NCBI GenBank assembly: GCA_916048095.2 | Contig: OU696576.1 | Span: 4,569,664 to 4,633,663 of the forward strand | Reading direction: 5' to 3' | DNA from: Sacculina carcini | Lineage: Eukaryota; Arthropoda; Thecostraca; Sacculinidae | DNA length: 64,000 nucleotides | Shown here: one piece after another, positions 1 through 64,000 of the stretch | Position numbering within the stretch: position 1 is the first letter of the stretch | Layout: the number at the start of each line of letters is the position of its first letter | Notes under the pieces: model-generated | The model's database searches: none | Told to the model about the DNA's origin: nothing | What the model saw: only the letters and a program-made list of their open reading frames with translations | Made by a program: the position numbers and the translations under genes

Positions 1-181
1 TGAATAACATAAACAAAACAAAACCACCACACTACTCATATCACTGAACATCAGTAAAGCTTTTGATAGGGTCCCACGTCAGACTCTCGCAAACAAAATA
101 CTAAACACCCCACTTCAGAACAACACAAATAGATGGCTGGTCAATTAACTCACTGGCAGATGCGCTTATGTGAGGTACAAC
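1..181 (+). mobile_element. LINE (Jockey/I-like) reverse transcriptase fragment, first part
   Basis: Translates as the middle of a non-LTR reverse transcriptase. The motif around the first catalytic Asp reads SKAFDRVP and is followed by the WLVN..LTGRCAYV stretch seen at 25030-25160 in the better copy of the same family. The reading is broken by a stop in the WL..L region. The coding strand is rich in A and C like the other copies. It is cut at 181 by a hAT-type insertion and resumes at 1766. It is a dead fragment; the 5' end lies outside the window. Confidence 0.85.
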
Positions 182-1765
182 TAGAGATGCGACCTAAAAA
201 AAAACCCTTTTTTTTGCCAAAAAAAACCGCGACCAAAAAAACACGTTTTTTTGTTTTTTTTGAAGAGTCATGCAAAGAATTCAAATTATGGAAATGATAT
301 ATTTGGCATGTTGAATGAATTATTTTTTATCAACACATGGGTTATTCATGCTATTAGTGACCCTATCAAATTGAATTATCATTAAATATGCACAATATAA
401 TTGTTATAATGTGTCTGAAAGCCCTAATATCAAAATTGCAATTGTTTGCACGGTACTGTGCGGCACTTCTATGTACAGTACAGTTTTGCATTCAATTATT
501 GAGTTAATCATTGTGTAAGAAAGCAGGGTTTGAGAACCGTTTTTATGCTTAAATCTGAAACTGTTTTAAAAAAACAACAGGTGGCATAATTTTTTATTAT
601 TTTTTACACATTAACTTTTTCGTGCCAGATATTAACTACGTTGGTTATAATAAGTTTCATCATTTCATTCAGCAGATCAATTATTTGCAAATATAAGAGT
701 ACAAACACTGCAAATATTTACACAAATACTACGAATATGCACACAAACTTAGTGTCCCTAATGAGACTACGAATAAAAGCGGGTCGCAGTGGCAACGGAC
801 CAGGAAAACAGACCAGAAAAACGGACAATATTTTCGTGTAGGAAAAAAAACAATTGAGGAAATATATTTGATGTACAAAAGGGTGTTTGAACACAAATAA
901 CTACATCAAAGAAACCATCATCCATAAAACCAGTTCTAAAAATAGGTTACTAATAAAAAACCAGTTAATTTGGTTCAACTTTCCTTGATCTGCCGCCAAT
1001 TTTCTTTGCAATCTCTACATCTACGAAAACAGTTTTTTCAAAAAAATATATTTTGAAAAAAACCATGGTTTAAAAGAACAGTTTAAATTAAGTGGTTTAA
1101 CCAGCCGCTTATACGTACCAGCAGGCTACTTGCTATACAAAAGGTATTTGAACGTACATCAATCAAATCTATCTTACATAGATACTGTTTTAGAAAACAT
1201 TGTTTCATTAAAAAGCGTCAGTTTAAATGAATGTTTGTCAAAAAAAACACTTGACCAACCAATTAGCTTGTCTTGTTCTGCTGCCAACATTTTCTGGACC
1301 TGTACATTAATAAAACAAATTTAAAACCAGTTTGAAAAACACAAATGCATTTTTTCATAAAAAACACGGTTTCTTTTAAAAAAACATGATTATTCAATGA
1401 ATTTGTTTTGTTATGCTGACAAATTATTTCAAATATCCACATAATTAAAACCATCTTCAAAAACATGGGTTTTCTCAATGAAAAAAGGCTAAACCACCGG
1501 ACCCGGATGCACTTTCAAACAGTCTCCTGAGGTATTTATTGATAAATATTCTTGTTTTTTATACTATTATCAAATTATCTTTGAAATAAGACACGTAAAG
1601 ATGTACAAAACATCAATTGAACTCATTTCTATGTACTAAAATCTAACATCCGATGACAATTGGGGCTAATTCTAAAGAAACCAAAAAAACAAAAAAAGAC
1701 CTAATAAAACATGTTTTTTTGCAAAAAAAAACGCAACAAAAAAAACGTTTTTTTTGGCATCACTA
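182..1765. mobile_element. hAT-type non-autonomous element, copy 1
   Basis: The element begins TAGAGATGCGACC and ends GGCATCACTA, so the tips are imperfect inverted repeats of the TAGNGATGC type. It is flanked by a perfect 8-bp TSD, GGTACAAC, at 174-181 and 1766-1773, which is the hAT length. Both ends carry A-runs and T-runs around AAACG/CGTTT. The 1584-bp interior is AT-rich and no reading frame resembles a transposase. Two relatives lie at 13212-13781 (truncated) and 19038-20573 (complete). It interrupts a LINE fragment, so it is younger than that LINE. Confidence 0.85.
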
Positions 1766-2106
1766 GGTACAACGGTCAACCATCCCACACACGCTACATA
1801 ACAAACGGAATCCTTCAGGGCTCCGTTTTAGCACCAGCACTTTTTACACAACATGCCAGCACCCACCACTCCATCAATTAAAATAGCATCACATGAAGAC
1901 GAAATCACAATCACAAGCACACACAGAAACGCCGACACAGCAGCGCACACACTACAACCATACATCAACACACTTCAACACTGGTTCACCACAAACAAAC
2001 TCAGCACTGCACCTTCCTTATCCAGAGCCACACTCATTACCAACTAGACATCCGAACACAACTACACACTACACACCACTATCAACAACACATAAACATA
2101 TACACA
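1766..2106 (+). mobile_element. LINE reverse transcriptase fragment, second part
   Basis: This continues the fragment at 1-181 after the hAT insertion; the first 8 bases are the duplicated target. The stretch reading LQGSVLAPALF is the reverse-transcriptase motif before the YADD box. The YADD region and the following part are present at the DNA level but frameshifted. Similarity to the family fades near 2106. Same strand and same A/C-rich composition as 20574-32437. Confidence 0.8.
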
Positions 2107-2940
2107 TACTTTTTATATTCCTGTGATGTGAATTTGCATGTATTGTACGTTGAGCTGCCCCGTGAATAACTGGGTCTCGATCTGCCTATGAGCGCGTATA
2201 GTGTATGTGCGTGTGCGTTTGCTTGTGTTATGTGTAACCTTAACCGGCACGAGGACAGTTGTGTAGCGCGAAGGGCGCTGTATGCGTGGCGGGATTTGAT
2301 CGTGTGGCATATATCGGAGTTGTGTTCGACTTTCTGGGTTGAGAGTGTATTTTGTGGACAGTGTCTTCCTTGTGCAGTATTGATTCCATTGTTATTCAAT
2401 ATATAAACGTTATTGCTTCATTACTGGCTTCTCTGGCTGCGGAATGGAGCGACAATTCCATAACTAATGCTACAATACTTTTTGAGTATTCGCGGTTGTG
2501 CTAGGATTGCATGGTTCATGAGCTTCAACTGTCACCTCACTGGCGACAAGAGTGGCATTTGGATGCACTAAAAATCGCAAATAGTTACCCTAATAAGTTG
2601 AGCTCAATGTATTGCTAAATTATCACCAATTTTAAATAATAAAGTAATAAAATTAATACACTGAAATCACACTAACATTAAACTTTGGGAGTTTCACGTT
2701 TTTGTTTCTACTCAATGTAATTTGAGCATTCGCGGGTGCGTTGAGATTGTGTGTTTCATATGCTTGTCTAGTTTGTTGAGTCTGTCGCACTGATGCCTGG
2801 TAGTGACATTAAAATCTACAATATAATTTGACAGATTCAAGAATGTTAATTTACTTAAATGTTCCGATGTCTAAATTGATTCTGCAGATAAAACATCATC
2901 TGATTATGCGGTAATTATAGTCAAGTGCTGTTGATCTAAC
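2107..2940. other. Unassigned stretch with a diverged internal duplication
   Basis: No convincing gene. 2123-2560 has the look of a decayed LTR: GC-richer, with a TATATAA near 2398 and a TGGCGACAAGAG stretch near 2548 that resembles a primer-binding region. No second LTR or TSD was found, so this is not claimed. The block 2483-2560 (TTGAGTATTCGCGG...) is repeated in diverged form at 2719-2806 (TTGAGCATTCGCGG...). Confidence 0.35.
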
Positions 2941-2942
2941 TA

Positions 2943-3005
2943 TACCATTTACAAGTCAATTTGGCAAAAGTGAAAATCAATTTGGTAATTCTTACAACTT
3001 GAGGT
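2943..3005 (+). repeat. Left terminal inverted repeat of the Tc1/mariner element
   Basis: Matches the reverse complement of 5199-5261 over 63 bp with about three mismatches. Preceded by TA. Confidence 0.88.
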
Positions 3006-3220
3006 GGTGAACGCATTGTATAAAAAAGTTTACATATGCATTGGTATTTAACGATCGATTAATACAATTTATAATTGTTCTTGTATTTCTGCATTAATCA
3101 GAATACAATATTTAACGCGTTCAATTAGTGTAGCAAGTGTAATAGTTTCTCGGTTGTTAGTGTTTTAGATTAATTTGTTAATTGTAATTGAATTCAAGAT
3201 TTGAAATTTAAAGTTGAGAT

Positions 3221-4093
3221 ATGAAATATAACAAAATAAGTGCGGCCGACAGAGCACGCGTGGTCAAGGCGCACAAAGAAGGGATAAATTGGAAGGATGT
3301 GGTCGACTCATTGGGAGTCAACACCAGCACAGCGTATAAGTGGTTGAGAAAATGAACAATTAAAGGAAACCCAAAAGCTGGCTCAAAGTCAATAACAAAT
3401 CCAGAAATGATTGACAGTATTTTGTCCACGATCAAGGAGAATCCGTCGATCACGTTGCGGGAGCTGAAAGACATGATCCAGGCAGAGTTCAATGTACAAG
3501 TGTGCATAAATATAATACTTAAGGATTAGAGACCCTGCACACACAAAATGAGCCGTGCAGAAGTAAAAGAAAGCAGAACAATGTACATAAAAAATTATTT
3601 CAAGGGCGTTTTCAGAAGGAAGGAGGCACGCAGATTTGAGACACGCAGGGGATCTTTCAAGACAGCAGATGCCAACACCTGGTTCAGGCAGCTGGTTGAC
3701 CAGTGTATAGCCGACGGTGTTTACAAGCCTACTTTTATATTTGACAACGCACCGGCACATTCCACCCTTGAGTCAGTCATTCAGCCAGATGAAGATGTCA
3801 GGCTGCTGAGGCTGGCACCGTATTCATACTTACTGAACCCGATTGAACTTCTGTTGAGCTCCTTTAAAGCATCTATCAAAAAAGAACTCCGCAGAGTCAT
3901 TCCAGAAATATCGGCTGCGAGGAAAGAACAAGCTGGCACAACCTTGGTTGAGATGCGAGCCAGGACTTTGGAACATGCGGCTCTCTCAGCCATGGATAAA
4001 TTTACTACGGAGAACATCATGGCATTCACCTCAAGAGTAGAAGTATATTATGGTGCAGCGGTCAGATGGGAAGACCTACATGAGATAGTCTGA
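3221..4093 (+). pseudogene. Tc1/mariner-superfamily transposase, broken
   Basis: One frame runs from ATG 3221 to TGA 4093 with two internal stops (3353-3355 and 3527-3529). The first 45 codons form a helix-turn-helix DNA-binding domain (DRARVVKAHKEG, then VNTSTAYKWL). The C-terminal half carries the second catalytic Asp in FIFDNAPAHS and the catalytic Glu in YLLNPIE, 33 residues apart. The region that should hold the first catalytic Asp has been lost in a deletion around 3530-3560. In the active family the protein cuts and rejoins the transposon ends. This copy cannot, because of the stops and the missing first Asp. The surrounding inverted repeats confirm it as the element's own gene. Confidence 0.85.
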
Positions 4094-5198
4094 TGTCTGA
4101 TCTTGCATTATATATAGTTATATGGTTACAAATGTGGAAATAGAATGCGTCTGTCTCAACCTTTACATCGTTCTTGTCTCTATGTTGATGAAATAATTAT
4201 TATGCTGTCAAGATTCATGTTGTTGTTGATCTGTTCTGATAATATACGAGTCCATGAATGAATGTTAGTTTAATGTTAATTGGTAAAGCAACTTGGTAAT
4301 TGATGAACAAATGCGTCTGTGACGTAAAACATTAATTCGCATTTTAAATATTTCTAAACATTCCGTGAATTACGCTGCTCCGGCCACTCAATTCAAACGA
4401 CATTTTCTCCATACATGGATCCCTCCATATCTCGCTGCGCCTGTATGAAGACATATTGCATATCACAATTTTATCAATTTTTTTATATATAAAATCAAGA
4501 GAAGCCGTGGGAATGTTAACATTTACACTTGGGAGATTCAGAAAAAATCCTTGCCGACGACAGGATAAATATTGTGGTTTCAGTGTCGTTTTCATGCGTA
4601 ATGTTAGCAGGTCGCAGAGCGAAGGTGTCTTAATGGGATGATACCATAGTGTGTGTACGCGTGCATATGACGCATTTCAAGCAGAGGAGGCTGCGTTTGA
4701 ATGAGGGATGCACCCAACGGTCGAACGCTGAAATGTTTCATGTTTCGGGGCATTTGGCGAGCGAGAACCGTGTTTGTGGGGTTGTGTTATGTCGTGACGT
4801 AGCGTCGTCGTATTCACGTGTTTATTGTGCATTTGTTTACATTTGTTTTTGTTGAATTCATTAAAACATTGCATATTGGGCTTGCGGTGGCAGGGTTGTG
4901 ACTGAAAACGAATTTCCCCTGCCAGCTACCTGAGCTTATATAAATTAATAACGGAAAATATTCTATAGTTTATTTTATTATTTATCTTGAATCGGAGCTA
5001 AGCACAATCACTAAAAATATCATATTGATGCAAATGTAATGGAATTCCTTATAAAAATGAATCCCTACATGGCAGCTTCTTAAATTATATATATTCTTAA
5101 ACATAAGAAAACATCAATTCATATCATTTGCATGAGAAATAAATTTGTTGCTAAAACACAAATAAACAAAATGATTATGTATTATCAATTAATCTAAT

Positions 5199-5261
5199 AC
5201 CTCAACTTCTAAGAATTACCAAATAGATTTTCACTTTTGCCAAATTGACTTGTAAATGGTA
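5199..5261 (-). repeat. Right terminal inverted repeat of the Tc1/mariner element
   Basis: Reverse complement of 2943-3005 with about three mismatches, followed by TA at 5262-5263. Confidence 0.88.
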
Positions 5262-5387
5262 TAGTTGCTCTAAGGTTGTTCGAAAAGTATAAAAACTAGT
5301 TTAATTTTATTGCACAAATGCACTTGTCTATATCAGTGGTATGTCTATACTACATTGTCTACATATTTGTCCGTATGTGATGATATG

Positions 5388-6815
5388 CAGTGGTTTCTGC
5401 GATAACTTTTTTTCTAACTTGCGATAACGATAAAACGAAAATTTTCCCAACCTGCGATAAACGATAAACGAATATTTTTCTCAAAACCCAACCTGCGATA
5501 AGCGATAGCGATAAACAGGTTAACTTGTGATAACAAAAGCGATAAACGACAAATACTTTATTCAGTTGAACTATTTAAAAAAACATACAAACTATTTTTC
5601 CACAGTGAAAATTAAACTAGACAAAAGCTGTCACTGGAACCAGTCTATGACCTGCACGTTCTTTCCCACATTAGTCTCTCTGACTCAGACTTTCCCTCCT
5701 TCCTCTCCCTCCTCAAGACATCATCCAGGAGTTGCATGTTTCCCTTGGTGAAGGCCAGCTTATCTAACCTGTCGCTGGTCATGCATGCACGCTTGGGCCT
5801 AAGGACATCACCAGCAGTGCTGAACATGCGCTCCACGGCAGCAGAGCTGGGCAAGGCCGTGCTGTACTTGATGAACAGCGAGACCACTTTTCCATGTACA
5901 TGCTGGGGCATTGCCCAGACTTCACCACTGCCACCTTATTCCTGCCCCAGGTATCTACCCCCTTCTTGAGCAGCTCCTCAATCTTGGGCCCACCCTCCTC
6001 TGTGACAATGGGGCTCTCCAGGAGGCAAATGGGTCGTCACTGGCTTCTTGAGGTTTTTCTGTCACAATGTACTGGTTCTGGTTGGAAGGGAGAGATCAGG
6101 TGTCACTTGCAGATGCAGAGAGCTGAAGCACCCCAAACATATTTCTACCAACTCCTCATAACCGAGAGGTTCACCAAAAGAGGTCAAGAGGAATATTTTT
6201 CTGCAGAAGTTGTGATATCAACATTGTCGCAAGGACGTTGCATAATGATGTACACCGCTGATCGCCCCCAAATTTACGCCCATCCCAAAATTTCACTCTG
6301 TATCCGCCACAGTCAGTGAACCTCTCCTCGATGTCTTCTTCAAGGGCAGAGGCCAAATGCTTCAACATGAAGGGGCCATGTTTGGGGTGGGTCAAGGCGC
6401 ATGGGAGAGAGCGGCACACACCCTCCTAACTCGAGAACTCCAGCGAGACTGGCGCACCGCAGCTGTGAATAGTTATGTAATTGGCCAGCTACACACACAC
6501 TTGGCATCTCTCATATGAGGTTTTTCAGGATTCACTTGCAAACCAGTGTTGATCCTTTTAGTCTCTACCCTATATATACTCTCAGCTAGAACTGGTCTGG
6601 AAACGTCCAGCGGGCTGTTGTGAATATTGTCGCCGTGCACATTTTTATAATTTACAGAATTATTTTGAACTTATCGTTTATCGATCCTCCTTTTTGGGAC
6701 TAGCGATACGTGAATGAGCGATAATTTTAGAAAAATTTGCGATAAACGATAAAAAGTTTGACATCAACGATAATTATCGTTTATCGCTCATTTATATCGC
6801 ACGCGGCAACCACTG
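5388..6815 (-). mobile_element. hAT transposon, internally deleted
   Basis: The tips are inverted, CAGTGGTTTC at the left and the complement of CAGTGGTTGC at the right. They are flanked by a perfect 8-bp TSD, ATGATATG (5380-5387 and 6816-6823). Both sub-terminal regions carry repeated GCGATAAACGATAA motifs in opposite orientation, probably transposase binding sites. The 1428-bp body keeps only the C-terminal end of a transposase on the minus strand (5645-5911), so it is a deletion derivative. Confidence 0.88.
5645..5911 (-). pseudogene. hAT transposase C-terminal dimerisation domain, fragment
   Basis: An 88-residue reading with the hallmark hAT C-terminal motif: SSAAVERMFSTAGDVL, then a basic RPKRACM stretch and the DRLDKLAFTKGN block. 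In complete hAT transposases this domain mediates dimer formation and lies at the very C-terminus. The N-terminal zinc finger and the catalytic core are missing. A second minus-strand reading (6171-6419) may include degraded transposase sequence but is not convincing. The tail after QLLDDVL is low-complexity and may not be native. Confidence 0.85.
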
Positions 6816-6848
6816 ATGATATGCACGCGCATGATGTGTAGCACCATA

Positions 6849-7436
6849 TGTTACCGCAGTATAATTTGTTTACAAATTTACACCGAAAAATAAATCGCGA
6901 TGCAGTACCAATATACTAACTTTATACTGAGGGAAATCCAACGGCAACGAGTACGGAGTGCAATTTCTTTGTGGTGGAGCAAATGGTGTATGTACTGGGG
7001 CTCGTATTATCAGCGGCCAATTCTGGTGGTTTTTGGAAAGCTCCCTTGGTTTCTTGGAGTTTATTTATGTTTGGTCCTCAGATTGTAGTTTGTGGTACTC
7101 CAGTGCGAAAGCAAAAAGAGGTGAGTCACTTTGTTTAATGTTGATGTTTGCTAATACTATTGTGCATATAAAATGGTTTTGTACGAATTGGTTTGGTCGT
7201 ATTCGTTAATTTTCGGATTGCTTGTTGGTGGAATTGTACTTGGTTTTGAGCTTTAGGTTTCATCTTTGCTATGTTTTGTGCATATATTTCACACTAGATT
7301 TACGTTTCGACCATACTACAATATATCGCGGATTGGCGGTGTTGTTTTATATGGGTGGTCGGACTAGTAACTCCTTCGCACTTGAGCACTGCGGCGCGCT
7401 GCGGCTTTGGACGTGCTGTGACGCGGTGTAGACACA
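6849..7436 (+). repeat. 5' LTR of the BEL/Pao element
   Basis: 588 bp, TGTT...CACA. Aligns along its whole length with 12386-12979. The preceding bases 6844-6848 are CCATA, matching the far-side TSD. Downstream, after four bases, is ATCTCTTTCGGC, which matches the tRNA-Phe-complementary motif of elements A and B at 10 of 12 positions. Confidence 0.9.
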
Positions 7437-7638
7437 GTAAATCTCTTTCGGCCAGCCGCTCGAGACGATCGCGGCTGTGGTGGAGTATGACGTCTACAGG
7501 AACTACACTTCGCCACACCGAATAGGTATTATATAGTCCTTCTGTAGCTCTGTTATATTTCCTATTGTTTGTCGATGCTTTCGGTCCCGTGGTTTCATTA
7601 ATTGTCGTTTTATGTGTCGTATATGATAATACCACACT

Positions 7639-9190
7639 ATGGATGAGGAAGATATGGCTGGGGGTGCCGCTAAATCGTGAGACGTAGACCCAGGTCACAG
7701 AACAAGAGCTGTGACAGAAAGGGGAGCGCAGTACAGGGCGGCCGTTTTCACCCATGAACTGAATGCCGCGGCCATTAGTCTTGGCAGACTATCAGACAGA
7801 GTTAACGTAGCAATAGCCGATGTCGTAGCTTTGGAAGAGGCTAAGGGGCTGCGCAACGAGGCATTAGCGAAAAATGACGCGCTGACTTCGGTATATCAGC
7901 GTGTAGCGGACGTGGACTTGGGCGCCGCGGTGTTGGACACCCGGCTTCACGACAAGGTAGTGAGCCGTTACGACAAAGCGTTGCGATATGTCAATATATG
8001 TCAATATAATTATATGTCAATATATACATCCTGGAGCAGCGGTTGGAGACGCAGTCGAACGCCTCGGGCCTGTCGAGCGCTTCCAGACGCCCCTTGCCGC
8101 CGGCACCGGATACGGCGTCTCCTGCTGAACGTGCAATCGAACGCCTTGCGAATGTTCTCACCCGTTCCAGTTCACGAAAACTACCAATGCCGGAACCAGA
8201 AGTTTTTGACGGCGACCGTTTTAAATTTGCTCTATGGCTCCAATCCTTTCAGGCGATGGTTGAAGAGCAGGTCGAGGACAAGGCGGACTGTCTTTTTATC
8301 TCAACAGATATCTTCGCGGTGAGCCCAAATAAATGGTACTTGGCCTCATTCCGCTGCGCAGATCGGAAGCATATTGTAAAGCAAAGAGTATGCCAATTCG
8401 TCGCTATGGCGATTCCTTCAACACAAATGACGCATACCGACAACGACTGTATTATTGGCCGAGGATCCCCCGCTCATGATGGCACAGGCCTACGGAAATT
8501 TGCTGATTTCCTAGAAAATTGTGCCCATGCATCAGCGCTACTTCCCGGGCTGAAAACACTGGACGATTCCCGTGAAAATCAACGTCTGTTGAAGAAACTA
8601 CCGACATATATTTCGGCCAAGTGGGAGTCCATGGTGGATGATCAGCGCGAAAGAATGGAGTACGCTGCGGACGCTGAGTATTGGTCAAGTGGACAACAGA
8701 CGGGAGTGCCAGGACACTTCTATCCCTGTTTTGCGGAATTCGCCAGTTTCATAAGGAAACAAGCACGGATCGCTGGCGATCCCATAACGTCGGCGAGTGC
8801 ACTGAAGGAGTCGTCGGATGGAGCAGGGAATCAACCAGTGAAACGAATGAGCGCCAACACTAAGAGTAGTCTATTTACTCATGCTGTAGAGGACGACACA
8901 AAGTCTCCAGGAATACCGGCCGAACGACACTGTCTTACAGGAGCGTCTGGTCGCACCGATGAAACAAAAATGTTTTGCGGCGTTTGCGACGCCAAATATC
9001 GCCGTGTTTTATGGGACACTCCACCCGTGGAAAGGGAGAAGTTGGTGAAAGAAAAAGGTTTGTGCTTTCGCTGCTTATGGCGTGGACATTTTGGGAGTGT
9101 GTCGCTCCAGAGTTCGATGTAGTATGTGCGGTGGTGGCCATGCAAGCGTCTTACATCACGATACAAGGCAGGACGGCGGCCAGACACAAG
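7639..9190 (+). pseudogene. BEL gag region, frameshifted
   Basis: ATG 7639 opens a frame with an early stop (7678-7680) that then reads to about 8030 and shifts frame. The next segment (8043 onward) carries the BEL gag signature LPMPEPEVFDGD. It loses frame around 8300-8480, recovers as GLRKFADFLENC and LDDSRENQRLLKKLP, and ends with a Cys/His knuckle split by a frameshift (CFRCLWRGHFG, then CSMCGGGHASVLHH). In intact elements this is the nucleocapsid-like part that packages element RNA. At least one nonsense and three frameshift lesions make it non-functional. The start is chosen because it is the first ATG in the gag frame after the LTR. Confidence 0.85.
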
Positions 9191-11519
9191 GCGATAAAAC
9201 ATCAAGTAACACTCCAGTGTCAAAGTCCGTGGTGATAAATGCATCAAGCATAGAAGCCGATGGTGAGTCGGTGACACACACTCTCATATTACCAGTATGG
9301 CTCCATTACGGCGGTAATATCGACAACCGGGTACTCACCTACGCGATCCTGGATGAGCAGTCAGACGCATCTTTCATATCCGAAGAGTGTCTGTAACGAC
9401 TGCTCGCTCCCAGCAGACCGGCGGCACTACGTATTTCGACAATCGTGGGCGACACTGTAGTAGCCACGAAGAAAGTGGACAATTTAATGGTCCGGCGCTA
9501 CAGTGAGAGCAAAACCATAAGGTTATCGGCCTTCTCGAGAGCGGAGATTCCCTCGAAGCGTAACCAGATTCCCCGCTGTCACACTAACGAACGTTGGGCA
9601 CATCTGGCAGAGCGTTTAAAAACAGCACATGCCGAATCAATACCGGTCGGGCTTCTCATCGGTACCGATTGTTCCGCTGCACTAAGGCCAGTCGAAGTTG
9701 TGACTGGAATGCCGACCGATCCTTACAGAATCAAAACTCATCTGGGCTGGGGAGTCGTGGGAAGAGTGGCGGCGGCGACACGATCGTTTGGTGATAACGA
9801 TTCGGTAAGCATAGGATGTTTGAGGACCGTTAAGCGACACAAGGAACTATTTGAGGTGCCGACCCTTGAAGACCGTGGCAAGGTGTTTTTATTCGAGGAT
9901 ACCAAATATATGGCTCTAATGGAGCGCGATGTGCAGCGACTGGAGGATGGTAGATTTGAAGCGCCCTTACCATTGAGAGATGAGAAGCCTGTCTTCCCCA
10001 ATAATCGAGCAGCTGTGCGAGGTCGTCTAATGCGACTAAAGAACCGTTTTATACGTGACGATCCTTATTGCCGAGCTTATCGAGACTCGATGGAAGGTCT
10101 GCTAGCAGGTGGTTTTGCACGCGAAGTGACTCCTGCCAAATTGACTGTGAATAGCCATTGGTACATACCTCACCACGGTATAAATCATGGCGCCGCAAAT
10201 AAAAAGTTTAGAGTTGTCTTCGATCGCAGCGCTATGTTGGGCGGTCACTCCCTCAATCAACACTTGATGCGAGGACCTGATTTAACCAGTAATCTGGTGG
10301 GCGTACTGCCAAGATTCCGCGAAGAGGTGATTGATATTGCCTGCGACATTGAGAAAATGTTTCATCAAGTCAGAGTCAAGCCTGAGTATCGTAGGATCCT
10401 CCGTTTTTTTGTGGTGGAAAAGCGAGAAGCTGAACGACGAGCCAGTAGACTACGAAATGACGGTGCACATTTTCGGCGCTTCATCATCCCCGAGTGTCGC
10501 CAATTCGGTTTTGAAAGCTACGGCATCAGCCGGGCGCGATGCGCACAACGCGGAACAGGTGGATTTCATATGTAGCAACTTCTACGTAGATGACGGTCTC
10601 AAGTCAGTGACCTCGGCGGAAGAAGCCATCAAACTGATTGACGACAGTAGGAAAATATGTGCGCATGCGGGATTTAAACTCTGCAAGTTTGTGTCGAATG
10701 ACGTGTCTGTGGTTGAAGCGCTCAAACAGGAAGCAACAACACCGGGCATGCTGAAACTCAATCGTAGTCACGAGGACTCTTATGTGCAATGTACACTCGG
10801 AGTACACTGGGACGTAGAGTTGGACAGCATACGTTTCGTCATCGACCAAAAGACTGTCCCCGAAACAAGAAGAGGGATTTTGTCATCAATATACTCAGTA
10901 TTTGATCCCCTTGGGATTGTGGCACCAGTCCTGTTGACGGGAAAGTGCATCATTCAGTGTCTCAGTCGCAGTGGCGTCGGCTGGGACGACATAGTTCCAC
11001 AAGAAACTACAACACATTGGGTCAGGTGGCGGAACAGTCTGGCATCCTTGGCTGACTGGAACATTCCCGCTGCTACAAACCTCCCAAATTCGGTGTAGCG
11101 GTTGTCAGAGAGTTCCACCATTTTCTGACGCCAGTACTGTGGGTTTCGGTCACTGTACGTATCTGAGAGGTGATCAATACGTCCGACGGCAATGGAAGCG
11201 CGTGCAATATCTGGCGGATGAGTTTTGGAACAGGTGGAGAAAGGGATATTTGCAAACGCTTAAGACTAGAAACAAGTGGCACAAACCCCGAAGAAATGTT
11301 TCAGTCGATGACATTGTCATCGTTTCGGAAAATGAAGCAACGCGGAACGCGTGGCAGTTGGTCAGAGTAGTAGAAACGTTCCTGGATTCACAGGGTCTGG
11401 TGGGTAGAGTGAAGTTGGTAATGGGAGATAAATGTTTGGACAGTGCTGGGAAGAGAATAAAAACTCAGACATATCTGGAGAGACCCGTCCATAGTTTGAT
11501 TTTCCTCGTCTCCGATTAG
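9191..11519 (+). pseudogene. BEL pol region: protease, reverse transcriptase and a C-terminal remnant
   Basis: The protease reads YAILDEQSDASFISEEC, typical of BEL elements, and is followed by a stop at 9394-9396. The frame then continues with VGLLIGTDCSAALRP and DPYRIKTHLGWGVVG. The reverse transcriptase has VNSHWYIPHH, DIEKMFHQVRV and, after a frameshift near 10400 in a T-run, FGASSSPS, the YVDD box in NFYVDDGLKS and VFDPLGIVAPVLLTGK. After about 11098 the sequence jumps to the extreme C-terminal domain (YVRRQWKRVQYLADEFW). RNase H and the zinc and catalytic parts of the integrase are therefore deleted. The protein would normally copy the RNA and insert the DNA; this copy cannot. Confidence 0.9.
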
Positions 11520-12385
11520 TATTCTACGCATAAATTGTGTATAAATATGGGAATTTTGGTGTTCAATTGTGTCACTCGTCGTTATAAACATCTGCTCTAT
11601 TGGTGAGTGACGTATTGCGACGCGCATTCGGATTGTTTGTGTTTGGTTTGCCTTTGTTATGATAATATGCCTCGTTATTATATGTCAACGTTGATTCGCT
11701 TGCAAATCGGATACCCAATGCCGATGTTCGCCTTGTCTTGTGCTCACTTACAGTGAGAGTGGCGATCTTTGAGAACACGAACGTGGTTTATTTCAAAGGT
11801 TCTTGACTTGTTTTGATTATATGCGGACGTGTCATGCGACCTGTAGTCATGTATTGCCAATGTCACTTGCGATGTCAGGTGGGTCTTCATTCTCTGTATG
11901 TATATGTATGTTTGTTTTGAAATATGCATGTCGAAATCCACGTGTATGGCTTGGAGCCTCGATTGCGTTTACTGCGTTGGAGGTGGTCAAGGTTGGAATA
12001 ATGTCCATGTGTGCGAGGTATATGTTTGCATTTCCTGAGTATGCTATTTTTAGATGTGTATTCTGCCAGTTTGAATTTCGTGCACGCTGGAGTGTTTTAC
12101 CCGTCGAGGAGCCTATTTTTTGTACAACCAACGTGGTTCACTATACGGGTGATGTGATTTCAGTATTTGTGTGTGTAATTATCAGATCACTTTATTCCAG
12201 ATATGGCGTTTCGATATTTGTTAGGTCGTTTTCTGAGCAAGCTTAGTCGTGTATACTCGTTTGGATGATATCCGATACTGAAAGGTCTGGTGCTAGGGTC
12301 GACTGTCATGTGGTTGAACTTTGTGTTCTGTGTGAAGTCTGTGGGTGGAGTAGACAGTAGATCGCAACCCGATCTAGGGAATCCA
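11520..12385 (+). other. Non-coding tail of the BEL element
   Basis: 870 bp between the end of pol and the 3' LTR. A 147-codon open frame (11803-12246) exists, but it has no signal peptide, transmembrane or envelope hallmark that I can recognise and it overlaps an antisense frame. I treat the stretch as 3' untranslated sequence. The last bases before the LTR (AGGGAATCCA) are only weakly purine-rich. Confidence 0.5.
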
Positions 12386-12979
12386 TGTTACCGCAGTATA
12401 ATTTGTTTACAAATTTACACCGAAAAATAAATTCAGATGTAGTACCAATATACTAACTTTATACTGAGGGAAACCCAACGGCAACGAACACGGAGTGCAA
12501 TTTCTTTGTGGTGGAGCACATGGTGTATGTACTGGGGCTCGTATTATCAGCGGCCAATTCTGGTAATTTTTTGGAAAGCTCCCTTGGTTTCTTGGAGTTT
12601 ATATTTGGTCCTCAGATTGTAGTTTGTGGTACTCCAGTGCGAGAGCAAAAAGAGGTGACAAGAGGTGGACACTTTGTTTAATGTTGATGTTTGCTAATAC
12701 TATTATGCATATAAAATGGTTTTGTACGAATTGGTTTGGTCGTATTCGTGAATTTTCGGATTGCCTGTTGGTGGAATTGTACTTGGTTTTGAGCGTTAGG
12801 TTTCATCTTTGCTATGTTTTGTGGATATATTTCACACTAGATTTACGTTTCGACCATCCTACAATATATCGCGGATTGGAGGTGTTGTTTTATACGGGTG
12901 GTCGGACCAGTAACTCCTTCGCACTTGAGCACTGCGGCGCGCTGCGGCTTTGGACGTGCTGTGACGCGGTGCAGCCACA
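12386..12979 (+). repeat. 3' LTR of the BEL/Pao element
   Basis: 594 bp, begins TGTTACCGCAG and ends GCCACA, followed by the TSD CCATA (12980-12984). Differs from the 5' LTR by scattered substitutions and small indels. Confidence 0.9.
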
Positions 12980-13097
12980 CCATACACGGATACAATGCTC
13001 ACACGTCTTCCAGGTAAATACTTATCGAGTTTATGTAGACAATATATGAACACGCTGCATTGTTGCAGTTGTCACATAGTTGCATTTGCAATAAGTC

Positions 13098-13211
13098 ACC
13101 CTACTCATCATCAACTGTTCATCCGAACACAATAAACCCCACAAATCACTATCAACAACACGATCATCCCACACATGTAAACACCAAAACAAACTTGGCA
13201 TCACACATGGC
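13098..13211 (+). mobile_element. LINE fragment (same family as 18993-32437)
   Basis: Resembles 25440-25560 of the LINE (the stretch after the reverse-transcriptase thumb, with the ACGATCATCCCACAC block). It is frameshifted and is cut at 13212 by the second hAT-type element. Confidence 0.65.
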
Positions 13212-13781
13212 TAGATATGCGACCTAAAAAAACGAAGTTTTTTTTGCCAAAAACGTCGAACAAAAACACGTTTTTTGTATTTTTGAAGAGTCATGCAAAT
13301 AGTTCAAATTATGGAAATGATATATTTGGGATGCCAAATGAATTATTTTTTTATCAACACATGAGATATTCATGCTATTAGTGACCCTACCAAATTGAGT
13401 TATCATTGAATATGCACAATAAAATTGTTATAATGTGTCTAAAAGCCCTAATATAATTGTTTACACGATACTGTGCGGCACTTATATGTACAGTACAACT
13501 GTGCATTCAATTATTAAGTTAATCACTGTATAAGAAAGCAGGGTTTGATAACCGTTTTTTCTGCTAAAAACTAAAACTATTTTGAAAAAACAGGTGGCAT
13601 AATTTTTTATATACATATTACCTTTTTCCTACCAGAAATGAACTACATTGATTATAATAAGTTTCATAATTTCATTCAGTAGATCAATTATTTGCAAATA
13701 TAAAAGTACAAACACTGCAAATATTTACACAAAGACTACAAATATACACACACACTTAGTGTCCCTAATGAGACTACGAAT
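13212..13781. mobile_element. hAT-type non-autonomous element, copy 2 (right part missing)
   Basis: Begins TAGATATGCGACC and follows copies 1 and 3 base by base, with substitutions, up to the block ending AGACTACGAA. It then stops abruptly against TRIM-like sequence. No right tip and no second TSD copy are present. The sharp junction at 13781/13782 suggests a deletion or a recombination joined it to the TRIM. Confidence 0.8.
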
Positions 13782-14398
13782 CAGGCCCCAGCGTCCCCCG
13801 CCTCGTCCGTGCTCTTCAGTGCTACGCCGCAACCTGCCGTCTTCTCCTTTCGTCTTCTGCCGTCCGGCGTCCATCACCGGACGCCGCGACAGGGTACAAC
13901 ACCTCGGCTCCAGCACCCTCCGTGCTTCCGCCGCCACCCGTGCTCTTCAGCACCCTATCGCAGCCGGCCGTGATCCACCGTCCACACAGGCCGTCTTGCA
14001 TTCCGGGCCACGACGCCTCCTGTGGCTTCAGCAGCTCCTTGCCTACCTCATTGAGCACCAGCAGCTTCCCCCGACTGTTTCACCAGTTCTGCGACGTAGC
14101 CAGCACCAATGCAGGCGGGACGACGAGCAACCTCGGCGCAGCTCCCAGGCTGCCTCCTTGCCGGCACCATGCTCCACTGCCGTCCCCCTGCACACCCTCT
14201 TGCCAGAACACAACCTCTGTCTTCCACTTTGCCACTGATGTCCAAGGGTCAGTACCAACGTCGCTGCTGAAGTCATTGGTCGATTAATCGATTCCATGAC
14301 AAAAACTACACTATTCCGAAGCAAAATCAAACCCATAAAAGCCACAAAAAAGCCACAATTCTACCCATAAAAGCCACAAAAAACAAATCACTGTAAAA

Positions 14399-14410
14399 GC
14401 CGAAATAGCT
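14399..14410 (-). promoter_or_regulatory. Putative primer-binding site complementary to the 5' end of tRNA-Phe
   Basis: Minus-strand AGCTATTTCGGC directly after the LTR end CTACA. It is identical to the sites in elements A and B and in TRIM copy 2. It complements nucleotides 1-12 of animal tRNA-Phe (GCCGAAATAGCT). Confidence 0.65.
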
Positions 14411-14450
14411 TGTAGAAGTAAAACAAAGACAATATGTATTAAAAGACAGC

Positions 14451-14482
14451 GCGCGCGTGGGACAGCGATGTCCCACGCGCGC
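14451..14482 (-). other. Perfect 14-bp hairpin with a GCGA loop in the TRIM LTR
   Basis: The arms 14451-14464 and 14469-14482 are exact inverted repeats, GCGCGCGTGGGACA and its complement, closed by GCGA. The hairpin lies about 40 bases inside the inner LTR edge, in the U5 part of the RNA. The matching LTR position in TRIM copy 2 (15932-15966 and 16888-16922) keeps a weaker version. Confidence 0.8.
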
Positions 14483-14740
14483 CTACAAGAAACACCACAC
14501 AGCAAACACACCCGAACACGACTCCCCACACACATCCTTACATCTTAACACGACACCCGATCACCGCCAAGTGATACCCAGAACGCACCCTGCATACGCA
14601 GCACTGTGCAAACACACGCACTTTGCAAACTCACGCACTTACACACACACTCGCACACAAACATACACACACAATGCGCAAAGCACCACGCCATCCAACA
14701 CAAAAAGCATAAGCCCACACACACACAACGAAAACCTCTA

Positions 14741-15540
14741 ACTTCAGTACGTTATATTCTTATGAGTGTTTATTGCGCTCTGTGTTTGTCTCATATTGCG
14801 TCGACGTGTAGCTGTTTTTTGTCTGTGCTATTTTTGTTATATTTAATCGCGCCATTGTTGTTATGTGCGCTTTATCAAATACATGTTGATGTATTTACGT
14901 TTATATGTGACATTCTGCTGGTTTCGGTGTATATATATACTTTCGTCGATCTGAACATTGTCCACTTGCTGTTTTCCTTTTGTCTCTTGTTGAAGTCATG
15001 CACGCCCGAGTTTCATAGCAAATATATGTTTGTTTGTTATTATCCAATATATTATGTGCACTGAACAGATAAGTAGCGCCCAAAGCCGTAATATACCATC
15101 GCAGTGTTAGGTGGCGATCCCGCTCCTTCTATAAGGTCTTACTGTTCAAATAAACGGTCGTGCTGTTTTGAGTGTGTGCTTGGTTGGACATATCCGCCTA
15201 TCCGGTCAGTAGGTGCTGGTTTACGCTGGTGTTTCCTCCACCAATAGTATCGCACAACACGGGTCCCTCACTTTCCTCTCATTGGCCTCTATATCTTACT
15301 CCCCGCCTCTGGTCCACTTTCTCTGGACCAAAGGCAGCTTGACCTCTCGGCCGAGCAAGCCGCGAGCGCAACCAATAGTGGCGCTTCGCTGCTTACCGCG
15401 CCCCTTCTGTGGTGCTTGTGTCGACTGCGGGAACAGCAGGAACGTCCGGGTGGAGACCCAAATACTCGCGGCATACGCCGCATCTAGCGCACCCCTGCGT
15501 GGCGCGATTGCAGATAGTACGTCCAGGCTAGGCGGTCACA
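14741..15540. other. Unassigned stretch between TRIM copy 1 and a LINE fragment
   Basis: No gene recognised. 14741-15190 is AT-rich with a possible polyadenylation-like AAATAAACGG near 15150. 15195-15530 is clearly GC-richer and contains CCAATAG, CATTGGCC and a TATATC stretch, so it could be a promoter or part of an unrelated LTR. The long plus-strand open frame here has no recognisable domain. I see no paired LTR or TSD. Confidence 0.3.
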
Positions 15541-15893
15541 ATCCCCACAACTACGCCCTCACAACACAGACAAACACATACCTCGAAAACAGCCAAAAAG
15601 ATAAAAAAACACCAAACACACTTTACAACAGACAATTTCTCATCTCGCTTCCACCAGCTCCCCCACGCACATAAATCAAGAAACACAGACAGATCAAACA
15701 AGAAACACAGACAGGAAGACACCCACCAGATGCACACAATTCAGAAAACACCCCCACACGCGAAAACAAAATGCATCTGGCCAGGTTGAGATGCGGTCAT
15801 CATCCTGCCGTTCTGTCGTATCAGAAAAGGTTGAACAATTCAATCGAGGGCACCTGAACAGATTGCAATTCAGCACCACACCCTATCACACAC
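15541..15893 (+). mobile_element. LINE 3' fragment, upstream of the TRIM insertion
   Basis: Matches the C-terminal part of the LINE second open frame (compare 25925-26280), including the HLARLRCGHHPAVL-like block, but with indels and stops. It is interrupted at 15894 by TRIM copy 2 and resumes at 17248. Confidence 0.8.
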
Positions 15894-16243
15894 TGTAGAC
15901 GAAACACACAACCAAAATGTATTTGCAGACAGGCGGGTGTGGGCAGTGATTCCCCACGCGCGCCTGCAAGACGTCAAGGCACGACCATGCCTGGAACACG
16001 ACTCACACCGTGGCATACAGGAGCACACACACACACGCACAGGCCTCACACCCACCGCAACAACCAATCAGCGGCGAGCCGGTCACTCGCTATCCGCCGC
16101 GGGAGCACGATCACTATGATCACTTCACAGCGTGAAACTCATACACACATACCTATAAACACAGTAAGCCACACAGACTCTGGCACAATAACACGCTCAC
16201 TTACAATCTCTCACTCTCTCGCAACGTACACAATCACAAAACA
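15894..16243 (-). repeat. 3' LTR of TRIM copy 2
   Basis: Shares long blocks with 16850-17247, including a CCAATCAGCGGCGAGCCGG segment with a CCAAT box. Starts TGTAGACG on the plus strand. Confidence 0.8.
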
Positions 16244-16837
16244 CCTCGATCTGTTTTAAACGAACATAAACGAACTAAAGAGCAGACAATAAAAATACAT
16301 AACAAAAAAAAAAACTTGACCCGACGACGGCCTCCACCAGACGCACACATCATGGCTGCGGCGAAGCACAAAACAGCAGACCTCAGCGTCCACCACGCTC
16401 CTGCCTAGCCCGTGATCTTTACTGCTCCGCCACAGTCTGCAGTCTTCTTCATCACCGGCTGCCGCGACAGGGCACAACACCTCGACCCCAGCACCCACCG
16501 TGCTCCCGCCGTCACCCGAGCTCTTCAACACGCTGCCGCAGACAGCCGTAACTCCGCAGCACACGCAAGCCGCGTCGACGTCGATCATTACCTCCGGCTT
16601 CAGCAGCACCTCTTTCTCACCTGCCGTCAACAACCAGCAGCCTCCACCAGCGATCTTCTAGTTGCCCCGCGACGAGTCCAGCACCAGTGCAGCCGGGACG
16701 ACGAGCAGCCCTCGGCCGCAACTCCTCAGCTGCCACCTGCCGGCAACATGCTCTACTGTCGTCCCCCTGCACACCCACCTGACCACAACGCCGAACACCT
16801 CTACCACTCACAGGCAAAATACTTTCGAAACAAAAAA

Positions 16838-16849
16838 GCCGAAATAGCT
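16838..16849 (-). promoter_or_regulatory. Putative primer-binding site complementary to the 5' end of tRNA-Phe
   Basis: Minus-strand AGCTATTTCGGC immediately after the 5' LTR end (CTCTACA). Same 12 bases and same position as in elements A and B and TRIM copy 1. Confidence 0.68.
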
Positions 16850-17247
16850 TGTAGAGGAAATACACACATAAAATGTATTTAAAGACAGGCGCACGTGAGC
16901 ATCACTGCCGCACGCGCGCCCACAAGACGTCACGACACGACCATGCTTAGAACACGACTCCAACACGAATCACTCAGGCTCACACCGTAATATACGGGAA
17001 CACACACAGGGCACACACACACACACGTACAGGCCTCACACCCACCGCAACAACCAATCAGCGGCGAGCCGGTCACTCGCGCGCCGCCGCGGGGCATGAA
17101 CACTTCACAGCGTGACACTCATACACACATACAAACACATACCTATAAACACAGTAAACCACACACAATCAGGCAAACTAACACGCGCACACACAATCTA
17201 TCTCACTCTCTCTCTCTCTCTATGGCAACGTACACAATCACACAACA
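16850..17247 (-). repeat. 5' LTR of TRIM copy 2
   Basis: Longer than its partner because of CA- and CT-rich simple-sequence expansions. On the minus strand it begins TGTTGTGTG and ends CTCTACA. Confidence 0.8.
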
Positions 17248-17484
17248 CATACATCATAGACCACTGCACATCACACTCACTCACTCACTCTCACTGTCAC
17301 ACACACACACACACACACACAAGGACGCACACACGCACGCACACACACACACAACTCAGACACCAACATAAAATTAAGTCAACCAAGGACCTATGGGACA
17401 ACCCGTCGTTGTCGTGTATTTCCTCAGGAGCTCGAGATTGCTCGCCAGACAACTTGAGGAACATCATCAACAACAACACAACAA
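17248..17484 (+). mobile_element. LINE 3' fragment, downstream of the TRIM insertion, with tail
   Basis: Continues the fragment 15541-15893. It contains a (CA)n expansion (about 17290-17355), the DLW-coding block and the 3' stem-loop (17422-17459), followed by a degenerate AAC-type tail. Closely matches 26290-26435. Confidence 0.8.
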
Positions 17485-17540
17485 CTCAGGAGCTCGAGGT
17501 TGCTCGGCCAGACAACCTGAGGAACATCAACACAACAATC
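17485..17540 (+). mobile_element. Very short LINE 3'-end copy
   Basis: A second copy of the stem-loop end (17485-17522) plus AAC-like repeats lies directly against the tail of the previous fragment. It is either a severely 5'-truncated insertion into that tail or a tandem duplication. Confidence 0.65.
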
Positions 17541-17584
17541 TCTCAGCCAAAAATAGCCGAGAAAGACATGAAAAAGACAATCAC

Positions 17585-17684
17585 CTGTATAAGATTGTCG
17601 TTTTCCCAGCTCCGTCCAGACCAAGGATCAAAATTCGCAACTCCTTACCGCCAAACAGTCCGCGGAAATAACTCACCAGCGCTC
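17585..17684 (-). CDS. Arl1: Arl1 (ADP-ribosylation factor-like 1) exon with the P-loop
   Basis: A 100-nt internal exon of a host gene. On the minus strand it is preceded by TTTCGCAG (acceptor) and followed by GTGATT (donor). It encodes [18 protein letters not shown] and then [15 protein letters not shown], ending in the first two bases of a split Arg codon. This matches the N-terminus of Arl1, a Golgi small GTPase; GLDGAGKT is the nucleotide-binding P-loop. The upstream codon is also split (G|GA), so exon 1 would supply Met and the first base of Gly2, the myristoylated residue of this family. Downstream exons should lie to the left, but I found none among the transposons, so the intron may be long or run out of the window. 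Arl1 rather than another ARF is judged from SYFRGL and [18 protein letters not shown]. Confidence 0.85.
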
Positions 17685-18323
17685 CTGCGAAACACATGTA
17701 AACATACAACGACGAGCAAAGTTTCTGATTCAAATTCACATAACTGTTGATTTTATGTGTATATGTGATGTGCCACGATGCCCATCGAGATAGAGTTTTA
17801 AATTGGCCAACAATGTAAAAAACACCAGATAGACCACAAAAAATCACACGGCGCGACGTATGTGCACTTGCAATACTTCAAAAATTACATGCGAAAACAT
17901 TCATTCCATGAATGTAACAGCCAGACACAATCACACAATTTTCACGTAGTTCTCACAAATGTGCTCGAAAGATACAAACACAAATTTTACAAATAATTGC
18001 AAAAGTTCAATCTGTTTGTATAGAAACTGCTTTGACCCATAACCCAGCTATCCTAGAGATACTTCAGCAGGAATAAGACAGAAGCAGCAGCAGGAATCAG
18101 CAGGAAGAAACGGTGAGAAATCCTGGTCAGCAACAATTACCACCGTTATCACCAAACACGCCTTGCGACTTGATGAAGCACAAATATGATTATTCATTCA
18201 TTCATGTATTGCTTGATATAGCACTCATAAACATAAGCGCGAAAAAGTCACACAATAAACAATGCGGAAATACACCATATATGCTAGTATATAACAATAT
18301 GTTATTAACCATATATGCATATA
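17685..18323 (-). other. Probable Arl1 intron or 5' flank, no element recognised
   Basis: About 640 bp without transposon similarity on the upstream side of the Arl1 exon. It should contain exon 1 or part of intron 1. An ATGGGT occurs on the minus strand at 18033-18038, but the donor context is poor, so exon 1 is not assigned. Confidence 0.4.
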
Positions 18324-18340
18324 ACAACAACAAATCTACC

Positions 18341-18400
18341 GAGGTCGAGGTTGCTCGGCCAGACAACCTGAGGAACAACAACAACAACAACAACAACAAC
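18341..18400 (+). mobile_element. Minimal LINE insertion: 3' stem-loop plus (AAC)n only
   Basis: Sixty bases consisting of the end of the LINE (the GAGGTTGCTCGGCC hairpin and ACCTGAGG) and an (AAC)n tail. It is flanked by the direct repeat AAATCTACC at 18332-18340 and 18401-18409. The repeat can be extended left through AAC units shared with the tail. This is a complete target-primed insertion of almost only the 3' end. Confidence 0.85.
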
Positions 18401-18411
18401 AAATCTACCAA

Positions 18412-18992
18412 AATACCAAAATAATCAAACTGACACACCACCTAGACATGAGAGGCACACAAACACTCGCAGCAGCAGTCACCAACACCGCACATCCACC
18501 ACATCACCTCACAACACAAGACAACACAGACAGAAACATAAAAACAACACCAAAGACACTTTACCACAGACAAATTTTCAGATCACTTCCACCAGCTCCC
18601 CCACGCACATCAATCAAGAAACACATACACACAGAGTTCGCACGGAAAGCCATACACTCACTACAACACAATACACTCCTACAAAGACACCCACCGGACA
18701 TACACAAATCAGAAAACACACTCACAAGGGAATACAAGGTGCATCTGACCAGGTTGAGATGCGGTCATCATCCTGCCCTTCTGTCATATCAGAAAACGTT
18801 GAATGACTCAATCGATGACACCTGTCCAGATTGCAATTCAGCACCACACACCATCACACACAACTCAGACGCCAACACAAAATCAATTCAGTCAGGGACC
18901 TGTGGAACAACCCGGTCGGTGCCGTGTCTTTCCTCAGGAGCTCGAGGTTGCTCGGCCAGATAACTTGAGGAACAACAACAACAACAACAACT
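18412..18992 (+). mobile_element. 5'-truncated LINE copy with tail
   Basis: Matches the C-terminal third of the LINE second open frame (from LTHHLDMRGTQTLAAA) through the stem-loop (18932-18970) to an (AAC)n tail. About 25 bp are missing in the Cys/His region (near 18860). The next sequence is the 5' end of another LINE of the same family, head to tail. Confidence 0.85.
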
Positions 18993-19037
18993 AAAACAAA
19001 TGTAAGTCCTGGAGCTGCGACGTCTACGTCGTGGGAC

Positions 19038-20573
19038 TAGAGATGCGACCTAAAAAACGTTTTTTTTCCAAAAAAACACGTTCTTTTTGGTTTTTCGAAG
19101 AGTCATGCAAATAATTCAAATTATGGAAATGATATATTTGGGATGTTAAATGAATTATTTTTTATCAACACATGGGTTATTCATGCTATTAGTGACCCTA
19201 TCAAATTGAATTATCATTAAATATGCACAATATAATTGTTATAATGTGTCTGAAAGCCCTAATATCATTGTTTGCACGGTACTGTGCGGCACTCCTATGT
19301 ACAGTACAGTTTTGCATTCAATAATTGAGTTAATCATTGTGTAAAAAAGCAGGGTTTGAGAACCGTTTTTATGCTAAAATCTGAAACTGTATAAAAAAAC
19401 AACAGGTGGCATAATTGTTTATAATTTTTTACACATTAACTTTTTCCTGCCAGAAATTAACTACGTTGGTTATAATAAGTTTCATCATTTCATTCAGCAG
19501 ATCAATTATTTGCAAATATAAGAGTACAAACACTGCAAATATTTACACAAATACTACGAATATGCACACAAACTTAGTGTCCCTAATGAGACTACGAATA
19601 AAAACGGGTCGCAGTGGCAACGGACCAGAAAAACGGGCAATATTTTCGTGTAGGAAAAAAACAACTGATGAAATATATTTGATGTACAAAAAGGTATTTG
19701 AACACAATTAACTACATCAAAGAAACCATCATCCATAAAACCAGTTCTAAAAACAGGTTACTAATAAAAAAAACAGTTAATTTGGTTCAACTTTCCTTGA
19801 TCTGCCGCCAATTTTTTTTCGCAATCTCTACATCTACGAAAACAGTTTTTCAAAAAAATATATTTTGAAAAAAATACATGGTTTAAAAGAACAGTTTAAA
19901 TTAAGTGGTTTAACCAGCCGCTTATACGTATCAGCAGGCTACTTGCTATACAAAAGGTATTTGAACGTACATCAATCAAATCTATCTTACATAGATACTG
20001 TTTTAGAAAATATTGTTTCATTAGAAAAGCGTTAGTTTAAATGAACGTTTGTCAAAAAAAACACTTGACCAACCAATTAACTTGTCTTGTTCTGCTGCCA
20101 ACATTTTCTGGACCTGTACATTAATAAAACGAATTTAAAACCAGTTTGAAAAACATCATTGCATTTTTTCATAAAAAACACGGTTTCTTTTAAAAAGAAC
20201 ATGATTATTCAATGAACTTGTTTTGTTATGCTGACAAATTATTTGAAATATCCACATAATTAAAACCATCTTTAAAAACATGGCTTTTCTCAACGAAAAA
20301 AACTAAACCACCGGACCCGGATGCACTTTCAAACAGTCTCCTGAGGTATTTATTGATAAATATTCTTGTTTTCATACTATTATCAAATTATCTTTGAAAT
20401 AAGACACGTAAAGATGTACAAAACATCAATTGAACTCATTTCTATGTACTAAAATCTAACATCCGATGGCAATTGGGACAAATTCTAGAAGAAAAAAACA
20501 AAAAACAAACCTAAAAGAACATGTTTTTTTTGCAAAAAAAAACGCATATAAAAAACGTTTTTTTGCATCACTA
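19038..20573. mobile_element. hAT-type non-autonomous element, copy 3 (complete)
   Basis: Begins TAGAGATGCGACC and ends TTGCATCACTA, flanked by a perfect 8-bp TSD, CGTGGGAC (19030-19037 and 20574-20581). 1536 bp, highly similar to copy 1 (182-1765), AT-rich, with no transposase frame. It interrupts the 5' leader of the older LINE. Confidence 0.88.
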
Positions 20574-20804
20574 CGTGGGACCACCCTCCAATCTGGAGAC
20601 CAAACCACAGCAACAACCCTTCCAGGCTCGCCAAAACGACGGGGCTGTCGAGCTCCTGGGATCGGCTTCGGTCACCCGGGTTCCACAGGTTTTTTCCAGC
20701 TCCGTGCAACTGGCTCAAATCGTGACGCCACGCTAAACATACACAAACAACAGACACTGCACCAACACCGCTCGCCCCACACTTTCATTTCCACTCATGT
20801 CACC

Positions 20805-20874
20805 GTCTCCTGCGGGGGCGTCGATATATGACCGGCTCACGATCATTTCTCGTATGATCATACTCGCAGGAGAC
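20805..20874 (+). other. Nested inverted repeat in the LINE 5' leader
   Basis: Outer arms GTCTCCTGCG (20805-20814) and CGCAGGAGAC (20865-20874) are perfect. An inner pair GATCAT / ATGATC (20841-20846 / 20854-20859) lies between them. Possibly an RNA structure of the 5' UTR or a promoter element. Confidence 0.65.
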
Positions 20875-21399
20875 ATATAATCCAATCAAAGCCCAAGACA
20901 CACATACACCTGTCACATATGTACACAGACACTCACATCACGCCGACACACGAAAGGCTCAGTTCAGTGCAACTCCTACATGAACTGGTGCCACACCACA
21001 TGCACATCACTTCACAACATCACACAATACACGCGCTCATTCATCTGCTCATTATGCGCACCAAACTCATCAACACCTGCACGTACACCGACACTGGCAC
21101 ATTCACCAACATCATCAGTCACCTCTGTTTCATCACCAATAACATCACCAGCGCGGTCATCAGCATCACCGACATCGCCATCATTCCCATCTTCACATAC
21201 GACTCGTTCATCCTCACAATCACCAACAGCTTCATCCTCCTCACAATCATCACCAATACCATCAACTCCATCCTCACTCAATCATCACCATCAGTCATCC
21301 CATCATCAACACACTCATCAACACATTCACCACCGACACCTCCATCAACAACTAAACACCTCAACAACACTCATACACGCACAAACACCAACATACACC

Positions 21400-22858
21400 G
21401 CACACACATCAACATTCTCCAGCTTAACATCGACGACACCAACACAAAAAAACATGAACTAACACACTTCCTCACACGACACTCCATTCACATAGCACTC
21501 ATACGGGAAACAAAATTACAACAGCACCACAGAACACCCACCTTTCACAATTACACCACCATCCGCCAAGTCCGCACTAGCGGCCGAGGCGGTGGCCTCA
21601 TCACACTTATACATAGAACAATCAACTACACAAACATCAACACAGACACAAGCATTACTACCATCAAACGAAACCACAACAGAAACACAATCTATTCAAA
21701 TACGCAACGGTACACATTCACACATTTCAATAATCGACGTCTACATTCCACCACAAACATCACCAACAGTACCTCGCAACTACACACCAGATATACGCAA
21801 CACCACAAACATACCTAACATAATACTGGGCAGAGACTTCAATGCCAAAGATCCTGCCTGGTACAGCCACAATCCACTCACCAACAGAGGCAGAGACATA
21901 CTTTAACACACAAACAGAACACCTCTACATACTCAACAACACTCACCAACACACTCACACAACACATCAGGCACACTATCATCCGACATCACCCGACATC
22001 ACATTTTGCACACCGAATCTCACCCACACAACCACTGGGAAGGTGGACAAAGAGCTTGGCTCAGACCACCTCCCAATTATCATCACCACCAAAATCAAAA
22101 CAGCACCAAACACACCCAGACGCACTTACACAAATTACACAAAAACCAATTGGTCACAATTCACACACGACACGGAACTAGCAGTTACACAACTCAACAC
22201 AACAGACATCACAGACATAAACAAAACAGTCCATACATTTAACAATATCATACATAAGGAAGACAAACAACACATCCCAAAAGGCCACAAAAAACACCAC
22301 AAACCAAACTTTACACAAGAAATACAAACACTCATCAAACAACGTGACACACTCAAACACTCTCCGACACCACACTCATACAATACATCACAACAAATAC
22401 ACACACTCAACACAACAATCAACAGCAAAATACACGAACAACAATCACACAACTGGCACAACTACATAAAACACTATATCACAGATCAAACACCTCAAAA
22501 TTATACAACACATTCAAAAGCATCACACTCTCAAACAGCAATGTAACACGCACACATGCAGCCATCACGACCGACACAACATCAGTACCATCAAATAAAC
22601 AACAAGCAAACACACTCATTAATCATTACTCACACATCAGCCACATCACTCCTTCACAAGAAGACAGAAAAATCATCCAACGAAAACACACATTCAGCAC
22701 AGATCCACTATACACACCATTCACACATACGCAGACACGACACATCATATACAATATCAAACAATAATCAGCCTGTGGTCCAGATGGAATAAGTAACATC
22801 CATCTGAAACATCTTGTACCACAAGGCATACAGACACTCACCAACATATCCAACTATA
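21400..22858 (+). pseudogene. LINE second open frame of the older copy: endonuclease part
   Basis: Reads as an apurinic-type endonuclease of a non-LTR retrotransposon: INILQLNIDDTNTKKHEL at the start, IALIRETKLQ with the catalytic Glu, the GRGGGLITLIHR block, GRDFNAKDPAW with the Asn/Asp metal site, and KELGSDHLPI with the catalytic Asp-His pair near the end. The frame changes at about 21640 and again near 21900. The sequence then covers the linker and the first reverse-transcriptase block before the break at 22861. The protein would nick target DNA and prime reverse transcription there. It is inactive here because of the frameshifts and the split. Confidence 0.85.
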
Positions 22859-22861
22859 GCT

Positions 22862-25800
22862 ACACACTCCACAACATCACACACACAGCACATCACTCCA
22901 CAACATCACACAATACACGAGGTCATTCATCTGCTCATCATGCGCACCAATCTCATCAACACCTGCACGTACACCGACACTGGCACATTCACCAACAACA
23001 TCAGTCACCTCTGTTTCATCACCATCAACATTATCGCGGTCATCAGCACCACCGACATCACCATCATTCCCATCTTCACATACTACTCGTCCATCCTCAC
23101 ACTCACCAACAACTTCGTCCTCCTCACAAGCATCACTATCACCATCAGCACCATCCTCACTATCAGCACCATCATTTCTGCCATCATCATCACACTCACC
23201 ACCACCACCACCTCCATCAACTTCTTAACACATCAACAACACTCTCACACGCACAAACACCAACTTACACCGCACACACAACATCAACATTCTACAGCTC
23301 AACATAGACGGCATCAACACAAAAAACACGAACTAACACATTTCCTCACACGACACTCCATTCACATAGCACTCATACAAGAAACAAAGTTACAACAGCA
23401 CCACAGAACACCCACCTTTCACAATTACACCACCATCCGCCAAGACCGCACTAGCGGTCGAGGCGGTGGCCTCATCACACTCATACACAGAACAATCAAC
23501 TACACAAACACCAGCACACAGACACAAGCACTACTACCACCAAACGACACCACAACAGAACAACAATCGATACAAATACGCACTGGCACACACTCACACA
23601 TTTCAATCATCAACGTATACATTCCACCACAAACTTCACCAACAGTACCTCGCAACTACACACCAGATATACGCAACCTCACAAACACACCTAACATAAA
23701 ACTGGGTGGCGACTTCAACGCCAAAGATCCTGCCTGGTACAGACACAATCCATTCACCAACAGAGGCACAGACATACTTCAACAAACAGAACACCTCTAC
23801 ATACTCAACAACACTCACCAACACACTCACACCACACATCAGGCACACTATCATTCGACATCACCTGACATCACATTTTGCACACCGAATCTCACCCACA
23901 CAACCACTTGGAAGGTGGTCAAAGAGCTTGGCTCAGACCACCTTCCAATCGTCATCACCACCAAAATCAGAACTGCACCAAACACACCCAGACGCACTTA
24001 CACAAATTACACAAAAGCCAATTGGTCACAATTCACACACGACACGGAACTAGCATTTACGCAACTCAACACAACAGACATCACAGACATAAACAAAACA
24101 GTCCCAACATTTAACAGCATCATACACAAGGCAGACAAACAACACATCCCAAAAGGACACAGAAAACACCACAACCCAAACTTTACACAAGAAATACACA
24201 CACTCATCAAACAACGCGACACACCTGAAACACTCTCCGACACCACACTCACACAATACATCCGAACAAATACACGCACTCAACACCACAATCAACAGCA
24301 AGATACATGAACAAAAATCACTGAACTGGCACAACTACATAAAAACACTAGATCACAGATCAAACACCACAAAACTATACAACACACTGAAAAGCATCAC
24401 ACTCTCAAACAGCAATATAACACGCACACACGCAGCCATCACGACCGACACATCATCTGTACCATCAAATAAACAACAGGCAAACACACTCATTAACCAC
24501 TACTCACACATCAGCCACATCACTCCTACACAAAAAGACAGGACAATCATCAGACGTAAACACACATTCAGCACAGATCCACTATACACACCATTCACAC
24601 ATGCGCAGACACGACACATCATACACAACATCAAACAATCATCAGCCTGTGGTCCAGATGGAATAAGTAACATCCATCTGAAACATCTTGGACCACAAGG
24701 CATACAGACACTCACTAACATATCCAACTACAGCTACTCACACAACACAATACCTCACATCTGGAAAACGGGCATCATCATCACACTACACAAACAAGGC
24801 ACGGACCCCACGCTTCCTTCTTCACATCGTCCAATCACACTGCTCTGCACACCATCAAAAATCACAGAACGCCTCATACTCAAACTCATCACACCACAAA
24901 TCCCACTATCACAATCACAACACGGCTTCAGATCACTGCACTCTACAACCACACTGCTCACAAAACTCACACAGACCATGATGGGTAACATAAACACAAC
25001 AAAACCCCCACACAGAACACTACTCATAACACTCGACATCATCAAAGCCTTCGACAGAGTTCCACGACACAATCTCACAAACAAAATACTAGACACCACA
25101 CTTCACAATAACACTAAGAGATGGTTGGCCAGCTACCTCGCTGGCAGATGCGCCCATGTGAGTTACAATGGACAATCATCTCACACACGCAACATAACAA
25201 ACGGAGTCCCTCAGGGCTCCGTTTTAGCACCAACACTTTTCAACTTATACCTACACGACATGCCAGAACCCAACACTCCATCCATACAGATATCATCATA
25301 TGCAGACGACATCACAATCACAAGCACACACAGACACGCCGACACAGCAGTGCACACACTACAACCTTACATCACCACACTACAACAATGGTTCAGCACA
25401 AACCAACTGAACATTGCACCTGCCAAATCCACAGCCACACTCATCACCAACTGGACATCCGAACACAACTACACACCACAAATCACCATCAACAACACGA
25501 TCATCCCACACACGCACACACCAAAAATACTAAGTGTCACATACGGCACACAACTCTCATTCAAACAACACATCACCAACATTAAAACTAAAGTCACTCC
25601 ACGCCTCAACACACTGAAAGCACTCTCACACACAACTTTCGGACACAACAAAGACACCACAACCACCATATACAAACAGTACATCCGACCCGTGATAGAA
25701 TATGCTAGCCCCGCATGGGCTAGCAATCTCGCAACACGCCACACAAACACACTTCAAACACTTCAAAACACGGCACTCAGAACAATCACAGGATGCACAG

Positions 25801-26435
25801 CTACCACACCAGCAGACCACCTTCATCACGAAACCAAAATACTCAAACTGACACACCACCTAGACATGAGAGGCACACAAACACTCGCAGCAGCAGTCAC
25901 CAACACAGCACATCGACTACATCACCTCACAACACAAGACAACACAGACAGAAACATAAAAACAACACCAAGCACACTTTACCACAGACAAATTTTCACA
26001 TCACTTCCACCAGCTCCCCCACGCACACCAATCAAGAAACACATACACACAGAGATCGCACGGAAAACCATACACTCACTACAACACAATACACTCCTAC
26101 AAAGACACCCAACGGACATACACAAATCAGAAAACACACTCACAAGGGAATACAAGGTGCATCTGGCCAGGTTGAGATGCGGTCATCATCCTGCCCTTCT
26201 GTCATATCAGAAAAGGTTGAATGACTCAATCGATAGCACCTGTCCAGATTGCAATTCAGCACCACACACCATCACACACATCTTGGAACACTGCACAGCA
26301 CACACACAACTCAGACGCCAACACAAAATAAATTCAGTCAGAGACCTGTGGAACAACCCGGTCGGTGCCGTGTCTTTCCTCAGGAGCTCGAAGTTGCTCG
26401 GCCAGACAACTCGAGGAACAACAACAACAACAACT
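22862..26435 (+). mobile_element. Younger LINE copy inserted into the older one (nearly full ORF2)
   Basis: Flanked by the target CAACTATAGCTAC (22849-22861), whose right copy CTATAGCTAC stands directly after the (AAC)n tail at about 26434-26443. Contains the complete endonuclease-to-C-terminus coding span with few lesions and ends with stem-loop 26379-26417 and an (AAC)n tail. The 5' leader and most sequence before the endonuclease are missing, so it is 5'-truncated. Jockey/I superfamily by architecture (endonuclease, reverse transcriptase, C-terminal Cys/His motif); I do not assign a clade. Confidence 0.85.
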
Positions 26436-26456
26436 ATAGCTACTCACACAACATAA
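23280..26456 (+). pseudogene. LINE ORF2: endonuclease, reverse transcriptase, Cys/His end (frameshifted)
   Basis: The endonuclease (about 23290-24000) shows IALIQETKLQ, GGDFNAKDPAW and KELGSDHLPI. The frame shifts near 23320 and near 24300. The reverse transcriptase (about 24640-25640) shows SACGPDGISN, SHRPITLLCTPSK, SQHGFRSLHST, LDIIKAFDRVPR, NGVPQGSVLAPTLFN and the YADD box in ISSYADDITIT. The C-terminus carries CPDCNSAPHTITH followed by HC, a Cys/His motif common in this superfamily. The last coding block overlaps the 3' stem-loop. The usual stop (TGA within ACCTGAGG) is changed to CGA here, so the frame runs through the AAC tail as poly-Thr and ends at 26456. The product would cut DNA and copy its RNA at the nick. 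Confidence 0.88.
26379..26417 (+). promoter_or_regulatory. LINE 3' stem-loop (probable reverse-transcriptase recognition structure)
   Basis: Pattern CCTCA...GGTTG-loop-CAACC-TGAGG, also at 17422-17459, 17485-17522, 18932-18970 and 32374-32412. Here the inner stem reads AGTTG/CAACT in place of GGTTG/CAACC, a paired change that keeps the helix. It is always followed by AAC repeats. Confidence 0.75.
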
Positions 26457-26719
26457 TACCTCACATCTGGAAAACGGGCATCATCATCACCCTTCACAAA
26501 CAAGGCACAGATCCCACGCTACCTTCTTCACATCGTACAATCACACTACTCTGCACACCATCAAAAATCACAGAACGCCTCATACTTAAACTCATAACAT
26601 CACAAATACCACTCTCGCAATCACAACACGGCTTCATATCACTGCACTCTACAACCACACTGCTCAAATAACTCACACATACCATAATGGGTAACACAAA
26701 CACACCAAAACCACCACAC
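26436..26719 (+). mobile_element. Older LINE copy continued: reverse-transcriptase part
   Basis: Starts with TATAGCTACTCAC, the right side of the target cut by the younger copy, and encodes IWKTGIIITLHKQGTDP and SQHGFISLHSTTTLL. Interrupted at 26720 by a SINE. Confidence 0.82.
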
Positions 26720-27058
26720 TCTGTGGTGTAGACTCTGTGGTGCAGTTTTTAGCACACCCGCCTCACAAGCGGGAGGTCAGTGGTTCGAAACCCGGCGGAG
26801 AAGAATGTCATTGGGCGAATTCTACAATCCCACAGCCCCTGCTAACCCAGCAGTAAATGGTACCAGATATCAGTCATGAGTTGTACCATGCATTCTGGGG
26901 AGGTGGCCCTCTCTAATACGTCTTACGTCCTTGTGGCGCCATAGCGTGGAGAGGGTCGGTTCTGCGGTGGCAGCGAGCTGCACGGGGCACGCCTGTGTGT
27001 TCATAAGCTTCGGCTTCTTCCCGTGTAGCAGCTGCCACTTAGGCATTTAACCTTTTAA
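26720..27058 (+). mobile_element. tRNA-Val-derived SINE
   Basis: About 339 bp inserted in the LINE. The head (26733-26802) is tRNA-like. It has an A-box-like GGTGCAGTTTTTAGC, an anticodon stem CCCGC / GCGGG around the loop CTCACAA (anticodon CAC, Val), and a perfect B-box GGTTCGAAACC (26782-26792). These are internal RNA polymerase III promoter parts. A body with CCCAGCAGTAAATGG and a pyrimidine-rich end follows. The TSD is short (CAC or ACAC). A duplicated TCTGTGGTG precedes the head. No terminal run of A is present. Confidence 0.82.
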
Positions 27059-27956
27059 CACAGAACACTACTCATACCACTCGACATCAGCAAAGCCTTC
27101 GACAGAGTTCCACGACACAATCTCACAAACAAAATACTAAAAACCACCCTTCACAATAACACAAACAGATGGTTGGCCAACTACAACGCTGGCAGATGCG
27201 CCCATGTGAGTTACAACAGACAATCACCTCACGCACGCAATATAACAAACGGAGTCCCTCAGGGCTTCGTTTTAGCACCAACATTATTTATTCTATACCT
27301 ACATGGCATGTCAGCACCAAACACTCCATCCATACAGATATCATCATATGCAGACGACATCACAATCACAAGCACACACAGACAAGCCGACACAGCAGTG
27401 CAGACACTACAACAATGGTTCTCCACAAACAAACTGAACATTGCACCTGCCAATTTCACAGCCACTTATCCCCAACTGGACATCCGAAAACAACTACACA
27501 CCACAAATCACTATCAATAACACGATCATCCCACACGCACACACCAAAAATACTAGGCGTCACATTCGACACACACCTCTAATTCAAACAACACATCACC
27601 AACATCAACACCAAAGTCACCCCACGCCTCAACACACTGAAAGCACTCTCACACACAACTTTCGGACACAACAAAGACACCACAACCCCCATATACAAAC
27701 AATACAACAGAGCCGCGATAGAATATGCTAGCCCCGCGTGGGCTAGCAATCTCGCAACACGCCACACAAAACACTTCAAAACACCGCACTCAGAACCATC
27801 ACAGGATGCACAGCCACCACACCAGTAGACCACCTCCATAACGAAAACAAAATCATGAAACTGAACCACCACCTAGACATGAGAGGCACACAAACACTCG
27901 CAGCAGCAGTCATCAACACAGCACACCCACTACATCACCTCACAACACAAGAAAAC
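27059..27956 (+). mobile_element. Older LINE copy continued: palm and thumb region
   Basis: Encodes SKAFDRVPRH, NGVPQGFVLAPTLF and the YADD box (SSYADDITIT) with several frameshifts, then the ASPAWASN and LDMRGTQTLAAA blocks. About 25 bp are missing after the YADD box relative to the younger copy. Interrupted at 27957 by element C. Confidence 0.82.
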
Positions 27957-28267
27957 TGTAGTTGTATTGCAGAACAGATGTTGAATGATGAACGAGGAAA
28001 TATATATATATATAACACAGTCACACAATCGCACAATAACCCACCGAGTAAATACACGCAACACTCATTATTCACACCGCAGGAAAAGAGTACAAAACGC
28101 CAAGTACAACGCACTCTTCACACCGCCGTGCACTGTAACTCAACGCTTCCGCGCACCGTTCACCCTTACACCATGTACGCCCGGTCTCGACTCTTCCATG
28201 AGACTCAACGCGTCATCGAACCCCCTTTACACTCCCCGTAATTCCCCAGTTACATCGTCACCAAGAC
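27957..28267 (-). repeat. 3' LTR of element C (start missing)
   Basis: Shares a 240-bp block with 31471-31713 (CCACCGAGTAAATACACGC to CGTCACCAAGAC). On the minus strand it ends CAACTACA, followed by the TSD. Confidence 0.75.
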
Positions 28268-31200
28268 ATTGGACATTGGACATTGGACGCCGGACATTGA
28301 ACCAATACACAGCTTCTTGAATGGTACATTGCTTGCGAGCAGCGATTGTTATCACCGAACGATAACATCTCTCAACTATGCCGTTGCCGCATGGTGCATG
28401 AGCACATAGGTAGTGGATTCTCACCCCCAACTGGTCGCGAATTGCCGAAACTCTGCTTCTGAACGCAGTGTCGTCATCGAGCAAAATTTCACGTGGGGCC
28501 GACCTCTCAAGAAACAGCGATTCAAGTAATGCCACCACAACATCACTTGTCTGCCCACGAACACGTTTCCAAATAGTGAACTTAGACGGTCCACAATCGA
28601 TGATTGAGAGGTAATGACAACCACCGTAGTGCGTGAAATAAATGGCAATCCTGTCCCACACATCTTTGACGCTCAAGTTTCCATTCCTCCACTTCACTGG
28701 GGCGGGATCTACGGAGCTGCACACGTCGCATTTTCGCACTACTGCATATACCTCGCGTCGGGTGACACCTGGGTCGGCTTAGCGAGCAAAAAACAGTGAC
28801 ATCCTGACGCCTGGATGACCAGAATCGTGGTGGATATTACTGATCATTTGATTTCGATCTATTACAGGCGCACAAATCGGCGCGTCACGCAATTTAATTT
28901 CTTTCAACCAGGTCCGTGGCACCCGAGTGAGCGCATCTGCTGTGTTCTCTGCAGATTTAAAGAGGTTCACTTCAATTGACATGTCATATTCATGTGCAAG
29001 ATCGGCAATGAGGCTGATTCTGCGTCGAATGAGCATTTCCCCCGCGGCCTTTGTTTTGACGCGGATTTTCCAGACAGTGCATCTTTCACCCATTTATACA
29101 CCACTGCGGAGTACGTCATCGATTCGATACTTTTCATTTCCCACACAATGGCCAAATTGATGCCCTTGACCACCGCATCTAGTTCTGCCATATTAATATG
29201 CGTGGCGTCATCTCGTCTTAGCCATGCGGCATCTTCAATCACGTCTCCGTTTGATTCAAGACATGCTCCAATTGCCAGCGAGCTTGCGTTACCCAAAGGC
29301 GAGCAGTATACCCACTCATGTCCCAACGTCCATGTGATGGATCCTCTCGGCTGACTTTTCTGTCCAAATCAGCTACGACACTCTGCAGATGATCATCGTT
29401 GATTTCGTCATCCAAGCCACACGACACAGCGTTCGCCTTTCTCTTGACAAATGCAGAGGCCACTCTCAACCAACCACACGACGGATAATGAGCAATGAGT
29501 GCCCCACAATACGAAAACAATGACCTTTTTGTAAGCTTAGCTGGCAATTCCGGTAAATTGTTGTCTCTGGCCCAAGTGGGATGTCCACGCTCCCCCCAAA
29601 CACGCATACCCAATACTCTCGACCCATCTGCGACGACTTCGGGAGCTTTGCTGCTCAACCCATATCGTGCAAAGTGGTATTTGGTGCGTTCCGGTGAGAC
29701 AATATCGGCCTTGAACAAAATGTAATCCACATAGACTGATGCCACACTTTCTATCTCTCGGTCCATCTTTAGTGTTTATCTCTCGGTCGATCTTTTACCA
29801 CTGCCTTCATAACCATTAGCGCCACATTCAAACCAGATCAAAGTCTTGTGAGACAAAAGCACGTTCCGTCGAGCACAGCAGTTTGATACGGCCACAGTGA
29901 ATGGTCAACTCGAATCTGCAAGTAAGCCTTCTCAAGATCCAATATACCCACATTGACGCCCATACGACGCCATTCACGCAGCTTTTGGCCGCACGCGTCA
30001 GCATCCGCTGTGTGGCTTTCAATGCTTTTGTTCACTTCCCTGTAATCGAGTACCGGTCGGACCTTGCTATTATTTGGCTGCTCGACAGCCATCAACGGTA
30101 TGAGACCTTTTGCCGGACCGAACCTGGCTTCATCATACTCCACCAGCCAACCTTTGGCAATCCAATCACGCAATTCCGTTACGTACTGAGGTCGATTAGA
30201 CTTTTTCACGAAGTATTGTGATATCTGATTGTGTAACACTCAAGGCTCTACACCGTTGGCCCACTTCCAGCGAACTGTCCAAAAACCATCCATGCTGGAG
30301 AATGATAGTGAAAAATCCTTTTCACCGACGTGTATGTCGTCGTCAACATGCTTTTTATCATCAGACAGACGCAACGCAGTGTGAGTGTGCACCCGTTTAC
30401 CACGTGTCACATAATCATTCGCACATGGATTGAACGTGATATTACTGTCAGTAGATATACACATGCCCTTCAAAGACGTGATCGCATTCATCCCCAAAAC
30501 GAAATCGAACCCCAATGGCCTTGTCTGTGAAACAACAACTTCATGGCACGGTAGAACATCATCACCAATACTGAGTGTCACTGTTCCCGTTCCCAAGGTC
30601 GAGAATCACTCGCCGCTCATGGTAACGACGCTCACCTTTTTGCGCGCCCATTTTCTGCAGCAGGACACATGCACTATGCTCTAACTGCAGCATGTGTCGA
30701 CCAGCGCACGCCGCTCAACACCGTCGATGGTCACATTCACCATCGGTAGCGCCCTGGCTAGTTTTGTCTCGGAGAGGAGTCCGGCGCTGACGACGCCTCT
30801 CCGCTGTCGTTTCCCGACTTGCCATGACTGTCTCGGCCGTTTTTTTGTTGTACGTGTTTTTATCACAACTGCTGCGGTTGCGGTTGGAGCGACAATGGCG
30901 CTGTATATGACCAATGCCTCCGCAACAGAAACACTTGATTTCCCGCTGTGCTGAATGCTCTGCTACTGGTTCCTTGGCGGCCAGACACACTTCGTTGTGC
31001 TGGTTCTCCTAGAGCAGTATGCGAGCCCTAGCTGTCAGCTGTGGCAAATCCAGCGACTCAAGTCGAGAATTCGCACGTAACGTTCTGCCCACCTCTGCAG
31101 GCAAACCCGAGAGCCATATCAGGCACTCCACCAAACACTGAAGCCAATCTCTTGAGATCGGCCAAGTATACATCGGGCGTCTCGTTGGGGTGTAGAGTGC

Positions 31201-31460
31201 GGGCATGAAACCGCTCGTAGGCTGTGTATGGATCAATTCCAAATGCCGCTTGCCGGGCCAACTTCACTTTCTGCACGCATTTTCTGTCAGACATCGGTAG
31301 CTGCTGGTACACAGCAGAAGCACCGCCGGACAAACGCAGAGCAATGACGGTCTGCACGTCAGTCACGCCTCGAAGTTCACATACGAGTTCGAATCTGTCG
31401 AACCACTGTGATATTCTGCGCGTCCGATCCACTGAGCTCCGGAATTAGACGCACGTCCAT
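28268..31460 (-). pseudogene. Element C gag-pol remains
   Basis: Gag starts at 31460 (MDVRLIPELSG) and shifts frame within 20 codons. A CCHC knuckle reads CFCCGGIGHIQRHC (near 30925). The protease reads ALVDTCCS in place of DTG. The reverse transcriptase keeps VRPVLDYREVN and LDLEKAYLQI, then a deletion, and its active site reads YVDY, not YVDD. RNase H has HINMAELDAV but a damaged second Asp region. The integrase zinc motif is split. Its first catalytic Asp is Tyr (AIYFTHY), while LLDDDTAF and GIVERCYR remain. The C-terminus is deleted into the LTR. The enzymes are clearly dead, and lesions at three active sites show long neutral decay. Confidence 0.88.
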
Positions 31461-31470
31461 GCTGGTCCCT

Positions 31471-31959
31471 TGTTGATCACACAATATCCCACCGAGTAAA
31501 TACACGCAACACTCATTATTCACACCGCGGAAAAGAGTAAAAAACGACAAGTACAACGCACACTTCACACCGCCGTGCACTGTGACTCAACGCTTCCGCG
31601 CACCGTTCACCCTTACACCATGTACGCCCGGTCTCGACTCTTCCATGAGACTCAACGCGTCATCGAACCCCTTTACACTCCCCGTAATTCCCCAGTTACA
31701 TCGTCACCAAGACGGTACATTATACACGCACGCACGCACGCACGCACGCACGCACACATACACACCCACACATACACATAACTGCACATACGGCGTCTGC
31801 CATATGCATAACGGCGTCTGCCAGCGCGACCAGTGCTGCGCGTGTACACAGACACACATACATACAAACTTTGAATCGCATGTAAGCAAAAGTTCAGTTT
31901 AACGTAACATCTTGCACATCACTCGCTCTGGTGCCTCGGATCAACAATATGGAATTACA
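31471..31959 (-). repeat. 5' LTR of element C (end missing)
   Basis: On the minus strand it begins TGTAATTCCATATTG next to the TSD. The end and the expected primer site are lost in a deletion joining it to the gag start. It includes a (CGCA)n run at 31726-31753. Confidence 0.7.
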
Positions 31960-32437
31960 AAAACACAAACAGAAGCACAAAAACAACACCAAGCACACTT
32001 TACCACAGACACATTTTCATAGCACTTCCATCAGCTCCCCCACGCAAATCAATACAGAAACACATACACACAGAGATCGAACGGAAAGCTATACACTCAC
32101 TACAACACAATACACTCCTACAAAGACACCGATCGGACATACACAAATCAGAAGACTCACTCACACGCGAAAACAAGGTGCATCTGCCCAGGTTGAGATG
32201 CGGTCGAAAAGGTTGAATGACTCAATCGATAACACCTGTCCAGATTGCAATTCAGCACCACACACCATCAAACACATCATGCAGCACTGCACAGCACACA
32301 AACATCTCAGACGCCAACACAAAATTACATCCATCAGGGACCTGTGGAACAACGCGGTCGGCGCCGTGTCTTTCCTCAGGATCTCGAGGTTGCTCGGCCA
32401 GACAACCTGAGGAACGTCAACAAAAACAACAACAAAT
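31960..32437 (+). mobile_element. Older LINE copy, 3' end
   Basis: Resumes after element C with the TSD AAAAC. Covers the C-terminal coding region with the CPDCNSAPHTIKH motif, the stop in ACCTGAGG, the stem-loop (32374-32412) and a short degenerate AAC tail. About 30 bp are lost near 32204, where the CGHHPA block should be. Confidence 0.85.
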
Positions 32438-32659
32438 GTACAATATAACAAATACAATACACCCCACATCAACATCAATACCAAAATTACATAAGATCGG
32501 ATATACACATATAAATAGTGTGAATGGGAAAAACCTCATAAATCAACATTATACCGGCAACGTGAAATTGTTTTAATTAAATACACAGTATGGACAGCAC
32601 AGTATTCAACACAGCCCACATGCAATGAACAGAGAAGCACAAAAAATATATAATAAAAC
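32438..32659. other. Unassigned AT-rich stretch
   Basis: No reading frame, repeat or promoter recognised between the LINE tail and the antisense LINE remnant. Confidence 0.4.
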
Positions 32660-33063
32660 ATTCAGAAAAACGCATATTCAGTAAGAGAATGAGAATCAGG
32701 CTCAAAAGAAAAGGAAAAAAAGTACTCACGAAGAGAATAAGCAAATCTAGAGTATGAAGACAGCAATGTAATACGAGGTGGAAGAGAGTTGTAGAGACAC
32801 AAGGGGGCACATAAATAAAAGAAATTGGACGACCAAGCTACTTCCTTGATTGCCCTCGGACAAATCAAAGAACGAGGGACACGAGAATAAGTACCAGCAG
32901 GTGACAGTAATTCCGATAGATAACACGGTTGCATAAGATCATGAAGACGTTTATATATTAAACAACAATTTACCCATTGTAATCCTTGGTCCCGATAAAG
33001 CTCAGACGAGTCTTCCAGTGGAAATTCTGCCAGCTCGGCAAGAACGCCTACAAAAACAATCAA
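32660..33063 (-). pseudogene. C-terminal fragment of another LINE reverse transcriptase
   Basis: A 133-codon frame on the minus strand with the pattern found at the C-terminus of CR1/Jockey-type reverse transcriptases: CLIYKRLHDLMQPCYLSELL, RVPRSLICPRA, then SFFYL-like and YNSLPPRITLL, where the usual text is WNSLP. The polymerase core and any endonuclease are absent. The family differs from the A/C-rich LINE nearby. It is probably a 5'-truncated insertion. Confidence 0.7.
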
Positions 33064-33344
33064 AATAGTAAAAAACCACCAACTAGACTACAAAACGATG
33101 CAAAATAATCAAGCTACATCCAATTCATTAACGCCTCAAGCACACCGCATCTGTCTGTTCCCACATCATGCACACAAACACTTTGAATGCACATTTAATA
33201 TCTCCCAACACTGATCCAAAAGACCCATGATTGTATTAGACAATTTTATGAGTTTTAGTATTTTGTTCATTATATTTCCACTTTTTGCAAGTCTTCCAAT
33301 AGCACAGCATTGCCACATAATACAGTTGTTCGAGTACCAGTGGC
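33064..33344. other. Unassigned stretch with a short open tail on the minus strand
   Basis: The minus-strand frame ending at 33270 finishes VLCGNAVLLEDLQKVEI. It faintly resembles the Sm2 motif and C-terminus of Sm/LSm proteins such as SmG, but too little is present to call an exon. Confidence 0.25.
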
Positions 33345-33480
33345 TAGGGGTGGGCGAGAATCGACTCTAAAATCGATTCTCGGTATTCCAGAGGGCGGAC
33401 TGCAGAATCGAGTCTGATTCGTCAAAATCGATTCTAACATGTTCTTGATTGACTTTATTTGAAGATTCACTCTAACAAAA
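33345..33480. mobile_element. Possible hAT-like terminal fragment
   Basis: Begins TAGGGGTGGGCGAGAATCG, a tip style common in hAT elements. Internal inverted AATCGATTCT motifs follow. No partner end was found. Confidence 0.4.
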
Positions 33481-33484
33481 CATT

Positions 33485-33764
33485 AATGTTGACATATCTG
33501 CAGCATGACCTCACAAGATGTCAGAGGGAGATGCTTAGGGAATTTGTGACAGAGGCTAAGCAAAAGAAAGCGGACGACAAATCGGGACATTTTTTATACA
33601 GGGTTTGCAAGAGAACCTGATGTTCCAACATGTGACAGAGAATACAGGGCACCGGGAAGGACAAGTCAGTAGCTTGTTGGATCTGGTTATTACGGATCAC
33701 GTAGACAGCGTCTGCACCTTATTTTGTGAGGCACCTATCGGAAAAAGTGATCATGTGTGTATAG
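33485..33764 (+). mobile_element. CR1-type LINE fragment, endonuclease end
   Basis: Translates (with one frame change) to QHVTENTGHREG, SLLDLVITD and PIGKSDHVCI, the C-terminal part of a CR1-like endonuclease with its Ser-Asp-His active-site motif. It is cut at 33764 by the Gypsy element, and the frame continues exactly at 38552 (VFEVIGNR...). Confidence 0.8.
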
Positions 33765-34191
33765 TGTAGTGTACCTCTCGGTTTAGTTTCTGTGGAACCA
33801 AGACACTACCAAAAACGATGAATATATATTGATGAGCAGAACACGCAGAACACGAACAGTTGCACTTGCCAGATTCCTTACAAAATTGTCAACACACCCA
33901 TTTATATAATATACAGCACATGATGTCTAATATAATTCTGTGAAGATGTACAGTATATATGTGTGTGTGTATGTATGTATGTGTGTGGATGACGTATTGT
34001 TTTGTGGAAAGAGAAAGTGTGAAAGAGCGAACACACGATGACTGGTTGCTGTGTGGATTAGTTGCAGAAACATGATGGCGTAAGATTGCGTGCAGTTCCT
34101 GTGATATGACTCGTATGCATTTCCGAGTACAGTTACTATACAATACTAATCAATGTTGCAACGTGATGAATAATAGATGACACACGCCACA
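33765..34191 (-). repeat. 3' LTR of the CsRn1-like element
   Basis: 427 bp. Aligned end to end with 38125-38551, with about six substitutions. The purine-rich GGGAAGGGG stretch lies just inside on the minus strand. Confidence 0.92.
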
Positions 34192-34208
34192 GGAGTCCCC
34201 TTCCCAGA

Positions 34209-35702
34209 TCAGGGCGAGAACCGTACAGCGGGTTTGACGACTCGGCCTGATCGAGTGCGGTAATTTGTTTGTGGCGTTGTGCAATGTATCGGCTGGACCA
34301 CTATTTCCCCTGGTGGGTCGCTAATGTGTTCATTCTCTATAAAGGCCGGTTTAAGCCGATTCACACCGATGCGCTCATGTTTTCCATCTTTGTTAACTGT
34401 AAATGTCTTGGGCGTGCGCGTGATGACTTTATAAGGCCTTTGGTACACTGGCTGTAGTGGTTTGCGATGGCCGTCATGACGAATGAGCACAAGTGATGCT
34501 ATGTTAAGGTCTGGCGGTACGTAGGTTGCACTTGAGGTAGTGCGTGTTTGCACTGGCCGAATTTGTGCGAAATGTGTGGACAGCTGGTGAGCCAAACTGC
34601 AGTGATTCGTGGTAGGAGCTGGCAGAATGAGTTCTCCGGGAAGACGCAATGCCATACCGTAAACCAGCTCGGCAGATGCACATTGTGTTTCTTGCTTCAC
34701 GCTGCACCGTATTCCCAACAATGCAAGTGGCAGGCGGTCGATCCAGTTAGAACAGCCGCGTAGTGCCGATTTCAGCTGGCGATGGAGTCGCTCAATCATG
34801 CCGTTTGCAGCGGGGTTGTAAGCGGTGGTGTGCAGCGTGTCGGAGCCCAGACTGGCATTAATGGCACGCCATAGTTGAGAGCAAAACTGTGACCCTCTGT
34901 CAGATATGATAGTATGGGGTATTCCAAAACGAGATACCCAGGAGGCAATGAAGGCCTTAGCCACTGTATCTGCAGATATGTCAGTTATTGGACACGCCTC
35001 TGGCCAGCGTGTGAAGCGATCAATCATTGTGAGCACGTATCGGTGACCCTGACTTGGCGCCAGTGGGCCAACAATATCTATGTGAACGTGCTGAAACCGC
35101 TCAGTCGGTAGGGTAAATTGTGCCACGGGTGACCTCACGTGCCGATGGATTTTATTTTTCTGGCAATGTAAGCACTGCCGCGTCCATGTTTTAATGTCTC
35201 GGCGCATATTTGGCCACACAAATCTGTCGCTGATTAATCGCTGTGTGGCCGTACAACCAGGATGCGATAAAGTATGTAGAGCTTGAAAAACCTTTTTGCG
35301 CTCTGTTTGCGGGACCAGTGGCCGGGCTGTGCCAGTAGAAGTGTCGCAGATAATCGTTTCGTTGTGTGGGGGCAATGGCTTGGCAGACAGTTTTAATGAA
35401 CCTGTACGACTGTTGCAAATATTTGTGATTTCACCGTCTGTTTTTTGTTGAGCTGCAATCTGAAACAAACTAATGTTCTCTTCCACGGTTGCAATGCGAG
35501 AGAGTGTGTCTGGAATTACGTTTTGATCGCCTTTGATGTACAAGACATCAGTGGTGAATTGGATAATATAGTCCAAGTGACGCTGTTCTCTGGGAGAATG
35601 ATTTGCGGTGGATGACTTAATGGCTGACACTAATGGTTTGTGGTCAGTTATCAAAGTGAATTCTCTGCCTTCAACAAATGGGCGAAAATGCCTTATTGAC
35701 AT
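34209..35702 (-). pseudogene. CsRn1-like pol: RNase H end and integrase
   Basis: A 497-codon open frame. It opens in the middle of RNase H (MSIRHFRPFVEGREFTLITD, with the third catalytic Asp in TDHKPL). The integrase follows: the zinc motif ends CLHCQKN, and the catalytic core has VHIDIVGPL, IISDRGSQF and GMIERLHRQ (the last Asp and Glu 35 residues apart). A C-terminal region ends PAVRFSP. The integrase itself appears intact and would join element DNA to the genome. It is cut off from the upstream pol frame by a TAG at the position of the RNase H catalytic Glu and by a frame change, so it is not expressed as part of a normal polyprotein. Confidence 0.9.
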
Positions 35703-37288
35703 GTAGGCCGCTAATAACTATTTACCAAAAGCACTATATTTTTGCTGGGCAGAAGTAAGCTTGTGTGACCAGTACGCAAGTGGCTGCCAACTGCCGTTAC
35801 AGCAGCATTAGCGAGCAGAGATTTGGCGTTGTTGAACGCTGCCAGTGATTCATCTGTCCAATTCACCGGTTTGTTTGATTTGCGTTTGCTGTCTGTGAGC
35901 ATTGCATGGAGATACTGCAACGTTTGTGCAGCATTAGGCTGAAATCTATGGTAAAAATTTACCATGCCTAGAAATCTTCGTAACTCAGCATGCGTGCTGG
36001 GTTGTGGAAAATTTTGCACAGCAGCTACTCGGTCGTTGAGTGGTGATATGCCATTTGCTGATATCACGTGACCGAGAAAGTTGAGTTTTTCTACTCCGAA
36101 GACACATTTTTGTGGGTTGATGGGTATTCCGTGCTTGCAAAGTCGCCGAAATATTTCTTCAAGATGAGATCGGTGCTCATCTTGAGAGACGCTAGCGATG
36201 AGAATGTCATCTATGAACGTAAACGCGTACGGTAAGCCACGCAGTATAGAATCCATCAATTTTTGCATTGTTTGTGCACTATTTCTGAGACCAAACGGCA
36301 TTCTCAACATTTCATAGAGGCCAAACGGAGTAGTGATAGCTGTTTTGTGCACGTCGTCTGGGTGCACTGGTACCTGAAAAAAAGCTTTCACTAGATCAAT
36401 GCGAGAAAATACTTGTTTTCCATGTAGGCCGAGAGTGCAGTCTTGCAGGTACGGCACAGGGTAGCGATCCGGTACCGTTATTCTATTAAGTGCGCGATAA
36501 TCTCCGCAAGGTCTCCAATGTCCTGGCGTTGGTTTTGGCACCATATGCAATGCTGACGCGTATGGACTGTTGCTGGGTCGAATTATGCCCTGGTCAAGCA
36601 TAATCTTGAATTCGTTTTTAGCAATAGCTATACGTGAGGCATCTAGTCTGCGTGGGCGGCAATAAACAGGCTGCCCCCTTGTTTCAATGCGATGAACAAC
36701 ATCGTGTTTCACCTCCTCGCCAATAACAGGGGATGACGTTAACCGAGGATACTTGGCCAACAATGACTCAAATTGTTTGCTGTGAGATGGCAAGCACACT
36801 GATACTTGCAGAGAACTATGTCTGTTTAAGCCACTTGACTTGAGGCCGGTCTTGTTATCAATCTGTTGCCGAAGCCGTGGGTTAACACTGATATCGTGGT
36901 GAGATAAAAAGTCTACACCAATGATAGATATATCAATGTCCGCCAGAATAAATGACCATTGAAAAGTTCGGCGAAGTCCCAATGAAAGAGTAATAGGTCT
37001 GTGGCCATATGTGCGAATGGCAGTGGCGTTCACTGCTTGCAGGACCAAAGGAAATGGCGATTTGATACAAGTAGACATTTCTGGTAATTTTGCAAATTTG
37101 ACTGGAAGCAAACTGTATTGCGCGCCAGTGTCTATCAAAAAATTAATACCAGTTTTTGAATCGCGCACGTAAAAAGGTGCGTTGAAATTTTCGCCATGCA
37201 AGGTGAGTGATGAGAGGGGTGAGACTGGCGGACTCTCACGCTCTCTTTCTAGTTTAAATAACCAGTGTAAGTGCAAGGCTTTATACAT
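35703..37288 (-). pseudogene. CsRn1-like pol: protease and reverse transcriptase
   Basis: The protease motif LIDTGAQYSLLP is near residue 52. The reverse transcriptase contains RIETRGQPVYCRPRRLD, HMVPKPTPGHWRPCGDYRAL, SRIDLVKAFFQVPVHP, FGLRNSAQT and the active site in FTFIDDILIAS. Connection-domain motifs include FLGMVNFYHRF. After ANAAV a deletion of roughly 30 codons removes the first RNase H Asp and shifts the frame; in the correct frame the next text is NGSWQPLAYWSHKL. It then reaches AFGK and a TAG where the catalytic Glu belongs. The reverse-transcriptase domain looks intact; RNase H is destroyed. Confidence 0.9.
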
Positions 37289-38061
37289 GTTCTGGCTTTC
37301 TCACCGTATTTGCTGCGATACCAGCAGAGCTCTTGTTGCTTTGAGTCGTTGGTCTCGTCTGGTGTTCTCTGTCTGTAACCTGTGCGTTGCGATGAACAAC
37401 CGCGCGGCGACGCCAAGGTGAGCCTTTTCAATTATTGCTGTATATTCTTCAATTGGCGTTTTATATCAGCGATCTCACCTGCATTTGTCTTTGCTTGCGA
37501 ACAATTGTCGTGGGCGGTGTTAGTGATGGATCCAACGACAGCACTAGCCCGTGGAAGGGCTCTTATCACACGATCAGCCGTGCCTGCCAAGGTCTCCAGA
37601 GATGTCTCTGGCGGCAGAAATTGCAGAAAAGGTGTCACCGCCTCTGGCATTGCTTGGAGGAAAATTTGTTTCACCAGTGGTGAATTGCTTTCCTTGATGT
37701 AAGGCGCGGTGAGCTCCTGCAGATGACGCAAAAACTGCGTCGGCCGTCTGTCACCCAACTCTTGTGCCTCCAGCAATGAGCGCAATTTCTGTTCAGAAGA
37801 GAGGCCAAGACGTGATTGCAGGGCAGCACAAAGTTGAGTGTAGCTGTCCTCTGGAGGGCTGCGGATCATGTCTATGAATTCCATCACATGATGGGCCGGC
37901 AGTAGAGATGCGGCGGTGTCGAAACATACACGTTCATCGTCAATTTTTGCTCTTGAGAAGAATAAATCTAGTTGTATAATCCAGATTTGCGGGGTGTCTT
38001 CCACAAAAGGTTGTGGCGAGCCGATGATAGCTGGTGCCTGTGTTGATGAAGCTGTTGCCAT
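37289..38061 (-). pseudogene. CsRn1-like gag
   Basis: ATG 38061 opens 209 codons containing the gag core patterns PQIWIIQLDLFFSRAKI, LPAHHVMEFIDMI, LRSLLEAQELGDRRPTQFL and LVKQIFLQAMPE. A TAA at 37432-37434 stops the frame. Directly after it, in the same frame, is the Cys/His motif LCWYRSKYGEKARTC followed by IKPC. In CsRn1-type gag this is C-H-C-C; here the expected His is Arg. The protein would coat element RNA. The stop and the missing His suggest loss of function. Confidence 0.85.
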
Positions 38062-38100
38062 TGCAGAGTGATGTGATGTTGATTTCCAATCACGTCGGGA

Positions 38101-38122
38101 TCAAATCACGTCGGGGTCACCA
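38101..38122 (-). promoter_or_regulatory. Primer-binding site for tRNA-Trp
   Basis: The plus strand here equals the last 22 bases of animal tRNA-Trp including CCA (TCAAATCACG at the left, GGGGTCACCA at the right). Two bases separate it from the 5' LTR. A second, partial ATCACGTCGGGATCA lies just upstream (38091-38105). Confidence 0.92.
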
Positions 38123-38124
38123 CT

Positions 38125-38551
38125 TGTAGTGTACCTCTCGGTTTAGTTCCTGTGGAAACAAGACACTACCAAAAACGATGAATATATATTGATGAGCAGA
38201 ACACGCAGAACACGAACAGTTGCACTTGCCAGATTCCTTACAAAATTGTCAACACACCCATTTATATAATATACAGCACATGATGTCATATATAATTCTG
38301 TGAAGATGTACAGTATATATGTGTGTGTGTATGTATGTATGTGTGTGGATGACGTATTGTTTTGTGGAAAGAGAAAGTGTGAAAGAGCGAACACACGATG
38401 ACTGGTTGCTATGTGGATTAGTTGCAGAAACATGATGACGTAAGATTGCGTGCAGTTCCTGTGATATGACTCGTATGCATTTCCGAGTACAGTTACTATA
38501 CAATACTAATCAATGTTGCAACGTGATGAATAATAGATGACACACGCCACA
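38125..38551 (-). repeat. 5' LTR of the CsRn1-like element
   Basis: 427 bp. On the minus strand it begins TGTGGCGTGTGTC and ends CACTACA. Followed on the right by the TSD ATAG. Confidence 0.92.
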
Positions 38552-39540
38552 ATAGTTTTTGAAGTGATTGGCAACCGAATAATAAACACGGAAAGAATCG
38601 TAAGAAAATATCACAAAGGAAATTACGAGGAAATAAGGAAAGACATCCGGAACGTTGACTGGCAGAAGGAGCTCTCCGAGTGGTGCAGTACGAGAATGAC
38701 CATCAATCTTTGCAAAAGGATATTGATAAACTGGAGCAGTGGTCAAAGAGGTGGCAAATGCCTTTTAATAATGATAAGTGCAAAATTATGCACTATGGGA
38801 GGAATAATCCAGAGTTTGAGTACACGCTCGGCGGGACAAAGATTAAGGCGGTGACTGAGGAGAAAGACCCGGGAGTAGTCTTTGACCCACTGATGAACTT
38901 CAGCAACAATGCGTGCAAGGCCGCAGCCTCAGGAAATGCCAGATTGAGTCTTATTAAGAAAAATTTCAAACATCTGGGGGCTGAGCCATTTATGATGCTG
39001 TAAAAGACTATAGTCAGACCCAAGCTGGAATAATGCATGCCTGTGGCACAACCAATGTATAAGAAAGATGTTTTCAAGATTGAACAATTACAAAGAAGAG
39101 CCACACGATTGGTTGAGACAGTGCGGGATGAAGAATATCCTGTTAGACTTGAAAGGCTCAAGCTGCCATCACTTGAATATAGAAGGAAAAGAACATCAGT
39201 GCTGCAGGCATTTAGGATAGTAAAAAGAATAGAAAGACTTGATGAGAAGATCTTCTTTGAGCAAAACCTAGAGACACGGACAAGAGGACACAGTCAAAAG
39301 TTTCAAGAGAAGTTCTGCAGGAGCGAGGCAAGGAAGGCGGCGTTCAGTCAGCGAGTGGTGAGAGATTGGAACCGTTTACCTGAAGCAGTGGTAGATAGTG
39401 ACACTGTCAATCAATTTAAGAAGCGACTTGGCAGATGGTGGAAGGAAGAACCAACGCTCTACATGAATCATAGAGAACCTGTTGTGACGAGATATTCTGC
39501 CATAACTACCTTCAACGACGAGGAGAGAGATACCAGCTGA
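38552..39540 (+). mobile_element. CR1-type LINE fragment: RT thumb and C-terminus
   Basis: Continues 33485-33764. The endonuclease end and linker (NYEEIRKDIRNVDW) are followed by a deletion of most of the reverse transcriptase and then by the conserved C-terminal stretch: LQKDIDKLEQWSKRWQMPFN, KCKIMHYGRNN, a stop near 39002, YKKDVFKIEQLQRRATRLV, LPSLEYRRKRTSVLQAF and VVRDWNRLPEAVVDSD. Two frames are used (38680-39003 and 39037-39540). A 5' partial, dead copy. Confidence 0.88.
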
Positions 39541-39696
39541 AGCTGAAACTCTACGTTGGTGAGTCATTGGTGAGTCATATCTATTCTAGGTAACCAACGA
39601 TAAATCCACCTCAAAACAATAATATTGTGTTTCACTCTACGATTCAGGCGGTGAATCTAGACATGTTTTGCTAGAAAATGCTCTACTTGTGCCATC

Positions 39697-39949
39697 TGTA
39701 GTATATATATATATAATTATTTTTACATATTGCTTATCATGTTAATTGCATTGATGTTAATTGCTTGTTAATTTATAATTGTGAGAGTTCCTGAGCGGCC
39801 ATGGCAACGCAACGGAAAAATGTAACACGGGGAGATTTTTTGCAGGGAGGGAGGAGAATAGTGAGGGGAACGGAAGGAGTGTTTTACGTGTATTGGAGTT
39901 TGTTGAAAGTGTTGTTTCATTGTTAACTGTTTTATAATAAAAAACCACA
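39697..39949 (+). repeat. 5' LTR of element A
   Basis: 253 bp. Matches 43555-43836 apart from about 29 bp of TA repeat and a few substitutions (GAGCGGCC versus GAGTTGCC, GGAGAAT versus GGATAAT). Confidence 0.93.
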
Positions 39950-39961
39950 AGCTATTTCGGC
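39950..39961 (+). promoter_or_regulatory. Putative primer-binding site complementary to the 5' end of tRNA-Phe
   Basis: AGCTATTTCGGC occupies the whole interval between the LTR end and the gag ATG at 39962, so no room remains for a standard 18-base site. Confidence 0.72.
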
Positions 39962-40702
39962 ATGGCAAAAATTTCCCAAGATATGATAAAGCCATTCAAT
40001 GGAGACGGAGATGTTGTCGCATGGATAAAAAAAGTGCGACTTGTTGCCAAGCTCCAGAAAGTGGATGATGTGGCGAGTTTGCTCCCACTGTACTTGGAAG
40101 GCTCTGCGCTTGCAACATATTTAGAAACGGAGGAGAATGATCAGGAAGATGCTGACAGAATCGAAGAAAAACTAAAGGAAGTATTTTCAGACAGTGCCTT
40201 CATTGCGTATCATAAATTGACCAGAATGAGATGGACAGGTGAGCCCATTGATGTGTTTTCAAATGAAATAAGGCGGTTGGCTGGACTGTCAGGATTTGTT
40301 GGAGAAGGTCTTGATAATATTGTAAAGTTATCATTCGTGAACGGATTTCCTGATGACATCAGCAAGCAGTTGCAGCAGATCAACAATGTGGGGCGTGTTC
40401 CATTGGGCGAAGTGCTTAGCAGGGCCAGAGTACTTGCTGTGAGAGGAGAGAGCTCCGTGAACGCAGTGGCGGCGAACAACACGCTGACTGACAGAAGAAA
40501 AACTGCAGTGCGTCGGAACTCATTCGAAGACAAATGCGTCGTACGCGGAGAGCCTCATATAGCGCGAAGTGGCAGCCATAGAAAATCAGTGACGTGTTTT
40601 AGATGTGGCAAGGAAGGCCACATTGCAGTTCAGTGCACCGCTGATCCGGGAAACGAGCAAAGGGGAACTGGTGCGCCAGCAGTCACCCCTTTGACTCACT
40701 GA
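39962..40702 (+). CDS. Element A gag
   Basis: 246 codons. The N-terminal capsid-like part includes ISQDMIKPFNGDGDVVAW, LLPLYLEGSALATYL and FVNGFPDDISKQL. One CCHC zinc knuckle, CFRCGKEGHIAVQC, lies near residue 218 and would bind element RNA. The start is the ATG directly after the 12-base primer motif, giving almost no leader. The stop TGA overlaps the pol ATG (TGATG at 40700-40704), and pol lies in the -1 frame. This allows either termination-reinitiation or -1 frameshifting. No internal stop is seen. Confidence 0.88.
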   Translation: MAKISQDMIKPFNGDGDVVAWIKKVRLVAKLQKVDDVASLLPLYLEGSALATYLETEENDQEDADRIEEKLKEVFSDSAFIAYHKLTRMRWTGEPIDVFSNEIRRLAGLSGFVGEGLDNIVKLSFVNGFPDDISKQLQQINNVGRVPLGEVLSRARVLAVRGESSVNAVAANNTLTDRRKTAVRRNSFEDKCVVRGEPHIARSGSHRKSVTCFRCGKEGHIAVQCTADPGNEQRGTGAPAVTPLTH

Positions 40703-43535
40703 TGGCGCAGCCTGGCAGACTGCCTCTGGTCAATGTTTTAGTTGCAGGCAGAAATGTTCGGGCATTAATGGATACCGGCTGTTCAACAGTTGTCGTGACG
40801 ACGAAGATTGTTAAGAATTATGAGGCAGGTGGTTTCATAAGTGCGTTTGACGGGAGGCAGGTGCAATGCCGAGGGAAGACCTGGGTCAACTTGACAGTGG
40901 AAGGCAGAAGCGTGAGAGCGCGTGCGATGGTAGTTGATAAGATATTGAACGACATAGATTGTGTATTAGGGATGGATGTGATTGATTGTCTTGGTGGTGT
41001 ATTTGTGACAAATAATGGTGTCAAATTTGGGGATTGCAGTTGTGTTGCTGTGGGTGCTGAGACACCAGTACTAGGCAATATAACATACCACAGTAAGAAA
41101 AATGAGAGTACACAATTGAGTATCAACGATAAAGATTTTTTCGCGTCGTTCGATGGAGAAAAATGGGAGGTAGAATGGTTTGTGAAGGAAGACTCCCCAG
41201 TGTTAAATAACTCTATCGGCTGCTACAATCAAACAATAAAGTCAGAAACACGTCACGAGTTTGACACCGAAGTGCAACGTTGGGTAGCAGAAGGAATTCT
41301 GGTGCCGTGGACAGGCAACACAAAGTCGGGTGTATTACAGCTGCTTGCAGTGGTGCAACCGACGAAGAGAAAAGTTCGCCCAGTACTCGATTTTCGAGAA
41401 TTAAATGAATATGTGAGTAGTCATACGGGTGATGAATTCATCGATATATGTAATGAAAAATTGAGGAAATGGAGGTGCATCGATGGTCCTGCGTCTGTGG
41501 TAGATTTGAAGACGGCATATCTGCAAATTCACGTGTCAAAGAAATTATGGAAATATCAGTTGGTCAAATACCGCGGCAAAGTCTACACTCTGACGAGAAT
41601 GGGTTTTGGGTTATGTTCAGCCCCTAGAGTAATGACAAAAATTGTGCGAACGGTGCTGAAGCAGTCATATGTGATTGAGCGTGCTACCGACTCATACATC
41701 GACGATATTATCGTGAATGAGGCCATAATTTCAGCGAAGGCAGTGGTGCAACATCTACAGAAATATGGATTGGTGGCAAAACAGCCAGTGCCTATTGAGG
41801 AAGGTGCTGTGCTGGGCTTGAAAGTGTTCAGAAACAGAAATGGTGCACTTGTGTACAAAAGAGGAAATGAAGTTCCACAGTCGGTTGATAAATTAACAAA
41901 AAGGGAATTGTTCTCGTTGTGCGGAAAATTGGTAGGCCATTACCCGGTGGCGAGGTGGTTGAGACTGGCCTGCAGTTTCATTAAACGCAGAGCGCATGGC
42001 GGACATTGGGACAGACTGGTCGGTGACAATGTTGTGAAAATGATTCGAGAAGTCTTAGATAGAGTAAGGCGTGGTGACCCTGTAGGGGGTGTGTGGAATG
42101 TGCCAAAAACAAAGAAGGGGTGGTGTGGTGTGACGCTAGCAACTTGGCCGTTGGCGTGGCGCTGGAGATTGGTGGTCATATTGTTGAGGATGCAGCGTGG
42201 CAGCGAAAGGAGTCCGATGTTCACCACATCAATGTGGCTGAACTGGAAGGGGTATTGAAAGGATTGAATTTGGCTCTCAAGTGGAACTTGACCGATGTGG
42301 AAGTACGCACTGATTCAGCAACGGTATTGGGCTGGGTCAACGCAGCCTTAAATAAGGAGAGAAGAATCAAGACAAAAGGTGCAGCTGAGCTTCTGATAAA
42401 GCGACGGTTGGGTATACTGTGTGACTTGGTGGAGGAGCTCGAGCTGAAATTAAAGATTGTGCGAGTTCCCACTACGGTAAATAAAGCAGACGAGCTTACC
42501 CGCGTCAAGAAAGAATGGCTGGTAATGCCCGTAGAAAGTGAAGAAGAGAATCATTGCACCGCGTCGAGTTCTAGTGTATGTGCTATGACATCGGAAAGAC
42601 TCGCTGAACTCCATGAATTACATCATATGGGTGTGGATAGAACACTTTATTTAGCGCGACAAGAGGATCCAAGAGTGACACGAGACCAAACACAACGTGT
42701 TGTTCAATGCTGTGTTAGATGCCAATCAATCGATCCAGCACCAGTCCAACACGCATCCGGAAGCCTGAATGTGAGCAAGTCATGGTCAAGATTGGCCATT
42801 GACGTGACTCATTACCGCCAGCAAACATATCTGTCAATTGTGGACTGTGGTCCAGGTCGGTTCGCCATCTGGCGAGAGCTGCGTGCTGAGAACGCAGAGC
42901 TGGTGTGTGCCATTCTCGATGAGATATTCAGGGAAAGAGGTCCAGTTCTCGAGCTGCTCATGGACAATGGTATGGTGTTTAGATCAGAGCAAATGAAAAG
43001 ACTGATGGAAAGGTGGAAGATACAACCCTTTTTCAGAGCTGCATATCGCCCAAGTGGTAACGGCATTGTAGAGCGTCACCATCGTACCATCAAAGCTTTG
43101 GCAGAGAGAGCTCAAGTGACACCGTTGTCGGCAGTGTTTTGGTACAATATGACGCCACGCGAGGGCTTGACTCACAATTCGGTACCACATAAACACATCC
43201 ATGCATACGAGTGGAGAAATCCATCGTTAGAAATGCCGCCGAGACGCGAGTCCACTCAGTCTTTCATCAGCGTAGGGGATGAAGTTTGGGTGAAGCCCCC
43301 CGTTCCTAAATGTACAACGCAGTGGACGCGCGGTAGAGTAACAGACATCAATTCGCCAAACAACATTTCTGTAGACGGGATGCCGCGACATATATTGGAT
43401 GTGCGGCCGGCAAGAGACGCTCATGACGAACGCCACGTTCCTACAGATGCAGAGCACGACGATGTGGAATTGCCTCGGCGCTCAACAAGACAACGGAAGA
43501 CCCCGGCGTGGCTAGATGATTATGTTACTGATTGA
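40702..43535 (+). pseudogene. Element A pol, split by a single frameshift
   Basis: First frame 40702-42258: protease ALMDTGCSTVVV (residue ~26), then reverse transcriptase with RKVRPVLDFRELN, VVDLKTAYLQIHVS, MGFGLCSAP and the active site SYIDDIIVN. Near 42105-42118, in an A/G run, one base is missing. The protein continues in the frame 42093-43535: RNase H (VVWCDASNLAVGV, HHINVAELEGVL, RTDSATVLGW), the integrase zinc motif (HELHHMGVDRT, then CCVRCQSID), the catalytic core AIDVTHY, LLMDNGMVF and GIVERHHR (last Asp-Glu spacing 35), and the C-terminal VGDEVWVKPPVP module. All catalytic residues remain, so one indel is the only clear lesion. Confidence 0.9.
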
Positions 43536-43554
43536 TCTTCAGATCAAGGGGGCA

Positions 43555-43558
43555 TGTA

Positions 43559-43603
<45 letters not shown>

Positions 43604-43836
43604 ATTATTTTTACATATTGCTTATCATGTTAATTGCATTGATGTTAATTGCTTGTTAATTTATAATTGTGAGAGTTCCTGAGTTGCCATGGCAACGCAA
43701 CGGAAAAATGTAACACGGGGAGATTTTTTGCAGGGAGGGAGGATAATAGTGAGGGGAACGGAAGGAGTGTTTTACGTGTATTGGAGTTTGTTGAAAGTGT
43801 TGTTTCATTGTTAACTGTTTTATAATAAAAACCACA
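43555..43836 (+). repeat. 3' LTR of element A
   Basis: 282 bp including an expanded (TA)n run at about 43558-43602. Followed by the TSD CCATC. Confidence 0.93.
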
Positions 43837-43869
43837 CCATCATTTTCTCAGAACATTTTTTCTGTACAG

Positions 43870-43956
43870 GCTGCTGCAGAAAAGGGAAGTGAAGTGTCTT
43901 TTATTGGTAATCACGGATATTTGATCACACCTGATGGAACAAAGTTTCATAATTAG
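43870..43956 (+). CDS. Probable last coding exon of an unidentified host gene
   Basis: A polypyrimidine stretch and TTTCTGTACAG (acceptor AG at 43868-43869) are followed by 28 codons and TAG: AAAEKGSEVSFIGNHG, then YLITPDGTKFHN. The text looks like an ordinary globular protein end, unlike any transposon protein here. The 3' flank has AATAAA at about 44059. I do not recognise the family. The reading phase at the acceptor is assumed to be 0 because only this frame stays open to a sensible end. Element A sits 28 bp before the acceptor, and element B sits 129 bp after the stop. Confidence 0.5.
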   Translation, partial: AAAEKGSEVSFIGNHGYLITPDGTKFHN

Positions 43957-44084
43957 AAAAAGTGTAAACTTTATTATCTGTATAGTGTTGTTCGGTGTAT
44001 TTTCCGTGAGAGAATATATGGTATTGTTTTGAGGTGGATTTCTCGTTGATTACCTAGAATAAATATGTGAAAAACTAATAAATA
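43957..44084 (+). other. Probable 3' UTR of the host gene, cut by element B
   Basis: AT-rich, with two AATAAA-like signals (44059-44064 and 44078-44083). Element B begins at 44085. The flank after element B (49180 onward) has another AATAAA near 49197. Confidence 0.45.
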
Positions 44085-44397
44085 TGTGGCGTTGTTGTCG
44101 AGTGGCGTGCGGTGTGACGTCATAGCGGTTCACTTGAGTCGACTGGTGCGAGGTATGACGTCGCACGTTGCTGCGCGCTGATTGGCCGCGATTTGAGCCT
44201 AGTGCCGGAGGCATGTATCAGCTGGCGTGTGTGAAGCTGGCTTTGCGAGCGGTCGAGCGTCATTCGGTTGGTGGCCTGTGCGTTGTAAGCATCGTTGCCG
44301 TGTGTTCGAGAGATATTCGCTGTGTGGACGTATTCTCGTCGTGTGCGCGGGTTTTTCCTGCGCGAGAGGTAAGAGGGCTTTGCCCGATTACATTACA
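44085..44397 (+). repeat. 5' LTR of element B
   Basis: 313 bp, TGTGGCG...ATTACA. A perfect CRE-type TGACGTCA (44115-44122), a second TGACGTCG near 44157 and an inverted CCAAT box (GATTGGCC) are likely promoter elements. One substitution relative to the 3' LTR (GGCATG versus GGCGTG). Confidence 0.94.
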
Positions 44398-44409
44398 AGC
44401 TATTTCGGC
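44398..44409 (+). promoter_or_regulatory. Putative primer-binding site complementary to the 5' end of tRNA-Phe
   Basis: AGCTATTTCGGC directly after the LTR and three bases before the gag ATG (44413). Identical to the motif in element A, although the LTRs of A and B share no obvious similarity. Confidence 0.72.
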
Positions 44410-44412
44410 TTT

Positions 44413-45465
44413 ATGGCTGAGGCCGTTGGCGGGGGCAAACGTGAGTTTGTCGAAGGGGGTTCCGGTAGCGAATCCGATGACTTCGGTCAGGAGGGTCAGA
44501 GACCCGAGCAGCGGGCCGCAGGACCCGTGGTAGATGTTGGCCAGTTGGCCAACATCTTAATGCAGGCCCGAGGGCCGATCCTTGACAGGATAGGGCGGGC
44601 TCTACCGCGTTTCGGTGGTGACGTCACCCTTGACGTCACTGAGTGGCTGGCCGACTTTGAGCGGCTATGCCGTGTCCAGCAGGTCGACCCTTGCGAAATG
44701 GTCGACCATATGCTGGATGGGAGCGCGCGCCGGCTTTACCGGCGCATGCTCGTGGGCGACGCCTCACAGTGGGCCGTGGTGAAAGCCACGCTGGTCGCCG
44801 AGTTTGGCGTGCCTCGCCAAGAGGCGTGGAGGCGTTTCTCGACTCGTCAGCTTCGATCTGGCGAGTCAGTGGACGCCTTTGTGGACGACCTAGAGCGTCT
44901 AGGTCGCCGTGTAGGGTTAACACCCGAGAGCTTGGCGTTCCGCGTCAAATTTTATGAGGGCCTACCCGACTCAATCTATGAATGGGCTATGGCGAGAGAG
45001 GGGGCGTATAACTCCGAGTTCGACAGCGTGCTGTCGGCGGTGCGCGCCAGAATTGGTGCACGTAGGGCTGCTGCAGCTAGAAACCGCCCATCTGGGGTGG
45101 TGGCTGCATCTAGGCAGCGAGTCAGCTACGCCCAAGTAGCGAGCAGCTCGAGGGACCGCTCTCCTGGTCCTCAAGCGTCGGACGAGCGAGACGGCTCTGT
45201 GTCTCGGTGGGCGGGCCGTCCGGAGCGCTCTTCTGCGCGCCGGACGCTCCGCTGCTACCGATGTGGCGGCGACCATCTGGTCCGCGAGTGCCCGGGAGCG
45301 CAATGCTACCGGTGTGGCAAGCACGGGCATTTCGCTCGTGATTGCGAGGAGCCGGCGTCGACGTCGACGTCACGCCGCTCGCGAGCTCGGACGAGCTCGC
45401 ATTTTCATGCGGAGGGCGCAGCACGGGGCGCAGCGTCCTCCGACATGGAAGTCGACCGCAATTAA
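44413..45465 (+). CDS. Element B gag
   Basis: 350 codons from the ATG after the primer motif. The longer open frame upstream (from 44227) lies in the LTR and is not part of gag. The central capsid-like region includes VTEWLADFERLCRVQ, MLDGSARRLYRRML and FKFYEGLPDSIYEW-like text. Two CCHC zinc knuckles follow near residues 281 and 300 (CYRCGGDHLVRECP and CYRCGKHGHFARDC). An Arg/Ser-rich tail overlaps pol by about 120 bases. The role is packaging of element RNA into particles. The reading is uninterrupted. Confidence 0.92.
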   Translation: MAEAVGGGKREFVEGGSGSESDDFGQEGQRPEQRAAGPVVDVGQLANILMQARGPILDRIGRALPRFGGDVTLDVTEWLADFERLCRVQQVDPCEMVDHMLDGSARRLYRRMLVGDASQWAVVKATLVAEFGVPRQEAWRRFSTRQLRSGESVDAFVDDLERLGRRVGLTPESLAFRVKFYEGLPDSIYEWAMAREGAYNSEFDSVLSAVRARIGARRAAAARNRPSGVVAASRQRVSYAQVASSSRDRSPGPQASDERDGSVSRWAGRPERSSARRTLRCYRCGGDHLVRECPGAQCYRCGKHGHFARDCEEPASTSTSRRSRARTSSHFHAEGAARGAASSDMEVDRN

Positions 45466-48400
45466 GCGGCGGCCCCTGTAAAGGGGCGACGGTGAGTCCC
45501 TGCTCTGCGCGTGGACTCATCAGCGGAGCACATTTGGTGCGTCGGGCCCGCCGGGCGATTCGAGGGACGGCCGGTGTATTGACTTCGCGTCGTATGCCGG
45601 TCGTTGTAGCTGTTCTCAACGGTCGTTGCTCCCGGTGTCTGGTTGACACGGGAAGTGAGTGCACAATTGTTAGTGCACGGGTTGTGGCGGGTTCACTTCC
45701 CCGTCGGGGACGACCGTTGATTACAGCGGATGGTAGGACTTCTCATGAGACGAAGTCCTGTGACGTAGTAATAGGGCTGCAGGGACACTGTTTTAGAGTT
45801 CCCGGGCTCGTAGTCAAGGGATTAGAAAACCTTGGGGTGGAGTGCCTCCTGGGCAACGATGTTATCGACCATATGGGAGGCGTGACAGTGAAAAGGGGTG
45901 TTGACTCTAAATACACCGTTGAGTGGGGGAAACCTTACCCCGAGGGGTGCTGTCGTGCACCGGCGCGTAAGAGTGTGTCTAATAAATCGACGAAGTGTGT
46001 GAGGTTTATGTTGGCAGGTTCCACGGATAGTCCGCAGCCGCTGGAAGTTGTCGACAAGGACTTCGTAGCGTCATTCGCTGAGGGCCGATGGACGGTGAGC
46101 TGGCGGTGGTCTGACAAAGAGCCGGACCAGCTACAGAACAGCGTGGCGGAGTACAGATGTACGAGAGCTCCCGGAGTGAGCGAGAGGTACAATGCCGAGA
46201 TCCGGAGCTGGATCGAGAAAGGCTGGTTAATCACATGGCACGGCCCAGTAAAGGGGGTCATCCCGCTGTTGGCCGTCGTACAGCCGACGAAAGACAAAGT
46301 TCGTCCTGTTATGGATTACCGTGAGCTGAACGGCTTTGTCGAGTGTCACACAGGAGATGACGGTGTGTCAGTGTGTGCTGACAAGATCAGAGAGTGGAGG
46401 CAATGGCAGGGGGAGATCAAGGTAGTTGATCTCAAGTCGGCGTACCTGCAGATTCACGTGAGCCGAGATCTGTGGAAGTATCAGGTCGTGAGGTATAATG
46501 ATGTGCATTATGCGTTGACGCGGCTGGGCTTCGGCCTGTCATGTGCACCAAGAATAATGACGCTGATTCTGCGAAAGGTCCTGTCATTGGACGAGAAGGT
46601 GCGAAAGGCGACAGATCATTTTGTCGACGATATCATCGTGAGGACGTCCGATGTGAGCGTGCAGCAGCTTCGGGAGCACCTGCGAAGGTATGGCTTTGAG
46701 ACTAAGGAGCCGGAGGGCCTAGATGGGGGTCGATTATTGGGAATTGCTCTGAGGAAGGGACCCGATGGGTGGTTGAATATGTCGAGAGGGACAGCTCTTC
46801 GTGACGCTGCACCCGAATTGACAGGGCTGACCAAGCGTGGGTTGTTCTCCGTATGTGGTCGTTTAGTCGGCCATTACCCCGTTGCCGGGTGGTTACGCCC
46901 CCATTGCAGTTTTTTGAAACGGTTGGGGTGTGGCGGGTCGTGGGATAACCCGGTGGAGAATGTTGTGTGTGTGCTTGTGTCTGAGCAGTTGCAGCGTGTT
47001 CAGAAGGCGGACCCGGTAAGGGGTGGATGGGACGTGAACGCAGCTGGAGACGTCACTGTATGGACTGACGCGAGCACGTTGGCGCTTGGCGTGGTGGTCG
47101 AGGTGGACGGCTGCATCGTTGAGGATGCTACTTGGCTCCGTAAGAAGACCGACGTTCTACACATCAATGTGTCCGAACTGGAGGCAGTCGGTCGTGGCAT
47201 CAATATGGCGATTTCGTGGGGGTTCAAGACGTTTACCGTCGCGACAGACTCGAGGACAGTGCTTAGTTGGATGGACAGCACTGTCGAGGGGCGCAACCGT
47301 GTCCGCACTAAAGGTTCTGCCGAGATGCTGGTGAAGCGCCGACTGGCGGTGATTAAGGAGACGATCGCCGAGCATGGCCTGACAGTTTCTCTCCGGTTTG
47401 TCTCGACTGTGGAGAATAAAGCTGATCAGATGACCAGGGTGGCCAAGAAGTGGCTTGTTCATCGTGACGCTGGTGAGGAGGAGGTGGCAATATCAGCAGC
47501 TATTGCTACGAAGAAGAGCATTAAGGACACCGTTTGGGCGGCTCATCTGCCCCATCATTTAGGTGTCGAGAGGACGCTGTACCTGGGTCAACAATTGCGG
47601 AGTGATTTGACGAGAGCCCATGTGAAGGCGGAGTTAGCTGGATGCGAGGCTTGTCAACGTATCGATCCAGCGGTGAGAGAGGAGAATCTCGTAGGGCAGG
47701 GTAGTCTGGCCGTGGACAGGGACTGGTATCGAGTGGCAGCGGACGTCACTCATTACGATGCCGGCGTTTACCTGTCGATGGTGGATTGTGGTTCATCACG
47801 TCTTGCCGTATGGCGCAGATTGCCGAATGAGACGGCGTTGTGCATTATAGCTCAGCTGCGGCAGATTGTGATTGAGCGTGGGCCGTTTGAGGAGCTGTTA
47901 CTGGACAACTCTACGGCATTCCGGTCGGCGGCGATGGAGCAGTTCGCCGACGAGTGGTGCATTTCTTTGCGATTCCGAGCCGCATACGCCCCGGGCGGTA
48001 ACGGGATCGTGGAGCGAAATCACCGTACGATCAAAAGGATCGCAGCGAGGGGACATATTTCCCCGGAGGAGGCGACGTTCTGGTACAACGTTACGCCGCG
48101 CAAAGAGACTCAGGTGAGCACTATTCCCTCGAGGTGTATTTTCAGATACGAGTGGCGTCTTCCATTTGAGACCGGCCGCAGGGACGCTGATGACCGGACA
48201 GCAGCGTTTGCCGTTGGTGACGAGGTGTGGGTGAAACCGCCGATCCCGTCATGTACAACGCCGTGGACCCTCGGGAAGGTGACCAGGGTCGTCTCACAGC
48301 ACGTTGTGTGCGTAGATGGCATGCCGCGCCATGTGCGCGACCTGCGCAAGCGTCGCTGTGCCGGCCATAGTGGAGCCATAGACGAGACCGGCACTCATGG

Positions 48401-48809
48401 CGACGTGGAACCGATCAGCGGCGGTTGGGATGTGGATGCGACCGGCAATCGCGGAGATGTGGAGCCACCCGGTGGAGCCACCCGGTGTAGCTTGGACCTG
48501 AGCGGTGATGGCGGACGGGACGAGGCGGCCGATGGTCCCGGCGGTGACAGAACACCTGACAGCCTGCCACCTGAGCGACTGGCTACTGGCGAGGGCGTGG
48601 ATGCGGACCGTGTGTCTGTGGAGCAGGAACCTGGTGAGCCCTCAGAGGACGTGAGTGTACATACTGCTCGAGAGAATGTCGGAGAGGGCGTCGCGGCTGA
48701 GAGAGTCGAGGATGAGGCTGCAGTCGAGCAGCCGAGGCGGTCAACGAGGAGACGTCGACCGCCGGCATGGTTAAACGAGTACGTGTGTCTATCCGATGAT
48801 GAAGTTTAA
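45342..48809 (+). CDS. Element B pol: protease, reverse transcriptase, RNase H, integrase
   Basis: An open frame of 1155 codons, -1 relative to gag, with a 124-bp overlap. Expression by -1 frameshifting is likely, so the ATG is only nominal. Protease CLVDTGSECTIV is near residue 100. The reverse transcriptase has DKVRPVMDYRELN, VVDLKSAYLQIHVS, LGFGLSCAP and the active site HFVDDIIV (residue ~426). RNase H has VWTDASTLALGV, HINVSELEAV, ATDSRTVLSW and ENKADQMTR. The integrase zinc motif is HLPHHLGVERT ... CEACQRID (737-770), with catalytic AADVTHY, LLLDNSTAF and GIVERNHR (DD35E). A C-terminal VGDEVWVKPPIPSCTTPW module and a basic end RRSTRRRRPPAW follow. Every catalytic residue is present. The integrase has no chromodomain that I can see. 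Confidence 0.94.
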   Translation: MRGAGVDVDVTPLASSDELAFSCGGRSTGRSVLRHGSRPQLSGGPCKGATVSPCSARGLISGAHLVRRARRAIRGTAGVLTSRRMPVVVAVLNGRCSRCLVDTGSECTIVSARVVAGSLPRRGRPLITADGRTSHETKSCDVVIGLQGHCFRVPGLVVKGLENLGVECLLGNDVIDHMGGVTVKRGVDSKYTVEWGKPYPEGCCRAPARKSVSNKSTKCVRFMLAGSTDSPQPLEVVDKDFVASFAEGRWTVSWRWSDKEPDQLQNSVAEYRCTRAPGVSERYNAEIRSWIEKGWLITWHGPVKGVIPLLAVVQPTKDKVRPVMDYRELNGFVECHTGDDGVSVCADKIREWRQWQGEIKVVDLKSAYLQIHVSRDLWKYQVVRYNDVHYALTRLGFGLSCAPRIMTLILRKVLSLDEKVRKATDHFVDDIIVRTSDVSVQQLREHLRRYGFETKEPEGLDGGRLLGIALRKGPDGWLNMSRGTALRDAAPELTGLTKRGLFSVCGRLVGHYPVAGWLRPHCSFLKRLGCGGSWDNPVENVVCVLVSEQLQRVQKADPVRGGWDVNAAGDVTVWTDASTLALGVVVEVDGCIVEDATWLRKKTDVLHINVSELEAVGRGINMAISWGFKTFTVATDSRTVLSWMDSTVEGRNRVRTKGSAEMLVKRRLAVIKETIAEHGLTVSLRFVSTVENKADQMTRVAKKWLVHRDAGEEEVAISAAIATKKSIKDTVWAAHLPHHLGVERTLYLGQQLRSDLTRAHVKAELAGCEACQRIDPAVREENLVGQGSLAVDRDWYRVAADVTHYDAGVYLSMVDCGSSRLAVWRRLPNETALCIIAQLRQIVIERGPFEELLLDNSTAFRSAAMEQFADEWCISLRFRAAYAPGGNGIVERNHRTIKRIAARGHISPEEATFWYNVTPRKETQVSTIPSRCIFRYEWRLPFETGRRDADDRTAAFAVGDEVWVKPPIPSCTTPWTLGKVTRVVSQHVVCVDGMPRHVRDLRKRRCAGHSGAIDETGTHGDVEPISGGWDVDATGNRGDVEPPGGATRCSLDLSGDGGRDEAADGPGGDRTPDSLPPERLATGEGVDADRVSVEQEPGEPSEDVSVHTARENVGEGVAAERVEDEAAVEQPRRSTRRRRPPAWLNEYVCLSDDEV

Positions 48810-48866
48810 CCGTGCGTGTTTGCAAGCGTGTTTGTTGTGAGCTTTCAGGTGAAAAGCTGGGGGAGA

Positions 48867-49179
48867 TGTGGCGTTGTTGTCGAGTGGCGTGCGGTGTGAC
48901 GTCATAGCGGTTCACTTGAGTCGACTGGTGCGAGGTATGACGTCGCACGTTGCTGCGCGCTGATTGGCCGCGATTTGAGCCTAGTGCCGGAGGCGTGTAT
49001 CAGCTGGCGTGTGTGAAGCTGGCTTTGCGAGCGGTCGAGCGTCATTCGGTTGGTGGCCTGTGCGTTGTAAGCATCGTTGCCGTGTGTTCGAGAGATATTC
49101 GCTGTGTGGACGTATTCTCGTCGTGTGCGCGGGTTTTTCCTGCGCGAGAGGTAAGAGGGCTTTGCCCGATTACATTACA
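48867..49179 (+). repeat. 3' LTR of element B
   Basis: 313 bp, identical to the 5' LTR except for one base. Starts after the purine tract at 48851-48866. Confidence 0.94.
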
Positions 49180-50520
49180 ATCGAAGAATGCATATGAATA
49201 AAACTTTTTTTAGTAATAAATTGTAGAGTTGTTATATAACATTGGGGTTGTTGTTGTTGTTTGAGAGAAGCGCTTCGGCCGTTGTCGGCCATTTCGTGCT
49301 GTACCACTTCCTCTGTTATTTCCTTTTGTCTTGGCGTAATACAAACACACTATTATCCAATTCGGCCCGAGGGGCCGAATTGATGGTATTTGTTTTGCCC
49401 TGCACTGATTGCAAATTTTCTAAATGTCTGTTTGTATCCTATCTCCTCCTAAACCACTGGACCGATTTTGTTGAAACTTTGTCCCTTAGGGTTTAAAATG
49501 GATGCAAGAAGGTCATAGGCTAGGTTTTGTTGACCTCCGACGTCATTTTCAAGGTCATTGAGTTCATTTGTGCCTCTTTACCCTATCTCTTCCTAAACCA
49601 CTGGACCGATTTTGATGAAACTTGGTCCCTAGGGGTAAAATGGATGCAAGAAGGTCATAGGCTAGGTTTTGTTGCATATAAACATATAAACCAGCATATA
49701 AACCCGATAACAATCAAAACGTTATACTGTCTTTGTGTGTGTGCACAAACGAGTTTTTCACATTTTGGGGATTTTATGCCACGGGATTGAGGAAAACTGC
49801 TCAGCAGAATTGACAGTTTTTTATATCCACAGATTGGAAATTTTGTCTTCACCAAGATGATTTTTTTAAAAAATATGTAGTGCTAACATTCCAAAAGATA
49901 TAACCGTTTATTCAAGACCACGTCATTTCCACCGACGACTGATAGATTTAACACAGCGATCAATGGAGACAATGGCGGATCCAGGAATTTTGCAGGGGGG
50001 CTTAGACTCTTTGAAATACATTTTTTAAATGTCCTTCACATGCAATGTTTACCCCTAATTTTGATATATCTTCTAAAAACATTTTCAACACGCCAATATA
50101 TAATATTTAGCCCCACTATAAATATTTACTTCATCCGCCTATTATTTCTCGCTTCTGCGAAATCAACATCAGAGTTAATGTGCAAAGCGCATGACGTATT
50201 CGCTAGGGCACTAACGTTCGGGACAAAATCTAGCTAAAATCTAAAATTCAGTAGACGTGCAGCTTTTTCTGGCCACAAACCAGATCCAAAGCTGCATACC
50301 CCCAATTCGGCATTGATATCCTAAACCAACTACACATTATGGACAGATTACATAAGAGGGTAAAGAAGAAGCAAAATTATTAAATAATTTGGGACCAGAA
50401 GATACACATAGCAATAAGTCATAATGCTTTTAATGTCTACTACCTCTCACACAAACTCAATCCGACACAAACTCAACCCCTAGTTAGTGCTCATTTCTTG
50501 ATGTAACCTAACCTGAATGT
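49180..50520. other. AT-rich non-coding stretch with a hairpin and a 144-bp repeat
   Basis: No gene. A near-perfect hairpin AATTCGGCCC-GAG-GGGCCGAATT lies at 49358-49382. A block containing AAACCACTGGACCGATTTT and GGATGCAAGAAGGTCATAGG occurs twice, at about 49447-49530 and 49591-49675, offset by 144 bp. These blocks look like debris of non-autonomous DNA elements. 49800-50520 holds nothing I recognise. Confidence 0.5.
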
Positions 50521-50661
50521 CTAGCAAATACGTCCGCCCGTTGTGGATCGTGTCGATCCGTTCTGGATCTTGAAGACAAATCCGTTAGTCTTGTATAAGA
50601 ATGTATTATACAAGGTGAAATTGAACGTTTTATTGTCTATAGTTGCTGTCTGCGGGACATA
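50521..50661 (-). mobile_element. Inverted Helitron-like 3' end
   Basis: On the minus strand this reads through the CGGGCAGCAACTATAGAC-type module (compare 54210-54320) to ACAACGGGCGG and CTAG at 50524-50521, the same end style as 55284-55287 but in opposite orientation. It abuts the 5' end of the plus-strand unit at 50662. Confidence 0.6.
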
Positions 50662-51284
50662 TCTATATATATAAAAGAGATCCTCTGTCTGTCTGTGTGT
50701 CTGTTTGTCTGTCCCACCCTCCTTGGTCCATTTTCCGCACGCTGGCACTCGGTAACCACTTGGTGTACCCGCCAACAATTTATACCATTACGTTGGAAAT
50801 GTTCTTGTCTACACGATAGGATAAATTTACAATTTTAAAAATAAAACCAAGAAAAGTTATCGCGGTGAAAAGACAAAATGAACCCTGAAAAATGCGAAAA
50901 TTTTGGTCAATATTCCTGCATCTACTCCTCATAAACCAGAAATGGTACAGTCATACAAATTATACCACTGTGTAGAAAATATTCTGTTCTACTCGGTAGG
51001 TTATAATTCATATCCAAAAATTAAATATAAAATATGTAAAAATGACAAAATTTCAGTCTACATTCAAAAATATTTTTAACTCGACGCGTCCGATCTTCTA
51101 TACTTTTTTCTCTATTTTTCGACAACTAATTATGACACGTCTAAATCAATTATATCATCATACTGGAAATTTTGTCATCTACAAAACAGTATTAATTTTA
51201 ATTTTCCAAAGTGTATTAAGAAAAAGTTGCGGCGGTGTGAAGTCAGAATGACAAAGTCAAAAAGGCAAAATTAGCACTGAAAAA

Positions 51285-52480
51285 CGTGAACATTATGGTC
51301 AATATTCCGCCATCTATTCTTCATAAACCAGGAATGGTACAGCTATAAAAATTATACTATTGTGTAGAAAATTTTGTGTTCTACAAGAAACGCGATAATT
51401 TATACACACAAATGATACAAAAAACGTGTAAATTGGGCGAAATTCTCAAATACATCCAAAATTACACTTGATCACCGGGCGCCTAAATTAATTCATTTTT
51501 CTACCTATTTCTCAGGAACTATTTGTCACACATTAAAATAAAGTATATCATCGTGCTGGAAATTGTATTTTTTTAAAATGCGGTATAATTTTTAATTTTC
51601 CAAAGTGTATCTGAAGGAAGTTACGGCGGTGTAAAGTCAAAAGGACATATTGCCAATTTGACAGCTATTTTTCGCACTTGCGATTACACAGGAATATACT
51701 ACTGTGTAGAGAATTTTGTGTTCTACAAGAAAAGGTGTAATTTATACCCACAAATGATACAAAAAACGTGTAAAATTGGCAAAATTCTCAAATACATCCA
51801 AAATTACACTTGAACACCGGGTGACTACAATTTATTCATTTTTATACCCATTTCTCAGCAACTGTTTGTCACACCTTAAAATTAATTATACCATCGTGCT
51901 AGAAATTTTGTTTCCTACAGTACGGTATAATTATTAATTTTCCAAAGTGTATCTGAACGAAGTTACGACGGTGTAAGGTCAAAATGTCATGTTGCCAATT
52001 TGACAGCTATTATGCGTACTTGCGATTACACATGAATATACACTGATTAAATTTCACTGAAGTCCAATCACAATTTACGCACTTGCGATTACACAGGAAT
52101 ATACTACTGTGTAGAGAATTTTGTGTTCTACAAGATAAGCTATAATTTATACCCACAAATGATACAAAAAACGTGTAAAATTGGCAAAATTCTCAAATAC
52201 ATCCAAAATTACACTTGAACACCGGGCGACTAAAATTAATTCATTTTTCTACTATTTCTCAGTAACTATTTGTTACACATAAAAATAAATTATACCATCG
52301 TTCTAGAAATCTTGTCTTCTACAAAACGGTATAATTTGTAATTTTCCAAAGGGTATCTGAAGGAAGTTACGGCGGTGTAAAGTCAAAAGGACATATTGCC
52401 AATTTGACAGCTATTATGCGTACTTGCGATTACACAGGAATATACACCGATTAAATTTCACTGAAGCCCAATCACAATTA
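51285..52480 (+). repeat. 341/404-bp tandem repeat array in unit 1
   Basis: The landmark GGCGGTGTAAAGTCAAAA recurs at about 51625, 51967 and 52371 (offsets 342 and 404). The longer unit carries an extra 63-bp block with CACTGAAGTCCAATCAC. More diverged units extend left to 50770. Confidence 0.8.
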
Positions 52481-53925
52481 AGAATGCATCATATTATCTC
52501 CAAGCATGGATGGTGTGGTTTTATTGCGTACAGTTTAATTAATGATACACTCTACTGAATATAAAGGCTTTATTGTCCTCAATAACGTTCCGCACGACGG
52601 GCGGGTAAAATGCTATTGGGAACAAAGTAAACTACTGAATTTAACTGTGTAATTTAATTGGTTTAATTTCAAGTTGCATAAGCATAAGTTGCATAAGGAT
52701 ATGGGCTGCAATATCATGTAATGCCAACTTATGCTGTTTTAGCGGAAGCATTAACCTGGAATTATAGAGATGACAGAAGATTGCATTGTTTTGATAGTGT
52801 TGTGGAAAAACATGTTTTCTAAATTGAAACATAAATTTCACATTTAGACTTTTATATTAGCTATAACTTTCCTGTGGGTTTGTTTTTCTTTTTCAATTTG
52901 CACTAATTTTTTTATGAATTGAATATTAATTATATTTTATGAACTGTTCCGCACGACGGGCGAATTAAATGTATCTATAAAGAGTGGGTTTAAATGATAG
53001 CGAGGTATATGATATTTTGCTAGCAGTAAATATTCTAGCGATAAAAGTAGAATAGCTCTTAAGCAAATGATTTTGGAGAATGATGTGAACCTTTAAATAT
53101 ATTTTGCGATCTGATGATATATGTATTAGGAATAATACGTAGCAGAATATAGATTGCATAATATAATATCGGCTGTAATATCAAGGGCTGTATTATCGGT
53201 GTAATCCAAAAAATAACAACTGTATGAATATGATGCATTAGTGGAAGCATTAACCGGGAATTATGAGATAATATGATAATGGTGTATAATTATATCGCAT
53301 TATGCAACAAATGTGAATTTAGCTACCTTACAGTTTGGTACCGATACTATATTGGCGGGTTGAGAGAAAAGTATTGGTGGGCCGCGTGTTTGGGACCCCT
53401 GGGGTAGATAATCTCAGTCTTCTGATTACAAATTATGATCGCATCAGTATATTTTGTGATCACAAACTAATAAGTTAAATCACCTCAGACTAGGCTGAGA
53501 GCGGTCAAGATTGAATGGTTGGGTTGGGTTGGGTAGGTTTGACTCAGGTTATATTGGGTTTTAATGATAGCGGAAAATATATAAATTTTAACAATAAATA
53601 TTATAGCGGTAAAAGTGAAATGGTACTTAAGCAAATGATATTGGGGAATGATGTTAAGTAATAAATATAGTTTGGAAACATTCTGATGAAAAGATTTCAT
53701 CATCTTTCATTGTTTGTTTCGTGTTTGTGTTCTGAATTATACCACACGACGGGCAGATTTATATATCAGGCGGGTTGAGGGATAATATTTGTCAAAATAA
53801 GAACAAAAATATTCACATTTAGACTTTTCTATTGGTTAAGATATTTATAGGTTACATTTTTTGGTTTTCAATTTGTATTCATTATATTTTATGGATTTGA
53901 TATGAATTTTATTGTATGAATTGTT

Positions 53926-54551
53926 CCGCACGACGGGTGGGTTTAAAAAAGTGTTTTTAGATCATTTTTTCAAATGGTTCATTTAAGAAAGGTAATTTTT
54001 TTTTAAGTAAAAATGTTCCGCGGGCAGCAACTATAGACAATATAACGTTCAATTTCCCCTGTAGAATTAATCCATACACAAAACCAATGGATTTGACTTC
54101 AAATATGAATTTTATTGTATGAATTGTTCCGCACGACGGGCGGGTTTAAAAAAGTGTTTTTTAGTTCATTTTTTCAAATGGCTCATCTTAAAAAAAGGTA
54201 ATTTTTTTAAAATCAAAATGCTCCGCGTGCAGCAACTATAGACAATAGAACGTTCAATTTCCCCTGTAGAATTAATTCATACACAAAACCAATGGATTTG
54301 ACTTCAAATATGAATTTTATTGTATGAATTGTTCCGCACGAGGGGCGGGTTTAAAAAAAGTGTTTCCATTTTTTAGTTCATTTTCTCAAATGGTTCATTT
54401 AAAAAAAGGTATTTTTTATTATAAAAATGCTCCGCGGGCAGCAACTATAGACAATAGAACGTTCAATTTACCCTGTAGAATTAATCCATGCACAAAACCA
54501 ATGGATTTGACTTCAAGATCCAGAACGGATCGTGTTCGAGTTCTGAATTAT
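53926..54551 (+). repeat. About 204-bp tandem repeat, three units
   Basis: The landmark CCGCACGACGGGCGGGTTT begins at 53926, 54129 and 54334, then in changed form at 54552. Each unit carries GCAGCAACTATAGACAAT and CCAATGGATTTGACTTC. Confidence 0.82.
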
Positions 54552-54763
54552 TCAGCACGACGGACGGGTTTAAAAATGACTCAGGTGGGCTGAGGGGAAA
54601 TATTTTGTCGAAATAAAAATAATTAAACTTATAATTTTCAATTGATTAATATTTTTATGAGTGTACCCTAATTCATTTTTATTTTTCCATATTTTTGTAT
54701 GAATTGAATATGAATTTCATGTTATGAATTGCTCCGCACAACGGGCGGGTTTTAATGCTATAT

Positions 54764-54937
54764 GTATACATAAAGAAGAAATTATCTGTCTGTCTGTGTA
54801 TGTATGCTTGAATATGAGGTGACATAATTGCGCAGGTTCAATGGTATATCTATACATAAAGAAGAAATTATCTGTCTGTCTGTGTATGTATGCTTGAATA
54901 TGAGGTGACATAATTGCGCGGATTCAATGGTATAGAC
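54764..54937 (+). repeat. 87-bp tandem duplication with a Helitron-5'-like start
   Basis: Two copies (54764-54850, 54851-54937) of TATACATAAAGAAGAAATTA, CTGTCTGTCTG and TGAATATGAGGTGACATAA. It directly follows a GGGCGGGTTTTAATGCTA end. Confidence 0.82.
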
Positions 54938-55299
54938 CAGGGGCTTCAAACGCAAACGAAGGGATGGCTCATTTTTATAAAATAAAAATGTCCCGCGGGC
55001 AGCAATAAAACGTTCAATTTCACCGTATAGAATGAATTCATATACAAAACTAATGGATTTGACTTCAAGAACCAGAACGGATGGTGTTCGAGTTCTGAAT
55101 TATTCCTCACGTCGGGCGGGTTTAAATATGAGGCGGGCTGAGTGAAAATATTTTGACAAAATATAATGAAAAATAATGAAATTTAGACTTTTTAATTAAT
55201 TAAGGTCTTCATGAGTTTGCCTTATTTATTTTTAATTTGCAATATTTTTATGAATTGTTCCGCACAACGGGCGGGTTTTAATGCTAGTGCTGGTGACTA

Positions 55300-56640
55300 A
55301 AATTAATTCATTTTTCTACCTATTTCTCAAGAACTATTTGTTATACATAAAAATAAATTATACCATCGTGCTAGAAATTTTGTTTTCTACAATACGATAT
55401 AATTTTTAATTTTCCAAAGTGTATCTGAAGGAAGTTACGGCGGTGTAAAGTCAAAAGGACATATTGCCAATTTGACAGCTATTTTTCGCACTTGCGATTA
55501 CACAGGAATATACTACTGTGTAGAGAATTTTGTGTTCTACAAGAAAAGGTATAATTTATACCCACAAATTATACAAAAAACGTGTAAAATTGGCTAAATT
55601 CTCAAATACATCCAAAATTACACTTGAACACCGGGTGACTAAAATTAATACATTTCTCTACTATTTCTCAGTAACTATTTGTCACACATCAAATTTAATT
55701 ATACCATCGTGCTAGAAATTTTGTTTTCTACAATACGGTATAATTCTTAATTTTCCAAAGTGTATCTGAAGGAAGTTACGGCGGTGTAAAGTCAAAATGT
55801 CATGTTGCCAATTTGACAGCTATTATGCGTACTTGTGATTACACATGAATATACACTGATTTAATTTCACTGAAGTCCAATCACAATTTACGCACTTGCG
55901 ATTACACAGGAATATACTACTGTGTAGAGAATTTTGTGTTCTACAAGATAAGCTATAATTTATACCCACAAATGATACAAAAAACGTGTAAAATTGGCAA
56001 AATTCTCAAATACATCCAAAATTTCACTTGAACACCGGGCGACTAAAATTAATTCATTTTTCTACTATTTCTCAGTCTCTATTTCTTACATATAAAAATA
56101 AATTATACCATCGTGCTAGAAATATTGTTTTCTACAATACGGTATAATTTTTTATTTTCCTAAGGATATCTGAAGGAAGTTACGGCGGTGTAAATTCAAA
56201 AGGACATATTGCCAATTTGACAGCTATTATGCGCACTTGCGATTACACAGGAATATACTAATGTGTAGAGAATTTTGTGTTTTACAAGAAAAGGTATAAT
56301 TTATACCCACAAATTATACAAAAAACGTGTAAAATTGGCTAAATTCTCAAATACATCCAAAATTACACTTGAACACCTGGTGACTAAAATTTAGTCATTT
56401 TTCTACCCATTTCTCAGGAACTGTTTGTCATACATTAAAATTAATTATACCATCGTGCTAGAAATTTTGTTTTCTACAATACGGTATAATTCTTAATTTT
56501 CCAAAGTGTATCTGAAGGAGGTTACGGCGGTGTGAAGTCAAAGGGACATTTTGCCAATTTGACAGCTATTATGCGCACTTGCGATTACACAGGAATATAC
56601 ACCGATTAAATTTCACTGAAGCCCAATCACAATTAAGAAT
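55300..56640 (+). repeat. 341/404-bp tandem repeat array in unit 2
   Basis: Landmark GGCGGTGT at about 55439, 55780, 56184 and 56526 (offsets 341, 404, 342), the same alternation as in unit 1. Confidence 0.82.
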
Positions 56641-58269
56641 GCATCATATTATCTCCAAGCATGGATGGTGTGGTTTTATTGCGTACAGTTTAATTAATGC
56701 TACACTATACTGAATATAAAGGCTTTATTGTCCTCAATAACGTTCCGCACGACGGGCGGGTAAAATGCTATTGGGAACAAAGTAATCTACTGAATTTAAC
56801 TGTGTAATTTAATTGGTTTAATTTCAAGTTGCATAAGCATAAGTTGCATAAGGATATGGGTTGCAATATCATGTAATGCCAACTTATGCTGTTTTAGCGG
56901 AAGCATTAACCTGGAATTATAGAGATGACAGAAGGTTGCATTGTTTTGATAGTGTTACACTTCTGAATTACTACACACGAAGGACGGGTGTGAATTTGAG
57001 CAGTGTTGAGGGAAAAACATCGTCAATAATTAAAACAAGAATTTACAAATTTGAATTTTTCTATTGGTCGTTTTTCATCAATTTTCTTTGTGTTTGTTTC
57101 GTGTTTGAGTTATGAATTAATCCGCACGACGGGCAGCTTTAAATATGAGGCGGGTTGTGGAAAAACATGTTTTCTAAATTGAAACATAAATTTCACACTT
57201 AGACTTTTATATTGGCTAAAACTTTCCTATGGGTTTGTTTTATTTTTCAATTTGCACTAATTTTTATATGAATTGAATATTAATTATATTTTATGAACTG
57301 TTCCGCACGACGAGCGAATTAAATGTATCTATAAAGAGTGGGTTTAAATGAAAGCGAGCTATATGATATTTTGCTAGCAGTAAATATTTTAGCGATAAAA
57401 GTAGAATACCTCTCAAGCAAATGATTTTGGAGAATAATGTGAACCTTTAAATATATTTTGCGATCTGATGATATATGTATTAGGAATAATACGTAGCAGA
57501 ATATAGATTGCATAATATAATATCGGCTGTAATATCAAGGGCTGTAATATCGGTGTAATCCAAAAAATGACAACTGTATGAATATGATGCATTAGTGGAA
57601 GCATTAACCAGGAATTATGAGATAATATGATAATGGTGTATAATTATATCGCATTATGCAACAAATGTGAATTTAGCTGCCTTACAGTTTGGTCCCGATA
57701 CTATATTGGCGGGTTGAGAGAAAAGTATTGGTGGGCCGCGTGTTTGGGACCCCTGGGGTAGATAATCTCAGTCTTCTGATTACAAATTATGATCGCATCA
57801 GTATATTTTGTGATCACAAACTAATAAGTTAAATCACCTCAGACTAGGCTGAGAGCGGTCAAGATTGGATGGTTGGGTAGGTTTGACTCAGGTTATATTG
57901 GGTTTTAGTGATAGCGGAAAATATATAAATTTTAACAATAAATATGATAGCGGTAAAAGTGAAATAGTACTTAAGCAAATGATATTGGGGAATGATGTTA
58001 AGTAATAAATATAGTTTGGAAGCATTCTGATGAAAAGATTTCATCATCTTTCATTGTTTGTTTCGTGTTTGTGTTCTGAATTATACCACACGACGGGCAG
58101 ATTTATATATCAGGCGGGTTGAGGGATAATATTTGTCAAAATAAGAACAAAAATATTCACATTTAGACTTTTCTATTGGTTGAGATATTTATAGGTTACA
58201 TTTTTTTGTTTTCAATTTGTATTCATTATATTTTATGGATTTGATATGAATTTTATTGTATCAATTGTT

Positions 58270-58560
58270 CCGCACGACGGGTGGGTTTAAAAAAAGTGTT
58301 TTTTATCATTTTTTCAAATGGTTCATTTAAAAAAGGTAATTTTTTAAAAATAAAAATGTTCCGCGGGCAGCAACTATAGACAATAGAACGTTCAATTTCC
58401 CCTGTAGAATTAATCCATACACAAAACCAATGGATTTGACTTCAAATATGAATTTTATTGTATGAATTGTTCCGCACGACGGGCGGGTGTAAAAAAAGTG
58501 TTTCCATTTTTTAGTTCATTTTTTCAAATGGTTCATTTGAAAAAAGGTATTTTTTTTAAA
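58270..58560 (+). repeat. About 203-bp repeat in unit 2
   Basis: CCGCACGACGGG(T/C)GGGT at 58270 and 58472, homologous to 53926-54551 but with fewer units. Confidence 0.75.
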
Positions 58561-58803
58561 TAAAAATGGTGTTCGAGTTTTGAATTATTCCTCACGTCGG
58601 GCGGGTTTAAATATGAGGCGGGTTGAGTGAAAATATTTTGTCAAAATAAAATTAAAAATAATGAAATTTAGACCTTTTAATTGATTAAGGTTTTCATGAC
58701 TTTGTCTTATTATTTTTAATTTGCAATTTTTTTATGAATTGCTCCGCACAACGGGCGGGTTTTAATGCTAGTCTATATATGTAAAAGAGATCCTCTGTCT
58801 GTG

Positions 58804-58835
<32 letters not shown>

Positions 58836-60820
58836 CCACCCTCCTTGGTCCATTTTCAGCAAGCTGCTACTCGGTAACCACTTTGTGTACCCGCTAACAA
58901 TTTATAACATTACGTTGGAATTTTTTTTGTCTACACGATAGGCTCAATTAAAATGTTTAAAAATCAAAAAAAGATATAGCGGTGAAAAGACAAAATGAGG
59001 TCTGAAAAATGCGAAAATTTTGGTCAATATTCTACCATCTACTCCTCATAAACCATCAATGGTACAGCTATACAGATTATACCACTGTGTAGAGAAATTT
59101 CTGTTCTACAAGATAGGCTATACTTCATATCCGAAAATTAAATATAAAATATGTAAAAATTACAAAATTTCAATCTACATTCACAATTTCATTTTAACTT
59201 CGGGCGTCCAATTTTCTATACGTTTTTCTCTATTTCTCAAAAACCAATTATCACACATCTAAATAAATAATACCATCATGCTGGGAATTTTGTTTTCTAC
59301 AGCACGGTATAAATTATAATTTTCCAGAGTGTACTAAAAAAAAGTTAGTCGGCGGTGTGAAGTCAAAAAGGCAAAATTTGCACTGAAAAACGTGAATATT
59401 TTGGTCAATATTCTAACAATCTACTCCTCATAAACCAGCAATGGCACAGCTATACGAATTATACCACTGTGTAGAAAATGTTATATCCTACAAGATAGGC
59501 TATTATGTATACCCAAAAAATATTCACAAAACGTGTATAATCGACAAAATTCTAATCTACGTCCAAAATATTGCTTGAACACCGTGCGAATAAAATTAAT
59601 TCATTTTTCTACCTATTTCTCAGTAACTGTTTGTCACACATCAAAATAAATTATACCATCGTGCTAGAAATTATTTTTTTTACGATACCATATAATTTAT
59701 AATTTTACAAAGTGTACCTAAAGGAAGTAATAGCGGTGCAAAGTCAAAATGACATGTTGCCAATTTGACAGGTACTGTGCACTAATCACTTGGGCTATAA
59801 CGATAATAATAATATCAACATGTAGGAGATTTTATCGTCTACAATTTTCAGCATGACATGTTACATAATAAGACATCTTACCAAAGTTACAGACGTTTAA
59901 ATCGATAATGACGACAGATTTTTGCGCATGAATGTACATAATTTATCGCTTTAACCAATGCATAAAGTGATGAAAATCTGCTGGAAATCACGTTCTGGAA
60001 GTACTTGCCATATACAAAATACAAAACTATCCATATATGGATCCATATACGGAAAAATCCATATACGGATTTGACCATCATGCTGGGAATTTTGTTTTCT
60101 ACAGCACGGTATAAATTTTAATTTTCCAGAGTGTACTAAAAAAAAGTTAGTCGGCGGTGTGAAGTCAAAAAGGCAAAATTTGCACTGAAAAACGTGAATA
60201 TTTTGGTCAATATTCTAACAATCTACTCCTCATAAACCAGCGGAGTTACAGCTATAAAAATTATACTATTGTGTAGAGAATTTTGTGTTCTACAAGAAAT
60301 ATTCTAATTTATACCCACAAATGATACCATAAACGTTAAATTGGCAAAATTCTCAAATACATCCAAAATTACACTTGAACACCGGGCGACTAAAATTAAT
60401 TCATTTTTATACTATATCTCAGTAACTATCCGTTACATATAAAAATAAAGTATACCATTGTGCTGGAAATTGTGTTTTCTACAATACGGTATAATTTGTA
60501 ATTTTCCGAAGGGTATCTGAAGGAAGTTACGGCGGTGTAAAGTCAAAAGGACATATTGCCAATTTGACAGCATTTGACAATTTGCACTTGCGATTACACA
60601 GGAATATGCACCGATTAAATTTCACTGAAGTCCAATCACAATTTACGCACTTGCGATTACACAGGAATATACTACTGTGTAGATAATGTTGTGTTCTACA
60701 ATATAAGCTATAATTTGTACCCACAAATGATACAAAAAAACGTGTAAAATTGGCAAAATTCTCAAATACATCCAAAATTACACTTGAACACCGGGCGACT
60801 AAAATTTATTCATTTTTCTA

Positions 60821-62140
60821 CAGGGTGACACAAAAAAAACAGAGCTCACTAAAAGTCTTATAACTCCTGAAATTTTATTCAGTTTGAAACAAAAATTATA
60901 TGGAAATATGTACAACCTATGTAGCCAACATCTGCAAAGTCTCAATTCTGTACAACAAAAACTCGTTGTTCTACAGCCGCTCAAAGATATGTTCCAGATG
61001 CGCGCCCCGGAGCTGCAGGCAGACTTGGATTCGCCTGGCAAAGTTCTCAATGACCCTCCTGCACTCCTCTCTCGGGATGGCTCTGATGGCTGCTGTGATG
61101 GCTGCTTTGAGATGAGGGATGGTCTGGGGGTTGTGCTCATACACCCTGTCCTTGAGGTAACCCCACAGGTAGAAGTCTGGGGGGTTCAGGTCTGGTGAGT
61201 GCGGTGACCACTCCGGGTTGCACCTGCGGCTGATGAGTCGGTCATCGAAGCGCTGCTGCAGCCACTCCAGGGATTCATTGGAGGTGTGAGGGGTGGCTCC
61301 GTCCTGTTGAAACCACTGGAGGGCTCTGACAATGCCTCTACGCCGGCCAAGTGCTACCCAGAACTTGCGCAGGACCTGGATGTAGCGAAATGGCCACCCA
61401 GACAGTACACTTGACAGAGTGCAAGGGCCTTTGCAGGCAGTGGTCAGGGAGTGTGCTGCCCCAGAAGATGTTATTCTTAGAGTTAACGTGCCCAGACAGC
61501 AGAAAGTGGGCCTCGTCTGAAAACCACATGTTGTCGAGAAAGTCCGGTTCATCGACAATCTTGTCTGAAAACCACTGACACATGGTTACTCGCTTCCTCA
61601 TGTCGTCAGCTGTGAGCTTGTGCTTGATTTGAGTCCTGTAGGGATAAAGATGGAGATCTGAGATCAAAATTCTTCTTACAGACTCCCGGTTGATGCCAAG
61701 CTCTTGACTTCGCCGACGCACAGACTTTCTTGGGCTGCGGACAACAGAGTCTCTGACTGCAGCAACATTGTCTTGTGTCCGTGATGATTTTGGTCGCCCA
61801 GAGTGTGATTGTCTGTTTTTGTTTTTTGCATTGAGGTTATTCACAGTCCCATGGGTTCTGAATTTTTTAACCCATCCGCAGATCACTGAGCTGACAGGAA
61901 ATTCACGACAATTGAAATGGTCTTTGAATCGCAATTGCGTTTCCCGGAAAGACTTCAGCCGAAAATATGTCTCAACTGCAAATGTCTTTTGCTCTGTAGT
62001 CCAAGGCATTTAGAAGCTCACACGTGTTAGACTCTTAGATCAATCCGTCTTCTTAATGATCTGAAACAAATAACAGAATTACTTGAATATTGCGGAAATT
62101 ATTCAACTTTTTATGAGCTCTGTTTTTTTGTGTCACCCTG
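60821..62140 (-). mobile_element. mariner-type transposon, one frameshift
   Basis: 1320 bp. Tips CAGGGTGACACAAAAAAA with about 28 bp of inverted repeat continuing CAGAGCTCA, flanked by TA (60819-60820 and 62141-62142). It interrupts a 341-bp repeat unit. The transposase is on the minus strand. Confidence 0.93.
60971..62009 (-). pseudogene. mariner-type transposase with one frameshift
   Basis: The N-terminal frame (62009-61338) has the paired helix-turn-helix region (MPWTTEQKTFAVETYFRL, the GRPKSSRT linker, VRRRSQELGINRESVRRIL) and the first catalytic Asp in MWFSDEAHF. Near 61380 the frame shifts. The rest is read in the frame ending at 60971, with the second Asp in WFQQDGATPHTS and the third in SPDLNPPDFYLWG. 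Counting to the Asp of PPDF gives 41 residues (DD41D). Counting to the Asp of SPDL gives 36. In an intact copy the enzyme cuts and pastes its own element at TA. All three Asp codons are present, so the frameshift is the main lesion. Confidence 0.92.
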
Positions 62141-64000
62141 TACTATTTCTCAGTAACTATTTGTCACACATCTAAATTAATTATACCATCGTGCTATAAA
62201 TTTTGTTTTCTACAATACGGTGTAATTCTTAATTTTCCAAAGTGTATCTGAAGGAAGTTACGGCGGTGTAAATTCAAAAGGATATATTGCCAATTTGACA
62301 GCTATTATGCGCACTTGCGATTACACAGGAATATACTACTGTGTAGAGAATTTTGTGTTCTACAAGAAAAGGTATAATTTATACCCACAAATGATACAAA
62401 AAACGTGTAAAATTGGCAAAATTCTCAAATACATCCAAAATTACACTTGAACACCGGGCGACTAAAATTAATTAATTTTTCTTCTATTTCTCAGTAACTA
62501 TTTGTTTTACATAAAAATAAATTATACCATCGTGCTAGAAATATTGTTTTCTACAATACGGTATAATTTGTAATTTTCCAAAGTGTATCTGAAGGAAGTT
62601 ACGGCGGTGTAAAGTCAAAAGCACATATTACCAATTTGACAGCTATTATACGCACTTGCGATCATCATATTAGCTCCAAGCATGGATGGTGTGGTTTTAT
62701 TGGGTACAGTTTAATTAATTAACTATACTGAATAGAAAGGCTTTATTGTCCTCAATATTTACACATGAATTGTTCCGCCCGACGGGCGGGTAAAATACTA
62801 CTGGGAACAAAGTTTACTACTGAATTTTACTGTATAATTTAATTGGTTTAATTTCAAGTTGCATACGCTTGAGTTGCATAAGGATACGGATTGAAATATC
62901 ATGCAATGCCAACTATATGCATCTGCTGTTTTAGCGGAACCATTAATCTGGAATTATAGAGATGACAGAAAGTTTCATTGTTTTGATAGTGTTACACTTC
63001 TGAATTACTACACACGAAGGACGGGCGAGAATTTGAGCAGTGTTGAAGGAAAAAACATCGTCAATAATTAAAACAAGAATTTACAAATTTGACTTTTTCT
63101 ATTTGTCGTTTTTCATCAATTTTCTTTGTGTTTGTATCGTGTTTGAGTTCTGAATTATTCCGCACGACGGGCAGCTATAAACATGAGGCGGGTTGTGGAA
63201 AAACATGTTTTCTAAATTGAAACATAAATTTCACATTTGGACTTTTATATTGGCTAAAACTTTCCTATGGGTTTGTTTTTATTTTTCAATTTGCACTAAT
63301 TTTCTTATGAATTGAATATTAATTATATTTTATGAACTGTTCCGCACGACGGGCGGGCTTAAATGTATCTATAAAGAGTGGGTTTAAATGATAGCGAGGT
63401 ATATGATATTTTGCTAGCAGTAAATATTCTAGCGATAAAAGTAGAATAGCTCTTGAGCAAATGATGGTGGAGAATGATGTGAACCTTCAAATATATTTTG
63501 CGATCTGATGATATATGTATTGGGAATAATACGTAGCAGAATATAGATTGCATGATATAATATCGGCTGTATTATCAAGGGCTGTAATATCGGTGTAATC
63601 CAAAAAATGACAACTGTATGAATATGATGCATTAGTGGAAGCATTAAACGGGAATTATGAGATAATATGATAATGGTGTATAATTATATCGCATTATGCA
63701 ACAAATGTGAATTTAGCTGCCTTACAGTTTGGTCCCGATACTATATTGGCGGGTTGAAGGAAAAGTATTGGTGGGCCGCGTGTTTGGGACCCCTGGGGTA
63801 GATAATCTCAGTCTTCTGATTACAAATTATGATCGCATCATTATATTTTGTGATCACAAACTAATAAGTTAAATCACCTCAGAGTAGGCTGAGTGCGGTC
63901 AAGATTGGATGGTTGGGTTGGGTTGGGTAGGTTTGACTCAGGTTATATTGGGTTTTAATGATATCGGAAAATATATAAATTTTAGCAATAAATATTATAG

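Follow-up and report, generated by a model that had tools for sequence, protein, structure and literature searches.

What is the function of a 12-nt motif that directly follows the 5' LTR of dissimilar retrotransposons and is complementary to the beginning, not the 3' end, of a tRNA? We analysed this question in a stretch of 64 kb from Sacculina carcini (the window) and in the host assembly, which comprises 264,436,087 bases in 43 contigs. The motif, AGCTATTTCGGC, is present in four exact copies in the window, in elements A and B on the plus strand and in two TRIM-like copies, T1 and T2, on the minus strand (Table 1), all of them where an earlier note on this DNA had located them. By an arithmetic estimate, about 0.008 exact copies are expected in 64 kb of random sequence on both strands. 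When up to two mismatches were allowed, the window contained 8 matches versus a shuffle mean of 3.12, and 2 of 100 shuffles reached 8; therefore, only exact matches were counted. The 14-mer CAAGCTATTTCGGC has 955 + 958 = 1,913 exact copies in the host assembly, where a uniform model predicts about 2 genome-wide, and the reversed pattern has 0 copies in the same 264 Mb. Thus, the motif is far more frequent than chance. At least 120 stretches with the 14-mer were also found in a viral contig collection. We think it likely that AGCTATTTCGGC is the primer binding site of a group of elements whose pol carries the domain DUF7047, and that it pairs with nt 1-12 of tRNA-Phe, the tRNA being cut after nt 12.

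Table 1. Features of the window discussed in the text (strand "." where none applies).
Feature	Positions	Strand	Basis
A target site duplication CCATC, left copy	39692..39696	.	sequence
A 5' LTR (TGT...CA)	39697..39949	+	LTR alignment; edge set by CCATC duplication
A putative primer binding site AGCTATTTCGGC	39950..39961	+	sequence and LTR edge
A gag ORF, CCHC zinc knuckle, ATG directly after the site	39962..40702	+	ORF and Pfam
A protease/RT/DUF7047 ORF; DUF7047 above Pfam cut-off, protease and RT below	40702..42258	+	
A RNase H and integrase ORF, overlapping, in another frame	42093..43535	+	
A polypurine tract AAGGGGG	43546..43552	+	sequence
A 3' LTR, TA run longer	43555..43836	+	alignment
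A target site duplication CCATC, right copy	43837..43841	.	
B 5' LTR	44085..44397	+	LTR alignment
B putative primer binding site AGCTATTTCGGC, the motif under study	44398..44409	+	
B gag, CCHC zinc knuckle, ATG 3 nt past the site	44413..45465	+	
B pol ORF with protease, RT, DUF7047, RNase H-like and integrase domains; DUF7047 alone passes the Pfam cut-off	45342..48809	+	
B 3' LTR	48867..49179	+	LTR alignment
TRIM-like T1 putative primer binding site	14399..14410	-	
TRIM-like T2 putative primer binding site	16838..16849	-	
T2 5' LTR, part matched to 3' LTR	16850..17212	-	alignment
T2 3' LTR, part matched	15894..16220	-	alignment
Element C (contrast): site TGGTGACCCCGACGTG, conventional-looking, at 2 nt from its LTR	38107..38122	-	
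Element D (counter-example): decayed, pol of the DUF7047 group, motif missing	28028..31713	-	

Element A extends over 39697-43836 and element B over 44085-49179, and their LTR pairs are 98% and 99.7% identical, respectively. Between its two LTRs, element A shows a TA run of unequal length and a few base differences. The LTR edge of A is fixed because CCATC is duplicated on both sides; no target site duplication was found for element B. Both A and B have the motif directly 3' of the 5' LTR, with no spacer, and six TRIM-like genomic copies whose two LTRs are visible also have the site immediately 3' of the LTR. The 5-bp target duplications of these six copies are exact in four, have one mismatch in one and are missing in one. 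Target duplications thus demonstrate the abutment without a spacer in element A and in four of the six TRIM-like copies. That the motif follows the 5' LTR, as claimed earlier, was thus borne out against the LTR edge with zero offset in A, B and the six copies. Both elements show the Ty3/gypsy-type order of protease, RT, RNase H and integrase, with two LTRs and a polypurine tract. They do not have the Ty1/copia order, in which integrase precedes RT, since their integrase follows both RT and RNase H. In both elements the Pfam cut-offs were passed by DUF7047 and the zinc knuckles and integrase and RVT_3 did so in A, while the RVT_1 and protease matches and the integrase of B were below them. The closest solved RTs by sequence are retroviral, with weak E-values (best 0.0022). 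The first ATG is located 0-3 nt after the site in A (39962), B (44413) and loci L006 and L015, so an annealed primer would adjoin the start codon.

The site is shared by many families. We examined 34 loci, namely the first 30 listed genomic places, all on contig C1, together with elements A and B and with T1 and T2 from the window. Of the 30 places on C1, 18 lie before gag/pol of the DUF7047 group, 11 are TRIM-like and one (L001) is neither. Nine coding families carry the site (A, B, F3, F6, F10, F15, F23, F28 and F29), and the gag-pol of all nine falls into a single group, for which Pfam DUF7047 is the marker; the families from F3 to F29 were judged from the site and the gag/pol match, both LTRs not being in view. 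The nine representatives have no mutual similarity in the 250 bp before the site. The bases right after the last C of the site also differ among the families, so that conservation stops at tRNA nt 1; on its opposite side the site is bounded by the LTR edge. The first ATG is found 0-17 nt 3' of the site in these families. Such a very short distance could point to a conserved signal before gag, for protein binding or translation, in place of a primer site, but TRIM-like copies without a gag or pol match in the next 1.5 kb carry the site at the LTR edge as well, and a signal of this kind would leave the identity to a tRNA end unexplained. We regard it as very improbable.

Conservation was read with search patterns in which the 12 site positions were left open; these reads favour young copies because the flanks had to match within one mismatch. 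The B family gave 33 pattern matches, consisting of 23 element copies and 10 chance matches (control 7). The site is exact in 21 of the 23 copies and reads AGCCATTTCGGC in the other 2, and it therefore has two forms, whereas the LTR tail adjoining it has five forms in the same copies. In the F6 family 68 of 68 sites are exact. Thirteen TRIM-like copies, from 165 matches, comprise 8 with the exact site and 5 with one change each. The earlier note had named a motif changed in most copies of active elements as an outcome that would speak against priming; most copies read of B, F6 and the TRIM-like group keep it intact.

The LTR ends of T1 and T2 resemble those of the six genomic TRIM-like copies with both LTRs visible. 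The 1.5 kb downstream of the site in the TRIM-like copies gave no match to gag or pol. Their LTR matches that of coding family F6 (85% over 99 nt). The earlier note described T1 and T2 as two TRIM-like elements and the LTRs of A, B and these elements as having no obvious similarity. On comparison, the LTRs of A, B and the TRIM-like copies are indeed unrelated, but T1 and T2 belong to one group, which shares LTR sequence with F6. The TRIM-like copies, being satellites of one family, were therefore rejected as independent evidence. We call them TRIM-like and not TRIMs because L005, with a span of about 1.47 kb and LTRs of about 0.39 kb, exceeds the size given for TRIMs in PMC6934838 (<1000 bp, with terminal repeats of 100-250 bp).

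The reverse complement of the site, GCCGAAATAGCT, is identical to nt 1-12 of human tRNA-Phe, for which the sequence given in PMC11706605 and a primer in PMC10505166 were used for comparison. Thus, the complementarity to tRNA-Phe nt 1-12 noted earlier holds for the human tRNA, but the host gene was not found in the assembly. The 25-mer of the tRNA-Phe 5' end has 0 matches with up to two mismatches in the host assembly. The sequence GCCGAAATAGCTC occurs at 15 genomic places, none of which was called a tRNA, and Rfam scans of candidate loci gave no match. A DNA query of the assembly with the whole tRNA-Phe returned two partial matches only and no gene. In total, searches by the 5' pattern, the anticodon pattern, the Rfam tRNA model and the whole tRNA yielded no host tRNA-Phe gene; this set was not exhaustive, as the tRNA model scored only 63 of 15,013 candidates and introns were disallowed in the tRNA calls. 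The same kind of query found five full genes each for tRNA-Lys and tRNA-Met, which counts against the tRNA-Phe reading. The tRNA-Phe gene may be absent from the assembly or hidden in it. Alternatively, another host RNA that ends in GCCGAAAUAGCU at its 3' end by chance could be the primer. This would agree with the lack of a tRNA-Phe gene among the search results and with 0 of 15 GCCGAAATAGCTC places being called tRNA. It would also mean that a conserved stretch starts at tRNA-Phe nt 1 and equals a 12-nt tRNA end by accident, and the peptides described below hint that elements from other sources have this site too; both points stand against such an RNA, which we consider unlikely.

If the 5' end of tRNA-Phe is the primer, priming would work as follows. 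The element RNA would pair with nt 1-12 of the host tRNA-Phe and not with its 3' CCA end, and the tRNA would be cut after nt 12, leaving a 12-nt primer with its 3'-OH at the LTR edge. RT would extend this primer into U5, and plus-strand DNA would later copy the 12 nt of the primer, so the site would end at tRNA nt 1. In LTR elements the 3' end of the primer sets the U5 edge. A site that directly abuts the LTR and pairs with nt 12 down to nt 1 of the tRNA would thus place the end of the primer at nt 12. The zero offset, the mostly exact sequence, the occurrence in nine families and the peptides in relatives support, at the level of sequence, that the site behaves as a primer binding site. Priming by a 5' fragment of tRNA-Phe, as proposed in the earlier note, therefore agrees with the position, conservation and breadth of the site and with its identity to the human tRNA, and from these we infer its use as a primer and the primer 3' end at nt 12. 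The best candidate for the nuclease is the RT/RNase H of the element itself, which would cut the annealed duplex by analogy with Tf1-type self-priming, whose primer is a short 5' piece of the element RNA; this is a guess that we put forward as possible rather than probable. In Tf1, RNase H makes the cut that frees the self-primer. A point against the proposal is that we know of no precedent for a 12-nt primer that ends inside the D stem.

Two other roles of the site bear on this mechanism. Intact tRNA-Phe could anneal by its 5' end as an aid to packaging or placement, with priming elsewhere or by another molecule. Copies of the tRNA-Phe 3' half in two element contexts (see below) suggest that whole tRNA-Phe or its 3' half can enter the particle, which would suit such an aid. 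However, the site adjoins the LTR edge, and in LTR elements this edge marks the 3' end of the primer; A and B leave no room there for another site, so this role is quite improbable. The other role is self-priming as in Tf1, in which the 5' end of the element RNA folds back on the site. It requires a primer of similar length, and the Tf1 self-primer is about 11-12 nt long. In a fold-back test that covered A and B, however, the longest LTR pairing run was 7 in each, compared with shuffle means of 7.9 and 8.3, and neither element has an opposite-strand match within two mismatches. Furthermore, the sequence before the site varies among the nine families while the site is constant. Because the LTRs of A and B contain no complement of the site beyond shuffles, Tf1-type self-priming is hardly credible and was rejected.

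Priming by the tRNA-Phe 5' end can also be compared with other elements of the window. The sites of A and B start with AGCTATTT and not with TGG, by which conventional sites pair with the CCA of a tRNA 3' end. Element C, in contrast, has a site that starts with TGG as for a tRNA 3' end. Conventional elements primed by a tRNA 3' end, such as C, share with the group studied here the LTRs, a site next to the 5' LTR, the polypurine tract and 5-bp duplications. Element D contains no motif within two mismatches in spite of its DUF7047 pol, and this counts against the primer reading. The LTRs of element D are about 240 bp long and 96.7% alike, without clear TG...CA edges.

The two partial matches to tRNA-Phe cover nt 38-72 (L219) and nt 38-67 (L220), and neither is a tRNA gene. 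L219 sits between inverted arms of a TRIM-like internal sequence, and L220 is joined to pol of the DUF7047 group. Both begin directly after tRNA-Phe position 37. We take the modified base at this position to be wybutosine, which presumably stops RT. According to PMC7456070, position 37 of tRNA-Phe is a modified base. The copies could have formed when the growing minus strand, whose end reads GCCGAAA, annealed to the 3' acceptor strand of the tRNA and was extended to base 37, and such an extension would need tRNA-Phe at the site. The assembly also has two copies of tRNA-Met fragments (nt 27-73) and one tRNA-Lys fragment (nt 22-73), whose starts at nt 27 and nt 22 look as if they had been copied from the 3' end to a modified base. 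As tRNA-Met and tRNA-Lys have left fragments too, the tRNA-Phe 3'-half copies are a hint only, and we rejected them as proof of priming.

Besides S. carcini, the pol group has relatives in other sources. Among the 120 of 313 pol matches listed, named sources are Watersipora subatra (a bryozoan), Nymphon striatum (a sea spider) and Argonauta hians (a cephalopod), and the 120 of 140 gag relatives listed include Acanthosepion pharaonis (a cuttlefish). A search with B gag gave 41 related proteins. Some deposited gag proteins extend upstream through the leader, and we scanned the first 120 residues of 281 related proteins for peptides compatible with the site or with any variant that differs from it by one base. 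Such a fit was found in 13 of the 281, in 9 shortly upstream of gag and in 4 inside gag, the latter being background. P0073 (KLFRQ) and P0193 (SYFG) fit the exact site; P0157, P0183 and P0217 (KLSRP) fit AGCTATCTCGGC; P0185, P0186 and P0194 (SYLG) fit AGCTATCTCGGC or two other one-base variants; and P0239 (KLFQP) fits AGCTATTTCAGC. A peptide fit is compatible with more than one underlying DNA sequence. P0227 and P0256 may have an upstream extension without such a peptide. These translated leaders suggest that the same site or a one-base variant is present in relatives from other sources. The fit to AGCTATCTCGGC of 6 of the 9 upstream peptides counts against tRNA-Phe, as it implies a mismatch to tRNA-Phe nt 6 unless the tRNA of that host differs; AGCTATCTCGGC possibly matches a tRNA that starts with GCCGAGATAGCT. 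A search for related loci through alignment A1 gave 3 matches in viral contigs and 17 in genome contigs, none of which is a relative.

Primers other than the 3' end of a whole tRNA have been described. A survey of plant LTR elements distinguishes three primer types, which are whole tRNAs, half tRNAs produced by a cut at the anticodon stem, and self primers (PMC6317226), and a primer from the 5' end of a tRNA fits none of them. The earlier note regarded copia as the known exception; this was too narrow, because Ty5 and several Copia lineages also use truncated tRNA, at the anticodon region. Copia, Ty5, Osser, Bryco and Bianca resemble the elements studied here in that a truncated tRNA replaces the 3' CCA end (PMC10886601, PMC6317226, PMC5371799). 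As described for the half-tRNA primer of copia (PMC5371799) and for anticodon-loop priming in Copia elements (PMC10886601), these systems pair with the anticodon region of tRNA-iMet, tRNA-Ile and others and are of Copia type. The present site does not pair with an anticodon region but complements nt 1-12 of human tRNA-Phe, and integrase lies after RNase H. In Tf1-type elements a 5' segment of the element RNA acts as the primer (PMC4600332), and Tf1/sushi elements are like the proposed system in using a short 5'-terminal RNA, freed by a cut, as a primer (PMC4600332, PMC6317226). Their piece comes from their own RNA, whereas the LTRs of A and B contain no complement; exchanging the own 5' end of Tf1 for a tRNA 5' end would give the present case. 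The TRIMs of bivalves are likewise non-autonomous LTR units of animals. PMC6934838 describes them as without a clear primer site and, in two species, with similarity to tRNA-Tyr right after the repeat; this similarity lies in the central part of the tRNA and not at its 3' end, and the authors leave the mechanism open. Searches of the open-licence PMC literature showed us no report of a primer site that pairs with a tRNA 5' end.

We regard priming by the 5' end of tRNA-Phe as a putative, apparently undescribed form of tRNA-primed LTR retrotransposition. A wider proposal, which we hold tentatively and at a little less than even confidence, is that of a fourth primer type. Its primer, nt 1-12 of tRNA-Phe, would be released after annealing by the RNase H of the element itself and would serve the whole clade in several animal phyla. 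The site would track the host tRNA (reading AGCTATCTCGGC if nt 6 is G), and the remaining nicked tRNA would stay in place and sometimes be copied from its 3' end to base 37. A primer from the 5' end of a tRNA would in any case require cleavage within the D stem and an RNA primer of only 12 nt, and it would newly account for tRNA-Phe 5' fragments in animals. Searches for primer sites by tRNA 3' ends or by TGG would miss this site.

The window also contains other repeats. Dense interspersed repeats occupy 50843-63658, with start-to-start spacings of about 341, 342 and 404 bp and up to 13 copies per family, and a head-to-tail pair of units, each about 1.88 kb long and 91% identical to one another, lies at 20992-24741.
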